Source: Pyropia yezoensis (lineage: Eukaryota; Rhodophyta; Bangiophyceae; Bangiales; Bangiaceae). From it: DNA of 64,000 nt. Position numbers and translations under genes: made by a program. The stretch lies in NCBI GenBank assembly GCA_009829735.1, contig CM020619.1:14189777-14253776 (forward strand), given 5' to 3'. Positions 1-64,000 of the stretch are shown piece by piece; positions within the stretch are counted from its first letter, which is position 1; each line of letters starts with the position of its first letter. The notes below the pieces were generated by a model. The model made no database searches, was not told the DNA's origin, and saw only the letters and a program-made list of their open reading frames with translations.

Positions 1-1414
1 GCGCAGCCAATCAATTCGCAAGTGCACAATCTACACGAAGCGGGAACAAAAAAAAAAAGAAAAAAGTGTAGACAGCGCACAAGTTCGAAAGTGCATGTCA
101 GCGTCGATGGTGCCTCGAAACACCACCCACGCACGAAAAAAGAAGGGCGGAACAGGAACAACGGAAACCAGGAGACCACACGAAAGAGGCTGCTATGAGT
201 TCGTGGTCGATGATGAGTCATTCCGAAGCCACCGCTTGCATGAAAGTTGCTCATGTTGTGCGACTCGGTGGCTCTCCTCCACAATGCATGTCATATTGGT
301 AATGGACAGAAGAAACAGAAGGGAGGGGTAATAGTATTCGATCAGTACCTGATGGAGAGCAGGGATCAGAATGCGTAATAGCGTGTTGCCGCGCGGCACG
401 GAAAGAGACGTGCCGTGGGTGCAGGCAAGGGTGCGAGGGACGTGACGGGTGGCGAGCAGTCCTCTCTCAAAAAAGCAGAGGTGTGGCATGCAAGAGCGCG
501 TGCTTCGGCTGCACACGACATCTAAGTCGTCATAAACTGTATCATTGGCGATGTGCTGAAGTACGTGATTGAATAATCACTCTACAATTTCCTATCGAAA
601 GTGCGAAACTGTAAGGCTCTTTTCTCGATCGGCTGTGCAGGTGCGGGCTATGGGGCAGAGCGTCACTATCTCCCATGCCGCTCGGAGAGGGACTGCGGCT
701 CCGCTCAAGCGCGGCTGTTGCACCCTTGCCGGACCAGCGGATGAGTCGAGGTGGCCATGGAGGATGTCGCTGGGCTGACGTAAATTATTTCCCTGCGGCC
801 TTCCGTCTGCTTGATGGGCTCAGGGTGGACTGACACATGAGCGGGGCTTCTTGCCTGCGGTCCTCGCTGGCGCACGGCGGCGGAGCGGCCTGCATTCGCC
901 GCCCCCTGTCGCCAGCGCTCGTGGCGCGGTGTGGGCCGTGGGCGTTTACCCCTTTTTGCTGCCGGTGGGTGTGTCCGGGCTGCGGATGACGGGCGGGGTG
1001 AAGGGGGGGTGAAGGGGGGGGGGGCGGGGTGAAGGGGGGGTGAAGGGGGGGGGGGCGGGGTGGGGCCGGGGCGCGGCTGGGCGGGGCGGGGCGGGTTGGT
1101 GGTGGGAGTCTAGCAGCTGGCCCTGCCTCGCGCCGTGCGTAGCCGGAGCAGCGCCATTGGCCTCTGTCGTTGCCTCCTCGTGGCTGGCCGTCGTGGTTGC
1201 ACTTCCTGCCGCCCCATCCGTCGGCCCCCGGCCTTGTCGGCGGTCTGCCCCGTCGGGCGCTTGCGTGCTGCGTCGGGTCTTCGTCGTCCCCTGACGCGCA
1301 GCCGCGACTGGTGTGGGGGTGTGCTGCTGCTTGGCGACTGTTGGAGCCTGGGGGGGCGGCAGCGGCAGTGGCGGCGGCGGCGGCGGCAGCGGCAGCGACC
1401 GTGCTCGCGGTACG
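1..1414. other. Upstream intergenic sequence with G-rich minisatellite
   Basis: I see no supportable gene here. Around 997-1060 there is a short tandem array of GGGTGAAGGGGG-type units followed by pure G runs. The long frames that cross it are products of GC bias. The rest is mixed-composition sequence without recognisable protein motifs. The last part, directly before 1415, is (GGC)n-rich and is probably promoter or 5' UTR of the CBM48 gene. Confidence 0.5.
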
Positions 1415-2450
1415 ATGTTCAAGAAGAAGTACGCTTTTTTATTGTCTGCTGAGTGTGTGGCTTCTTATTGCTGGCGGCTGCTGGGCGGGTTGGAGGACGG
1501 CATGGCCCCGCTGGGCATGCTGCCTCCTCTGCAGCCCCGCTGGCATGCTGTCTCCTTTGCGCATGCGCGTTCGTGCGGCGGCACGAGCAGCCCGCATGGT
1601 GCGTGCCTTGTGCAAGCGAGTCCCAGTGACGCGTCAGCGGCTGAGAGTGTCTGAAGCCGTCCATTGTACTGCTCGCGTGGCGGTTGTGCGACTCGCTGGC
1701 GGGGGCTGCGGTGACGGTCTGTGCTTGCACGTCTTCACTGCGTCGTCCGGTTTTCGTAGGGTCGTTTCGTCTCGGCTGTTGCGGCGTTCTGGTGTTTTTG
1801 GCGGTCTTCTGACTCCCCTGACTCTTTTTGTTCCCTCTCGCTTTGCCATGTTTGCTTGTGGCCCTGACCCCCACAGGAATGCCAACTTTCGGGAGGAGGG
1901 CGTGAAGACGGAGTTTGTCTACGCTGACGGCGCCAAAGATGATGTGCAGCTGTCGGGCGACTGGAACGACTGGAAGGCCATCCAGTGCTTCCACGAAGGT
2001 GGCGGTATGTGGTCTGTCGTGACGCCAGTCCCGCCAGGCCCCCACGAGTTCAAGTTCATTGTGGACGGTGAGTGGAAGCACTCGAACCGGCACCCCACCA
2101 TTGGCATTGACGATACGTCGCTCAACAATGTGCGGTACGTCCTCCCTGAGCCCGAGCTGGACGGCACGGGTGGCTTGCGCACGCCCGCCCTCACCATGCC
2201 CAGCGGCGCCTCCAACGTGGGCGCCGACAAGGGTGCCGGTGGGGTGGGCGGTGGAGGCAGCTTCCGCGGCCGCCGCGACTCCAACGCAACCATGCGTAGC
2301 CGGCGGGACAGCAACGCCAGCCGCACGCGGCGGAATTCCAACGTGAGCAGGCGGCGCGACAGCAATGTGAGCACGGGGAGCGCGAGGAAGCGCCTGACAT
2401 CCATGGGTAGCATGAGCTTTTTTACCCGCAAGTCCTCGGTGACGCGGTGA
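1415..2450 (+). CDS. CBM48 (AMPK-beta-type glycogen/starch-binding) small protein, two exons
   Basis: A glycogen/starch-binding module related to the AMPK-beta CBM48. The stretch around LSGDWNDW, followed by GPHEFKFIVDGEW and a closing NNVRYVL, is the family signature with its carbohydrate-contacting tryptophans. I propose exon 1 at 1415-1428 (MFKKK), a GT-AG intron at 1429-1876 (donor gtacgc, acceptor ccacag) and exon 2 at 1877-2450. The phases match and give 195 residues. The frame is also open upstream of the acceptor, so an unspliced start at ATG 1848 is the alternative. The C-terminal third is basic and disordered. It holds four repeats of the form RR[D/N]SN (about residues 137-165), each an R-R-x-S basophilic-kinase (PKA-like) consensus. 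No kinase or phosphatase domain is attached. Role inferred: a carbohydrate-binding adaptor or scaffold possibly controlled by phosphorylation. The domain call is firm; the exon 1 call is moderate. Confidence 0.8.
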
Positions 2451-3212
2451 AGGGGGAGGGCGGGGGGGGGAGGGGGTGGGGGGGGGGGGGGGGGCGGGGC
2501 GGGGGCGGGGGTGGTGTGGGGCAGGTGGGAGCAGACTTTGGGTATGGGGGGTGGGGGGGGGCGGGGAGGATACTGGGTGGGGGCCTAAGAGGCGGGGCAG
2601 GAGGCGGCGGTAGGGGCGGGCGGGAGCGGGGTTTGTACTGCCTCGACCGCCTACGCTACGTGGCGCGCCGCGTTTTACCACGCCGCCCCCCCCACTTCGA
2701 GTGGTTTTGTTGGGACGGGGTAGCTTCTTTCTGGTTTGTACGTGCTTTCCACCCCGTGGGGACGTGTAATGATGGGTAGTGTGGTGGTGCTTACCGCGTG
2801 CCCAATGGTGTTCTATGTTTGGAGTGCCGGCCGTCGTCTGTGTGGCTGTGGAGCAGTCTATTGCGGGGGCGCCTGAGTGTGCGTGGCTCTGGCAGGGCGG
2901 GTGGTGCGGGCTTGCCAGCATGGGTGGTGCTGAATGCGGGGACGCGGTTGAGGTGGCATCGCTCTGGCTCGGGACATCACAGGCATTGTCGATGATGATG
3001 CGTCCTTGCGAGCTTGGTCGAGGAGCCCACCACAGCCCGTCGTCGTGGTAAAAACGCCCGGCAGGCCCCCAACGGCAGGTCCCACGCCGACCACCCTCCT
3101 TCCCTCTCCCCCCGAGACCGCTGTATGTATTCAGGTCCAAGATAACCACCATTCCGCTCCTCACCCCGAACCCCGTCCCCGCACCACGTCCCCCTTCGTC
3201 CCTGTCTTCCCC
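2451..3212. other. G-rich intergenic region
   Basis: This lies between the CBM48 stop codon and the convergent methyltransferase stop codon. It begins with long G runs (2455-2600), then moderately GC-rich sequence. I see no conserved protein signal in any frame. It presumably contains the two 3' UTRs of the convergent genes. Confidence 0.5.
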
Positions 3213-4430
3213 TCACACGCGGCGCGCCTCAACCGCGTACAGGGGATCCCCCCCTCCCGGCGGGGACAGGTCCACCGAGCGGAGGTGGTCAAACATCCCC
3301 CCGCCCCCCGCATAGTGCAGCACTGCGCCAACCAGGTAGATGTGGTCCGCGTCACCGCCGGCCGACCACGCGGCAACGGCCTTGGAGCCAAACGAGCGGT
3401 TGCTAAACGTGGCGGCCATCACCCCACCGGGGCGGAGGACGCGGGCAAGCTCCGCTGCCACCTCCAGCGGGCGCGTGAGGTAGTCAATGCTTACCGCACA
3501 GACGACCACGTCAAAGGCGCCGTCGGGGTAGGGCAGCCGCGGCACGGTCGGGCCGGCGTTGAGGTCCAATACTGCGTACGTGGACAGTTGGGGGTTGGCC
3601 GCCAGCTCCTCCTCGTTGAGGCCAACTCCCGCAACTAGCGGGCGGCGATGCACCCCCGCCGGCAACCCCTCCCCTTTCCCCGCCGCCGCCGCTGCCGCCG
3701 CCGCCGCCGTCTCCGTGGCGGTCGAATAAGCTGGCGGCAGGAAGGACACCCAGCTGGCACACAGGTCCAACACGTCTGGCAGCCGCCCGTCTGGCCGCGG
3801 GGCGGTCAGGCGGGCAAAGTAGGCTGCCTGTGCCCGCACCGCCGCGTCGTCGAGGTGGTACACAAACCGGGGAAACGCGTAAAAGGTCGTGTCGGGCGTC
3901 TCGTCAACGCGCGCCCAGTCTGCATTGTCGTATGGGAAGGCCGGTGGCCACCGCACGTCGGCCAGCACCGCCGCCGTCGCGGCGCGGCCGAGGCCAGACG
4001 GCGGGCGGGGGAAGAGGCGGGGTAACAAGCCCCCGCCCGCACCACCCCCCCCGCCGGGCTGGCCTAACACCGCAGAGGCAGCCGTTGCAGAGGTAGGGGC
4101 GCCCCCTACGGCAGCAGCAGACGCGGTGGCGGTGGCGGCGGCCGCCGCGGCCAGCACCACCCGGCGGGGAATGACCGACGGGAGTGGCGGCTCGTCGTCG
4201 CTACCTCCGCCGCCGCCGCCGCCACCGCTTGGGGGAGGAGGCAGGGGCGCCTTTGCCGCCACTGGCGTGGACCAGCCGGCCGTCGCCCACGGGTGCAGCC
4301 ACAAGCGGCGGCCACCACAGCGGTGGGCGGGCGGTCTGAGCGCGCGACGAGGCACACCTCGGCCGGGCGCCGCCCCCACGGTCGGGGGAGGCGGCGCAAA
4401 CAAGACAGTCGCCGCCGCCGCCGCGGTCAT
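3213..4430 (-). CDS. Class I SAM-dependent methyltransferase, probably plastid-targeted
   Basis: A 405-residue single-exon frame with ATG at 4430. The first about 120 residues are rich in Ala, Arg, Ser and Pro and nearly free of acidic residues, as expected of an algal plastid transit peptide. The rest matches a plant/cyanobacterial family of class I methyltransferases. In order: a conserved YHLDD element; VLDLCASWVSFLPP in place of a classical GxGxG loop; GVGLNEEELAANPQL; DLNAGP; the post-I segment FDVVVCAVSIDYLTRPLEV; LARVLRPGG; and FSNRSFGSKAV near the end. The substrate cannot be read from the sequence. The Gly-rich linker and the runs of Ala are in keeping with local composition. It is convergent with the CBM48 gene, with about 760 bp between stops. 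A plastid location is inferred from the N-terminus only. Confidence 0.85.
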   Translation of the reverse strand: MTAAAAATVLFAPPPPTVGAAPGRGVPRRALRPPAHRCGGRRLWLHPWATAGWSTPVAAKAPLPPPPSGGGGGGGGSDDEPPLPSVIPRRVVLAAAAAATATASAAAVGGAPTSATAASAVLGQPGGGGGAGGGLLPRLFPRPPSGLGRAATAAVLADVRWPPAFPYDNADWARVDETPDTTFYAFPRFVYHLDDAAVRAQAAYFARLTAPRPDGRLPDVLDLCASWVSFLPPAYSTATETAAAAAAAAAGKGEGLPAGVHRRPLVAGVGLNEEELAANPQLSTYAVLDLNAGPTVPRLPYPDGAFDVVVCAVSIDYLTRPLEVAAELARVLRPGGVMAATFSNRSFGSKAVAAWSAGGDADHIYLVGAVLHYAGGGGMFDHLRSVDLSPPGGGDPLYAVEARRV

Positions 4431-5369
4431 GGTTACGGAGCGACGATGGAGCGGGGGGGGGACAGGGGGAGGGGGGCTTGGTCGGCTGCGCGCACCACAC
4501 CGGAGATGGTGCTGCTCCTGCAGTCGACTGGTGCTGCTGGACGGCCTGCTGCCCGCTGATGCTAGTGTCTATTCTACCTTGAGCTTCATTTGAATCTTTT
4601 TGATTCATAATATTCATATTATGAAGCTCGTTTTCAATCCAGTTTTCTTGTGGACTGGGTCTTCCTGTCTTGTTTCGGACAGCAGAGACGAGGTCAGCGC
4701 TGTCTGTTTACCCTTGGAGCCAATTATGGTCCCTAAACTCACAGTAGTTTCACGGCAAGGTGGACTTTCCTGCCAGTCTCGCAGAAGGTCAGTCCTGCGC
4801 TCCGGCGCAGTTCCGTCCGGGACTGTGCGCCAGACGCCCCAGCGCGCCACCTGAGCCTCCCTGGCCGCATGCGCGCGCTTGCGCTCAGAGCATAGCGCGG
4901 GAAAAAAGGGCGCGACCTCGCCACCCATCTGCTCTCACCCCCCCCCCCAGCACACGCTCGCACGCGCTCCGGGGTGCCTCGGATGAGGGATGTCGCCACG
5001 TACTTGTCACCTGCCGTCGCGGGTGCATGGCATGGGGGGCGCTCACGTGCTGGACCCCTCCTGGATGGCAGTTCCGTCTGCGCGGCGCAAGAAGGTCGAT
5101 GCCGGTGACGGGTCCCGCCTTTCTGCCGCCATCCCCTGCCAACACCCCTACCCCTCCGCCCCCCTCCGCCCATCTGGTTTCCCGCCCGGCCCAGTGCCTC
5201 CCTGAGAACTTCTCTGGATCCCTCTTCCCCTCCGGCCCACGCCGCCCCTCTGGTTTCCCACCCGGCCCCGCGCCCCCTTTGGACTTTCCCCTGCCCGCCC
5301 CCCGCCTCTGACCATTTGCCCCCCCCCCTGCGCTGACCTAGGTTTTTCCCGGCCCGCGCTGGACTTTTC
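4431..5369. other. Intergenic region with an AT-rich stem-loop
   Basis: No gene is supported. An AT-rich island at about 4575-4630 stands out. GAGCTTCAT at 4581-4589 is the inverse complement of ATGAAGCTC at 4621-4629, enclosing a second small hairpin. This could be a terminator, a promoter-proximal element for the methyltransferase (about 150 bp upstream of its ATG) or an old transposon end. From 4900 to 5340 the sequence is C-rich and proline-coding in most frames, without motifs. Confidence 0.4.
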
Positions 5370-5711
5370 ACCATAGCGAAGCCGGACAGCCGATTGAGCA
5401 TTGGCACAGCAGTCCACGCGAAGGCAGTTCACATCAAGCACTACTGTGAGTGTGCGCGGCTGTATGGAAGTGCTGCTACTACCAAGTTGGTCGACGGCTG
5501 CGTGACGGCGTTTTGCAGAAACGAGACCGACAAGAACCGGTAGGTGATAACAGTCACAGCGCGCTGGCACATGTCTGGGTACGAGGTGGAGAAGTGCCAT
5601 GGGCTGCGGAACGTGCGGGCCGGATGCGCTCCCTCGGCCGACGGCACCCCTTCCCCTCTCGAGACTTTGGCCGAGGCGGCCAGTCAATTTAATCGGCCAG
5701 TCGGCGGCGCG
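5370..5711 (+). pseudogene. Protein-like frame of unknown family, interrupted by one TAG
   Basis: Reading from 5370 the frame gives about 57 residues of balanced, non-repetitive composition (…AVHIKHYCECARLYGSAA…TKLVDG…), an in-frame TAG at about 5539-5541, then another about 55 residues (VITVTARWHMSGYEVEK…) before composition degrades near the orphan LTR. The amino-acid makeup is quite unlike the Pro/Ala/Arg noise of neighbouring frames, which suggests former coding. I do not recognise the family. Its position beside retroelement debris suggests a transposon-derived fragment, but a host exon is possible. There is no clear start codon or splice site. Confidence 0.35.
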
Positions 5712-5855
5712 TCCTCTGCCCGGCCACATGCTCCCCTCCTGTCACGTGGTCCCCGTTCCCCACTCCCTCCAGATGGGATTCAATGCGACCGGCCCAGCCA
5801 GGCAAGCCTCCCTCTGTCGTCCTTCTCCCTCGAGTCCCCTGCGGACCCCCCAAGC

Positions 5856-6324
5856 TGTGGCAAAAACCACTCGCACACGCGGCACCCAAGTTGGGGCGGT
5901 GCGCAAGGGCTGCCTCCCGTGTCGAGGGGAACCGGGAGAAGTGCAAGTCGCACACACGCTGTCCCTGTTGTGGGGCAATCCCCCCACTAACAAACAAGAA
6001 GATGGTGTGTGGGCCAACAGTTTCTTGGTCGGGACGGGGAAGCGAGGCCAAGCCCCGCTGTCCCTCCCCTTATCCCCCCAGGGTCCCCTCAGAATCTCGC
6101 CACTCGAAATCTCCCACCCCAGCACCTGCCCACCGGGCCACACGAAAATTCAAGACGATAAAATGCAGAAAACCCTCAAATCCACGTTGGATTTACTACA
6201 AAGCTAATTATCCCTAACTTAGAGAATATGGACCCAAATGCATGGGGAGGAACGGGTCAGGCTAGCTGCCTGCCGTCCCTTGCATGGCACGTGTTGCCCC
6301 CTACCTGGGGTCAATACTGCCACA
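5856..6324 (-). repeat. Orphan LTR of the element-A family
   Basis: This is a third, diverged copy of the 468-bp LTR found at 7789-8256 and 16700-17167. It begins TGTGGCAAAAACC and ends TGCCACA, the same perfect inverted termini. The base before it (5855) and the base after it (6325) do not begin matching target duplications. To its left, GTCCCCTGC…CCCCAA resembles the primer-binding region that adjoins the right LTR of element A. I therefore read it as the 5' LTR (minus orientation) of a truncated A-family element whose body has been lost or degraded, not as a simple solo LTR. Its right edge abuts the copia protease fragment. Confidence 0.75.
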
Positions 6325-6573
6325 GCGACCAGCATGCCGCCCGACGCCGTGGTGAGAAGGTCGTTAACCTTGGCTTTGGGGGTAACAGGCGTGCCCCCCC
6401 TTGCCACGTGGTGTGTAGTACCCGAGTCAACCATCCACTCGTCAGACCGGGTGGTGGCCACCGCCTGTGCGGCCATCTTGGAGGTGACCCGTGCCGCGTA
6501 GGCCAGCTTCTTGTCGTCCCCCTTGCCCTTGTCGTCGCCCCGGCCGCCGACCTTCTTCTTGTCGGTAGCCTTG
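6325..6573 (-). pseudogene. Ty1/copia protease fragment, downstream part of the split frame
   Basis: Minus-strand continuation of the copia gag at 25239-26077. It has a Lys/Gly/Asp-rich linker, then DEWMVDSGTTHHV, the aspartic-protease active-site region typical of copia polyproteins (D-S-G). It stops abruptly at the orphan LTR, so integrase, RT and RNase H are missing. If the 18.7-kb element B and one copy of its target duplication are removed, the frame runs on without a break from the gag CCHC region into this segment. That is strong evidence that both pieces come from one gene. Confidence 0.8.
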
Positions 6574-7112
6574 TGTGGGAGATTGGGCCGGAATTCGGTA
6601 CCAATACTTTGGAGATTCGGGTCAAGTGGACCTGACCGGAAGTCGAAATTCACCCGACCCACGATGGTGAAACTTCTGACTTCTGGACGGAAATTCGACT
6701 AGGACTTCCGACATACTAGAGCAGGGTAATGCTGCTGGTATTTGTTTCTTGGGATTTTTGCACGGGAGCCAGACGGATTTCTACGCTTTGAGTGCTTTGC
6801 ATGTGGAGTGATATGATTGGTTTGTTTGAGGGTTCATTTTCTGAGTGTTTTGAGGCGTTGCGTGAGCGTGTGAGGAGGGTTGATAAGGAGGGACAGCAAG
6901 GCGGGGAGGGTCCACCTTGGCTGGCCAAGCAAGTAAACACCGTCTGGCTCCGACACATCTTGTTCGTGCCTTGGTGAGCTGACCCGTTCACCACACGCAA
7001 GTTCCGTGTTCGGCTGTGTGGAGGTGCTTGCTTCCGGTGTCCCAAGTTGGGATATCGGCAATACTCCTCTTCCTTCCCTGACTCGGGGTTGGTGGTTGGG
7101 AGTACTGCTACA
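6574..7112 (+). repeat. Element B 5' LTR
   Basis: 539 bp, TGTGGGAG…CTACA. It is about 99% identical to the LTR at 24694-25232. It contains the palindrome TCCCAAGTTGGGA at 7040-7052. Two bases separate it from the primer-binding site at 7115. Confidence 0.9.
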
Positions 7113-7114
7113 GT

Positions 7115-7131
7115 TGGTGGATCAGCGGGGG
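7115..7131 (+). promoter_or_regulatory. Primer-binding site of element B
   Basis: TGGTGGATCAGCGGGGG begins two bases inside the LTR and starts with TGG, the complement of a tRNA 3' CCA end. It matches 15 of 17 positions of the equivalent site in element A (minus strand, 16697-16681), so both elements likely prime from the same tRNA. I cannot say which tRNA. Confidence 0.65.
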
Positions 7132-7429
7132 AGAGGATATCGACTTCGGTACCTCCCTTGACCGGAGACGGGACCAAGTTGGCCCCTCTCCCCCTTCGGC
7201 ACCGAGACTTCCGGTGACACGATCGACTCGCCTACGTTCCGAGCGTTCGCTGGGTGACGAGGTTGGCCACCGTGAGTCTTGGTGGGAGACCCGGAGTTTC
7301 GGGATACCTCACCGCCTTCCTTGAGGTAGGTGGAGGGGTGGAACGTGCTCTAGGAACTCCCTAGCTGACGATCCCCGACTCTGGACACCGTTTGGTCGTT
7401 TTGGTTGACTCCACGTGACTCTTGTGGAG

Positions 7430-7788
7430 ATGGCTGGTGAGGGAGACCCCCCCATTGCGCCGAGTGTACCTGGGGAGGGGGAGCGTAGTCCTCCCCCGAC
7501 GGGCGGAGTACCACCCAGGCCGGGCAGTGCGGATGTGGTGGGTCCAGAGGTTGGACCCCGACGGCGGTCGGCCAGGTTCCTTCCCAGGCCGTCCCCGGAA
7601 GAGACGGGCGGAGGTCGCCCTTCTCCGGTGGGAGCGCCGAGCCAGCGTCAGGCTCCGGCAACCTCTTCGGGGAGTGACGACACTCACTTCGGCATGGGAC
7701 CGCCGACCGGCAGAGGTGACGGGACGGGGAGTTCCGTACCCCGGGTTGGTGGGTCCGCGCCACGACTGGTGTCGGAAGGACCGGGTGG
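7430..7788 (+). pseudogene. Gag of element B, N-terminal part
   Basis: ATG at 7430 (MAGEGDPP) opens a Pro/Gly/Ser-rich disordered N-terminus of 119 codons. It is cut at 7788 by the left LTR of element A, and the five bases GGTGG at 7784-7788 recur at 17168-17172 as target duplication. The last partial codon (two bases) is completed by base 17173, after which the frame matches the C-terminal gag part. The intact ancestor would have had 587 residues. Past 7788 the frame reads into LTR sequence to a stop near 8359. Confidence 0.85.
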
Positions 7789-8256
7789 TGTGGCAAAAAC
7801 CACTCGCACACACAGTACCCAAGTTGGGGCGGTGTGCGAGGGCTGCCTCCCGTGTCGGGGGAACCGGAAGAAGTGCAAGTCGCACACACTCTATCCCTGT
7901 TGTGGGGCAATCCCCCCACGGACAAACAAGAAGATGGTGTGTGGTCCAACAGTTTCTTGGTCGGGACGGGGACGCAGGGCCAAGCCCCGCTGTCCCTCCC
8001 CTTATCCCCCCAGGGTCCACTCAGAATCTCGCCACTCAGAATCTCCCACCCCAGCACCTGCCCACCGGGCCACACGAAAATTCAAGACGATAAATGCAGA
8101 AAACCCTCAAATCCAAGTTGGATTTACTACTAAGCTAACTATCCCGAACTTAGGGAATATGGACCCAAATGCAGGGGGAGGAACGGACCAGGCTAGTGGC
8201 CTGCCGCCCCTTGCATGGCACGTGTTGCCCCCTACCTGGGGGTCAATACTGCCACA
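7789..8256 (-). repeat. Element A 3' LTR (left copy)
   Basis: 468 bp with perfect 7-bp inverted termini. It contains 11-bp and 17-bp palindromes (7818-7828 and 8109-8125), both centred on CAAGTTG. Read on +, that is antisense to the element, it encodes a Cys/basic cluster (CLPCRGNRKKCKSH…CC…C). This strand leads into the antisense ORF at 8599, so the LTR may also serve as that ORF's promoter. Confidence 0.92.
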
Positions 8257-8598
8257 CTCCCCTCTCCTCAGTTCCGACCGACCCGGTCGGCCCTGTGAGG
8301 GGGTGCGTAAACGCACGTCTCGGCGTTGGGGGGGGACGCGACTTGCTGTCCCCCCTTGAGTACGTAACGCGGATGTGGAGGCGGTCACGTTGGCCGCCCC
8401 TCTCCTCAAGCTTGCCCACTTGGCAGCTTGCTCTCCCCGGTTCACACCTCACCACCACCACCACTTCTCCTTCACCTTACACGGGGCCACCCCACGCTGG
8501 GGAGGCCACCCGTTTACCCACGATCCGAGTCCCCCTCAACTCGAGGCGGGTCTCGTGCCGCGATAGCCAGGACGTCTCTCCCCAACTTGGGGAGAGCC

Positions 8599-10542
8599 AT
8601 GGCGACTCCGGGAGTGGAGACGGACTCTCTCGATGAGCGTATGGAGGACACCTCCTACGGTGCAGCGCCTGCCGGGACTTCCGGCGGGGGCTCCGCGATC
8701 GCTCCGGGGGGTGGGACTCCCGCGTCACCCGGCTTTGGGTTGACGGCAGGATCTCCCCCGGAGGCGGGACAAGTTGTCCCGCGTGAGGCCTTGGGGCGGT
8801 GGTTTTACCCCGCTTGGCCTCTGTATGAGGAGGGGTTGACTGTTCTTCGCTGTGGCCGACTCGGCGCAGCGATGGGTCGGGTATGGGACCGCCTACGGGA
8901 GAAGTATCCCCGTAGGGTCGGGTTCCCTGCCGGCTTCAGGACGGACCAGTTTGCCTTCCTGGACGACGAGGAGGTCGAGGACGTGCAGCGGGCCAAGGCC
9001 ATGGTGGACCGCGGGGGAACTATCCCGGGTCCCGGCGACTTGCCGATCTTCACTTGGGACGCGGTGGCAACTCGCCCCCCGTACCTTCACGAGGCCGATC
9101 CGCACACTCATCACTTTGATGTGCGGATGGAGAAGGACTTCCGGCGAGGTCCCTACTTGGTGACCTCGGCTCAACTTGAGTTTCCTCAGCAGTCTGCTGC
9201 CAGTAAGGAGCAATACTACCCGAAGAAGCCCGAGTGGTGGCCTCAAGTTGAGGTCCCCTACGGGTTCCCGGCATTGTTGCCACGGTTGCTTGACCACTTC
9301 GGCTCCGTCATGTTGACGGCTGGCCCTGATCATCTGGTGTGGGCCATGTTGGCCACCCAGTGGCTCCTCGAGGTCATGTCGACCTGGGTGTCATGTGTTC
9401 AGCGGCGGGGGATGCTCTGGCATCTCCCCCTCCGGCTCATCCAGGGTTTGGAACAGCTCACCCCTCAGCTAGTTGCTGAGGGGTGCTCGTCAGGACAACT
9501 CACTCTACTTGAGGAGATGCTCCGCCTCCACAAGTTTATCGAGTGGGAGAGCATTGAGCACAAGTTGCGCCGCCCCACTCGGGGGCCCAAGGACGATGGC
9601 GCACTTCGCCAGTTCGTGTGGGTCGCTCGTGAACTTCACGACGGCCGTGTGGTCCTACGAGAGGGGTTGGGCATCGGGGACTACCCGTATGCCCCGGGGG
9701 TGGATCGTCACACTGCGCCACCCCCGGACAAGCCCATAGTTATGGCTGTGCCCTCATATGATGACCATATGACTCAACCTACTGCGGGAGCCCCAAGTCG
9801 GGGTCGCAGTTACACCCGGGTACCGCCACCTCGGCGTGCCCCTCCGCTTCCTCCTGTTCCTTTCCAGCCTCACGGGAACATCCCGATCAGCGTGGCCGTG
9901 GAGTCATCCACACCGGTGTCTCCCAACTTGGGGGCCACCCTCCTGACGGTATACCCCAAGTTGGTGTTACCGCCCACGCCTCTAACCTCAGAGATGATGA
10001 TCACCACGTTGGTGCGCACCATTTCCTGGTTGGCCGCGTCGACCGCAACCCTCCAAAGTTCCGAGACTCCTCAACTTGAGGAGCGCGTTCGTACTGCAGT
10101 GGCGACCGCGAGTTGCGAGTCGGTGGCGGAGTTTATGACGGCCGAGTTGGCTCGCATTGGGGCTATTATGCCCCAGCCAACCCCACTTGGGCGTGGCAAG
10201 CGTCGTGCGAGCCGGGCATACTCGCCTCCTCGCCGTCGTCGCCGTCACTCGCGGCGCTCTCCCTCCGTGTCGGAAGACGAGTTGTCTTACTCCGTCTCGG
10301 AGTCCTCTACCCCATCGGAGACGGAGTCTGTCCAGCGTCTGCGTCGCAAACTTGCGCGCAAGACCAGGCAGAAGAGTAGCCACGGTCGGCGCCACTTGCG
10401 CGACCGTGAGGGGCGCGACGGTTCCGACTTGGAGCCGCCGCCCCTTCCAACGAGTGGAGACCGTTATCGGCGTGGGTCTCGCCGCTCGCCTCCACGTGAG
10501 GGCGAGGGCCGTGGAGTGGGAGAGTCTAGCATGCGTGCCTAG
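8599..10542 (+). CDS. Antisense accessory protein of element A (647 aa), novel
   Basis: An ATG at 8599 (MATPGVETDS) opens a 647-residue frame on the strand opposite gag-pol, between pol's stop and the 3' LTR. Order: an acidic/Gly-rich N-terminus; a globular middle (about residues 60-370) with Trp/Tyr-rich motifs such as WWPQVEVPYGFPALLP, FGSVML, MLWHLP and VVLREGLG; a Pro-rich linker; a helical segment; then an Arg/Ser-rich tail (about residues 530-640) like RS domains or nuclear-localisation segments. The globular part is clearly homologous to the antisense ORF of element B (24651-22735): shared WW..VEVP.GFPA, the FGSV block, LWHLP and REGLG….PYA.GV. I do not recognise it as any standard retroelement domain. 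Function unknown. A nuclear, nucleic-acid-binding or antisense-regulatory role is only inference. Confidence 0.8.
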   Translation: MATPGVETDSLDERMEDTSYGAAPAGTSGGGSAIAPGGGTPASPGFGLTAGSPPEAGQVVPREALGRWFYPAWPLYEEGLTVLRCGRLGAAMGRVWDRLREKYPRRVGFPAGFRTDQFAFLDDEEVEDVQRAKAMVDRGGTIPGPGDLPIFTWDAVATRPPYLHEADPHTHHFDVRMEKDFRRGPYLVTSAQLEFPQQSAASKEQYYPKKPEWWPQVEVPYGFPALLPRLLDHFGSVMLTAGPDHLVWAMLATQWLLEVMSTWVSCVQRRGMLWHLPLRLIQGLEQLTPQLVAEGCSSGQLTLLEEMLRLHKFIEWESIEHKLRRPTRGPKDDGALRQFVWVARELHDGRVVLREGLGIGDYPYAPGVDRHTAPPPDKPIVMAVPSYDDHMTQPTAGAPSRGRSYTRVPPPRRAPPLPPVPFQPHGNIPISVAVESSTPVSPNLGATLLTVYPKLVLPPTPLTSEMMITTLVRTISWLAASTATLQSSETPQLEERVRTAVATASCESVAEFMTAELARIGAIMPQPTPLGRGKRRASRAYSPPRRRRRHSRRSPSVSEDELSYSVSESSTPSETESVQRLRRKLARKTRQKSSHGRRHLRDREGRDGSDLEPPPLPTSGDRYRRGSRRSPPREGEGRGVGESSMRA

Positions 10543-10653
10543 TTGGCAGCTGCCTTTGTTGTGAGAGTGTGAGGGTTAGGGCTGTAGTTTAAAGCCACTC
10601 TGCGTACCACTTCGACTTGAAGCACTCTCTTGGCACTGTTGCTCGGCCTTCCC

Positions 10654-13600
10654 TCACGTTGAGGGAGGGCTGTTAGGGTCTATCTCGTTCCGGGCACAGT
10701 ACGCCCGGACCTTCTCAGCAGGAAGGTCCTCCACATACTCCCACGTATCGTCCTTGGCTTTGTAGCCAAACCAACGCACCCTCAACATGAGGCGGTCAGT
10801 ATCCTCATCCCAGCCGTGGTCGATGAACTTGTCGAACACGTACTCCTGCGGGCCCTGTTTGGCTGCAGGCAGCGAGGGCAGGCGCCACGTTTTCAAAGCA
10901 CGCGCCCAAGCTGGGTCGCCTGCAGGCGGTGGTGCAACCTTGACCACGTCCTGTCCGTTCACTGTGCGGACCCCATCGTCACTTTCGATGGTGAAGCGCC
11001 GCCCATCAGTACGAAGGACCTGGTACGGCCCCTTCGTCTGGAACACCAACTTACCCCCAGTTGGGGTGTGTGAGTGGACCAATACCCAGTCACCCTGCTC
11101 GGGGACATGCTTGGCGTTGCGCACCTTTTTGTCAAAGGTACGCTTGTAGCGCTTTTGTGCTTTGTCCATCTCAGCCCTGACTTTAGGGATGAGGTTTTCA
11201 AGCCTAGCAGCGAACTCCGCCTTACTCTCAGTAGGAGTGGGCGTACTGCCACCATCCTCCCTAGTTGGGAGCGGCCGCCGCACGGCAATAGACCGCACGC
11301 GACGGGGGGTCACAAAAGCGAGGGGTACTTCCCCGGTAGATGAGTGAACCTGCGAATTGTAGGCAGTGGTCAGAATAGAAATGTATTGGTCCCACGTCTT
11401 CACGTGCTCACTCACATAATGGCGCAGCTGCCTAACAATAGTTTTGTTGAAGCGCTCCACCTGCCCATTAGTTTGTGGGTGGTAGGGGGTGGCATAGTTT
11501 GCCTTAACCCCCAACATATCCAGCACTCCTTGAAACAGTACAGACGCAAATTGCGGTCCATTGTCCGATAGTGTACTATCCGGAATGCCATACGCGGCAA
11601 CCCAGTGATCTAGGAAGGCTGACACGACCGACATGGCCGTGATCTCTGCCAGTGGGATCGCTCGCGTAAGTTTCGTGAAGCGGTCACAGATGACCAGGAG
11701 GTACTGGTTGCCCTCCTCGGTCACTGGCAGTGGCCCAAGGATGTCCATCGCCAACGCGGCGAAGGGCTCCTTGGCCGGGAACAATAGCATAGCCGTAGTA
11801 GGCCGCCGTTCCATCAGACGGTTCTGTGCACAACTTGTGCAGGCAGCCACCCAACTGTAGATGTCCACCACCATGGACGGCCAGTAGTACCTGGTCCTCA
11901 GGGTCTGGTACAGTTTACTAGACCCCAGGTGTCCACCCGTGGGAGCGTTATGCTCCCTCTCAAGGATACTGTCCTTGAGGGATGCGGGGACGACAAGTTG
12001 TTCGGTCCCCTGGAATACCCCCCTCCTCATGAGGAGGCCATCGTCTCCCAGGAAGAACCGCGTCTCCGCCACTGTATCCAGGGTATCCCTCTGCGACTTG
12101 CAGAAGGGATCCTCGGCCTGGGCCTTCACTACTTCGTCCAGGGACAGGGGCAAGTACTGCTTGTTCCCTGGCGCCTCGGGATTCAACGCCTGACCCGAGC
12201 GCGTGACTACCCCCACGATGGGGATGTCCTCATCGACTGGGGTGGTGTCCAGCCCCTCGGTAGGTACCCGAGAGAGGCCGTCGGCAAGGGCATGTTGCCT
12301 GCCAGGTCGGTACTCAATATCAAAGTTGAAGGGTGCAAGTCGCACCCTCCACCGGTTGAGACGAGTGTTCGTACAGTCCGTCTTGAAGATGAACTGCAAC
12401 GCGCGGTGGTCGCAGCGGATGAGGAACTTCTCACCCTCTAGGTAGTGACGAAGTGACGTCACCGCCCATACCACTGCGAGTCCTTCCAACTCGGTGACTC
12501 CGTAGTTCTTCTCGGCCGAGTTTAGGCCCTTGCTGAAGTATCCCACCGGCAAGTACTCCTTGTCCGGCTGTTGCTGAAGCAACACACAACCAAGTTGGTC
12601 GTAGCTAGCGTCCACATCCAGGATGTAGTGGCCTCCCAACCTGGGAATAGCCAGGATAGGGGGCTTCAGCAGAAGGTCCCGAAGAGTCTCAAAGGATTCC
12701 TGCTCCACCCGACTTGGGGGAGGCAGGTTCTTCGGTAGCGTTGAGCTCACTAACTGATTCAACGGCTTCGCCACTTTGGCGAAGCCCTTAGTGAAACGTC
12801 GGTACACGTTACACATCCCGAGGAAGCTCCTCATCTGGGTCTGGGTCCGGGGGTACTGAGCCTTGCGGATGGCCCTCAAGTTTTTCTCGTTGACACTGAG
12901 ACGCCCCGGACGGACAACATGTCCCAAGTACTCCACCTCTTGAGTGAAGAGGTGGCACTTACTCGCCTTCAGTGACACTCCGGCGTCAGCAAGTAGCTTG
13001 AACACCTGGCCAAGATGGCCAATGTGTTCCTCCGGACTTCGGGAGAACACAATGATATCGTCTAGGTACACGAGACAGATCTGCCACCGTACTCCGGCCA
13101 GAATCATGTCCATAGCGCGCTGGAAAGTTGCCGGCGCGTTACACAGGCCAAACGGTAGACGCTTGCACTGGTAGGTACCACAGTGACAGGTAAAGGTAGT
13201 TTTATGCCTGTCCTCCGGGGCAATGGGAATTTGCCAGTACCCCGCGTTACAGTCCAGGGTAGAGAACACGTTTGCCTCCCCCAGAGAGTCCAGACAGTCA
13301 TCCATCCGAGGTAGGGGATAACTATCCTTCACCGTGCTCTCGTTGAGCTTACGGTAGTCGATACAGAACCGGGGGGTCCCATCAACTTTGGGGACGATCA
13401 CCACCGGACTCGCCCACTCGGCGTTGCTGGCCTCGATCACATCGAGGGCCTCCATGCGAGCAACTTGCTCCTTAACGAGGGCCCTTGAACGGGGTCCCCC
13501 CCTATACGGTTGTTGGCGTATAGGGGGCGCACCGGGTTTCAACTCGATCCGGTGTTGGGTAGCTCTCATGAGTCCCAATTGACCATCCCACAACTTGTGA

Positions 13601-14637
13601 TATTGGTCCAAGAGGCGTTCAACTTGAACCCTCAACCTGGGTGGAACACCCTCCATGTTTACCTGGGGCCGAGGAGAGGCGGCCGACTTGGCTTGATGCT
13701 TCTCCTTTCCGGACTGCGGGTCGCTACTTGCGCCCGCGCTGAGGGTGACCGCTACTACCGGTCCCTCGTGTTGGTCGATATAGCCGAACTTGGCCCCCGA
13801 CTTGAAGAACTTGGGCGACGAGCTCAGGTTCATCACCTGGATCCTCCACGGGACTCCGGCTTTGGAGTCCATCGTGCCAAGGGCAACATGCACTTGGTGC
13901 TTGCGAGCAAGACGGGGGTTAGGGTGCACCAACCCGTTCCCCGCATAATCAGTTACAACATCCACGTGCGCCACCGAGTTGGGGGGCAACATGACTTTAC
14001 GGGCTAAACGCAGAGTAGCAGTAAACCCTTCCCTCACAGAACAAACAGGCTTCGACTGTGAAACTGTCACAGGAGCCACAGACTTTCCCTTACCAAGGAT
14101 GGGGATAGTCTCCCCATTCATCAACTTGACCCAGTACTCAGGGCCACAAATCAAAGGCACTTGTGTTACGACATAAGGGGTACCCAGAAGCAGGGGTACC
14201 GATATATTCTCAACTACACCATAGGTCACGTCGACCTCATGGGTCCCCAACCGAGTTGGTAGGGTCACGGCACCAACGATGGGAAGTACCCCACCATTGA
14301 TATCGATCAGATGGTCAGCTTTAGACTTCCAGCGTTGGAGCCTCATCCCCTTTGGTAATAGCGACTTGCGTATCAAGGAGGCTCCTGACCCGGTATCAAG
14401 TACGATACGGACACAACAGGCGCGGCCGGGGGCAAGTTGCACCCGTCCAGCCACCTGGAAGTTCTCACCCGTCAGCACCGCGATGACCCGACGTGGGTTT
14501 ACGTTCTTGGGAAGTCCCACCCGAGGTGGGCGGACTCCCTTAGGTCGCCGCAGTATCCGACACGGTTGGTTCGTCCTCTTGGCCCACTTGGCCGAGGCTG
14601 CCGTTGTGAGCTTCGGACGACCAGCTCCAACGGTCAT
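10654..14637 (-). CDS. pol: Pol polyprotein of element A (PR-RT-RNaseH-IN-chromodomain)
   Basis: 1,327 residues, ATG at 14637 overlapping the gag stop as ATGA. Aspartic protease DTGSG near residue 80. Reverse transcriptase with FSTLDCNAGYWQIP and the catalytic YLDD near 525. RNase H begins DVDAS near 675. The integrase has an H-H-C-C zinc finger (GGHLGSSKLYQTL…CTSCAQ). Its catalytic triad is D in AMDILGP (about 963), D in LSDNGPQFA (about 1022) and E in NGQVERFNK (about 1061). A GPY/F-like segment (KGPYQVL) and a C-terminal chromodomain (VRWFGY…DDTWEYVEDLP, about 1265-1315) follow. Domain order PR-RT-RH-IN is diagnostic of Ty3/gypsy, and the chromodomain places it with chromovirus-type elements. 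No stops or frameshifts, so it is probably functional. Confidence 0.97.
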   Translation of the reverse strand: MTVGAGRPKLTTAASAKWAKRTNQPCRILRRPKGVRPPRVGLPKNVNPRRVIAVLTGENFQVAGRVQLAPGRACCVRIVLDTGSGASLIRKSLLPKGMRLQRWKSKADHLIDINGGVLPIVGAVTLPTRLGTHEVDVTYGVVENISVPLLLGTPYVVTQVPLICGPEYWVKLMNGETIPILGKGKSVAPVTVSQSKPVCSVREGFTATLRLARKVMLPPNSVAHVDVVTDYAGNGLVHPNPRLARKHQVHVALGTMDSKAGVPWRIQVMNLSSSPKFFKSGAKFGYIDQHEGPVVAVTLSAGASSDPQSGKEKHQAKSAASPRPQVNMEGVPPRLRVQVERLLDQYHKLWDGQLGLMRATQHRIELKPGAPPIRQQPYRGGPRSRALVKEQVARMEALDVIEASNAEWASPVVIVPKVDGTPRFCIDYRKLNESTVKDSYPLPRMDDCLDSLGEANVFSTLDCNAGYWQIPIAPEDRHKTTFTCHCGTYQCKRLPFGLCNAPATFQRAMDMILAGVRWQICLVYLDDIIVFSRSPEEHIGHLGQVFKLLADAGVSLKASKCHLFTQEVEYLGHVVRPGRLSVNEKNLRAIRKAQYPRTQTQMRSFLGMCNVYRRFTKGFAKVAKPLNQLVSSTLPKNLPPPSRVEQESFETLRDLLLKPPILAIPRLGGHYILDVDASYDQLGCVLLQQQPDKEYLPVGYFSKGLNSAEKNYGVTELEGLAVVWAVTSLRHYLEGEKFLIRCDHRALQFIFKTDCTNTRLNRWRVRLAPFNFDIEYRPGRQHALADGLSRVPTEGLDTTPVDEDIPIVGVVTRSGQALNPEAPGNKQYLPLSLDEVVKAQAEDPFCKSQRDTLDTVAETRFFLGDDGLLMRRGVFQGTEQLVVPASLKDSILEREHNAPTGGHLGSSKLYQTLRTRYYWPSMVVDIYSWVAACTSCAQNRLMERRPTTAMLLFPAKEPFAALAMDILGPLPVTEEGNQYLLVICDRFTKLTRAIPLAEITAMSVVSAFLDHWVAAYGIPDSTLSDNGPQFASVLFQGVLDMLGVKANYATPYHPQTNGQVERFNKTIVRQLRHYVSEHVKTWDQYISILTTAYNSQVHSSTGEVPLAFVTPRRVRSIAVRRPLPTREDGGSTPTPTESKAEFAARLENLIPKVRAEMDKAQKRYKRTFDKKVRNAKHVPEQGDWVLVHSHTPTGGKLVFQTKGPYQVLRTDGRRFTIESDDGVRTVNGQDVVKVAPPPAGDPAWARALKTWRLPSLPAAKQGPQEYVFDKFIDHGWDEDTDRLMLRVRWFGYKAKDDTWEYVEDLPAEKVRAYCARNEIDPNSPPST

Positions 14638-16580
14638 TCGTTTCCCGCCGACTTGGCGTCCGAATCTGAGGGCGAAGGGGACGACGACGAGTCCGAGGAC
14701 GACGTGTCCGCCCCCTCCGTCGAGGGTGTGGCGACCGCCACCACTGGTCGAGACCCACCCTCGCGGCGTGAACGCACTTCGTTCGTAGCCGACTTCTTAC
14801 TCGCATTCCTAACAAGCTGTTGGATGCGTTTACTCAACTTGGGGCAATCATATGCCCAGTGACCATCGGAGTTGCAGTTCCAACACCGATGATCAGTTCC
14901 CGGAGGGGTCTTCCCAACTGGGGAAGACGACGAGGTACCTTGGGAAGTTCCCACGGCAGCTACCACCCTCTCCTTGCGGATTCGGCGTGCCTCTCGCAAC
15001 TCTCTGGCCTGGCGCGCCTCTTCCCGTTCCTTGGCCAACTCGGCCTGACGCTCCTGGCGTTGTTCCTCCCGCAACTTGCGGTAGGCCTCGCCTCTGCGGT
15101 AGGCGAACCTAGCCAACTCGGCCAGGGTCGCCCGGGCAGTGTTATGCTCCCGGGTCTCCATCCGGACTGACCAGTGGAGTCCTTCCACAAACCGACTCTT
15201 CACCACAGCTTGTGGATGAAGAAACCCACAAAGATTGTTGAGCTTACGGACTCGCTCCGCAAAGGACAACTCGTCCTCCGCCTCTTCCTGATGGGCTTGC
15301 GTAAACTCCTCGACTTGAGAAGCCAACGCCGCTTCATCAACCATGGCCCTCAACAACCAGTTGACGAGCTCCAAATAGGACGTCACCTCCCCAGCGCCTC
15401 CACTTGAGGAGCTGGGCATGACGGACATAAGTTCTGTCCGCAGGTCTCCCTTCGTAAACTCCTGTAGCATGTAAAAAGCCATGCCTTCACTTATGGCATT
15501 GTCGTCACAGGCTTTTGTGAAACGACGTAGGAACTCAAAGACACGGAGGGGGGGAGTTCCATCCCACTCCGCTTTGTGCCCAAAAGAGTGAAGTGCATTC
15601 TTCTTGGCACGGCCCATGGCTCGGGCCTGGTCAGGACCATACGCCACCGACTTGTTGTGGAGGGCGTAGGTCTCACAGTCAAAGATCCTCTGGTAGACCG
15701 GGTTGGCTACCTGGATCTTGGGCGGCACCTCACGTTGAGGGAACAGCCGCTGTGGCACTGGGGTAAGTCCACCCTCAGTGCCTGTAGTCTGGTACGGCGA
15801 GCTTGGTGTAGCCGCCGGCGTTTCCGAGGGGAACTCCCCCGTGAAGGGCGTACGCCCCACCGCGTATGGTGTGGCTCCCTCGTTGGGAGTCACAGGTGTC
15901 GCCCCCAGTTCGGGGCGACCCGAGATAGGCGTGGGGAGGGATTCCCCCTGCGCCTGTGGGCTCGAAAGCCCCAATCCGGTCTGGACATTCAGGCCATCTG
16001 GCAAACTCGCTACAATCTGATTCAGAATAGTATTCGTCATCGTGACCACCAGGTCCGGCAAAGTCTGCCGCAACACATTGGTCGCCTCCCGACGGACAGT
16101 TTCCGCGAGGAGTGGATTGACGACTCCAGTTGAGTCTCGGTCCGCCTCCGGGAGTCCACCTGAGGGGTAACCACGTTCCTCAGGGGTCTCAACCGGGGGC
16201 ATGGGCGCGAGCCCATCGCCGACCAACGGAGGTCCGCCGTCCTCCGAAAGCCTAGTTGGCGATGGCTCCATGCCAAAGTTGGCTCCAACCCGAGTGGAAC
16301 TCGCGGGGACAGTCCTCACCCCTTGGGACGTTCCCGTTGAGTATACCACGCGGTGGCCAGACTTCGGCCCACCCACGTCAGAAGTGTCACCCGAGTGAAC
16401 TCCCGACTGAGTCGGGGTGGCCTGTTGCCCGCCCGCACTTCCAGTCCTGCTGGCTTGAGGGACCTCTAGTCCCTCTGCGACCCCAGGTAAACCCACCTGT
16501 GTCTCACCAGTATTCAAAGGCACTGAAGTACGTGCGTCACCCGTGTACTCCCCGGACGACGGGGGGTCCGAGCTAGCCAT
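14634..16580 (-). CDS. gag: Gag of element A
   Basis: ATG at 16580 (MASSDPP), 648 residues. The N-terminal half is disordered and Pro/Gly/Thr-rich. The capsid-like region (about 300-480) includes NPVYQRIFDCETY, EWDGTPPLRVFEFLRRF and a helical zone. A Glu/Arg-rich coiled-coil stretch (REEQRQERQAEL…) follows, then a CCHC zinc knuckle, CWNCNSDGHWAYDCP, near 565 (C-x2-C-x4-H-x4-C). Ser/Asp-rich C-terminus. The same order and key motifs occur in gag B (CWQCSKSGHWAAQCP). Gag ends in TGA sharing ATGA with the pol start, which suggests termination-reinitiation rather than ribosomal frameshifting for pol expression. Confidence 0.93.
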   Translation of the reverse strand: MASSDPPSSGEYTGDARTSVPLNTGETQVGLPGVAEGLEVPQASRTGSAGGQQATPTQSGVHSGDTSDVGGPKSGHRVVYSTGTSQGVRTVPASSTRVGANFGMEPSPTRLSEDGGPPLVGDGLAPMPPVETPEERGYPSGGLPEADRDSTGVVNPLLAETVRREATNVLRQTLPDLVVTMTNTILNQIVASLPDGLNVQTGLGLSSPQAQGESLPTPISGRPELGATPVTPNEGATPYAVGRTPFTGEFPSETPAATPSSPYQTTGTEGGLTPVPQRLFPQREVPPKIQVANPVYQRIFDCETYALHNKSVAYGPDQARAMGRAKKNALHSFGHKAEWDGTPPLRVFEFLRRFTKACDDNAISEGMAFYMLQEFTKGDLRTELMSVMPSSSSGGAGEVTSYLELVNWLLRAMVDEAALASQVEEFTQAHQEEAEDELSFAERVRKLNNLCGFLHPQAVVKSRFVEGLHWSVRMETREHNTARATLAELARFAYRRGEAYRKLREEQRQERQAELAKEREEARQARELREARRIRKERVVAAVGTSQGTSSSSPVGKTPPGTDHRCWNCNSDGHWAYDCPKLSKRIQQLVRNASKKSATNEVRSRREGGSRPVVAVATPSTEGADTSSSDSSSSPSPSDSDAKSAGNE

Positions 16581-16680
16581 GTTGGCTAACGATCCGTATG
16601 ACACGGTCCAAGTCCACCGTTCCTCTGAGACAGAGGGCCCCCTACACCCGGGTGCACCCGGAGGTAAAGTTTACCTCTGT

Positions 16681-16697
16681 CCCCTGCTGCTCCACCA
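16681..16697 (-). promoter_or_regulatory. Primer-binding site of element A
   Basis: On the minus strand TGGTGGAGCAGCAGGGG starts two bases inside the 5' LTR (16700-17167). It begins with the TGG expected opposite a tRNA CCA end and nearly matches the site of element B at 7115. Confidence 0.65.
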
Positions 16698-16699
16698 AA

Positions 16700-17167
16700 T
16701 GTGGCAAAAACCACTCGCACACACAGTACCCAAGTTGGGGCGGTGTGCGAGGGCTGCCTCCCGTGTCGGGGGAACCGGAAGAAGTGCAAGTCGCACACAC
16801 TCTATCCCTGTTGTGGGGCAATCCCCCCACGGACAAACAAGAAGATGGTGTGTGGTCCAACAGTTTCTTGGTCGGGACGGGGACGCAGGGCCAAGCCCCG
16901 CTGTCCCTCCCCTTATCCCCCCAGGGTCCACTCAGAATCTCGCCACTCAGAATCTCCCACCCCAGCACCTGCCCACCGGGCCACACGAAAATTCAAGACG
17001 ATAAATGCAGAAAACCCTCAAATCCAAGTTGGATTTACTACTAAGCTAACTATCCCGAACTTAGGGAATATGGACCCAAATGCAGGGGGAGGAACGGACC
17101 AGGCTAGTGGCCTGCCGCCCCTTGCATGGCACGTGTTGCCCCCTACCTGGGGGTCAATACTGCCACA
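16700..17167 (-). repeat. Element A 5' LTR (right copy)
   Basis: 468 bp, apparently identical to 7789-8256. In the minus orientation this is the upstream LTR driving gag-pol. The target duplication GGTGG follows at 17168-17172. Confidence 0.92.
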
Positions 17168-17172
17168 GGTGG

Positions 17173-18577
17173 GAGCTCGAGTCAAGCTCCACCTGGCTCA
17201 TCCGGTATCGTGGATGACTCGGTGATGACTGCCATCGCACAAGTCGTGCGAGAGGAGGTGGGGAAGGCGTTGAAGGGGAACACCCCTCCGCCTGAGCAGG
17301 CCTCGAGGCGTCAGAAGCGACGGGAGATTCGACGTACTCTCCGTCGTGAGGTGGACTCAGAGTCTGAGTCCTCTACAAGTGGCAAGTCGGGTGAAGAGGA
17401 TCTTACCCGACGTGGTCGTGTGACTTACACGGACCGTCTTGGGACTAGAGTCGTCCCAGGAAAGATAGTGGTGAATAATCCATTGTTCAAGGATGTCTTC
17501 GACTGTGAGACATATGGGTTGGTCAACAAGTCGTTGACCTACTCGAATAGTCAGGCCCGTACCCTGGGCCGGCGCAAGAAACACGTTGCGCAATCCTTCG
17601 GGGTCCGTTCAGAATGGGACGGGACACCACCCCTGAAGGTCTTCCAGTTTTTGCGGAAGTTCGCAAAAGCCTGCGATGACAATGATGTCTCTGAAGCTGA
17701 AGCGTTTTTCATGCTTCAGGACTTCACCAAGGAGCCACTCCGCTCCGAGGTGATGAACGTCATGCCAAGTCGGCATGGTGGGAACCCGGGTGAGGTGACC
17801 TCCTACCTGGAGTTGGTTAATTGGATCCTTCGTCTTCACGCAGACGAGGCTTCCTTGGCTGTGCAGGTTGAAGAGTTCAACCGCGCCACCCAGAGTAAGG
17901 GTGAAGAGGAACGCGAGTTCGCTGAACGACTCCGTCAGCTGAACGTCCTCTGTGGATTTCTATATCCCCAAGGAGTCATTAAGGGACGCTTTGTGGAGGG
18001 TTTCCACCGAGCAGCTCGAGCGACTGTGCGAGAGCGTAATACTCCGACCATGACTCTGGCGGAGTTGGCACTCATCGCCCAGACTAAGGGTGATGAGTAC
18101 CGCTGGCTCGTGTCTGAGCAGCGGAAGGAACGAGAGAAAGAAGCTAAGGGAGTGGAAGCAAGTCGCTTCCGCAGAACTGCAAGGGTGCCTCCCTACACGC
18201 GGACGTACCCTGCAGTACCTTCGTCCTCAACTCGAGAGACGAAAGGTATGGTGGCCGCTATCCCTGATAAGTCACAGGGAAAAGCGGGGCCATCGGCGTC
18301 AATGAGTGATCGGCCGTGTTGGCAGTGTTCCAAGTCGGGACACTGGGCAGCCCAATGCCCCACTCTGGACGTTCGACTGAGAGCCCTGTTGGCTCGTATT
18401 GGGAAGCTCGGTATTCCGAGGACTGATTCGGATACCCGGCCGCACACCACACGTGTGACGGCCATGACTCAACCTCAGTCAGAGAATGAGTCCACGCTTG
18501 AGAAGGGGGAAACCTCTTCCCCCAGCTCAAGTGGCAAGGATACTCCATCATCCGAGTCGGATGAGGGAAACGCCTAG
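17173..18577 (+). pseudogene. Gag of element B, C-terminal part
   Basis: Continues the frame opened at 7430 once element A is removed. It carries the capsid-like region (NPLFKDVFDCETY, EWDGTPPLKVFQFLRKF), a charged helical zone, a CCHC knuckle CWQCSKSGHWAAQCP at about 18318-18360 and a Ser/Glu-rich tail ending at TAG 18575-18577. The close correspondence with gag A shows that the two elements belong to one clade but to different families. Present transcripts from B's LTR would run into element A, so this part is probably not expressed as Gag. Confidence 0.9.
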
Positions 18578-18615
18578 CCGCTGGGACTAAGACTGACCCA
18601 AAGGCTCCAGCGGTA

Positions 18616-21600
18616 ATGAAGCGGGTTGCTTCACACTCACCGACCCATGGGAGAGTGAAGGTCCTGACTCGACCTCGAGGGGTGAGGCCTAGAGACAAGG
18701 TCCCTCCTCAGAAGCACGACCCGAGTCGGATTGTGTCAGTGCTGGTAGGGAGTAACTACCAGGTCGCAGCTCGACTCTGGCTGCAGGATGGAAATGAGTT
18801 TACCTCTCGCGTCATAGTCGACACAGGCTCTGCTGCCTCTCTCATTAGGCAAGACTTATTGCCAGAGGGGACGGATGTGAGCCCCGCCGGCTCACCCGAG
18901 TGGCGTATGTTTGATGTCAATGGGGGACTCCTCCCCATTGTTGGGTCTATTGCATTGACTGTTTGCATTGGGTTCTACCAGACGCAGGTGAACTTTGGAG
19001 TAGTCTCCAATATGTCAGTTCCCGTACTCCTGGGAACTGACTATCTGGACCTCCATGTCCCGGCCGTCTGTGGACCGGAAGGGGTAATCGGAATGCGTAA
19101 TGGAGAGACTGTCCCCATATTGCGTAAAGGGAGGACTATTTCCCCTACGATTCATCAACCTAGGGAAAACTCTCCCAAGGGTGGAGGCTCTACGACCCAT
19201 GTACGAGTATGTAAGGGTACGGTAGTCCCGCCCCGATCAAGGACCTTTGTGCGAGTACGCACACGGTTTCGAGGGAATGGACTCGTTTCCCCCGTGGACC
19301 GAGTCTATCATACTCACCAAGTGCAAGTTGCATGGGGCCCCATGACTTGTGGGGATGACCAAACTTGGTGGGTGGAGGTCCTCAACACGTCGGAGGAACC
19401 TCGACGACTCCCCGGAGGCATGAAGATTGCGTCGATCTCTACCTTTGAGGGGAATGTCGTTGCTGTGACTCAACAGCAATGGAAGGATATTGGAACGGCA
19501 GGCTCTGCCGACCAATCGAGTTCATCGACGGCTAAGTCGCCGACGGTACATCGGGAGAACATCCCGGAGTGTTTACATGGACGACTGGATGAGTTAATCC
19601 AGAAACATAACAAGTTGTGGAATGGTGACCTTGGGCTCATCAAGGCCACCGAACACAGAATCGTGTTGAAGCCAGGGGCTAGGCCAGTTCGCCTGAGTCC
19701 CTACCGTATGGGACCAGACTCACGGGAACTCACCCGAGAGCAGGTCCAACGGGTGCAAGACATGGGTGTCATTGAGCCTTGCTCAAGTGAGTGGGCCAGT
19801 CCCATAGTCTTGGTGCCCAAGTCAGACGGCACGATGAGGTTCTGCATCGACTATCGTAAACTAAAAGAACGGACGGTAAGGGATAGTTACCCCTTACCCC
19901 CTATGGACGATTGCCTCGACTCACTCGGTGAGGCACAGTACTTTTCCACGTTGGACTGCAACGCGGGGTACTGGCAGATACCCATCCGCAAGGAGGACAG
20001 ACACTTGACCACCTTCACGTGTCACTGTGGAGTTTATCAGTGTACACGGCTCCCTTTCGGGCTTTGTAATGCACCTGCGACTTTCCAGCGTGCTATTGAC
20101 TTGATACTTGCCGGAGTCAAGTGGCAGATCGCCCTGGTGTATCTGGACGATATCATTGTGTTCTCCGGGACTGCCGAAGAACACCTGTCCCACTTGGACA
20201 GAGTGTTTACCCTGTTGGGTGAAGCAGGAGTAACACTCAAACCTACGAAGTGTCACCTCTTTAGTAATGAGGTGGAGTACCTCGGCCATATAGCCCGGCC
20301 AGGTCGCATTCTGGTCAATGAGAAGAACCTCATGGCCATCCGTCGGGCGAAGTTCCCCCAGACGCAGACACAACTCAGGAGCTTCCTGGGTATGTGTAAC
20401 GTAAACAGACGCTTTGTGGCGAACTATGCCAAAGTGTCTGCACCGTTGAACCACTTGGTAAGTTCCAAGATGCCCAAGCGCTTGGATGCTCCCAAACCCC
20501 CGGAGCAAGAAGCGTTTGATGGGTTGCGAGAGCTCCTCTGCAACCCACCGGTGTTAGCGATCCCCAGACCGGGGGCTCACTACATTGTTGATGTGGACGC
20601 AGGTCACGACCAACTCGGTTGTTGCTTACTCCAACAACAGCCTTCGGGGGAGTATTTACCCGTTGGCTACTTTAGCAAAGGACTCTCACCGGCCCAGAAG
20701 AACTATTCTGTGACGGAGGTGGAGGGCCTTGGCGTAGTATGGGCAGTCTCCATGCTACGGCCATACATCGAAGGAAGGAAGTTCCTCATTCGATGTGACC
20801 ACAAGGCTTTGAAGTGGATACTCACCACTACAGCCTGTACGAATAACCGACTCAATCGATGGCGACTCTGCCTCGCTGAGTTCGATTATGACGTTGAATA
20901 TCGGCCAGGCCCGAAGCATGCGGTTGCGGACGCGTTGTCTCGCATACCGACGGATGGGAAAGACTCTTCCCCCATCCCTGAGGAACTCCCTCATGTGGCA
21001 GTGACCACTCGCTCCGGAACTGTCCTCGACCCGAGGATGCCTGGCATGGCCAAGCTATTACCCGTGTCTCTGGATGAGTTTGTCCAGGCACAGGAGAGCG
21101 ACAAACTTTGTCGACGACTCAGGAAGGAGCTCGACCAGGCTCAACCGACTCGGTTCTTCCTGAATGACAACGGCATACTCTGCCGTAAGGGAAATACCCA
21201 GGGGGACAAGCAAGTCGTCGTCCCCAAGGAGTTACGCAAGAGTATCCTCCAACGGGAGCACTCCTCACCGTTGGGTGGACACCCAGGGTCTACGAGGATG
21301 TACCAGACCCTACGCAAGAAGTACTATTGGCCATCACTCGTGGCTGATGTGTACCGGTATGTAGCCGCATGCGCGACTTGCGCAAAGAATAGACTCATGG
21401 AGTCCCGGCAGACTTCTTCCATGAGACTTTTTTCCTGCAACAGAGCCGTTTGCAGCGATAGCAGTGGACTTACTCGGTCCACTACCACGAACACCTGAAG
21501 GATATGAGTACCTTCTGGTGATGTGTGATCGCTTTACTAAGCTCACACGGGTATCCCCACTCAAGGATATCACAGCCGTGGACGTTCTGAGTGAGTTACT

Positions 21601-22606
21601 CGACGTCTGGGTTGCCAGTTATGGCATCCCCGACTCTATCCTTTCGGATAACGGACCACAGTTTGCGTCCGTCCTGTATCAGGGAGTCATGAAGATGTTG
21701 GGGGTGCAGACGAATTTCGCAACCCCTTACCACCCCCAGACTAATGGGCAGGTGGAACGATTCAACAGGACTCTAGTGCGCCAGTTGCGTCACTATGTCC
21801 ATGACCATGTAGTCACATGGGCTCGTTATGCGTCACTACTCGTGACAGCATACAACTCCCAGGTACACAGTAGTACGGGAGAGGCACCGTTTGCCTTCGT
21901 CTGCCCCCGACGACTTCCGTCAGTAGCTGTGGACCGTCTCACCCAGACAGAGGGTGAGACTTCGACTCAAACACCGAGTCAGGCGAAAGCCTCCCTACTC
22001 CAGAGACTGGAGGAGATGATACCCCTTGTCCGGGCTACTATGGAGAAGGCCCAAGCTCGTTACAAGAGGTACTTCGATGTCCGAGTCAGACATCGTCGCG
22101 ATCCGCTCCGAGTTGGAGATTGGATTTATGTCAACTCCCACGACAATAAGAGAGGGAAATTGGTCTTCAAAACTCTGGGACCATATCACATCCTTAAGAC
22201 GGATGGACGGCGGTTAACCATCGAGAGTGATGATGGTATCCGGACGATAAATGGGAATCACGCGACTCGCGCACCCGAACCCCCAGAGGGAGATCCCGCT
22301 TGGGAAAGGGCCTTGCAAGCATGGAAAGTCCCATCCTTGCCGACCTCCTCCAATAAACCGTTGGAGGCGGTGTTCGACAAGTTTGTCGGACACGGATACG
22401 ATGAGTCGGGGCGACTCATGCTCCGAGTCAGGTGGTTCGGGTATGGACCAACTTCCGACACATGGGAGTTTGTAGAGGACCTACCAGTAGAGAAGGTCCG
22501 TAGATACTGCCAGGCTGCGGGCATATCTATACGCCGACGTAGCACTCGTACGTCGGGGGATGAAGTTCCTGCTCCAAGTCAGAGCAGAGCGGCAAGCCAA
22601 CCATGA
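18616..22606 (+). pseudogene. pol: Pol of element B with a 1-bp frameshift
   Basis: ATG at 18616, 38 bases after the gag stop. Protease DTGSA; RT with FSTLDCNAGYWQIP and YLDD near residue 508; RNase H DVDAG; integrase zinc finger (GGHPGSTRMYQTL…CATCAK); integrase core with VDLLGP, LSDNGPQFA and NGQVERFN; chromodomain VRWFGY…SDTWEFVEDLP at the end. The frame shifts in a six-T run at 21428-21433: compared with element A, one T is extra. Upstream the product ends at 21498. The remaining integrase and chromodomain are open from about 21434 to 22606. Everything else is intact, so this is a recent lesion or possibly a sequence error. Confidence 0.93.
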
Positions 22607-22734
22607 GTACAAACGCATACCATGGTTCTTCAAAGATTCTCTACTAACAAAGCCGACTATGGCACAATACAAAGCGAGAAGAACACACACCACTCTTCTC
22701 GCCAAGAAAAGAACAAGTCGTTCGACCGCTGACT

Positions 22735-24651
22735 CTAGCGTTCCATATGCCCACCCCCACTACTATAGGGACCGCCCGACCACGAACCCCCAGGGTCGTA
22801 GGCCGGTAGCGGAGGGGCGTAACCCACTCGGGAAGGCCCCGGAGTGGAAGCACTGGGAGGGGCCCGCCGACTCGCGGACCCATCCCCGTCGTAAGAAAGA
22901 TGTCCGGTGGTACTCCCTCCGTGACGCGGAAGCTGCTGCTGAGTCGACAGCAGCCGTTGGACAAACTCGTGTCCAACCGCGAGGCGAGTGACCTCAGCTG
23001 CCAATGACTGTCGCGCCGTGGCTGAGTCGCCCGACGCGAGGAAGTGACTGACACGCCGGGTGACCCAAGCCAACGTGTCAAGGGAGGCCACGAGTGAGGC
23101 CTCCACCGTGGCGTCATACATGATGGCTCCCAAGTTGGGAAGCATCTCGCCGAAGCCACGCGGAATCGGCATCGGGACCGGAGTTCGGACCCGTAGCGAA
23201 CCCAACGCCACGTCGGGGAAGGGTTCGAGGAACTGGAAGGGTGGAGCCTGAGTCGGCTCCACACCCCCCGAGGTCGGAGTCGCGACCCGCGGGGAAGACG
23301 TCGGCACAGCTCGCCCGCGGCTTCGAGGGGCTCCTCGATGAGCACCACAACGAGTCGTCGCCGATGACGTCGCCCACCCAGAGCCAGGGGGCGACGTAGA
23401 GGGAGTAACCCCCTCCGCGTAGGGAAGGGAAGGGTCCCCCAACCCCTCACGCAGGAGCAGCTGCCCCTGCACCAGAGTATGGGTGACATGGACGAACTCC
23501 CGGGGTGGCTCACTCTCCGACCCCGGCTCTGAACGCTTGTTGCGGCGGAGGAAGGGGTCCAGCTGCACCCAATCGAGTCGATTGTGCAGGGTGACCATAC
23601 CCTCGAGGAGGAACGGAGCCAGGTCCCCCGCACCCAAGGCTAACCAGTGGAAGCCAAGGGTTTCCATACCCTCCACCAGAGCCGGTGGGAGGTGCCACAG
23701 GTAACCCCGATGGACTACATCGGAGTACCAGCCCCGAGCCACCACGACCACCCAGTGCGTGGCAAGGTAGGCGAAGACCCGGTTGCCCTCCGAGCTGGAG
23801 CGTAGCACGGAGCCAAAGTAGGCAACGAGGAGGGGGATCCGAGCCGGAAACCCACAAGGTACCTCCACTGACTCCCACCACCCTGGGAGAAGAGGGTACT
23901 GGTGCTCACGCTCCTCCAGAGGTACGTGGGTGAACTCCACCCGCGACCCGTGGATGAGGAAGCCCGAGGAGCCCCGGAGTCGGAACTCCTCTCGCACCAC
24001 ACCGTGTTGGGCGTGGGCGTCCTCTCCGCCCAGGTAGGGACGAGGAAGGGCACACCACTCGGTAGACACCACCGCGTGGGTTTCGTCGATCTCCACGTCG
24101 CCCGACCCCATGGCGAGGGAGGTTGACAACGCCTGGACTTCAGGCGCGTCCGCCAGGCAGAGTAGCGCTGGTAGGTCGCAGACCACCCCATCAGGTAGAG
24201 TCACCTGGTTGGGATACCGACGAGTCCGGCGGTACCATACGTCGGTCCGCCGTGGCTCGGGGATGATCAAGTAGACATCCTTGAGCTTGCAGTCGGGAAG
24301 CTCCCCGACTGACTTGGGAGGCGCCCAGGCTCGGGGTCCCATAGGAGGACGGGGCCGCGGCGGGAGTAGCAGCCGCGACTCAGGAAGGCGGGGGATGGGA
24401 GTCACATCCCCTTCCGCCACCGGGTTGGAAGACCCATCCCCCGGTGGGACCACAGCCGAGGGGGCAGTAGGAGGTGATGGAGCGGGGACGGCTGAGGCGG
24501 CCGCCTCCGACCCTCGCCCGGGACGAGTCGTCTCCATGGCCGACCCCCGGCTGAGAGACTCCGCAGTCCCGAGGGCCTCCTCTCCCGCCCGTCGCTTGTC
24601 CGACAGAGACGTCGGGGACGGGGACGAAGGCCGACTCGGCTCACCCGCCAT
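22735..24651 (-). CDS. Antisense accessory protein of element B (638 aa), novel
   Basis: ATG at 24651, only 43 bases from the 3' LTR, reading back toward pol and ending about 130 bp from the pol stop. Order: a Ser/Pro-rich N-terminus; a globular middle with DVYLIIPEP, WWESVEVPCGFPARIP, YFGSVL, LATHWVVVVARGW, GYLWHLP and LLLREGLG; a Pro/Ser linker; a helical segment (GFGEMLPNLGAIMYD…LVASLDTLAWVTRR); and a Gly/Ser/Pro tail. It is homologous over the middle to the antisense ORF of element A but strongly diverged in both tails. Conservation of frame, length and position across two diverged elements argues that the protein is under selection. I know no named family for it. Confidence 0.8.
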   Translation of the reverse strand: MAGEPSRPSSPSPTSLSDKRRAGEEALGTAESLSRGSAMETTRPGRGSEAAASAVPAPSPPTAPSAVVPPGDGSSNPVAEGDVTPIPRLPESRLLLPPRPRPPMGPRAWAPPKSVGELPDCKLKDVYLIIPEPRRTDVWYRRTRRYPNQVTLPDGVVCDLPALLCLADAPEVQALSTSLAMGSGDVEIDETHAVVSTEWCALPRPYLGGEDAHAQHGVVREEFRLRGSSGFLIHGSRVEFTHVPLEEREHQYPLLPGWWESVEVPCGFPARIPLLVAYFGSVLRSSSEGNRVFAYLATHWVVVVARGWYSDVVHRGYLWHLPPALVEGMETLGFHWLALGAGDLAPFLLEGMVTLHNRLDWVQLDPFLRRNKRSEPGSESEPPREFVHVTHTLVQGQLLLREGLGDPSLPYAEGVTPSTSPPGSGWATSSATTRCGAHRGAPRSRGRAVPTSSPRVATPTSGGVEPTQAPPFQFLEPFPDVALGSLRVRTPVPMPIPRGFGEMLPNLGAIMYDATVEASLVASLDTLAWVTRRVSHFLASGDSATARQSLAAEVTRLAVGHEFVQRLLSTQQQLPRHGGSTTGHLSYDGDGSASRRAPPSASTPGPSRVGYAPPLPAYDPGGSWSGGPYSSGGGHMER

Positions 24652-24693
24652 CTTGAATAACCTTGACCAACTCGGTGAGGTTGAGCACGGGGG

Positions 24694-25232
24694 TGTGGGA
24701 GATTGGGCCGGAATTCGGTACCAATACTTTGGAGATTCGGGTCAAGTGGACCTGACCGGAAGTCGAAATTCACCCGACCCACGATGGTGAAACTTCTGAC
24801 TTCTGGACGGAAATTCGACTAGGACTTCCGACATACTAGAGCAGGGTAATGCTGCTGGTATTTGTTTCTTGGGATTTTTGCACGGGAGCCAGACGGATTT
24901 CTACGCTTTGAGTGCTTTGCATGTGGAGCGATATGGTTGGTTTGTTTGAGGGTTCATTTTCTGAGTGTTTTGAGGGGTTGCGTGAGCGTGTGAGGAGGGT
25001 TGATAAGGAGGGACAGCAAGGCGGGGAGGGCCCACCTTGGCTGGCCAAGCAAATAAACACCGTCTGGCTCCGACACATCTTGTTCGTGCCTTGGTGAGCT
25101 GACCCGTTCACCACACGCAAGTTCCGTGTTCGGCTGTGTGGAGGTGCTTGCTTCCGGTGTCCCAAGTTGGGATATCGGCAATACTCCTCTTCCTTCCCTG
25201 ACTCGGGGTTGGTGGGTGGGAGTACTGCTACA
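24694..25232 (+). repeat. Element B 3' LTR
   Basis: 539 bp. Six differences from 6574-7112 by eye. It is followed by GTCTTG, matching GCCTTG before the 5' LTR apart from one base. Confidence 0.9.
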
Positions 25233-25238
25233 GTCTTG

Positions 25239-26077
25239 CACTTCAGACACTCCGCGATCTTGTGACCCGGCTTCTTGCAGTAGAAGAACACCGGTTTCTT
25301 TGTGTCCGCGTCCCTCTTCTTATTCTTGCTGGAGTTGCTGCCGGCCCCAACTGTCAGCGACGCCAGGTACGCCTGGACAGCCGGGGGGAGGTCCTCGCCC
25401 ATCACAGCCTTTAGTTTCTTTTCCGTCGTGAGGAGTCGTGCCGTTACCATCGGCAAACGCTGGGGGACATCCTCGTTTGTGAGCACCGTGGCGATCACGC
25501 CATATCCTGCAGGTAGTCCGGCAAGGATGGCCAGGGAGAGATCATGGTCGTCCTTGCGGACGCCCGCCGTCACCGGGTCGTTCCTGACCCCCTTCGCACG
25601 GCCAACAAACTTGATGATTGACTCGCCCGCACCCAGCTTGAGTTTCTGGAGGTCGCGCTCCAGCTCGGCCCGGCGCGACGTCGTGTTGTCCTCGAACAGG
25701 ATCCGCAGGCAGTCCCAGGCCTCGGCCGCCGACTGGCACTCCGACACGATGTTGAGAAGGTGCGGCGTCACAGCCAGTTGTATTTCTGCCAACGCCCTCT
25801 CGTCCCGCCGTTCCCACTCCTCCAGAGCCTTGAGCTGCTTGGCGTGGTCACTACGGGCCGCACCTGCTGCAGCGTGGGCCGCGGCGGTGGCGGCCGGCTC
25901 ACCGTCCGGCGGTGTGACAACCACCGGTATGGGGTCGACCGTGGGGCGCGGAGTCACCACCGCCACCCAGTTCCCGCTGTCCTTGAGCCATGCCTTGCAG
26001 TAGGTTGACCAGGTTCGATAGTCCTCGTCTAACCTGTCAATGAACAGCTTTGTGGACCGCGACCCTTCACCCTCCAT
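25239..26077 (-). pseudogene. Ty1/copia gag, upstream part of the split frame
   Basis: ATG at 26077 (MEGEGSRSTKLFIDRL) opens about 280 codons with the UBN2/copia-gag pattern: N-terminal W/Y-rich helices, SECQSAAEAWDCLRILFEDN, LERDLQKLKLGAGESI…F and LPAGYGVIATVLTNED. Then comes the nucleocapsid knuckle region FFYCKKPGHKIAEC. The first Cys of the usual C-x2-C-x4-H-x4-C is Phe here, so the knuckle may be damaged. It breaks just after this knuckle at element B's 3' LTR and resumes at 6573. The first bases after B's LTR are its target duplication. Confidence 0.85.
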
Positions 26078-26358
26078 AGCAGCAGGAGGGCTGGGTCAAA
26101 CGTCTTGCACCGTCTTGTGCCCTTGCTACGGGGCGAACGCGCCGGGCACCCACCGCGGGGATCTCTCACCGCCGCAGGGGAGACAGTTGACTTGACCCAG
26201 CGCAAAATCTGGGCCCATAACCTGTTCCAGTGCAAAGATGGCGCGTTGCCTTCAATCATCGGGGGCCACGCGGGTCCCACGTCGTGGCCTTAAGGGCCCT
26301 ACTCGCACTCGGAATCCAGACCGGATCGACCGCGCGATAGGCCGGTCGATCACACATA
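26078..26358. other. Copia leader/LTR remnant
   Basis: Sequence upstream of the copia gag and left of Tc1 element D. In this orientation it should hold the copia 5' leader and part of its LTR, but I cannot define LTR ends because the element is truncated. No protein signal. Confidence 0.35.
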
Positions 26359-26453
26359 TAGTCGGTACCCAATTTTATCCGTACGGCCGATAACGAGATT
26401 CGTACGGAGCGATTTGACAGTAAGCAAGCCCTCGATTCCACGCACTGGGCCCA

Positions 26454-26834
26454 TCAATACTTGGTGCGGGCGCCCTGAACAGCGATGACATCGCGCACAC
26501 GACGGGGCATCGACTCGACCAGGGCCTTAAAAAAGGTATGTGGGATGGCGTCCCACTCTTGGCAGAGGGCTCCAAACAGCTCGTCCTTGTTCTTGGGAAC
26601 TGTGCGGCGCTTTCGCAGGCGCCTCTCCAACTCGGCCCAAGCGTTCTCGATGGGGTTGAGGTCGGGGCTCTGCCCGACCTAAGGAAGAACCCGCAGCCCA
26701 AGCTGGGCCTTGACCTCCTTCGACGCCTTGGCCGCGTGGCAGGGTGCTAAGTCCTCTTGCAGCCACGCAGCGTCCAAAGTGCCGTAGTCCGCACAAATCT
26801 GGTGCATGACGTAGCCCTCCAGCACACCGGATTA
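26454..26834 (-). pseudogene. Tc1-type transposase, C-terminal part (element D)
   Basis: Second half of the split transposase. The frame gives VLEGYVMHQIC, QEDLAPCHAAKASKEVK with the second catalytic Asp, then SPDLNPIENAWAELERRL with the final Glu, WDAIPHTFFKALVESMPRRV and the family's usual end …TKY before TGA at 26454-26456. There is one in-frame TAG at 26681-26679 where relatives have a Trp (VLP*VGQSP), so even the joined gene is broken. Joined to 38128-37449 and leaving out one TA duplication, the frame is 353 codons, the normal Tc1 length. Confidence 0.85.
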
Positions 26835-27125
26835 TTGCAGTTCTCCCAATTTTGTCCCATGTGCACAGTGTCATGTGCAAACGTTGACTAACCTTTTCAA
26901 GCGATAATTTCTGTTTTCGCCAATGGACTTACTACTTCGAAGCATGTTTCGTAGGTTTCGAGCGTACGCAATTGTCATTTGGTAGGCTTCTGTTTGGGTC
27001 GCGACGGCGCTTCACCGGCCGGCGCGACGGCGCTTAACCGGCCGGCGCAGCCATCGCCGTCACTTCCACCGTCGACCACGCCCGCTTCCACTATCGTCTC
27101 CTTCCTGTTCTCGATTTGCGGGGCG

Positions 27126-28407
27126 ATGTCCGCCGCGGCCAGCTCCGATGAGTCCTCGGACGAATCCCCGAGTCCTGGTGAGTCACGCTTTCCCTCTACT
27201 ATTTTTCTGTGTGATGGATCATGCATCCCGAGATGTGCCGATGCTGATGCTGACTCGCGGAGCAACCTGGTGCCGATTTTTTGATTTTTTTCTTTGTATG
27301 CTTTTTTTGTTTTGATTGCCTGTCTGCGCCTCTCGTGCAGCAACGATCCGTCTTTGCGGGGCATGCCGCTTGCCGGGCCATGACGCCCGGCGGTGCCCAC
27401 TCGTCAAGACAGCAGAGTGCTTGTGCGGCTGTGGAAAGGTGACGTGCGCCAAGTGTATGGTTGCCTGCGGCAAGTGCGGTAGAAAGGGGCACTCTTTTGA
27501 CACGCTGGTCGCGCCCATGCGCGCAGGCTCTCTCCCTCGCTTTGCGTGCGAGAAGCATGACTCTGCGGAGATGCAGAGCAGGGTGAGGGCGGCGCTCTCG
27601 CTGATGGCGCCTACGATGCGCAAGAAGAGGGAGCTTGCGCAGATGAACAAGCGGCGATTGGCCGCCCTGGTGCCCGCTGCCAACAACCGCTTTTCTGTGC
27701 ATGCGCAACAATGTGCCCTCGTGGATGCTGCGGGGCTTGGCGGTGCTGCGGCTTCCACGCATGTGCGGACGGCTGAAGCGGCTGCAGCAGTGGTGCGGGA
27801 CGACGGCGCTACCCGGGCTGCGGCATGTACGCTTGGCGCCTTTGTGGCTGACAGTGCCGCTGCAGACTCTGGATCGAGCGCCCAACCCCCTCCCGGACCG
27901 CTCGGTTTGATCGATTTGACTGGTCCGCGCCAGACCGTGGTGGGGGCGCTGGAGGAGGCCCTGAGCAAGCGCCCTAAGTATTCACCTGGGACTCGCGGCG
28001 CCATGAGTCGGTTGACGAGAGAGGCTGGCCTGCCAGCGGGCGGCGCACGCGGCGCCGTAGAGGAGCTCGGCTCCTCCAACCCGTACTTTGGTGGGTCAGG
28101 CCTCCAACTGAAGCGGGCCGCCCTTCGATACATCCAGATCTCCGAGGGACCCGTCTTGGTGAAGGCCAGGTCGGCGCTGACGGAGTTTGTGGGGAGCGAC
28201 CTCCTCTTTAATGGGTGCTCTGTGACCAGCAGACGTTTCTCGTGTTGTGAGGTTTGTACGGCTCTTTTAGGCTGTGCCGAGCGCGCTGATCTGCGCGTTA
28301 CTTCTGTAGTTGCTTCTCTTCAGCATTTTATTGTGGAGGTGAGACTGGGAGAGGAGGCCTTGCGGCCCTTTTTTGCGCCCCTGTCATCTCCAGGGAGTAG
28401 CACATAA
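27126..28407 (+). CDS. Zinc-knuckle (CCHC) protein, two exons, cargo of element E
   Basis: Exon 1 27126-27177 (MSAAASSDESSDESPSP), GT-AG intron 27178-27340 (donor gtgagt, pyrimidine/T-rich tract, acceptor gtgcag), exon 2 27341-28407. The phases match, giving 372 residues. After an acidic N-terminus comes a CCHC knuckle CGACRLPGHDARRC (C-x2-C-x4-H-x4-C). A dense Cys cluster (CLCGCGKVTCAKC…CGKC) and a second, incomplete knuckle, CGKCGRKGHSF, follow. The rest is Ala/Arg-rich with no known domain. The last about 25 residues overlap a protein-like minus-strand frame, so the true 3' end may be earlier or spliced. Such knuckles bind single-stranded nucleic acid, so a role in mobile-element biology is plausible but unproven. 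Family not recognised. Confidence 0.6.
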
Positions 28408-29018
28408 ACCTCAGCCTCTGACGCGCGCACCTGCATCTCACTCGCGCGCTCCATTGACTCTCTCACGCACGCGACCGCGCCGACAGCAGGAGCCGCGGCG
28501 GTGGTCGGAGCGGCCGCATTGATGGATCCATCGGACGTGGGGGGGGCGCCCTTGCTGTGAAGGGGGGACATCATGTCGTTACTGCGGCGGGAGCGCCCTC
28601 TCGGCGCCCACGCATCCGTGATTGGCAGCCGCGGCGCCGCAGGTTGACGGCCTTTCACATCTATCAGTGCTTTCCCCGCAGCTCCAGCAGGCAGCGTGTT
28701 GGTTGATCGTCGAGCTGGGGAGGTGCAGCTTTTTGCGGGCGGCTTTCCCGGGGGCCAACACGGCGCAGGGCGTCGCCTGACCGCTACGCTAACCACCGCT
28801 GCTATGGAAGCCTCACAAGTTTTCTTTCGCTGTGCCCGTACCCCCGTCTGCCGCGGTAGACAGAGCAGAGAGGGAAACGGTACCCGCACCGTCGGTGCCG
28901 GGAGTAACAGCGGCTGTGGGGGCGAAAGCGACCCCGATTGCGGGGGTGAGTCTCTCCTTCTGATAGAGCACGTAGCGACGGACGCTACGGCAGTCACCCA
29001 CCCGGCCGCCGCGCGCAC
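28320..29018 (-). CDS. Possible convergent gene of unknown function (partial)
   Basis: A minus-strand frame with no clear ATG at its start (the first in-frame ATGs are in NDMMSPLH). It carries protein-like composition in its C-terminal half: GKALIDVKGRQP, DMMSPLHSKGAPP and a helical ACVRESMERASEMQV-type segment, then a Lys/Ser-rich end at 28320. It overlaps the end of the zinc-knuckle gene tail to tail. N-terminal exons, if any, would lie to the right in Ala/Pro-rich sequence that I cannot parse. It could equally be a shadow. Confidence 0.3.
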   Translation of the reverse strand: MRAAAGWVTAVASVATCSIRRRDSPPQSGSLSPPQPLLLPAPTVRVPFPSLLCLPRQTGVRAQRKKTCEASIAAVVSVAVRRRPAPCWPPGKPPAKSCTSPARRSTNTLPAGAAGKALIDVKGRQPAAPRLPITDAWAPRGRSRRSNDMMSPLHSKGAPPTSDGSINAAAPTTAAAPAVGAVACVRESMERASEMQVRASEAEVYVLLPGDDRGAKKGRKASSPSLTSTIKC

Positions 29019-30429
29019 TGAGGCTGCGACGAAGGACAGGTTCGTTGGCGGCGCGGCGCTCCCGGCAGCGATGGGCGGCCGCGGCGGGACCGTGCTGGTG
29101 GCCGGCGCTCAGCCGCCCGTGGTGGGCATCCTGGTGGCGGCGGGCCTGGGTGGTGCTGGCTGTGCTGGCGGGGCGTGGGGAAGGTTGCTAAGTGGGGGGG
29201 GAGGACTGCCCCGTGCTGACCCCCCCGCCTGCGCCTGGTTGGCCCCCGTTACGCTCCCACTTGGACGGGCCAGCGACATCGAGTGATACGTGGACGGCCG
29301 ACGACGTGGCGGGCATCGGCTGGACAACGCGGGGGTCGTGCGGCGGTACGGAGCACACCGCCGCGCTCCGCGGCACCGACGGGGCGCCGGCGGTGGCGGA
29401 GGCGGCCGCCGCCGACGGCGACCCAATCGTGGTAAACGCGGACGATCCGGCTGCTCTGGACGGGCGGGGGGCGCAGGACGCTACGACGGACGCACTCTCG
29501 GCGGCGGCGGACACGCGTGGCGAGGTGGTGGCGGCGGGTGACCAGGGAGTGGCCAGGCTGACGGCCGGCGCCAAGCCAGGCGCAGTGGGCGGCTTGTTGG
29601 GGAGAGGCACTGCGGGTGGTGCCGGCGGCGTTGGGGGGTCGTGGCTGGGTGGGGGGTGCGGATACCGCCCCGTGTGCTCCCCCTCCGCCGCCACGGCCCG
29701 CACCGCCTCGCCCGACGGCTGGGCGGCGCTAGACACAGGCGTAGGAGCGGGCGGCGACGCGGAGGCGGCTGTTGCAGCCGGCCATGGCGTCGCCGCGGCG
29801 GTCGCGACGGTAGGCCCCAGCGAAGCAACGATCGCGGGGGTCACCGGGCAGGCTGTACACGCCAACAACTGAGCGAGAGCCCGCCCTGCGGCGTCGGCTG
29901 CGACGGAGGGGCCAAGGGGGGGGCGCAAGCGGCTGGCGGATGGCCGGCCGTGGGGGCCGGGATGGCGTCGGTAGGCTGTGGCGGGGTGTGCGGTGGGGGC
30001 AGCGGCGACGATACGATGCTGGGTCGGGGACTGGGCCCCCCCCCCACCAGCACCCCCACGATCTCCTCAACCGCCGTCGCAGCCGCCCACAACTACATTG
30101 AGAGGGAAACAAATGGCGCCACAGCGACGGCGGTGGTGGCCGCCGCGTCAAGTGGGGGCGAGAAGGTCGCGGCAGCTGGTGGCGCGCCGGCCACGCTCCG
30201 CGTGGCGGCCTCCGCAGGGGGTGGTGGCATTGAAGAGGGCGCCGTAGATGCCGATGTGCGGCGGGACGGGGAGGGGGGGGGGCATAATCCCCCTGGGTGG
30301 CCCCCTGGCGCCGCCCCGCGCGCCGACACCCCCCCTGAAGCTCGCGGCGCGACGGCGCACTGCACCGGCACGACCGCGAATACGCATTCAGCCGCTGCAG
30401 TGCGGCCCTAGTAGCGGCCGACGGCGGTC
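29019..30429. other. GC-rich region of element E without supported gene
   Basis: Long frames occur on both strands (for example 29192-29872 on +), with Ala/Gly/Asp-rich or Ala/Pro/Thr-rich products. Both strands look equally open, so I do not call a gene. The region leads into the tandem array. Confidence 0.35.
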
Positions 30430-33260
30430 TAACCCCGGCCGGCCGGCTGCTCGTGGGGGGTGTTGGGGGGGGCCGTGGTTGTGGCATGAGCAGGGGGGGG
30501 GAAGAGCAAGGAGGCGGGGGATGTTCCCCCCTCTTCCCCCCCCAAGCGGCCCCTGGCACCGCGGCCGCGGCCGCCAATGCCGCGGCAGGAGACGGCACAG
30601 CGGCGGATGCTGTTCCACCGCCGGGTGCCGGTGGGGCGGGGACGGAGGCTGCCGGGTGCGGCCATGCCGCGACACCAGAGATGGGCGGCGCGGTGGGGGT
30701 TGCGGCCGGGCGGCGTAGGGCGGGCGGCGAGGCAGGCGCGGCGGGCGTCGGCGGAGGGGGGAGAAGGAACGCTGGGATTGTGGGACCGATTCCCCCCCGC
30801 TTGGCTCTACCTTTGCCACGTTTCTCACCTGGACTTGCCCGCGCCGACGGGGCGGTGGCGTCCGCCGCAGCCGGCGCGGGCGGCGGGGTTGCAGCCCGCC
30901 ACCGCCCACCACCCTCGCGGGGGGGCGGCGGACAGCGCCGGAACGACCGCGAGTGCGCATACGGTCGCTGCAGAGCGGCCCCGGTCGCGGCCGGCGGCGG
31001 TATAGCCCCGGCCGGCCGGCTGGTGGTGGGAATGTTCGGGGGGCCTGTGGTTGTGGTATAGGTGAAGGTGCGAAGCGCAAGGAGGCGGGAGATGTTCCCC
31101 CCTCTTCCCCCCCCAAGCGGCCCCTGGAACCGCGGCCGCGGCCGCCAATGCCGCGGCAGGAGACGGGACGGCGGTGGATACCGTGCCACCGCCGGGCGCC
31201 TGCGGGGCGGGGACGGAGGTTGCCGAATGCGGCCACGCCGCGACGGCAGCTGTGGGCGGCGCGGCGAGGGCTGCGGCCGGGCAGCGTGTGGCGCACGGCG
31301 AGGCAGGCGCGGCGGACGGCGGTGGAAGGGGGGGAGCAACGCTGGGATTGTGGGACCGACTCTCCCCCACTCGGCCCCACCTTTGCCACGTGTCTCACCT
31401 GGACTTGCCCGCGCCGACGGGGCGGTGGCGTCAGCCGCTGCCGGCGTGGGCGGCGGGGGCGCGGCCCGCCCCCGCCCACCGCCCTCGCGGTGGGACGGCG
31501 GACAGCTCCGGCACAACCGGGAGTGCGCAGACGGCCGCGGCAGTGCGGCCGCGGTGGCTGCCGGGGGCGGGATAGCCCCGGCTGGCCGTCTGGTGGTGGG
31601 GGTGCTTCGGGGGGCGGTGGTGGTGGAATGGGCGGGGGGGGGAGGAGCTAGGAAGCGGGAGGTTCCCTCCTGTTCAACCCCCGACCGGCCCCTGGCACCG
31701 CGGCCGCGGCCGCGAATGCTGCGGCGGAAGTCGAGACGGCGGCAGAAGCCGTGCCACTGCCGGGCGCCGACGGGGCAGGGACGGAGGTTGCCGGGGCCGG
31801 CCACGCCGCTACGCCAGCGGTTGGCGGCACTGAGCAAGCGTCAGCTGGGTAGCGTGAGATGCGTGGCGTGGCAGGGGCGGGGCGCGGCGGGGGAGGGGGG
31901 GGCGTGACGCCGGTGGGACGAAGTCCCCCTGGTCCGTCTCCATGTCTGCCACGTGTATCAACCGGAATGACATTGCCGGGAAATTGCACATGATCAAATC
32001 TACACAGCCCGGGCCCATTTCTGCCACGTGTTTCATCCGGATTTGTCCGCGCCGACGGGGCGGTGGCGTCAGCCGCTGCCGGCGTGGGCGGCGAAGGCGC
32101 GGCCCGCCACCGCCCACCACCCTCGCTTCGGGACGGTGGAGAACGCCGGCACAGCCGCGAGTGCGCAGACGGCCGCGGCAACGCGGCCGCGGTGGCTGCC
32201 GGTGGCGGGCTAGCACCGGCCGGCCGGTTGGTGGTGGGGGTGTTTTGGGGGGCGGTGGTGGTGGAATGGGCGGGGGGGGGAAGAGCTAGGAGGCGGGAGG
32301 TGTTCCCTCCTCGTCACCCCGCGACTGGCCCCTGGCACATCGGCCGCGGGCGCCAATGGCATCGCGGGTGGCAAGACGGCGGTGGACACCGTGCCACCGC
32401 CGGGCGCCGACGGGGCAGGGACGGAGGTTGCCGGGGCCGGCCACGCCGCGACGCCAGAGGTGGGCGACGCGGCGCCAATGACGGAAGGGCGGCGTGGGGC
32501 GGGCAGCGTGGCAGGGGCGGGGCGCGGCGTGGGAGGGGGGGGCGTGGCGCGGGTGGGACGAAGTCCCCCTGGTCCGTCTCCATGTCTGCCACGTGTATCA
32601 ACCGGAATGACATTGCCGGGAAATTGCACATGATCAAGCCTACACAGCCCGGGCCCATTTCTGCCACGTGTTTCATCCGGATTTGTCCGCGCCGACGGGG
32701 CGGTGGCGTCAGCCGCTGCCGGCGTGGGCGGCGGGGGCGCGGCCCGCCACCGCCCGCCACCCTCGCGGTGACACGGCGGAAAACGCCGGCACGACCGCGA
32801 GTGCGCAGACGGCCGCGGCAGTGCGGCCGCGGTGGCTGCCGGTGGCGGGCTAGCCCCGGCCGGCCAGTTGGTTACGGGGGTGCTTTGGGGGGCGGTGGTG
32901 GTGGAATGGGCGGGGGGGGGAGGAGCTAGGAGGCGGGGGGTGTTCCCTCCTCGTCACCCCCCGACCGGCCACTGGCACCGAAGCCGCGGCCGCCAATGGC
33001 ACAGCGGGAGAGGGGACGGCGGCAGAAGCCGTGCCACTGCCGGGCGCCGACGGGGCAGGGACGGAGGATGCCGGGTCCGGCCACGCCGCTACGCCAGCGG
33101 TTGGCGGCACTGAGCAAGCGTCAGCTGGGTAGCGTGAGATGCGCGGCGTGGCAGGGGCGGGGCGCGGCGGGGGAGGGGGGAGCGTGACGCCGGTGGGACG
33201 AAGTCCCCCTGGTCCGTCTCCATGTCTGCCACGTGTATCAACCGGAATCGCGTCGAGGAT
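30430..33260. repeat. GC-rich tandem array, five related units of about 560-640 bp
   Basis: A repeated anchor CCCCGGCCGGCC (or a close variant) occurs near 30433, 31016, 31576, 32214 and 32854, so units are about 583, 560, 638 and 640 bp. Each unit has the same order: anchor, a GGTGGTGGG/G-run segment, a GAGGCGGGAGGTGTTCC-like box, an (A/G)CCGCGGCCGC segment, then TGGACTTGCCCGCGCCGACG or its variant. The last three units also share a block with TGTCTGCCACGTGTATCAAC at about 31943, 32582 and 33223. No frame is conserved in all units, so I treat it as non-coding satellite-like DNA within element E. Confidence 0.75.
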
Positions 33261-35774
33261 CGGGACTTGCGACTGAAGTTTACCACGTGTTTCATTCTCA
33301 ACTGCGCGCGCGGACTGGGCTGTGGCTTCGGCTGCCGCCGTCCCTGTTCATTAGCGGCGCGCGGCCCACCACTGCCGTGACCGAGCGCTGCTTTGGGGGA
33401 GGGGCGGCATCGGGTTTATCCTGCCCCGATGAGGCGGCGGTGGCGGCGCCAGGCGGCCGCGGGGAGGACCAAGACGGCGCCGACACAGCAACGGCAGCGG
33501 CAGCATACGGCGGCAAGCTGGCGCCGCGCGGGACGTCACCACGGCGAGCGTGCCAACGGGTGGAAAGGCGGCGGACGCGCCCGCGGTGGCGGGCGAGCTG
33601 CTGACACGGGCGCCGGGCGGCAGGGCGGAGAAGCGCGCGGCCACGGCCGCGCGCGTCGGCGGCGCCCGCGGTGACGTCTCCGGCGAGCAGGTAGTGCTTG
33701 GCGGCGGCGGCGGTGGGAGGGGGTGGGGCTAGGCGCCTGTTGTGGCACACCTCCCCCGCCCCCCCCCCCCCCGCCTCCTCACTGCCGCTTAAGCGGTGGA
33801 TTACGACCCCGCCCGTGGGCGGCCGCCGTGTCGCCACCATTCACCCCCCCCCTCCCACCTTCCCATCCCCTCGACAACACAAGAGTGGGTCGTCGGCGCG
33901 CCGGGGTGCCGCCGCGCACAGACATGCAGAACGGAACGCGGGGAAGCGAGCGGCGGGCGGAATCAGGGCGGGTGCAATATCTGGCGGTCGGTGGCCGGCC
34001 GGGGAAGGGGCGAAGGGGCGGTGGGGGGAGCCTGGCATTCTTGTGAATGCACGCGCCGGGCCGGCGGGTCGCGCGGCAGGGGGCCGCTGTTCCTTCGCCA
34101 CGCGACCCACCGACCGGGGTTACATACGGTAGGGGTGGAGCGGGTGGCCGTGTGCCCGGCACGGGCGATGGGGGCAGCTGCGTCGGCTCGCGGCTGCGGC
34201 GCCTCTGGCGGGGCGGGGAGGGAGGGCGCGAGTGGTCGGAAGCGGGCCCGCGTAGTGCTGGATGTGTCGGCGGTGTCATTGGATGTATGGGGCGACGCTC
34301 GGCAGCGGCGGCGGTGGGCGGGGGGAGTGTTGGGTGCATGGTGTGGTAGGGCGATGGCTAGTCCTGGTCTCGCTGTTCTTTGTGTGGTGGGGGGAAGGCT
34401 GTGTTGGGCCACGGCGGGGATTTGTCCGCGCCCGCCCGCCCTCCACCCCGAGCCTGCGTGAACTGTGGTGACGGTGGGTGTGCGGGGCTGCTGGCCGTGT
34501 GGCCTGGAGTGGCGGTGGCTCGTGGTGCCGTAGCGGTCTTTATGTGGCCGGGGGGGGCGGGGTATTCGGCCAGGGCAGCGTTTTGTCCGCGCACACCCCC
34601 CGCAACTATCTCGGGCTTGAATGAGCGGCAGCGGCGGTGAGAACGGGGGGGGAGGAGGTGCTTTGCGTGGTGAGGCAGTGGCTGGTCATGGTCTCGCTGT
34701 TTTTCGTGTGCCGGGGGGGGGCTGTGTTGAGCTACGGCGGGGTTCTGCGCGCCGGCCCGCCCTCCACCCTCGGATCGGCCAGGTGGCAGCGGCGATGCGG
34801 GGGGGAGGTTCTGCGCACGTGGCGTGATGGGGCGGTGACTCGCCGTGGCATTGTTTTTTTTTTTTGCTTAGGGTTGGTTTTGGTGGGGCTAGGCGGTTTT
34901 TTGTACGCCAACACCCCCGCCCTAGCACCCCGGTTCTGGCTGAGCGGCGGCAACGTTAGGGGGGGGGGGTGTTGCGCGCCTGGATTGCTGCTGCGAGTGT
35001 CTCATTTTTGCCGCTTTGTTGTCGTGGGGGGGGGGGTTGGTCTCGTCGGCGTTGGGTGCGCGCCTACTCTCCCGCCTCACCCCGTAGCAGTGGCGCTGCA
35101 TCCTCAGTAGTGCGTGTGACGGCGGCGGCGGTGGGCTGGCTCGGGATAGGTGTATCGGCGGGGCCGTAGGCTAAGTGCGCTGGTGATGAGCGGCGGAGGC
35201 GGTGGGGGGGGGGGGTGCTAGGAGTCTGGTGCGGTGCGGCGGTGGCCTGTCGTGGCCTTTCGCTTCTTGTTGTGGTAGGGATGGGGTTTTTGGTAGGGGG
35301 GGGGTTGTGGAGTGGGGGGTTGTCGTGGGGGGGTGCTCTTGGTAGGCATGGGCCTTGTTTTGCGGTTCCTCCGTCTACTGGAGGTTCTCGCTCTTGTTTG
35401 TGGCACGCGGCTTTATGCGTGAGTCCTGACTGCCGGGCATGCGACGGCGGCGGTGGTTCTCTGGCTCGTGTTAATTGTATCGGAGGTGTATCGCGTTCGG
35501 TGGGGTTTTGCCCATTAGCGGCGGTGGTCTGGGGGGGGTTGTAGTGCGCTCGGTAGGTGTCCCGGTCGTGGCCCTTTGTGAGGCGGAGGTTGTGTTGCAT
35601 TTGGGGGGGGATTGATGGGTGTCAATGTGGGTCTTTTGTCGTCCTCTGCTCGGTCCACCGTGGTGATGTCTCGCGTGAGCGACGGTGGGTGGAGGCTGTC
35701 CGTACTGGCCGGACCGCACGGGCGGCCAGCTTGATGACAGGGTGAAGGAGGCTGCGGTGCAGGCCGGCGTTTAT
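33261..35774. other. G-rich unique part of element E
   Basis: After the array the sequence is G-rich on + (runs of 7-12 G), with short partial echoes of GTGGTGGG and GCGGCGGTG motifs. I see no conserved domain in any frame. The frames present are Arg/Gly/Val-rich and unlikely to be genes. Confidence 0.4.
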
Positions 35775-36794
35775 TCAAGAAACGTACAGAAGGTATCGGC
35801 GCACCGCAGCGCGCACAAAGCCAGAGCACATGTCCTCCCTCACGTGGCTAAGCATGGTATCAACGGTCAGCATAGGCCACGCGTTGTACTGTGCCGGTGA
35901 GGACCAGCGCCTCAGCCATGAACTCCCCACACTGAAAACGTCCTCGATAGGGTTAAAGTCAGGCGAGTAAGAAGGAAGCAACAAGACAAAAACACCCGCC
36001 TCACGGAGAATGCTCAACGCGACGGCGTCATGGACACGTGCGTTGTCCAGGACCAACACGCATCGGTCAGGCTGGTCTACCCAAGCTTTCTCCGGGTCGC
36101 GAGCGTCCATGTAGGGCAACAATCTGTTCACAATAAACAATAAAAAGTCAACGGACGACTGGCCTGGAGGAGGTCGAGTGACCATCCAGTCCAGCATGGA
36201 ATCATGTGCCATGGCAGCAAAGAAGCTCGTCCGCACCCCAGCAGAGGATGCGACGTAGCACTCTGCCCGCTCACCGCGCTGCGACTAAGCCCAACGCCTC
36301 TCGGCCGCGCGCCCCGTCCGGTGGGCCTCATCCACGTATATACGGCAGCGCAACGGGATTTCCCATTGTGCCGCAACCCAGTCAGCGCGCTGCCGCTCAT
36401 TTCGGGAGTAAAATGCCTTCTCAATGACCTTCCGCGTGTACCCATTGTGCGCGAGTACACGGCATACCGATGCAACTGAGACGCCCAGGCCGCCCGCCAC
36501 CATCCGCTCCACGTGCGCGACAGCCGTTGCCATCTCATCCAAGAACAGCTCGGTGTGCTCCTCGACAGCTGACAGCACAGCCTCCTTCACAGCCGCATCG
36601 TCCATTACGTTGTCAGCGTGCCGATTCCACATGGCCGGGTCGTAGTGCACAGAACCCCCCGTCTCTTCGTAGTACTTGAGGAAGCGCGAAGCAGACCGAC
36701 GTGACATGCCCAAGCTCTGCGCTGCCCGGGCAACAGGGACATTGTCGTGCAGCACCATCCGGACCAGGTGATGTCGCGTTTCCTCGCTCTTCAT
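35775..36794 (-). pseudogene. Tc1/IS630-type DDE transposase with one in-frame stop
   Basis: ATG at 36794 (MKSEETRHHLVRMV), stop at 35775-35777; 339 residues if read through. The N-terminus is a helix-turn-helix (PVARAAQSLGMSRRSASRFLKYY). The DDE_3 core follows: YSRNERQRADWV, IYVDEAHRTG with the first Asp, VLVLDNARVHD with the second Asp, and LPSYSPDFNPIEDVF with the last acidic residue. A TAG at 36287-36285 (codon 170, after RRWA) interrupts the core. This may have been the transposase of element E, being near its right end. I see no separate TIRs around it, but a nested small element cannot be excluded. Confidence 0.85.
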
Positions 36795-37419
36795 GCTTCC
36801 CACGTCCGGCGTGAAGCACGCCCTAAGAGAGAAGGCGGTGTCGCGAGCCGGGGAACAGCGTCGCACTGGGGGTAACAGTTGAGAGGACGCGAAAAAAGGG
36901 GTTCAAGCCAGTCCGCACAGGGTGAGAGAGCGGACATGCTGCGGTGGGCGCTGCTCACGGCCAAGGCAGGCCACAGTTGCACCGGCCAGTCCTTCGAGAA
37001 TGCATTGCAGAGGATTTTTCCGGCCTGGCGGGCCGTTTACGGCAAAAAAGGACGTGCCGAGTCCCAAACAGCCAGGCCTCGCCCTGGATCACCTGTGTCC
37101 GACAGGCGTTCTCATTCGTTTCCGGCAGATGTGTCATCATGGCGCAAACAAGAGCGTCCTGACTCCCTTCGGTTGACGTCGATTACCGTCAAGTCACGTC
37201 GCCTGTTGGGCTTGCGGAGGATCAAGCGAGACTTGTGCCTGCTCTTAGAGGATCAAATGAGACAGGTGTTCGCCATGTCCTGGTTTTACGGGCAAATGTC
37301 ACCATTTTTGCCTTGTTTCTCGTGCATGTTGTAAAAAAATGAGGCAATATAGCAGGCTACTGTTCAAATATTTCATTTTCAAATTACTGTAAATGCACCA
37401 TCATGCTCTTGCTCTTGTC
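36795..37419. other. Right interior of element E, no gene seen
   Basis: Upstream region of the transposase and subterminal DNA of element E. It becomes AT-richer toward the TIR (37300-37400 with runs of A and T). No protein signal. It may contain the transposase promoter and subterminal binding sites. Confidence 0.4.
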
Positions 37420-37448
37420 CACATGGGACAAAATTGGGAGAACTGCAA

Positions 37449-38128
37449 TACTTGGACGCATTCATGGAACCTTCCACGCGCACCAGAGGCGTCCGGCAGC
37501 GCGCCGAAAACCCCCCCCACACCATCACCGTCTGACGCCCGCTCTTGAAGGTAGGGCGCAGGCGATGCGGGGCGTACCGCTCGCAGTTGCGGCGCCACAC
37601 GCGCGACGAGCAGGCGTCTCGCACCACGAACGAGCTCTCGTCGGTGAGTAGCACGGAGGCCCACTCAGCCGTCCAGCCCCGGCGCGCTGTCGTCCACACC
37701 AGGCGCTTGGAGACGTTCTTCTCCGACAGGAAGGGTTTCTTGGCGGCCGTCCGAGAGTGGAGCCCCAGGGCCCGGACGGCCCGACGGACAGTGGAGGCTG
37801 ACACTGCGCCCTTTCTGGGCCCGCCCGATGCCTGGGAGCGCGTGGTGTTGACCATCCCCGTCAGGGCGGCCACAGAGGTAAATCCGCTCTCGTCCATCGA
37901 CCGTTTGATGCCACGAAGCTCACGGTCTGACAACATCTTGGGACGGCCGCGCTTGTCCACCACGGCGCGGGCTGCCGCCGCGCGCATGGCCATAGCCGCG
38001 TAGGCGACGGTGCTCTTCGAGCGGCCCAAATCCGTACCGATAGCCAGCAGGGACTTGCCCTGTTGCAGGAGGGCCATGATGGCAGCGCGCTCTCCGTCGG
38101 ACAGGGGGCGACGTGGTGAGCCCGCCAT
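37449..38128 (-). pseudogene. Tc1-type transposase, N-terminal part (element D)
   Basis: ATG at 38128 (MAGSPRRPLSDGERAAIMA). It has a Tc1 N-terminal helix-turn-helix (LLAIGTDLGRSKSTVAYAA), a GRPKMLSDRE linker with GRP AT-hook-like motif, a second HTH (STVRRAVRALGLH), AAKKPFLSEKN, then the first catalytic Asp in VLLTDESSF and VMVWGGFSA. The sequence is cut at codon 227 (NASK-TA) by element E and resumes at 26834. The joined codon at the target site reads TAA, so the gene may already have been dead, or the site mutated after insertion. Confidence 0.88.
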
Positions 38129-38318
38129 GGCGCCTGCCTACCTCGGTGTGGTCCTGGGCGCTGATCTATGGGCTGTTTTATATGAGCCGTGCCATAGCAC
38201 TTGGGCGCGGTCACGCGCGGAATGCGGCGATCTCGCCCCAGATGACTCATCTTCACGCCGGATCTGGCATCTCGAAATTCTCACAAAAGCGTACAGATAA
38301 AATTGGGTACCGACTGTA

Positions 38319-38415
38319 CCTAAATCTGCCAGGGACACTCTGTCCCACCGCGGGGCCACGTGGCTACCGGTCGTACCCCAGGGTACGCCCCCCCGACAGG
38401 CCACGCTGCTGGCTA
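38319..38415. other. Short spacer between elements D and F
   Basis: 97 bp of non-coding sequence with a small palindrome (GGGACACTCTGTCCC near 38332). Nothing else seen. Confidence 0.5.
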
Positions 38416-38726
38416 CAGTCATTATTCGACCATATAGCAGGGGTGCGCCAGCAAGTAGACCATCTATCTGGGAGTGCCTGCTGTTCCGAGCTGCTGCGGT
38501 AACTTTCCTGATTGATAAAAGGTCGTCGATCGTTCGAATCGGTGGAGCAGTCGACCCAGGTCGATCGTCAATGACAGGGCGCCTGACCACCTCAGCGCTG
38601 GCCACCCTTCTGCGCCTGCACCCCAACCACCCCACGACATGTGCAAAGCACTTGGCCGTTTTTTGGCACTCTGTGGATGCTCTCCATCTTATGTTACACC
38701 GACAGCAAGTGTTTTACGTACCATTT

Positions 38727-41420
38727 TTAGTCCTCCGCTCCAAGCACCCCACACTCCTCGTCCACAGTGTCCTCAATCGCGTGCGGGTCCTCCTCCAGAC
38801 CCAGCCAGCCCTCCACTGCGAGCTCGTTCTCAGCTCTGTCACCGTCCCCAAAGCAGGTCTGCGACAGGGCACAACCCCCCATCATATCCAGGACCTCGGA
38901 TACATCCTCCGCAATGGGACGAAGGGAGGCACGGTAGTCGCCGTAATCGGCTAAAATGCGCGCCTCCATAACCAGCGGGAGGACGCTCGCCTTGACCCAG
39001 CAGTGCGCAACTACCGCGGGGTGATACCGCAGCCCACTCCTCAAGGATAATTTCTGCCACGTCCTGAAGGTGCACAGGGGCACCGTCACGCACGCCCAGG
39101 ATCCGCCGCGGGATCCGCGCCCGTGGGCGCCGCCGACGCATCGTGGAAGTAGGAAGCGTGGGGGATGGGTGCACCCACACGTTGGGCCTTGCAGCCAATG
39201 CCACGTCAGCTGGCGTCGGCCCCGGCAAGCCCCCAATGGCGTCTGCTGTAAATGAAAACGCTTCAACCGAACCGGCGAGGGGGGGCGGGACGGAAGGCAA
39301 TATCGCAGGGCCAGATGCAGGGACTAGCGCAGCCCCCAGGGTTGCGGTGGGGCGCGCAGAGGGTGCCACAGCCCGACCGGGCCGCACGGCCGTGCCCAGA
39401 TTGGCAATTTGTGGCGAAGATCCAGTCGGAGTTGCCGCAGGCGTTGCATCACGGCCGGGGGTTGATGGCTCTGCGCCGGGGCCCGCAACTGGGAACTCGA
39501 GAGCGCTTCCGACTGCCCGTGCGGATAGATCTGCCGCCGATGCAAGGCCGTCGGCAATCAAATTCAGGCCTGGCGGCCAGGGCTCCTGACCCTGCGGTTC
39601 TTCCGGATCCGCCGAGGATGACGAGGCATGTCCGCTGCTGTCATCGTCACCCTCACTGCCGCCGTCCGCACCGCCGCCACTGCCCGGCGAAAAGGATTTT
39701 GCGGCAACCGCCGCTGTCAGCCACGCTGTCGGTGCCATGCCGGTCTCCACAATCCGGGCCAGCGCCGGGACAGCCGTAAGGTCTATCGGCGGGCCCGTCG
39801 TCGCCCGCAATGGAAAAGCGGCGACTGGCCCAGTCGCCCCCGGGCTGGCAAGTCTCGAGTGGGCCGCCGATGGCGACGCCCGGACCACCCCTATCCCATC
39901 CGACCCAGCCGCCATTGAAAGATCAGCTGCTCCTGACACCCCAGGCCACGCCCCCGCCCCCGCACTTGAGTGGCCCAGCGACGCCCCCAAAACTGTTGAG
40001 GGCGCGGCGGCAACCGCCGCTCCCGAGTCAGGCGGTCGACCTGACGGCAGCTCTGCCTCAGCCACCGGCCGTGCAGCGGACACCGCCATAGACGCTGCCC
40101 CCCCAGCTGCCGCCGCCTCGGCCGCTATGCGCCGCTGCTTGTCCTCGTGGGCCCGCAGCACCAGCGAGATCAGCCGTTTCTTGTATCTGCGCTTGACGCA
40201 CGCGATTGCTCCGGCGTCGAGAGGTTGATGGATGGCGGTCACGTTGGGGGGAAGACAACAAATCTTTACTTGAGGGTGAGCCAGTTCTGAGTGCGCTCCG
40301 CAGTTGTCAACTATGAGGATGACATGGTCGGTTGTTCTTGACCGCACAGCGGGAACGAAGACGGTGTTGAACCACTTCTCGTACACGACAGAGTCCATCC
40401 ACGCCGACTTTTGGCTAAAGTAGGGCAGTGGGCAGCCAGGCCGCGGCGGCTTGAAACACAACGGAACAGCCGCCGACCCAATAATGGAGATAGGAACCTT
40501 GTGGGTGCCTGTCGTGTTACACGCCAACACGACAGTGACGCGATCCTTGGCCTTCATCGACTTGGTTCCACGGGCCCGCCGCCGCTGGCCCGCCGCAATG
40601 TAGGCACGATCGGGTAGGCAGCGATACTGAAGCCCGGTCTCGTCCATATTGTAGATGTTCTTGGAGTCTTAGTTCGCCAGCTCCGCCCGTATCTCAGACA
40701 TTCGCTCTTCTCCTCGTTTGGCAGCGTCAATGGCCGAGCCACCTTGCCCCCAAAGCGCCACATTTCGCAGGTGATGACGTTGCGCCCACTTCTGGATGAA
40801 GCCCACCGACGCCTTAAATTCTGCGAGCCCCAGCTCTGCGGCCATCTCCGCCGCCTTGTTCCCAAGCACCGCCAGCGTGACTGGCAGGTCGCTGCTGGCC
40901 ATCGTCTGAATGCAATCGAACCAGACGCGCAGAGCCTTATCCACAGCCTCGTATCGGGATCGGCGCAAGCGCACTGCATCCAGCGCCTCCCCGCTACGTG
41001 CTCGTGCGAGCAGTCGGGCGCGCTCTCGAGGCTCACAGATACGACGGGCGGTGGCAAGGGAAATAGTCATAGAAAAGCTATCGACCAAACCCTCATCGTC
41101 TTGTGCAGCCCCCGATCGAACAAACGGATGAGCGCAATCTTGTCGCCCAAAGACAGGGGCGTACGCTCCTTGCGGACATGCCCACCGGCGACGCCAGACG
41201 CCGGTGATGTCGCTGGCCGCCTCGCCGCAGCCGCTCGAGCAGGGGTGACAGGCGGCGCACTCGTCTCGAAGTGGGTAGCCGCAGCTGCGGTGGCCGCTGC
41301 GGCGGCCACGCTGACCGCGTGCCGCGTCTCCGGGGTCGCCGTGGGGAAGATCTCTTGGACGGCTGCCTCGGCGGCGGCGGCAGCTAGGGCGCGCGCGGCG
41401 CGGGGGGTGGTAGGCGGCAT
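38727..41420 (-). pseudogene. pogo/CENP-B-type transposase with two frameshifts and a stop
   Basis: ATG at 41420 (MPPTTPRAA). An Ala-rich N-terminus leads to LSLGDKIALIRLFD, a psq-like HTH start. The frame shifts near 41070-41110 into SLATARRICEPRERARL, followed by a Tc5/CENP-B-type DNA-binding domain (RYEAVDKALRVWFDCI…GFIQKWAQRH). A TAA at 40671-40669 stands where relatives have Tyr (ELAN*DSKNIYN). The catalytic core follows: NMDETGLQY, VILIVDNCGAH and IHQPLDAGAI, a D-D-D triad. There is a very long Ala/Pro/Gly insertion, then EIILEEWAA. A second frameshift near 39030 leads to HCWVKASVLP and an acidic C-terminus ending at 38727. Three lesions mean it is inactive. The HCWVKAS-type tail confirms the family. 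Confidence 0.85.
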
Positions 41421-41813
41421 GGGGACGGGCAGGGGTCCACCTGCGGTTCAAGTCACTGCAGGGGGCTGGAGGGGGAAGGGTTGGAAACAGGGACCAAAAA
41501 CAAACGGGATAGGGCTGGGAAGGAGGTTGGACCGGGGTGGGAAGTGGCACGAAGATGGACGGCAAAAACAACGTTTTTGGAAGGCGGGGGAAGAAAATGC
41601 ACGAAGAAGAAAAGGGAAAAAACCAGGGTGAGGGGGGAGGTGGGGGCCGAGCTACAGTATGCATGTACTCGGGAGTGGTCGTGCTCGACGACAGCAGGTG
41701 CGCGACGACGGTGGGGCACGGGGACGCTTGCTGCAATCGTGGACGCTCGGATGGTGATTTTGGCACACCGAGAGCAATCGAGTAATGTCCAGACATCTCC
41801 GGCGGTCGATCGT

Positions 41814-41849
41814 TATTCGTTTATATAGTAGGTACTATATAAACGAATA
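41814..41849. repeat. Near-perfect 36-bp AT-rich palindrome
   Basis: Arms 41814-41830 and 41833-41849 are exact inverse complements of 17 bp around a GG spacer. It lies just inside the right end of element F, in otherwise GC-rich DNA. It could form a cruciform or be two abutting transposon ends. Confidence 0.85.
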
Positions 41850-41886
41850 GGATACAATTGAATAGTTACTGTACCTTCCCCGCCGT

Positions 41887-42537
41887 GTGCCCCCAGCTGG
41901 CCACGCTGATTGTTCTCGACTCTATGGCACCGGCGCCGCCGCCGCCGGGGGCGCCGCCGTCGCCGACCACCGATTCATGCACGGTGGTACTGCGATCGGC
42001 GCCGACCGCCTCCCCGTGCTCCGCCTCCCCGTGCTCCGCCACTTCGTCCTCACCCGCGTCGGCGGCTGGGCGACGCCCGAGGCGGCCGCCTAGCCGTCGG
42101 CGAGGCTGCGCGCAACGCTCTCCTCGTGGTTCCCCCTTCATCGCCTGCAGACGTTGCGATTGTCTGTAGACCGTGGGGACAGCAAGCAGGGGTGGGGCGG
42201 TCGCCTGCTGGGCGGTCTAGTGTCGCCGACGCTGATCTCATTCGGCGTTAATGTCTCTGCTGCTTCTATTGACGTGCGGCATACGCGGCGGCTGCGGGCG
42301 CGGCTGCCGCGGCTGCAATTTCTCTGGCTGGGCGGCGCGCACGTGGCGGCGGGCGTGCCGCCGGCGTTGTTGCTGGCGGGGGTGGCCCCGACGTTTGTGT
42401 GCTGCCACATTGAGCAGGGGGTCCCTCGGCCGTCCGCCGCCATCCGGCTGACTCAAATGCTCCGCTTCATCGGGTGCGACAAAAAGTATGAGGAGAACGA
42501 GGACGGGCCTGACGGCATCGACACCAACAGTGACTAG
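41887..42537 (+). pseudogene. Possible leucine-rich-repeat-like gene fragment with in-frame stop
   Basis: One frame has protein-like composition across the stretch (DHRFMHGGTAIGADRLPVLRLPVLRHFVLTRVG-type, then a TAG at 42091-42093, then LISFGVNVSAASIDV…RLPRLQFLWLGGAHV…FVCCHIE). The Leu spacing resembles degenerate leucine-rich repeats. It ends with an acidic tail KYEENEDGPDGIDTNSD at 42537. No start or splice sites are clear. It could be a host gene with an unrecognised intron around the stop, or a relic. Confidence 0.3.
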
Positions 42538-44514
42538 CGACACCAACAGAGACTAGCCGGCTAGCCGGCGGAGAGGTGTGAGCAGGGAACGATGCCGGTG
42601 GTGTGGAGATTTGCTGCATCCAGGAGGGGGTAGTAGTTAACAGAGGGAAACCGATTTGGGGGAGCACGGGCTGCTGGTCACATTTGGAGGGGGGAGGGCG
42701 ACACGGAGGGCTGCCAACCCCCCCCCGTGGCGACGGCACGCACCAGTGCTACGGGCCGGGGTGGTTGGCGGGCGGCGCGGCGGGCATCTGCCTGGTCGGA
42801 CCGTCCATGCCAACACGGGTGAGGCGCCGCCGCCGGGCGGGGTCCCGCCAGACTACTCTGCCCTGGACGGTCCCCTGCGGCGCGACGCGGCAGGATGAGG
42901 GGGGAGAGGTCATGGTCGTGTCATTCTGTCTCTCTTCTTTTGTTTTTACTGTTCCCATGACCATCCCGTTCATGACAAGCACCCCACAGCCACCGCCCCC
43001 ACACGGTGGCCAGCCGCGTCACGCTCTCATGGTGTAGAGGGCGCTCCCTTGAGCCGGCCCGCCGGGTGTGCCGCGCTTCGGGAAGGGCGTGCTGCTGGCA
43101 GGGCGCGTGCGGCCACGTCGCCCCAGCCGATGTGGTAGCCAGCCTAGTAGGGAGCCAGCCGCTGCTGCCGCCGCCGCCCCTTCCCCGCCGGACGCCACCA
43201 CCCACGCACCGTCACCGTCGCGGCGCCCGCAACTCGACGCCGTCACGCGTGGCACTTGTCAAGGCCGCCGCCAGCACTCCTCAGGGGGGGCGCCCTCGGG
43301 CGGCGGCAGTGCGCGACGGCGGCGGCATCACGAGTCGCCCCTCTGCGCCGCCGCGTCGGCCACGGCCCGTCCGCGGGTGGGCACTGCCACCCACAGCACC
43401 GGCCGTACCGAGGGGTATGATCGCCCACGAGGCCCACGCACGCACGCCGCGGCAATGACGGTACGCCGGACGGGGCCGTCGATGGTGCGCCGAGGCGCGC
43501 CCACCACCGCCCACCACCACGGGCGGATGGAGGGGATGCCAGAGCAGCTCGGGGTGAGCGCGTGATTGCGCCAACGGCGGCAGTACAGTCCCCGCCGCGT
43601 CGCTGCACCGCCCGATGCCACCGGCGCTGCGCCGCCGCCCCATGGGGAGGTGGCGCAGTGGGGGCGGGCGGGTGACCAGGGGGAATGTGGGGGGGGAGCG
43701 CCGCCGGCGCTGTGGCGGCGCCCGCGGCCACGCGCCGGCGCGGCGGCCGCGGCGCGGCGCGCTAGCCACCTCCGTCGTCGCCGCCGCCGCCGCCGCCTCC
43801 GACGGTAGTCGCGGCATCTGTAGCAGGTGGCCGCCCCGCCGCTGCCGCAGTGGCGGGGTGGATGTGGCGGGCGGCGAAACCCTCCGGTGAAATCCGGTCG
43901 ATGTAGGCCAGCTGTTGGTGGGCGGGGGGTGTCGTCATGGGCCGGGCGGGGGGGGAAGGGAGGGGCGATGACGAGGAGGGCACAACTATTTGATTTGGGG
44001 GGGGGGACAGCCTCAAGACAGAGGGGGGGGGGGGGGGGGGGGGACCTTTGTAAAGCGGCGGGTACGCACAGGACGGCTGTGGCTAGCCAAAGCTCCTGCG
44101 ACTTGTCAAGGGAGAGGGAAGACTGGGCGTGATCTCGCCTCCGCCTGCGGCAGCTGCGAGGATAGCGCCGAAACGCGCCCCGCCTGCGGCCGAGCGCCCC
44201 CTCCCCCCCCCCCGTGCGTCCGTTGTGACACAGGAGGCAACCAGCAATGCGAATAGACAATGACAAAGAAGCCACGGGCGAGAAAAAGCAACAAGGACAG
44301 CCGCCGCCAGGGCACCCCCGCCCGCCCCTCACACCCGCCCCGCGTTTCGCACGTGCACACAAGGGGGCAACGGCCACGCGCCACTCAGGCACGGGCGGTG
44401 CGGGCGTCCCCCACACCCACGTACCCATACACTGGGCAGAGCGGCCGCGAGTGACGCCACGCCCGCACAGCGCCGGGGTGCGCCGCCACGTCGGGCAGCA
44501 CCATGGGGGGCAGA

Positions 44515-44546
<32 letters not shown>

Positions 44547-45360
44547 GCCATCCCCACCGCCACCGCCACCGCCACCGCCACCGCCACCACCAAAGCAACC
44601 GCCCCTGTCAGGCCGCGATAGAGGGCGCGACGGTGGTGGTGAGGGCCGCCCATGCGCGGCCGGTCGATGCTGTCAAATCGGTCTCGCAAGCAGCCGACAG
44701 TGCAGCCGCCGCCGCGGCGGTGGGGGCAACAGAGCCAGCCGTAGCCGCAGCCCCGCCCGACGGCGGGGTACTGCGGCTGCCGTGGCCACGCGGCAACACC
44801 CTCCACCACCACAGATGCTGCCGAGCACCGAGGGCGCCCCAAAGGCGGCTAGGGGGGAGAGGGTGGCAAGAGAACGGCGTTGGCGTTGGGAACAACGGCT
44901 ACAGCCCGCCACCGGCACCTCCGCCGCAGCCGTTGCCTTGCACCCTGCCCCCCCCCTAGGGACACCTCACCCAGTGCTTTTGCCGCTGTCACCGTCACCG
45001 AGGCCGCTCACGCCCCCCCCCGGCACCCCTTCCTCCTCGAGGCGCTCTTGCACATGGCTGTGGAGGAGCTCCTCTACAGCCATATGCAACAGCGCCAGAC
45101 TGCTCAGTCGGCATCGCCATTGCCACCGCCGCCCAGGCGTGCCGCACCCGCAGACGCGCCAGCGGCGGTGCCAGGGTGACCATCCCCACCGTCCCGGCCG
45201 CGGTCGCCGCCACCAATAGCCGCGTTACAGTTGAGCCTGTATGAACGCAGAGGGTGGGAGACGAGCTTGGTAGCGGCGGTCGCAGCGGTGCGAGGCCAAC
45301 CGGCAAAGGTGGGGAGAGGAGCGGGCACCCTTCAGCAACCACCGTCGGCTTGCCCACCCC
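42538..45360. other. GC-rich region with one weak gene start and a hexamer repeat
   Basis: No recognised domains. On the minus strand an ATG at 43938 opens a short plausible N-terminus (MTTPPAHQQLAYIDRISPEG…) that runs into poly-Gly and stops at 43762; it could be the first exon of an unknown gene. At about 44516-44594 there is a (CCGCCA)n-type hexamer/trinucleotide array. A G run of about 20 lies near 44022-44042. Confidence 0.35.
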
Positions 45361-46203
45361 TCACGGGTGCCCCCCTCCTGCTCGCCCCGCCCCCGCCCGC
45401 CCCCGGGAGCGCCGCTCGTACGCATCATACCCGTCGTACACACGCAGCGCGGCGGCGGTCAGCGGGTTCCCCCCGACGCGGAGGTCCACCAGGGACGGAC
45501 ACCCCACCAGCAGCCGTGGCGGCAGGGCGGTCAGGCGGTTGGCTGACACGTCGAGCAGTGCCAGCGCCGGCGCGTCGGCCGCCGCCGGCGGCAGGTCGAC
45601 CAGCGCATTGGCGCCGAGCCGCAGCGCCCGTAGCCGCGGCAGCGTAAACGTGTCGCCCCGCACCCGCTCAATCGCATTGTGAGACACGTCAACGGTCTCG
45701 AGCGCAGCGCAGCCCACCAGCCGGAGGCTCCGCAGCGCGTTGTGGGTGACCACCAGGTGCACCAGGCGGGGCAGCGCGGCCAGTGGCGCCAGGTCGGTCA
45801 GGCGGTTGTGGGAGAGGTCGAGGCGTGCCAGCCGCCGCCATAGGCGGAGGTCGGGCAGGCCCGCCAGGGCGTTGTGCGACACGTCCAGCCGGGTCAGGGA
45901 CGGGGTGCCGGCGGGGAGGCCGGCCAGGCTGGCCAGCGCGTTGCGGGAGAGCCCCACAGCGGTTACGTGAGGGTGGGGGGGGGGGGCGAGTAGCGCACGG
46001 GGGGGGGCGGTCAGGCCCGCCCGGACCAGCGTCACGGTGCCGGTTGAGGCGGCGGCGGCCACAGCGCGGCCGACCGCGTCGGCGGGCGGGGGGGGGTCGA
46101 CCGCCGCAGCGGCGGCCGCCGCCGCGGGGGGGCGATCTGCCGGGGCGGTGGTGGCCAGGGGGGGGGTGGGGGACGCGACGGGCGCACCCCAGCAGCTGCC
46201 CAT
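45361..46203 (-). CDS. LRRC57: LRRC57-like leucine-rich-repeat protein
   Basis: A 280-residue single-exon frame, ATG at 46203. It starts MGSCWG, a good N-myristoylation site with an adjacent palmitoylatable Cys. After an Ala/Pro-rich insertion comes TGTVTLVRAGLTAPP, matching the first strand region of LRRC57, then about seven leucine-rich repeats of about 23 residues (LTRLDVSHNALAGLP, LARLDLSHNRLTDL, LETVDVSHNAIERV, LRALRLGANALVDLP, LALLDVSANRLTALP). The C-terminal cap is VDLRVGGNPLT…YDGYDAYERR, corresponding to the EGYDKY-ER cap of LRRC57. Length (about 240 in animals plus the N-terminal insertion) agrees. It is likely a membrane-associated adaptor; the biochemical role of LRRC57 is not well defined. 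Orthology is inferred from the caps and myristoylation signal. Confidence 0.8.
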   Translation of the reverse strand: MGSCWGAPVASPTPPLATTAPADRPPAAAAAAAAVDPPPPADAVGRAVAAAASTGTVTLVRAGLTAPPRALLAPPPHPHVTAVGLSRNALASLAGLPAGTPSLTRLDVSHNALAGLPDLRLWRRLARLDLSHNRLTDLAPLAALPRLVHLVVTHNALRSLRLVGCAALETVDVSHNAIERVRGDTFTLPRLRALRLGANALVDLPPAAADAPALALLDVSANRLTALPPRLLVGCPSLVDLRVGGNPLTAAALRVYDGYDAYERRSRGRAGAGRAGGGHP

Positions 46204-46261
46204 GGCACGAGCGTCTCGGCGGCAAGCGGGGGGGAGGCGGAGTTGGGACGGGTCGGCAAGA

Positions 46262-46342
46262 CTGTGGAGGCCCGCTATGTAACAGTTGTGGCCCGCTATG
46301 TAACAGTTGTGGCCCGCTATGTAACAGTTGTGGCCCGCTATC
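46262..46342. repeat. 21-bp tandem repeat upstream of the LRRC57-like gene
   Basis: GCCCGCTATGTAACAGTTGTG is repeated three times in a row, then a diverged fourth copy (GCCCGCTATCTACCAGCTATG). It starts about 60 bp upstream of the ATG of the minus-strand LRR gene, so it is well placed to be a promoter or 5' UTR element. Confidence 0.85.
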
Positions 46343-48180
46343 TACCAGCTATGGGTAGCACCAAAAAAAAAGCGCCACACACGTTCCGCTTTTCAAATAT
46401 CATTTTGAAAGCCTCTCGCCAAAGTGCCATCAAAAAGAACACACACTGGGACATCCATTTCCAGCGGTCTGTCGCGACAGCCTCGCGGACGAGCTCTCTC
46501 TCGTGCCGGCCAGGTGCAGGGCAGTAGTCGACGACCTGCCCACCATGACCATGGATGGTACCACAGCGGCGACAGCTCATCCGCGCACCGTGACCGATCC
46601 TCCTTCAGGCGGCATCCCCCTCGTCTTTCTTTCCCAAGGCAGGCCTGCCCTCGCAGGGGAGGGAGAAAGCGGCGCCCAGGACGGCTCTCGCCAGTTGGTC
46701 CTGTGTCTTGTTTGTTGCTTGGTAAGGGGTCACGGACAATGGCTAGCAGGTGCCTTGCCTGGCCCTGTTCCAGTACCATTCCTCTCTGTACTGGGGTGTA
46801 TTTGTGTGGGGGGGATCAGGGGACTCGGTTTCCCCATATCAGGCCCCACGAGGCCACCTGTCCTCGCCAGGGGATAAAAGGGGTGGGTGCGGGGGGAACC
46901 TGCCGGCCGCGAACGACCGGCACGTTCGTTTGCGCTCGCGCACCCGCCCGCCGTCCCGGCTTCCGCCCATTGGCACTGCTTGTGACGGGCGCCTGCGCCT
47001 CTCTGCCTTTCTTTCTCTTGCGTGCCTCCGCCCGCGGTTGCACGCTGTTTACCCTCTTTGATGGGGGCACGGGTACTTACCCGCGCCCGCGGGCCTGCAA
47101 GCTGACCTGTGGCGACCTACGGGCACACATGACGGTCTGGCGAGCTGGCCTCTTATAAAACGTATTAACTGGCACACCCGCGTCGGAGGCAAGGACCCTT
47201 GTGTAACGGCGCCACTCTCGCCTCGGACGTCTCCAACGGGCTATTGCTCGAGCTGAATGTGAGCGGCGTCCGGCGGCTGCAGCCGACCTGGTCCTCCAAC
47301 GGCGCGTACATGGCAGTGGCGGACGCACGGTTGCCGCTTTCTGGGGCGATGACGAATGCCGGGGGGGGTGGGTGCGGGGCTGCGGGGGGACCCACGCGTC
47401 GGCCATCCCCGCGTGGTTTTCCTTTCGGCAGCTGAAGGGGCCGATCTGCGGCGCTTGCGTGTTGCCGCCGTTCTCTTCCTTCAAGCGGTCGACAGACGCG
47501 TCGCTGAGGACGCTCCTCTCCCATGAGCCCGTGGTGCTGTCACTGGCCGGTGCGGGCCGCGGCGGCGGCCTGTCGTCGTCGCCGTCGCGGGAATCCCTGC
47601 TGGTTGGCGCGTCGGTGGTTTCTGTTGTCCCTAAAGCTTTAGGTACACGTGGCCAGGCAGTGCTAAAGGCTGCACGCCGACAGAGGAAAAAAAAAGAGGA
47701 TCATCCAAAGCAGCTCACTCTCCTCTCTCCAACGGTGTTTTTCGTTTTTGAAGGGGGCGCAAAGAAATCTCGTCAGATGAGGTGGTCGTTCATCATTGGC
47801 GCAGACAGGCTACACCCCGTCGGCCGCCACGCTCCCCACTCCTCCACCATCGCGGGCTTTTCCTACCCGGTTGCTGATGCAGGCGGCGGCGCGGGTGCTG
47901 GTGCGTACCTGCCCGGCGCGCTGGTGCCCGAATACTTGGCTCTCCCGTGCGTCCACCCCTCCGCCCGCGCTGACGTGTTTGCTGCCCGCTTAGCCACTCG
48001 TGAAGGTTTCATGTGGCCTGCGCCGGCCCACGCTCACCCCGCGCTGGAGATGTTTCGGCAAAAGACACAAAGGATAGCCCATCCGTTTGCCGCCCTCGCT
48101 GCCGCCGCGGGCCCAGTCCTCACTGCCGCAGCGCGTACACCTGGTGCGAGTGTGGTGCCCACAACAGGGGGCTTCAGGGC
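46343..48180. other. Region with unassigned protein-like frames
   Basis: On + a frame at 46424-47158 (244 codons) and another from about 47372 are open. The second contains a stretch near 47780-48100 (MRWSFIIGADRLHPVGRH… and ALEMFRQKTQRI) of believable amino-acid composition that continues into the inverted-duplication arm. I recognise no family in either. A possible TATA-like sequence TTATAAAA lies near 47152. Confidence 0.3.
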
Positions 48181-49457
48181 TCCTCATCGTGGGGGACGCC
48201 TCACCGTGGAGGACACCCGCCTCGGTAAATACGTCCACATTGCGGCACCGTGGCGGGTCGCCCATGCAGGGCAGGGCGTCTGCACCGTCGCCGTGGGAGG
48301 CGTTTGTCCCAGACACCGTGGCGGTGGCGGTGTCGGCAGCAGTGGTGGTCAATGCCTCCACAATGGTGCAGGGATACGTTGTGGACAGGGGCGAGGGCGG
48401 GGGGGGGGTGGGGGGGGAAAAGCTGGGGTAACGACAACCGTGCCCGACTATTGAGGGGTGCGGCGGACAGCAGCCTCCCCCCTCCGCGCCGACCCTTCTG
48501 CGCCCCACAGGTGTGACGACGAGGCGGGGGTGGCCAGCGGGGCAGCGGCCGCTGCTGACGCTGTCGACCTACATATCGCCTCCGCAGTCTGGCAGACCGT
48601 AGGACGAGCGCCCGCTGGCCGCCACCGCCGTCACCCCTTCGTCTCGGCGATCGACAAGAGGCATTTACCAGATTTCAGACACTCGGCCAAACTCTCGATC
48701 AAACGTGCCTCTCTCCGTCTTCCTCTGCGTTTTCCTAGCGAAAAAAGGTGTTTACATCCTCTCGGTGCAATCCTTGCAGCACCGCCACCCCTGTCCCAAT
48801 GGCTCCCCTCTTTGCGCTTCCCCTTCGACGCCCCCCTCTGCAACTACGACTGTGGCTGCCGTCCTTGCCGCCATTGCCGTCAACCACCGCCGCCGGTACG
48901 TTCCCTTGGCGCAATGGGGGCTGCTGCCGCGGCCACTGCGCCTGCAGGCGGGCAGCCCTGCTGCGTAGCCCGCATCCCCAACTTTGGTAGTGGCGGCCTC
49001 TGCCACCACGACGGCTGGCGCGGCAGCCCCCGTATCGCTGCTGGCGGCTGGGTGCAGCCTTGACGCTGGCTTCCACCCTCTGACCCGGCTATGGGCGGTG
49101 GTCCTCAGTGCGGGCGACGACAACTGCGACGACAACTGTGACGACGGTGACGATGACCGCAGGCGGGGGACGCGGGCGGCGACTTGGGATTGCACCTGCT
49201 TGGCGTCGGTCATTGGTGCTGGCTGATGGCGTCGGTCCTCGGCGCTGGCTGATGTGTGGCCATCAGGCCGCACGGGCGGGCGCGCCTGTGGGGGGGGACG
49301 GCGGCTTCCCGCCTGTTTGGTGCGCCTGTTTGGTGCGTGTGGGTTCTCCCCCACCCAGTGGAGCCCCCCCTCGTCCTTGCGGTGGACTCCGCGCCTGCTT
49401 GGTTCTTGCGGCACACCCCACGCTGGGGACCCCAGCCGGCTGGCTGGGCGAGCGGCG
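48181..49457 (+). repeat. Left arm of an inverted duplication
   Basis: Matches 56858-58137 in inverse orientation with substitutions and small indels. Landmarks: CCGTGGCGGGTCGCCCATGC near 48248 pairs with its complement near 58080; GATTGCACCTGC near 49193 pairs with GCAGGTGCAATC near 57077; the CCCCAGCCGGCTGGCTGGGCGAGCG end at about 49430-49455 pairs with 56860-56886. Some frames are shared (…SLLAAGCSLDAGFHPLTRLWAVV…), so a former gene fragment may lie in it. Confidence 0.8.
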
Positions 49458-49606
49458 CGGCCCCTCGGCCATGGGCGGGCGTCCGCAGCTGTGCTGGCAG
49501 CGGCCGCGGCGCGTCGGGGGTGTGCTGGTTGCTGTTGTTGCGTTTATCATTCGCGCCCCTCCCCGCCTTCCGCCTCACCCGTGGGGCGCGTACGCCAGCG
49601 CCCCCT

Positions 49607-50702
49607 TCAACGACCCGCGGAGGGCCCACGCGACTTGCGCGTCGAGCTCGGTGGCGGTGACGTCCCCCCCCCCCCCCCCGCCAAACCCCCCCCCACGGCC
49701 CCCCCCCCCCCCCCCCCCCCCGCCGCCGCGGCGGCCGCGTCGGCGGCGGCGGCGGCCAGGTCGTTGGCCAGGTCCAGCTGCGCCTCGAGCGCCCGGGCGG
49801 TGGTGTCGAGGCACGCCAGCTGCTTGCCGAGCGCCGCGTTCTCCCGCTCCAGCGCCGCCGCCTTCTCCTCCATCAGCTCATTGTACTTGCGGCGGCGCTG
49901 CCGGTACTTTTCGGCGCTCTCCTTGTTGCGCAGCCGCCGCTGCTCGCGGCGCTTGCGCGCCGCCCGGGCGGCGGGGGACTCGTCCGACTCGGCGCCCGAC
50001 GACTTGGCCGCGCCCCCGCCGCCATCCCCCCCGCCATCTCCGCCACCATCGCCGGCGGCCGCCCCGGCGGCGGCGTCTTTGTCAGCTGCCGTCGCGGCGG
50101 CGGCGGCCGTGCCGGCGGCGGCGGCGGCAGCGGCGGCGTTGGACGCGGCGGCGGCGGCGGCGACGGCCGCCGCGTCGGGGCGGCTCTTGCGCTTGCGTGC
50201 CCCCGCGGGCGCCCGCCCGGTGGAAAGCGTGCCGGCCACCCCGTCCGTGGCCGACGCCGCGGCCGCCGCGGCTGCGGCGGCGGCCGCGGCGGCGGTGGGG
50301 GGCTTGCGCGCCGTGCACCGGCCGGCGGCCTCCCACGCCTCTGCGCGGCGGCCGGGGGAGGCAGTGGCCGCCGCTCCCGCGGGCCGCCGCGCCCGCGGCC
50401 GTGGCGGCGTGCCGCGTACCGCTGCCGCCGACGCTGCCGGGTCTGCCGCGCCCGCCGCCGACGAGCGGCTGGCGGTGATTGTGGGCGGCTTGCGGGGCTT
50501 GGCCTTGTGACTCCGTGACCGTGGGGGGGGGGGCGGCGGCGGTGGCGGCGGCAGCGGCGGCAGCGGCGGGGCGGGTCCACACTCGCCGCGGCCGGCCCGC
50601 ACCGCACCCCCTGGTGCGTGGCATTCACCGCTGCTGCCGCTGTGGCTGACCGACCGCGACGCCGCGCTGTTCTCCTTGGCGCCCTCCCCGTCGGCAGCAG
50701 CG

Positions 50703-50733
<31 letters not shown>

Positions 50734-52035
50734 CGCGGGCGGCCGCGGCCGCCGAGAATGGCAGCCGCGGCGGCGGCGGGGACGCGCGGCGCAGCGCCGC
50801 CGGCGGTGGCGGCGGCAGCACCGCCGCGCCATACGCGCCGCCGCTGCCGGCCGGGGGGAGGAGCGCCGACGCGCGCCGGGCCGGTGGCGCGAGCGCCGCG
50901 ACCGACTGGGGGGGCAGCGCGGAGAGGACGCCGCCGACCGTCCAGCTGGCGACGGGGGCGGCCGCCGCCGCCGCCGCCGCCGCCGCCGGGCTGCCGCCAC
51001 GGGAGGACAGCGCCCCTCCCCGCCGGTGGGGCGGCGGGAGGCAACCCGACGCGCCACCCCCCGCCCGGCTGGTCGACGGGCACGCCGCGGCCGCCCCCCG
51101 GGTTCCCACCGTACACGGCCCGTCAGCAGGGGGGGAGGGGGGCGCCGCCGCGGTGGGGTCGACGCCGACGGCGCCGGCCGCGGCGGTGGGCGCCCCAGCG
51201 TACGGCCGCCCCGCCGCCGCTTCGGCTGCTGTGGCTGCCGCCGCCGCCGCTGCCGCTGCCACCGTCGCCGTGTCTAATGGCGGCGGCGCGATGGCGCCCA
51301 GGGGGAGGAGGAAGGGGCTGGCGGCCGCGGCGGCGGCGGCGGCGGCGGACAGCTCCTCGTACGAAGCGGGGGCGGCGGCCCAGGCGGCGGCCGCGGCCGC
51401 CAGCTCCCGGTACGAGCCGCCGCTGCCCAGGCGGCACGAGACGGCGGGCGAGCCGCCCCCGCCGCCGCCGCCGCCACTGCCCAGCCCCGCTGCCATGCCG
51501 GCCTGGGACGGTGGCGTGCCACCGCCGCCGTCGCCGGCAGAGGCGTCTCCCATGGCCCCCCGCGGGGGGGTGCCGCCCGACGGCGGCCGCGCAGGGGGGG
51601 CGGCGTCCGCGTCGGCGGCGGCGGTGGCAGCGGCGGCGGCGGCCGCAGCGGCCGCCGCGTCGGGCGCTGCCGGCGGGGGCCCCACCGCCGCTGCCGGCGG
51701 CTCAATGGTGATGGCCGACAGGGCGGCGGCGAAGTCGGCCGACAGGGGCACATAGTCGGCGCCCGCGAGGGCCGGTCCGCAGCCAACGCCGCCCCCCCCC
51801 CCCCGCCGCCGCCGCCGCCGCCGCTGCCGCCGCCCAGCGACGGCGGCAGCAGCCGCGACAGCGCGTCGCCGGCGAGCTCGATGCTCATCGCCCGGGACGA
51901 CGGCAGCGCCCACTCCATGCTCATCGCACGCGCGCCGAGGCCGCTGCCGCCGCCGCCGCCGCCGGCCGCGAGGCGCTCGGCCGACGCTTGCCGGGACGAC
52001 AGGGGCGACGCGAAAAAGCTGGTCGACCCGCCGCT

Positions 52036-52074
<39 letters not shown>

Positions 52075-52413
52075 CGTCAGCGGGCCGCCCACCCCCAGCA
52101 GCCGCTCGGCAGAGGACGTGCGGGTGCCAAACGGGGAGGACAGCCAGCTGGGCGCCCCCCCGGACGGGGCGACCGCCCACGGCGCCGCGTCGAGGCCGGC
52201 CACCCCCCCGGCCGCCCCGTACGGGGAGGCGTAGGTGATGTCGTCGAGGAGGTCCGACCCGCGGCGCGGGGTGGTGGCCGCCGCGCCCGCCATCCACCAC
52301 CGCTCCACGCTCGGCACGCGGGCGGGGGTGGAGGGGCCATCGCCGGCGGGGAGGGGGGGGGGGAAGGAGTCGGCGGCGCGCGCAAAGCGGGGGGTGCGGG
52401 TGGAGGTGGACAT
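49607..52413 (-). CDS. bZIP transcription factor with long Ala/Gly-rich N-terminus
   Basis: ATG at 52413 (MSTSTRTPRFARAADS). The N-terminal part has recurring S-x-E-R/W motifs (SVERW, SSAERLLG, ASAERLA, AMSMEWA, AMSIELA) separated by poly-Gly. The frame shifts within a 12-C run at 51792-51803; the protein continues in another frame (GADYVPLSADFAAALSAITIE), most likely a sequencing or assembly homopolymer error. Near the C-terminus (about 49780-49965) lies the bZIP: basic region RRLRNKESAEKYRQRRRKY (N-x7-R present, Tyr where Ser/Cys is usual), then a zipper LMEEKAAALERENAALGKQL…L. The end is uncertain because of more C runs at 49668-49720. It is a DNA-binding dimeric regulator in the nucleus; targets unknown. 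About 935 residues if joined. Confidence 0.8.
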
Positions 52414-53912
52414 GGCGGGGCAGGGGGGGGGGGGGGGGGGGGGGGCAGGGCAGGCAGTAGGAAGTCGTGGGGGGCAGCAGCTCGGATGTTGGTCGGGGGG
52501 CGGGGTGGGGGGTGTGGTGGCGTGCAATGCGGGGGGGGGGGGGGGGGGGGTGGTCGATCCAGAGGGGGTGGGTCACGGGGAGGCGGGCCCAAAAAGCGGG
52601 AAGCTCCCAGAGGCGGCCAAGCGCCAGCCGGCGCAATGGGGGATGGAGGCGAAGGGGCGTCGGAAGAGGAGGCGGCGTTACCGTGCGCGGCAGGCAGCCA
52701 CGGTCGTCGCGTAGGGGAGGGAGGAGGGGGCGGGGGGGGGGGGGGGGGGGGGGGGGGGTGGTGGTGAGGAAGGTGGGGAGGAAGACGTGGGGGAACCACC
52801 GTCGACGCCCGTGGACAGCAGCCGCCAGCACCTGCGGGCAGGCCAGTGGCGCACCGCGTACACGTCCGTCGTCGTCGCCGGCGACGAACGCCCGCCGCCT
52901 CCCCTTCTTGTAGGCGGGTGCCCCTCTCCTCCCCACCCCAACCGCGCCGCCCGGCCGCCCCGCACACACACACACACCCACGCACGCACCCACCCCCCCT
53001 GCTCCTTTGCCCCCACGTGCCAGACACGGGCGCCTGGGGTGCACGCGCACACGTAACGTCACTGCGCCACGCGGGTCGTGCAGACACAGGGCGGGCGGGC
53101 GGGGCGGGCGGCGCGGCGCGGCGCGGCGCGGCGCACGAAAGGAGGCACGCAGGCCGCAAAGCCCTTGGCGCGAAAAAAAAAAAGAAGGGGAGGAGGGAGG
53201 GGGGGGTGGTGGGGGGGGGGGGGGGGGGCGAGATGGCCAGTGTCGGTGGCCACAGAGGGGGGGGGTATGGCAATGTCTCCCACGTGCAGTACGCGGGGGG
53301 GAGGGGGGAGGGGGGCGCGGAGTAAGGGTTGTGGGGGAGGGAGGGAGCCGGTTAAGGGGGGGGACGTGGGGCGGCGGGGGGCGGCACGTCGTTACGCCCC
53401 CGTCGCCGCGTCGCGCCACAACGGGTTGCAGGGGCGGCGCGGCGGCGGGAGCGACGCCACCCACCGCCGTCGGCGGTGGCCGTGGCGGTGGGGCCGTAGC
53501 GGTGGCCGTAGCGGTGTGGCCGTAGCAGCGGCGGTGGCGGTGGCGGTGGCGGTGGTTGGTGGTTGGTGGTTGGTGGCGGTGGCGGTGGCGGTGGTGGCGC
53601 GACGCCCCCACCCACCCCGCCGCCCTCGCGGCGCGGCGCGGCGCGGCGTGGCGCGGCGCGGCGCGGCGCGGCGTGGCGCGGTGCGGTGCGGTGCGGTGCG
53701 GTGCGGCGGCGGCGCGGCACCGCGGCGGCCACCCTCGTATGTGTAGGTACGTGGGGGGGCGGCCACAACCAAAACGGCCACGCGCGACGCGGGGGGGGGG
53801 GGGGGGGGGGATGCCTCGCCGTCAATGGCCGCGGGAAGGGGGGGGGGCGGCGTGCGGGCGCGGAGGTGGAGAGACCGAGGGGGGCGGCGGGGTGGTTGGA
53901 GGGGGAAGGAAG

Positions 53913-53949
<37 letters not shown>

Positions 53950-54350
53950 GGGGGCTTTCCCGCCACGCACCGCCCGGGGGGGGGTGGGGGGGCACACACA
54001 CACCCGTCGCGGGTGGTGGAGGATGGTGGGGGGGGGTGGGTGGGGGGCGGATGAGGGGGGGTGGGAGATGGGAGCGGGGGGTGGGGGACGGGGACACCGC
54101 GCTCCCGCGTCGGTCGGGCGGGGGGGGGCGCGGCCATAGGACGGCGGTCGGCCGGCGGGGTGGGGGCCACCCCCCCCCCCCCACCCCCCCGGCAGGGACA
54201 CCGAGCAGCGGCCGTTGCAAAATCCGGTCGTCCCCCCCCCCCCCCCCCTTTTGCTTGCGGCATGGCGGAGGGGAGGGAAGGGGGGGGGGGGTGTGTGTGA
54301 GGAGGCCCTGCTACGAGAGACCCCGCAGACACGGCAGTCATACTCGCGGG
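52414..54350. other. Homopolymer-rich 5' flank of the bZIP gene
   Basis: Many runs of 10-30 G on + (52421-52443, 52731-52758, 53209-53227, 53913-53948), a GGCGGT/GGTTGGTGGTT array (about 53460-53600) and a GCGGC[G/T]… array (about 53630-53710). Long frames across it come from these repeats. No gene is supported. It abuts the assembly gap. Confidence 0.5.
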
Positions 54351-54850
54351 NNNNNNNNNNNNNNNNNNNNNNNNNNNNNNNNNNNNNNNNNNNNNNNNNN
54401 NNNNNNNNNNNNNNNNNNNNNNNNNNNNNNNNNNNNNNNNNNNNNNNNNNNNNNNNNNNNNNNNNNNNNNNNNNNNNNNNNNNNNNNNNNNNNNNNNNNN
54501 NNNNNNNNNNNNNNNNNNNNNNNNNNNNNNNNNNNNNNNNNNNNNNNNNNNNNNNNNNNNNNNNNNNNNNNNNNNNNNNNNNNNNNNNNNNNNNNNNNNN
54601 NNNNNNNNNNNNNNNNNNNNNNNNNNNNNNNNNNNNNNNNNNNNNNNNNNNNNNNNNNNNNNNNNNNNNNNNNNNNNNNNNNNNNNNNNNNNNNNNNNNN
54701 NNNNNNNNNNNNNNNNNNNNNNNNNNNNNNNNNNNNNNNNNNNNNNNNNNNNNNNNNNNNNNNNNNNNNNNNNNNNNNNNNNNNNNNNNNNNNNNNNNNN
54801 NNNNNNNNNNNNNNNNNNNNNNNNNNNNNNNNNNNNNNNNNNNNNNNNNN
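54351..54850. other. Assembly gap (500 N)
   Basis: Exactly 500 unspecified bases, probably a placeholder of fixed size, placed in a G-homopolymer region where sequencing fails. Confidence 0.99.
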
Positions 54851-55974
54851 GGTGGGGGGGGGGGGGGGTGGGCGGGTGGTGGTGCGTGGGGGGGGGGGGG
54901 TTGTGGTGGTTTCTTTTTTTTGTCGTTTGTCTTTTGCTATGGATACGCGCCTGGATGGCACCCCGCCCGGGGAGGGGGTTGCCCGCTGGGCTTTTGGTCG
55001 CCCCGCTTTTGCTCTCTCCCCCACACGCCACATCCCAGACGCGGCAGCCCATTCCAAGCGGGGTGGAGGGGTCATGGCTGCAACTCTACAGCCTCTGGGC
55101 GGGGGGGCCTTGCATCGGGGGGGGGGGGGGGGGGGGGGGTAGAGGCAATCCGCAATGGTGCGCTAGGGGATATGAGCCAGTGCGAGGTGGGAGCGGGCGG
55201 GAGGGGGGGGAGGGGGGGGAAGACCAGCCAGTCTCTCCCAGTCCGTTTTTGGGGGGGGAGAGGGTGTAGCGTTGGGGGGTGCCGAGTGGGGGGAGAATAC
55301 AGCTCGGGGTTGCTACTGGCGAGGGAAGGGGTGTTGGCTGATTTGGGTGGCTTGGGGGGGGGGGGGGGGGGGGGACAGTGGCTTTCGGCTCGCGGTGGGT
55401 GTGGCGGGAAGGGGCAGGGCGGGGGCCTGTTTGGCGCCGACAGTCGTGGGGCTCTGGGCTGGGATCCCCAGGGGGGGGGGGGGGGGCCGCCGCAGTCGCG
55501 CCGACAGGCTGGATTCTCCGTGTCCCCGCCAGCCACAGACTGGGGGGGGGGGGGGGTGTGCGGGCCGGTGGAATGAAATCTCGGCACGACCGTTTCGGCG
55601 TCTGGCCGGGCAGGCCACGGCGCGGCACTCTTGGCGCCGCCGGTTCGCTCGCGCCACCCCCGCTCCCGCCCGCGTCCCGCCATCTCCATCGGACCCCCGA
55701 CCCCCGGCCGGGGATCGGGCCGCCCCCCGCCCCCCTCCCCCCCCTCTCCCTGCAGGGCCCAGCTGGGACACCCTTGCGGGTCCCCCCCCCCCCACACCTT
55801 GTCAGCCAAACCCCACCAAGGTGCGCCCCGGGTGGCCGCGCCCCTCCCCGGCCGGCCGAGCCACCCGGGGATGGAGTGGCTCGGCCGGGCGGCGCGCACT
55901 GGTGCGGGCCGCGCGCCCACACACGGGAAAAAAAAAAAGAATCCCCGCGAGCCACGGCGCGCCCCCAGAAAACA

Positions 55975-56013
<39 letters not shown>

Positions 56014-56172
56014 TGTGTCCCACTCGCGTTTTTTTTGAACCCGTCCCACGACCGGCCCGTCGCGCGCGCGCGCTGCTTTCATCCCCTTTTGCCACAAGAC
56101 GGGCGGCGGCGGTCGGGCCCGACGGCCCTGCGCCTCTCGCCACCTCGCCGCACCGCCCGCCCCGGGGGCGGT

Positions 56173-56203
<31 letters not shown>

Positions 56204-56857
56204 TCAGCACTCCCGGCGAGAGCCGTGGCGCTGCCCCTCTCTCCCTGCCTGCCCTGTGAGAGACGCGGGTGAGAGAGACGATGACCCCCGGGGGATGGGC
56301 GTGTCAGGGGGGGGGGGGGGGGGGGCGAAGGGGCCTGTGCAACACACGACCCCTTTTTCGCCCCGTTGTGCTCGGCTCGGCTCTCCAATCCAGGCCAGGT
56401 GCCCCGCGTCGGCGTTTGCGCCACGGTGGCCGTTTTCGGTGGGGGGGGGGTGGGCTGGTGCATCACGGATGGCGCCCCGGCTCTCTGGTGGCTGTGCCCG
56501 CGCCTGGGTGGCCGCGCGTGGCGGGCCTGCCAGCCCCACCCGGGGGGAATGCGTGGGAGTCAGGACTTGATCGACATGCAAGTGAGTCAGCCCGCGGTGG
56601 GACGGCAACTCTTTTCTTCCGTGCTTGGGCGCCATCAAAAGCAGCCCTCCACAGACACCTCAACGTGTCACTCCCACCTTTTTGCACCCTCGATGCGGCC
56701 CCCGCCTGCAAGCAACTACAGTGTACCTACACACGCCGCCGCGACCGGAACACAGTGCCGCACGCGCCCGCCGCTGCCCCGCGACCACTGGCCCGTCTGC
56801 TATTGACAGTGTGGGGGTGCCGCACTTCCGTTGGGTAGTCCCTCGTGTGGATGGCTT
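54851..56857. other. Homopolymer-rich region right of the gap
   Basis: Contains several G or C runs longer than 15 (55120, 55360, 55980-56012, 56170-56200). Frames on both strands are Gly- or Pro-rich. I see no supportable gene. Confidence 0.5.
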
Positions 56858-58137
56858 CGCCGCTCGCCCAGCCAGCCGGCTGGGGTCCCCAGCGTGGGGT
56901 GTGCCGCAAGAACCAAGCACGCGCGGGGTCCACCGCAAGGGCGAGGGGCGGCTCCACTGGGTGGGGGAGAACCCACACGCACCAAGCAGGCGGGACGCCG
57001 CCGTCCCCCCCCACAGGCGCGCCCGCCCGTGCGGCCTGATGGCCGCACATCAGCCAGCGCCAAGGACCGACGCCACGCAGGTGCAATCCCAAGTCGCCGC
57101 CCGCGTCCCCCCGCCTGCGGGTCGTCGTCACAGTTGTCGTCGCAGTTGTCGTCGCCCGCACTGAGGACCACCGCCCATAGCCGGGTCAGCGGGTGGAAGC
57201 CAGCGTCAAGGCTGCACCCAGCCGCCAGCAGCGACACGGCGGCTGCCGCGACAGCCGTCGTCGTGGCAGAGGCCGCCCACTACCAAAGTTGGGGATGCGG
57301 GCTACGCAGCAGGGCTGCCCGCCTGCAGGCGCAGTGGCCGCGGTAGCAGTGTGATTTATCTGTGTGTCATATGGACCTGGGCGATGAGCAATGTGACCCG
57401 TAGGCGCCTGACCTGGCTTCGGCCGGCGGTGGTGATTGACGGCAATGGCAGCAAGGACGGCAGCCACAGTCGTAGTTGCAGAGGGGGGCATCGAAGGGGA
57501 AGCGCAGAGAGGGGGAGCCATTGGGACAGGGATATGTAGCGGTGCTGCGAGGATGGCACCGAGAGGATGTAAACACCTTTTTTCGGTATCTAGGAAAACA
57601 CAGAGGACGACGGAGATGTCTGAAGTCTGGCAAATGCCTCTTGTCGATCGCCGAGACGAAGGGGTGACGGCGGTGGCGGCCGGCGGGCGCTCGTCCCAAC
57701 GGTCTGCCAGACGGGCGGAGGCGATATGTAGGGCGACAGAGTCACGCGGGCGGAGGCGATAGGACGACAGAGTCTGCAGCGGCCGCTGCCCCGCTCGCCA
57801 CCCCCGCCTCGTCGTCACACCTGTGGGACGCAGAAGGGTGGGCGCGGAGGGGGGAGGCTGCCGTCCGCCTCACCCCTCAATAGTCGGGCACCGTCGCCGT
57901 TACCCCACCTTTTTTCCCCCCACCCCCCCCCCGCCCTCGTCCCTGTCCACAACGCATCCCTGCACCATTGTGGAGGCATTGGCCACCGCCGCCGCCGCCG
58001 CCGCCGCCGCCACGGTGTCTGAACAGACGCCTCCCATGGCGACGGCGCAGACGCCCTGCCCTGCATGGGCGACCCGCCACGGCGCCGCAACGTGGACGTA
58101 GTTACCTAAATTCTGGCGGGTGTCCTCCACGATGAGG
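56858..58137 (-). repeat. Right arm of an inverted duplication
   Basis: Inverse copy of 48181-49457. This arm lacks a few short stretches present in the left arm and has a different insert near 57340-57420. Read on minus, it extends a protein-like frame from outside the repeat (LSLMDALNWACLIVEDTRQNLG, about 58160-58090) into YVHVAAPWRVAHAGQGVC. The right arm could therefore be closer to the source copy. Confidence 0.8.
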
Positions 58138-60629
58138 CACGCCCAGTTAAGAGCATCCATCAGAGAGAGGCTTTTGAAGCTTAAACACACCCCGTACAGG
58201 CAGTACTCTGCATAGTGTGCTTCCTGCTTCACTAACTGACTCTGGCTGGGAGCTGGCACTGAGCAGCGGGAAGGAAAGGAGCCGACAGAGTCCCTACGCG
58301 CTAGGATGCGCAACAGTGCACAGGTCTTGGCTTTCATCGTGCCCCAAGGCCCGTGCCTAACCATTGACACACAAGAAAGAGCACAGGAACGTGAGGTCTC
58401 CTATCCACATATCCCCACCCAGTCCTGGGCGTCCTCTGACTGAACTTTTTGGCACCAGTTGCTGATACGGACTCCGCGGAGGGTCCTGAGCTCGCGGGGG
58501 GTGATCTGTTCTGTGAAAATCCACTTTTTTTTTCATATGCACACGCTGCGGCAGGGGGGTCCCAGCGAATGCAAACCCCCGCCCCTGGGAGCACATCGGG
58601 ATACCAGCAAAGCAGTTTTTGTGTACCTGCAAGCTCGCAACGACACATAGGTTTAGTTAGGGCCATGCTACTGCCCGGTTGCTGTCCTTCTCTTGGCGAT
58701 GAGGGTGGGGCTCAAGAGCTACAGTTGTTAGTTGCTTCGTCGTGAAGAAGTGCTCCACAGGGGGCACACACCCGATGCCCACTGGTTTTTTCTTGACGAA
58801 AAGACGCAAGATAGGTAGAGGGAGGTATATTGGTGCGTGGTGTTGCTCTTCGGTGCCTGGTGGTGCGGATATCATGTCATGGGGCGGGCGATGGACATGA
58901 GCGTACTTCTGCTTCTGTAGGGATGCTGTCCATACGTGGCCAATGACAAATCTTTTTCCAGAAAAAAACACATGGGCACAGAGTGCAAGGTCTGAGGAGC
59001 ACAGCGGTGTGCCCCATGTCCCGCAGGGTGCACTTCTTCATGGTCAACAGGGGTCGTAGGACTCGACTGGGGGGGGGGACGGGTGGTGAGATCAAATGTC
59101 ACTCTGGGTGCAAATTTGTCACTTTGACTTGCGCATCTGCCTCATTTTGGGGACTGCATGAGAGGCGTTATGTAACTACAACCGCCGCTGCATCTCTGAC
59201 ACGTGCCCGTCGGGATGAGAGGGGCCCGCTGGGAGCGACCCGGTCTGCGCTCCACGCCAGCGTCGTGGCTGTCGGCACTGGCGCCACGGGTGCCCCCCGG
59301 CGGCGACGGCGGCGACGGCGGCGACGCGGGGGAGGGGGTGGTGGTGATCCTGGGGCCCGACGGGGAGGTGGTTGGGGAAGTGGAGGGGGTCTTCTTTGGC
59401 CGCGCCGGCGCCGGCGGCGATGGCGGGTCGGCGGGGGAGGGCCACCGCCCCGGGGGTACCCGGCGGCAGGCGTACCCGGCGGCGGGCGCTGGTGGCAACG
59501 CCGGCCGCGGTGGCGTTGGCATCATCATTGACGGCGGTGGGCGGCGGCGGCGATGGCATTGTGTTTGTCGGCGACGCCGCCCCTGCTGCGCCCGTCGATG
59601 GGGCCACAGACGCCGACGACGCCGCCGCCGCCGCTGCTGCCGCCGCTGCTGTTGCTGCCGCCGAGGCCCGTGCCGCTGCCGCGGTGGCCGCGTGTGCGGC
59701 GGGCAGCGGTGGGCGCGACGGCGGCAACCGCCATGGGGCCGATAACCCACCCCCCCCCCCCCCCCCCCCCCCTTGGTCACGGGCTTGGGGTGCAGCCACC
59801 GCCTCTCGCGACAGACAGCTGATGGAACAAGACAGGTGCGGCGGGCGGCGGCGAAGAGCTGACAGAGGAGGCGGCAGGCAGCCGCTGCGGTGGGCAGCCG
59901 GGAGCTGGCGGACATGGTGACCTGCTGGGGACGGGAGGACTGTTGGACGCGGATGGGGGGGGGGGTCGGGGAAGGAGCGGTGCTCACACGGCGGCGTGGG
60001 CTGCCACTTCCCTCTGGCGGCGAGACACCGTCGTGGGGCTGGAGCCCCACAGGTGGTCACCGCAGGGGGGCCCACCAAAGAAAAAAACGGTCCTGGGCCG
60101 TCAAAAAACGTGATGACTGCATCATGAAGACGTGTCCTGTGGAGAATGAGGGGACGCCCGCCCACACGGCCGAGACACAGCGTGGCAGACGCGGGGTCGG
60201 CGAGTACTGTACACGTGTGGTGGGCCAACGGTCCGGGTCCGTGGTGGCAACTGAGCTCGACCCTGCCAGATCTGGGGGCTGGGCCACGGATCATGGGTGC
60301 GCGGGCGTGGAGCGTCCGGCTGCCTGTGGCCCAGTTTGAGTCGCCGCCGCGCCCCGCGCCGCCCATCCCGCTCCCGTTACCCCACCTCGCCGCGCCCCAC
60401 ACTCCCCCTCTCCCTGCTCCCCACGTCCTAACCACCCCCCCCACCCCCCCCTTCCTCCCCCTGTCTTATTAATTGCTGTTGCTGTGACCGTGCCGCCGCG
60501 GGGGCAGGTGCTGCTGCTTCCTCCGCTTCTCCCCTCCGTACCGCCCCCCCCCCAATCCCCCCCGTCCCGCCGGTCCGGACGCGGCCGCGGCCGCCGCCGT
60601 TCCTCCCCACCCCACCCCCCCCCGCGAGT
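58138..60629. other. Intergenic region with one weak candidate frame
   Basis: 58138-59150 has lower GC content and no conserved protein signal beyond the short frame entering the duplication arm. On + at 59372-59920 a frame holds a possible targeting-like segment (RRRALVATPAAVALASSLTAV) then Ala-rich acidic sequence. It could be a small plastid or secreted protein, but the opposite strand is also open, so I do not call it. A C run lies at about 59751-59772. Confidence 0.3.
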
Positions 60630-62267
60630 ATGGCTCCCCCCGCGTGGTGTGGTGGGCGCCCCACCGCCACCGCCACCGCCGCCGCCGTTGCCGACGTCCC
60701 GCCCGTGTCGGCGGTGGGGGCGGCGGCGTTTGCGTCCGTTCCCCCACCGGCGGCGGCGGCGGTGGCGGCAGGGCTGGGACGCCGGTGGGGGGCCGCCACT
60801 GGCCGCCCCCGCGTGGCGGCCCCGCGCGGCTGGCGGGGCTGCTGGCCCGCAAAGGCGCCGCCCCGTGTGGCGTCCCGCGTGCGGGTGGCCGCCCCCACCG
60901 CCGCCGCGTCGCCGCCGCCGCCACCGTCGGCCGGCAGCGGCGGCGCCCCGTCGGCAGGTTCCCCCGGCAGCGACGGCGGCGGCGGCCGTCAAGGTGGTGG
61001 TGGTGGTGGTGGTGGTGGTGGTGGTGGTGGTGGTGGTGGCTCCCCTGCCACGCCCGGGCCGGCCACGGCGGATGGTGCCCTGGCCACCCACCCGCTGGTC
61101 GTTGGCGCCCGCTCCCCCGACTCCCTCACCCGCCTGCGCGCCATCCTGGGCCTCCGTAACCTGTTGTCGCCCGTGGTGGACGGCACCAATGAGGACGGTA
61201 GCGGCGGCGGCGGCGGCAGTGGCGACGGTCGGGCCGACGACGCTGGCGCGGCGTCGTCGGACGCTGAGCCGTCCCCCGCGGCGGTAGCAGAGGCGGTCCT
61301 CAAGACGGTCTTTACGCCCCTGGACCGCGAGACGGACGTCAACACCCGCTGCACCGCCACGGCGGCGATTGGCATGGTGCCCCCCTTCCCCGGTGCCTAT
61401 GACCTGCTCGTCGACCTCATCGGCCGGGACCCGTCGGAGGAGGTACGGTCCGCCGCGATGGGCGCCCTCGGCTACCTCGGCGACACGCGGGCGGCGCCAA
61501 TGCTCCGCCGCGCCCTTCTCGAAGACACCCACTGGTCCGCACGGCAGTCCGCGGCGGTATCCCTGGGCATGCTCCGCGACGCGGCCGCGTACGAGCTGCT
61601 CGCCGAGGGCGCCGCGACGGGGGGGGACGGCGGGGGGGGCGGCATGGCGCGCGCGTGCATTGGCGCGCTGGGGGAGCTGGGCGACCTCCGCGCCGTGCCG
61701 GCGGTGGTGGCGGCGCTGGCGGGGGGTACCGACGGGGGGGGGGGGGGGGCGCTGCCGCCGACGCGTCCGCGTTTATCTCCAAGCAGGTTGCCGCCGAGGC
61801 GCTCGGCGGCCTGCCGTGTGCAGAGGCGGTGGCGGCGCTCGAGGCGGTAGTCGACAGTAACGAACATGTCAAGTACGTGCAGTGCGTGGGGGTGGGGGGT
61901 GAGGGCTGGGGTGTTTGCTCCTGTGCGCGGCTGGACTCGACTTTTGGGGTTGAGCGTGGGAACCATCAGCGGGGGCTGGCGGGCGATGGCGCCCGCGGAG
62001 CTTTTGTGGATGGGCGCGCGTGCGTCGGCGCGCCCGGCAACCACCGCCGACGGCAGCACACCTGCTGACGCGCTTGGCGGCTGCTCTGGTGGAATCTTGT
62101 GTGCTGTGTCTGCCTTCCGCCCTCCGCCCCCCCCCTCCCCCCCCCCTTCCCCCTGTGACCGTTTGACGTTGTGCAGCGTGGTGTGGGCGGCGGAGCTGTC
62201 GCTCAAGCGGGTGCGGGCGGCGCTCGACGCGCCACCGCCGACGGACGCGTCGCCGTCGGGCGGGTGA
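60630..62267 (+). CDS. HEAT-repeat protein (PBS-lyase/EZ-HEAT type), plastid-transit-like N-terminus, two exons
   Basis: ATG at 60630 (MAPPAWCGG). The first about 100 residues are Ala/Pro/Arg-rich with few acidic residues, transit-peptide-like, followed by a (GGT)n poly-Gly tract at about 60993-61038. Then short HEAT repeats of the phycobilisome-lyase type: TRLRAILGLRNLL, NTRCTATAAIGMVP, VRSAAMGALGYLGDTRAAP, ARQSAAVSLGMLRDAA, ARACIGALGELGDLRAVP, and after a frame change in a 16-G run (61734-61749), AAEALGGLPCAEAVAALEAVV. Exon 1 ends at 61872, the intron 61873-62176 (gtacgt…gtgcag) has matched phase, and exon 2 is 62177-62267, ending VVWAAELSLKRV… TGA. The repeat class occurs in bilin lyases (CpcE/F), NblB-like proteins and others; the exact role is not readable. 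The G-run shift is probably a sequence error. Confidence 0.8.
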
Positions 62268-64000
62268 GGGCACGGTTACGGCCGGTGAGCTGTTGGGGGG
62301 GGGTGGTTGCCGGCCAGCGTACCCCCCCGGCTGTTTTCGTCGTTGGGGACGCGCGGGGGGGCTGTGTTCGTGTGTGCGGGGGGGCGCCGGGGAGAGGGGG
62401 CGCCGTTTTCTTTCCTGGTGCGGCGGGCCTCACAGATAGGAGGCCGGCCGTTTTTCTGTTTTTTCTGTCCCGAGTTGCCACCGTGGCGGCGGCGCAGCGG
62501 CGCGGCGGCAGAAGGGGGGGGGGGGGGGTGCGGGGGGTCGTAGGAGCGGGAAAGAGCGAGCAAGCGATCCCCGTCGGTGTCCCACGTTGTCCGTGGGGCC
62601 CACACAAGGGAGGGGCAGCACAGACGCCGCCGCCGCCGCGCTGACCGCGCGCGCCGCGCGGGGGGCGCCGCGGCCGCGGCCTGCCCCCCCTCCAGCGGCG
62701 GTGGCAGCGACCCCCCCCCCCCCCCCCCCCTGTCTCCCAACGCCCAGCGTCGGCGTGCAAAAGGCTGGTGAGGGGGGTTGCCCGGTTACCCTCTGTCCGC
62801 AGAGACAGCGGGGGCCCCGCTGCCAGTGCCGCCATGCATTGTGGGCGGGAGAGGGCGAGGAGGCCGACGGAAACGGGAGCCCACACCGGTGACCGCCCCG
62901 CGTCACTCACCGCGCACGGAGGCAGACCACAGGCCGCAGGGTCCGCTCACATCCGTGAGGCGTCTGCCGCTGGCCAAAAAATCACAAACCCGCGATGGAC
63001 AGAAGCGCAAGTCAAGGCAGGTTCGTCATCCTTGTTTTTGGCCTTGGCGTGGCCCATGCCGGTCAGCGCCACAGTCCCATGATAGCTCGCTCCGTGTGGG
63101 AGGCCCCCACCGATGTGGCCAAAGTCCGCAGGAGCGACGCAGGGCGCCGCCGCCTCGCCGCCGTGGCGGGAACCGGGGCGCAACGCCGTGGCCGACCGTG
63201 CCCAGACAACACCAACGCCAAGAGAGTGCCATGACGAGGCGGAAGCTGTCCTGCGGCGTCCACGAGAAGGGCCGCACGGGCACACAGGCTGTGCCCGTCC
63301 AATGGCAGACAGCGCACTTCCCTTGACCGGCGAGGCCGCCCCGCGACGACCACGACCAGCTGGCTACTCGGGTCGTTTGAGGGCCCCGTGGCTGCCCAGG
63401 CAGCAGCTGTTGCCCCTGCAGGGGCGCACCTGCATCAAGAAGCGCCGACACCGCGCAGTGTGGGAAGACAGCTCGTTTAAGACAAATCTGGCCGTGGCGT
63501 CGACGCTCGAGCGTGATCACGGCGCACAATAATCTGGTTGTATGAACCGTATGTACGTACTGTATGTACAAGCAGTACAAATAGGCAAGGACACTGTACA
63601 TATCTATGTACAGTATGTACCAAAAATAGCAGATCAAGTCCGGCTGGTCGGTGCAAACTGGCTGCCAGGGCGCCCCCCCCCCCTACACGTCTTCGTGCCC
63701 TTTGTGCGTCACCCGGCCCCCGACCCCCCTCTTCCCCCACACCACGACGGCCATCGTCTTCCCGCCCACCAGCCGGCCCCACCCCACGCGGGCACCCCGT
63801 TGTGTCTACGTCCCTCTCCCCCTCATCTTCCCCCCCCCCCCCTTCTCCCGCGAGTCTCGACCGCGCAGGCTCTGGCCGCTCCTTGCCACCCCCCCCCCCC
63901 CCCCCCCCCCCGCGCCGGTCTCGGCGGCGCCATGGCACCCACCCACCCCCGGCCCGCAGCGGATGGCCGCTCCCGTGCGGGCGGGGGTGGGGGTGGGCAG
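62268..64000. other. Terminal region without supported genes; AT-rich island at 63530-63640
   Basis: 62268-63520 is GC-rich with runs of C or G (62709-62730) and no conserved frame. At about 63538-63640 the composition drops to AT-rich, with repeated GTATGTAC/TGTACATA words, including a palindrome with 8-bp arms TGTACATA and TATGTACA. C runs follow to the window end. Confidence 0.4.

What the first reader, a model, noticed from the sequence alone, without database searches (positions are those of the whole stretch)
8599..24651. Two Ty3/gypsy chromovirus-type elements share a large conserved antisense accessory protein
Seen: element A (8599-10542, +) and element B (24651-22735, -) each carry a frame of about 640 codons between pol and the 3' LTR, in antisense to gag-pol. 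The two proteins share ordered motifs (WW..VEVP.GFPA, FGSV, LWHLP, REGLG…PYA.GV) although the elements belong to different families. Known: some plant Ty3 elements (Tat lineage, for example Ogre/Grande/Retand relatives) have extra ORFs, some antisense, but these are not, to my knowledge, homologous to this protein or found with a chromodomain. Inferred: selection keeps it, so it serves the element, perhaps in the nucleus as the RS-rich tail of A suggests, or as antisense control of pol.
Basis: partly seen in the sequence, partly recalled or inferred. Interest (0 to 1): 0.9.

Follow-up and report, generated by a model that had tools for sequence, protein, structure and literature searches.

The report
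Antisense gene in seaweed retrotransposons
Several families of jumping genes in a red seaweed genome carry, read backwards next to their usual genes, an extra protein gene that natural selection has preserved; such layouts are known from flowering plants and a fungus, but this protein is not a recognised one and what it does is unknown.

Summary
Observation confirmed. Two nested LTR retrotransposons (A inside B) each hold a ~640-codon frame antisense to gag-pol, between pol and the 3' LTR; the proteins are homologous (165 bits, E 1e-47). They code: among stop-free distinct copies dN/dS is 0.114 for ORF-A (core 0.057; pol 0.108) and a weaker 0.372 for ORF-B (pol 0.142); the antisense frame has the lowest ratio of six. 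Copies are many: 121 of 150 scored ORF-A copies have a frame of 720 aa or more. The core recurs, same place and strand, in lineage D and, more weakly, E and F. These lineages share one side of an RT-tree split; two loci of another chromodomain lineage lacked it. Relatives occur in Pyropia vietnamensis. The layout is a known kind (antisense aORF-3R of Grande, RIRE2, Retand, Boty), but the protein matches no Pfam family, TRP28 of Retand included. Best guess: a nuclear, nucleic-acid-associated accessory protein made from an antisense transcript. Transcription, location and function are inferred. Structure prediction failed (mean pLDDT 35 and 43).

The parts
6573..7114 (+). Element B, 5' LTR
   Evidence: 98.9% identical to 24693-25234 over 542 bp
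7784..7788 (.). Target-site copy GGTGG left of element A
7789..8256 (-). Element A, 3' LTR
   Evidence: 100% identical to 16700-17167
8257..8269 (-). Element A, polypurine stretch beside the 3' LTR
   Evidence: read; role inferred from position
8599..10542 (+). ORF-A, antisense to gag-pol, 647 aa
8869..9708 (+). ORF-A conserved core, residues 91-370 (dN/dS 0.057)
10159..10539 (+). ORF-A Arg/Ser-rich tail, residues 521-647
   Evidence: R 0.23, S 0.17; dN/dS 0.223
10654..14637 (-). Element A pol: RT, RNase H, integrase, weak chromodomain
10699..10833 (-). Chromodomain match of A pol (residues 1269-1313; 19.5 bits, below cut-off)
14634..16604 (-). Element A gag with zinc knuckle
16700..17167 (-). 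Element A, 5' LTR
17168..17172 (.). Target-site copy GGTGG right of element A
17168..18577 (+). Element B gag, part right of the A insertion (frame listed from 17126, inside the LTR of A)
   Evidence: zinc knuckle 20.4 bits against a cut-off of 20.8
18616..21498 (+). Element B pol, first of two overlapping frames (RT, RNase H, integrase zinc domain)
21464..22606 (+). Element B pol, second frame (integrase core, weak chromodomain)
22735..24651 (-). ORF-B, antisense to gag-pol, 638 aa
23392..24261 (-). ORF-B conserved core, residues 131-420 (dN/dS 0.415)
24693..25234 (+). Element B, 3' LTR (41 bp from the ORF-B start codon)

Best explanation
These are LTR retrotransposons with genes on both strands. 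A group of chromodomain Ty3/gypsy lineages in this red alga carries, besides gag and pol, a third gene read tail-to-tail against pol from the 3' LTR side. Shown here: it codes for a protein, is kept by purifying selection (strong in A, weak in B), and shares place, orientation and a core sequence across several lineages. Inferred: an antisense transcript starting in or beside the 3' LTR is translated; the product has a largely helical core and, in A, E and F, an Arg/Ser-rich tail that takes it to the nucleus or to RNA; it acts in trans as a regulatory accessory factor of the element (transcription, RNA handling or escape from silencing), as proposed for GENE23 of Grande.
For: Homology A-B. dN/dS 0.114 (A) and 0.372 (B), lowest of six frames; 77% and 51% of changes at third codon positions. 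28 of 28 loci L009-L036 have the pol end beside the ORF on the opposite strand. 121 of 150 scored ORF-A copies have frames of 720 aa or more. A/B profile against D, E, F: 22.2, 10.8, 13.5 bits, each above all 200 window-shuffles; hhalign AB-D 94.6%, AB-F 76.7%, E-F 98.3%. Arg/Ser-rich tails in A, E, F. 41 bp between the ORF-B start codon and the LTR, so a promoter in the LTR is the simplest reading. Nuclear location of GENE23 of Grande and its antisense transcription are reported in PMC7264820.
Against: No RNA or protein data. ORF-B is under weaker constraint than pol of the same copies (0.372 against 0.142). B and D lack the Arg/Ser-rich tail. AB-E is only 30.7% by hhalign, and D does not match E or F directly; the E profile does not find B (132 of 200 shuffles score as high). 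No fold: both models are of low confidence.
Confidence: 0.45

Rival explanations
1. The antisense RNA, not the protein, matters: antisense transcription over the 3' region dampens the element, and the open frame is incidental.
For: Antisense RNA control is discussed for other elements in PMC7264820 (passages). Constraint on ORF-B is weak.
Against: Protein-level conservation across deep lineages, dN/dS 0.057 in the ORF-A core, third-position bias and long open frames are not expected of a non-coding RNA. An RNA role in addition is not excluded.
Confidence: 0.1
2. The product is a structural or particle component (a second coat or envelope-like protein, or a nucleocapsid helper) made from the antisense strand.
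For: Largely helical predicted core, low-complexity tails, size near that of gag.
Against: No Pfam match; hhalign against gag scores at control level; the helical prediction rests on low-confidence models; transmembrane segments were not tested.
Confidence: 0.15
3. The protein counters host silencing (an anti-silencing factor), which would explain hundreds of near-identical copies.
For: 125 of 150 scored ORF-A copies are identical over 180 aa and all 150 scored D copies are at least 99%, so these families spread recently. Anti-silencing proteins are known for other plant transposons (recalled).
Against: No direct evidence; no relation to such proteins tested beyond Pfam. Recent spread needs no anti-silencing.
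Confidence: 0.15
4. It is a remote member of the plant TRP28 (PF04195) antisense proteins, so one ancient family shared by plants and red algae.
For: Same place and orientation; TRP28 is reported for all but two of 63 Retand clusters (PMC11963269, section 11 part 1).
Against: PF04195: 0 matches in the whole genome at E <= 10, and 0 Pfam matches in 16 aligned members at E <= 10. That paper places TRP28 only in flowering plants, in non-chromovirus elements. No TRP28 sequences were on hand for a profile-profile test.
Confidence: 0.1

Closest known systems
Antisense aORF-3R of plant Grande, RIRE2 and Retand (Retand: TRP28, PF04195)
   Same: Ty3/gypsy elements with a long ORF between pol and 3' LTR, antisense to gag-pol, kept in most copies
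   Different: Retand is a non-chromovirus lineage of flowering plants; PF04195 not detected here; pol-3'LTR region 2.9-6.6 kb there, 2.4 and 2.1 kb in A and B
Boty elements of Botrytis with antisense gene brtn
   Same: Antisense extra gene between pol and 3' LTR, outside plants (PMC7264820 section 5; title cited in PMC8365987)
   Different: Fungal host; the brtn sequence was not on hand, so homology is untested
HBZ of HTLV-1
   Same: Protein encoded antisense near the 3' LTR of a retroelement; nuclear (passage of PMC11963269)
   Different: A retrovirus; a bZIP protein (recalled); ORF-A and ORF-B match no Pfam family

Membership tests
Ty3/gypsy LTR retrotransposon | LTR pair, zinc-knuckle gag, pol order protease-RT-RNase H-integrase | tested here: met
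   the protease match is weak (E 0.09 and 0.13), B gag knuckle just under the cut-off
Ty3/gypsy LTR retrotransposon | Target-site duplication | tested here: inconclusive
   GGTGG on both sides of A; none clean for B
Chromovirus | Chromodomain after integrase | tested here: inconclusive
   A 19.5, B 18.9, E 20.2, D 12.3 bits, all under the cut-off of 25.1; F 38.4 bits, over it
aORF-3R element (layout class) | Long ORF between pol and 3' LTR, antisense to gag-pol | tested here: met
aORF-3R element (layout class) | ORF kept in most copies of the family | tested here: met
   ORF-A: 121 of 150 scored copies with a frame of 720 aa or more, of 2766 candidates
aORF-3R element (layout class) | Antisense transcript and nuclear product, as for Grande | not testable with these tools
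   No RNA or protein data
TRP28 (PF04195) antisense proteins of Retand | TRP28 domain | tested here: not met
   a link too remote for the Pfam profile is not excluded
Retand lineage | Non-chromovirus lineage of flowering plants | tested here: not met
   Chromodomain after integrase in F over the cut-off, weaker in A, B, E; relatives named are Bangiales red algae

The most novel reading that the evidence does not exclude
An undescribed protein family is an ancient, dedicated antisense third gene of a whole clade of red-algal chromodomain retrotransposons, kept through divergence so deep that only a core of about 100 residues remains recognisable. These would be ambisense LTR retrotransposons whose antisense protein is needed in the life cycle, evolved apart from plant TRP28 and fungal brtn.
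Probability: 0.45. Interest if true: 0.8.

Novelty: new variant of a known kind. Interest (0 to 1): 0.68.

Why it matters
Antisense genes of LTR retrotransposons have long lacked an assigned function. A further family, with no detected relation to the plant one, in a red alga and beside chromodomain pol, with measured purifying selection and traces in several lineages, suggests that an antisense accessory gene repeatedly pays off for these elements. Many near-identical copies in a 107 Mb genome make stranded RNA, proteomics and tagging experiments practical.

Tried and rejected
Module swap between lineages: L038 seemed to join a B-like ORF to a foreign pol, but 500 N lie between them; dropped. 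Sense-strand coding: the 61-bit sense pair holds stops and mirrors the antisense pair. Structure: two AF2 jobs, mean pLDDT 35.4 (whole ORF-B, 16 rows) and 42.7 (core, 12 rows); no fold search was run on them. PDB by sequence: 0 rows for ORF-A, one row at E 1.1 for alignment A2. Plasmids, viral contigs and prokaryote contigs: no relative. PHROGs: none for ORF-A and ORF-B. Literature: 'retrotransposon' + 'antisense ORF' + 'red alga' gave 0 papers; later searches on chromovirus, red alga and antisense failed, so I do not claim that nothing is in print.

Own slips: searches counted the window copy of B twice (L017 is that copy) and included copies with stops; one search repeats the ratios without them. 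The F row of the alignment was cut at the wrong place; one search replaces it. One search paired one hit with a neighbouring copy's RT.
Full report
WHAT IS THERE. Two Ty3/gypsy elements are nested. Element A (7789-17167, gag-pol on the minus strand) has identical 468-bp LTRs, GGTGG on both sides, a polypurine stretch beside the 3' LTR and a primer-site-like sequence after the 5' LTR. It lies inside element B (6573-25234, gag-pol on the plus strand), whose LTRs are 98.9% identical and whose pol in this copy is in two overlapping frames. A and B are 57-65% identical in pol and 48% in gag. Each has one long frame between pol and the 3' LTR on the opposite strand, 647 and 638 aa. The stops of pol and of this frame face each other across 111 and 128 bp.

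HOMOLOGY. BLASTP: 165 bits, E 1e-47, 30% over 461 columns. In six-frame translations of the two regions the antisense pair scores 162 bits; the only other pair at E <= 1e-3 is a 61-bit mirror with stops. No Pfam or PHROGs match for either at E <= 1, nor any Pfam match at E <= 10 for the 16 members of A2.

COPIES. The search with the ORF-A core scored 150 of 2766 candidates: all 150 match, 125 at 100% over 180 aa, none with a stop inside; 121 of 150 have an open frame of 720 aa or more. With the ORF-B core, 150 of 2673 candidates were scored; of 150 listed rows 107 are at 55% or more (some of them pieces, some with stops) and 43, at 37-40%, lie at the A-B level of identity and are taken as A family (one of them, L042, was checked). 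In all 28 loci L009-L036 (8 best rows, 20 best, one being the window's own B) the pol end lies beside the ORF on the opposite strand. Of six further, mostly divergent loci, five show the same layout; in L038 an assembly gap separates the ORF from the pol of another family.

SELECTION. Nei-Gojobori ratios pooled over pairs of distinct, stop-free copies: ORF-A, 6 copies, whole 0.114, core 0.057, tail 0.223; pol C-terminus of these copies 0.108. ORF-B, 14 copies, whole 0.372, core 0.415; pol 0.142. The earlier sets (8 and 17 copies; two A and two B copies with stops, the window's B twice) gave 0.135 and 0.420. ORF-B with the more distant L040 and L041: 0.299. ORF-B against L037, 0.37 at dS 1.27, near saturation. 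The antisense frame has the lowest ratio of six; 77% (A) and 51% (B) of changes fall on third positions. So constraint is strong in A, as strong as on pol; in B it is real but weaker than on pol.

OTHER LINEAGES. A third lineage, D, has a long frame in the same place. The A/B profile matches D, E and F with 22.2, 10.8 and 13.5 bits; the best of 200 window-shuffles reach 5.2, 1.9 and 2.9. Reverse tests in the same call: D finds A (17.2) and B (5.7), F finds A (12.0) and B (5.9), E finds A (6.5), all above their shuffles; E does not find B (132 of 200 shuffles as high), and D with E or F is at shuffle level (4 to 65 of 200 as high). hhalign: AB-D 94.6% (score 69), AB-F 76.7% (50), AB-E 30.7% (41), E-F 98.3% (120), D-E and D-F 1% (24); 15 controls (reversed alignments, gag, pol) reach at most 26. 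So E and F are clearly related, D is clearly related to A/B, and the E/F link to A/B is probable. The E core also finds an ORF-A copy genome-wide at E 2.8e-5 (place read). The matches fall on one core, roughly W(W)..VE...P...(Y/H)(F/V)..(S).L...(W)...(L)W/.LP. D: 150 of 2193 candidates scored, all at 99% or more, one with a stop in the 186 aa. E: 6 copies at 86-100%, and 21 weaker hits at 24-31% that include F. Of these 27 hits, 15 have one of 27 RT rows that I copied from the 150 within 7 kb; all 15 are on the opposite strand and 14 print as convergent (the other was paired with a neighbouring copy's RT). In an RT tree of 15 rows the rows of A, B, C (L037/L044, half filled), D, E, F and one F-like RT (L077, not examined for the ORF) form one side of a 100/100 split; the order inside is mostly unresolved and the root is unknown. 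The eight rows on the other side belong to a lineage with a strong chromodomain (52.5 bits, L045); in its two downstream stretches read (L045, L046) no related frame was found (best 4.6 bits; 7.3 bits in a pol locus).

ELSEWHERE. Relatives of ORF-B: four P. vietnamensis proteins at 46-52%, others in unnamed contigs at 50-97%, and one at 34%; fragments; one relative of ORF-A at 97%. P. vietnamensis is in the Bangiales. Their genomic context could not be read. None in plasmids, viral contigs or prokaryote contigs. The protein search needs shared 5-residue words, so wider spread is open.

KNOWN KIND. [quoted passage not shown] Retand antisense ORFs carry TRP28 (PMC11963269: passages and section 11 part 1 read). 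The Boty gene brtn is named in PMC8365987 (passages). PF04195 finds nothing here. By layout this is an aORF-3R element; by the test available it is not a TRP28 element.

HOW IT LIKELY WORKS. Shown: coding, constraint, shared place. Inferred: antisense transcription from the 3' LTR side; a nuclear or RNA-bound product because of Arg/Ser-rich tails in A, E and F, which B and D lack; a regulatory role in trans. Both structure models are of low confidence, so no fold is claimed.

Noticed in passing
L047 (G000:C2:13762862-13766000), pol frame 3-1937, residues 496-565: Pol of lineage E carries, after the chromodomain, a match to phage-type Dam DNA adenine methyltransferase (PF05869, 30.0 bits over a cut-off of 28.1; PHROG 111 DNA methyltransferase, E 1.9e-5). 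PDB by sequence: none.
   Followed up: partly
L068 (G000:C3:125200-129800), pol frame 2915-4600 (-): Pol of lineage F runs on for about 220 residues after its chromodomain without a Pfam or PHROGs match.
   Followed up: partly
window 5834-6325: A further LTR of the A family, 92-93% identical to the LTRs of A, without an element attached in this stretch; possibly a solo LTR.
   Followed up: no
window 16670-16699 and 7115-7150: A and B have nearly the same primer-site-like sequence two bases inside the 5' LTR; the priming tRNA was not sought.
   Followed up: no
window 37379-38128 (-) and 38839-40647 (-): Frames that by eye resemble Tc1/mariner-like and pogo-like transposases (labels recalled, no call).
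   Followed up: no
window 24836-26077 (-): Frame that by eye resembles a Copia-type gag (label recalled, no call); it overlaps the 3' LTR of B.
   Followed up: no
window 54351-54850; L038 2392-2891; L012 1-1424: Runs of N; the one in L038 had made a false chimera of two element families.
   Followed up: yes
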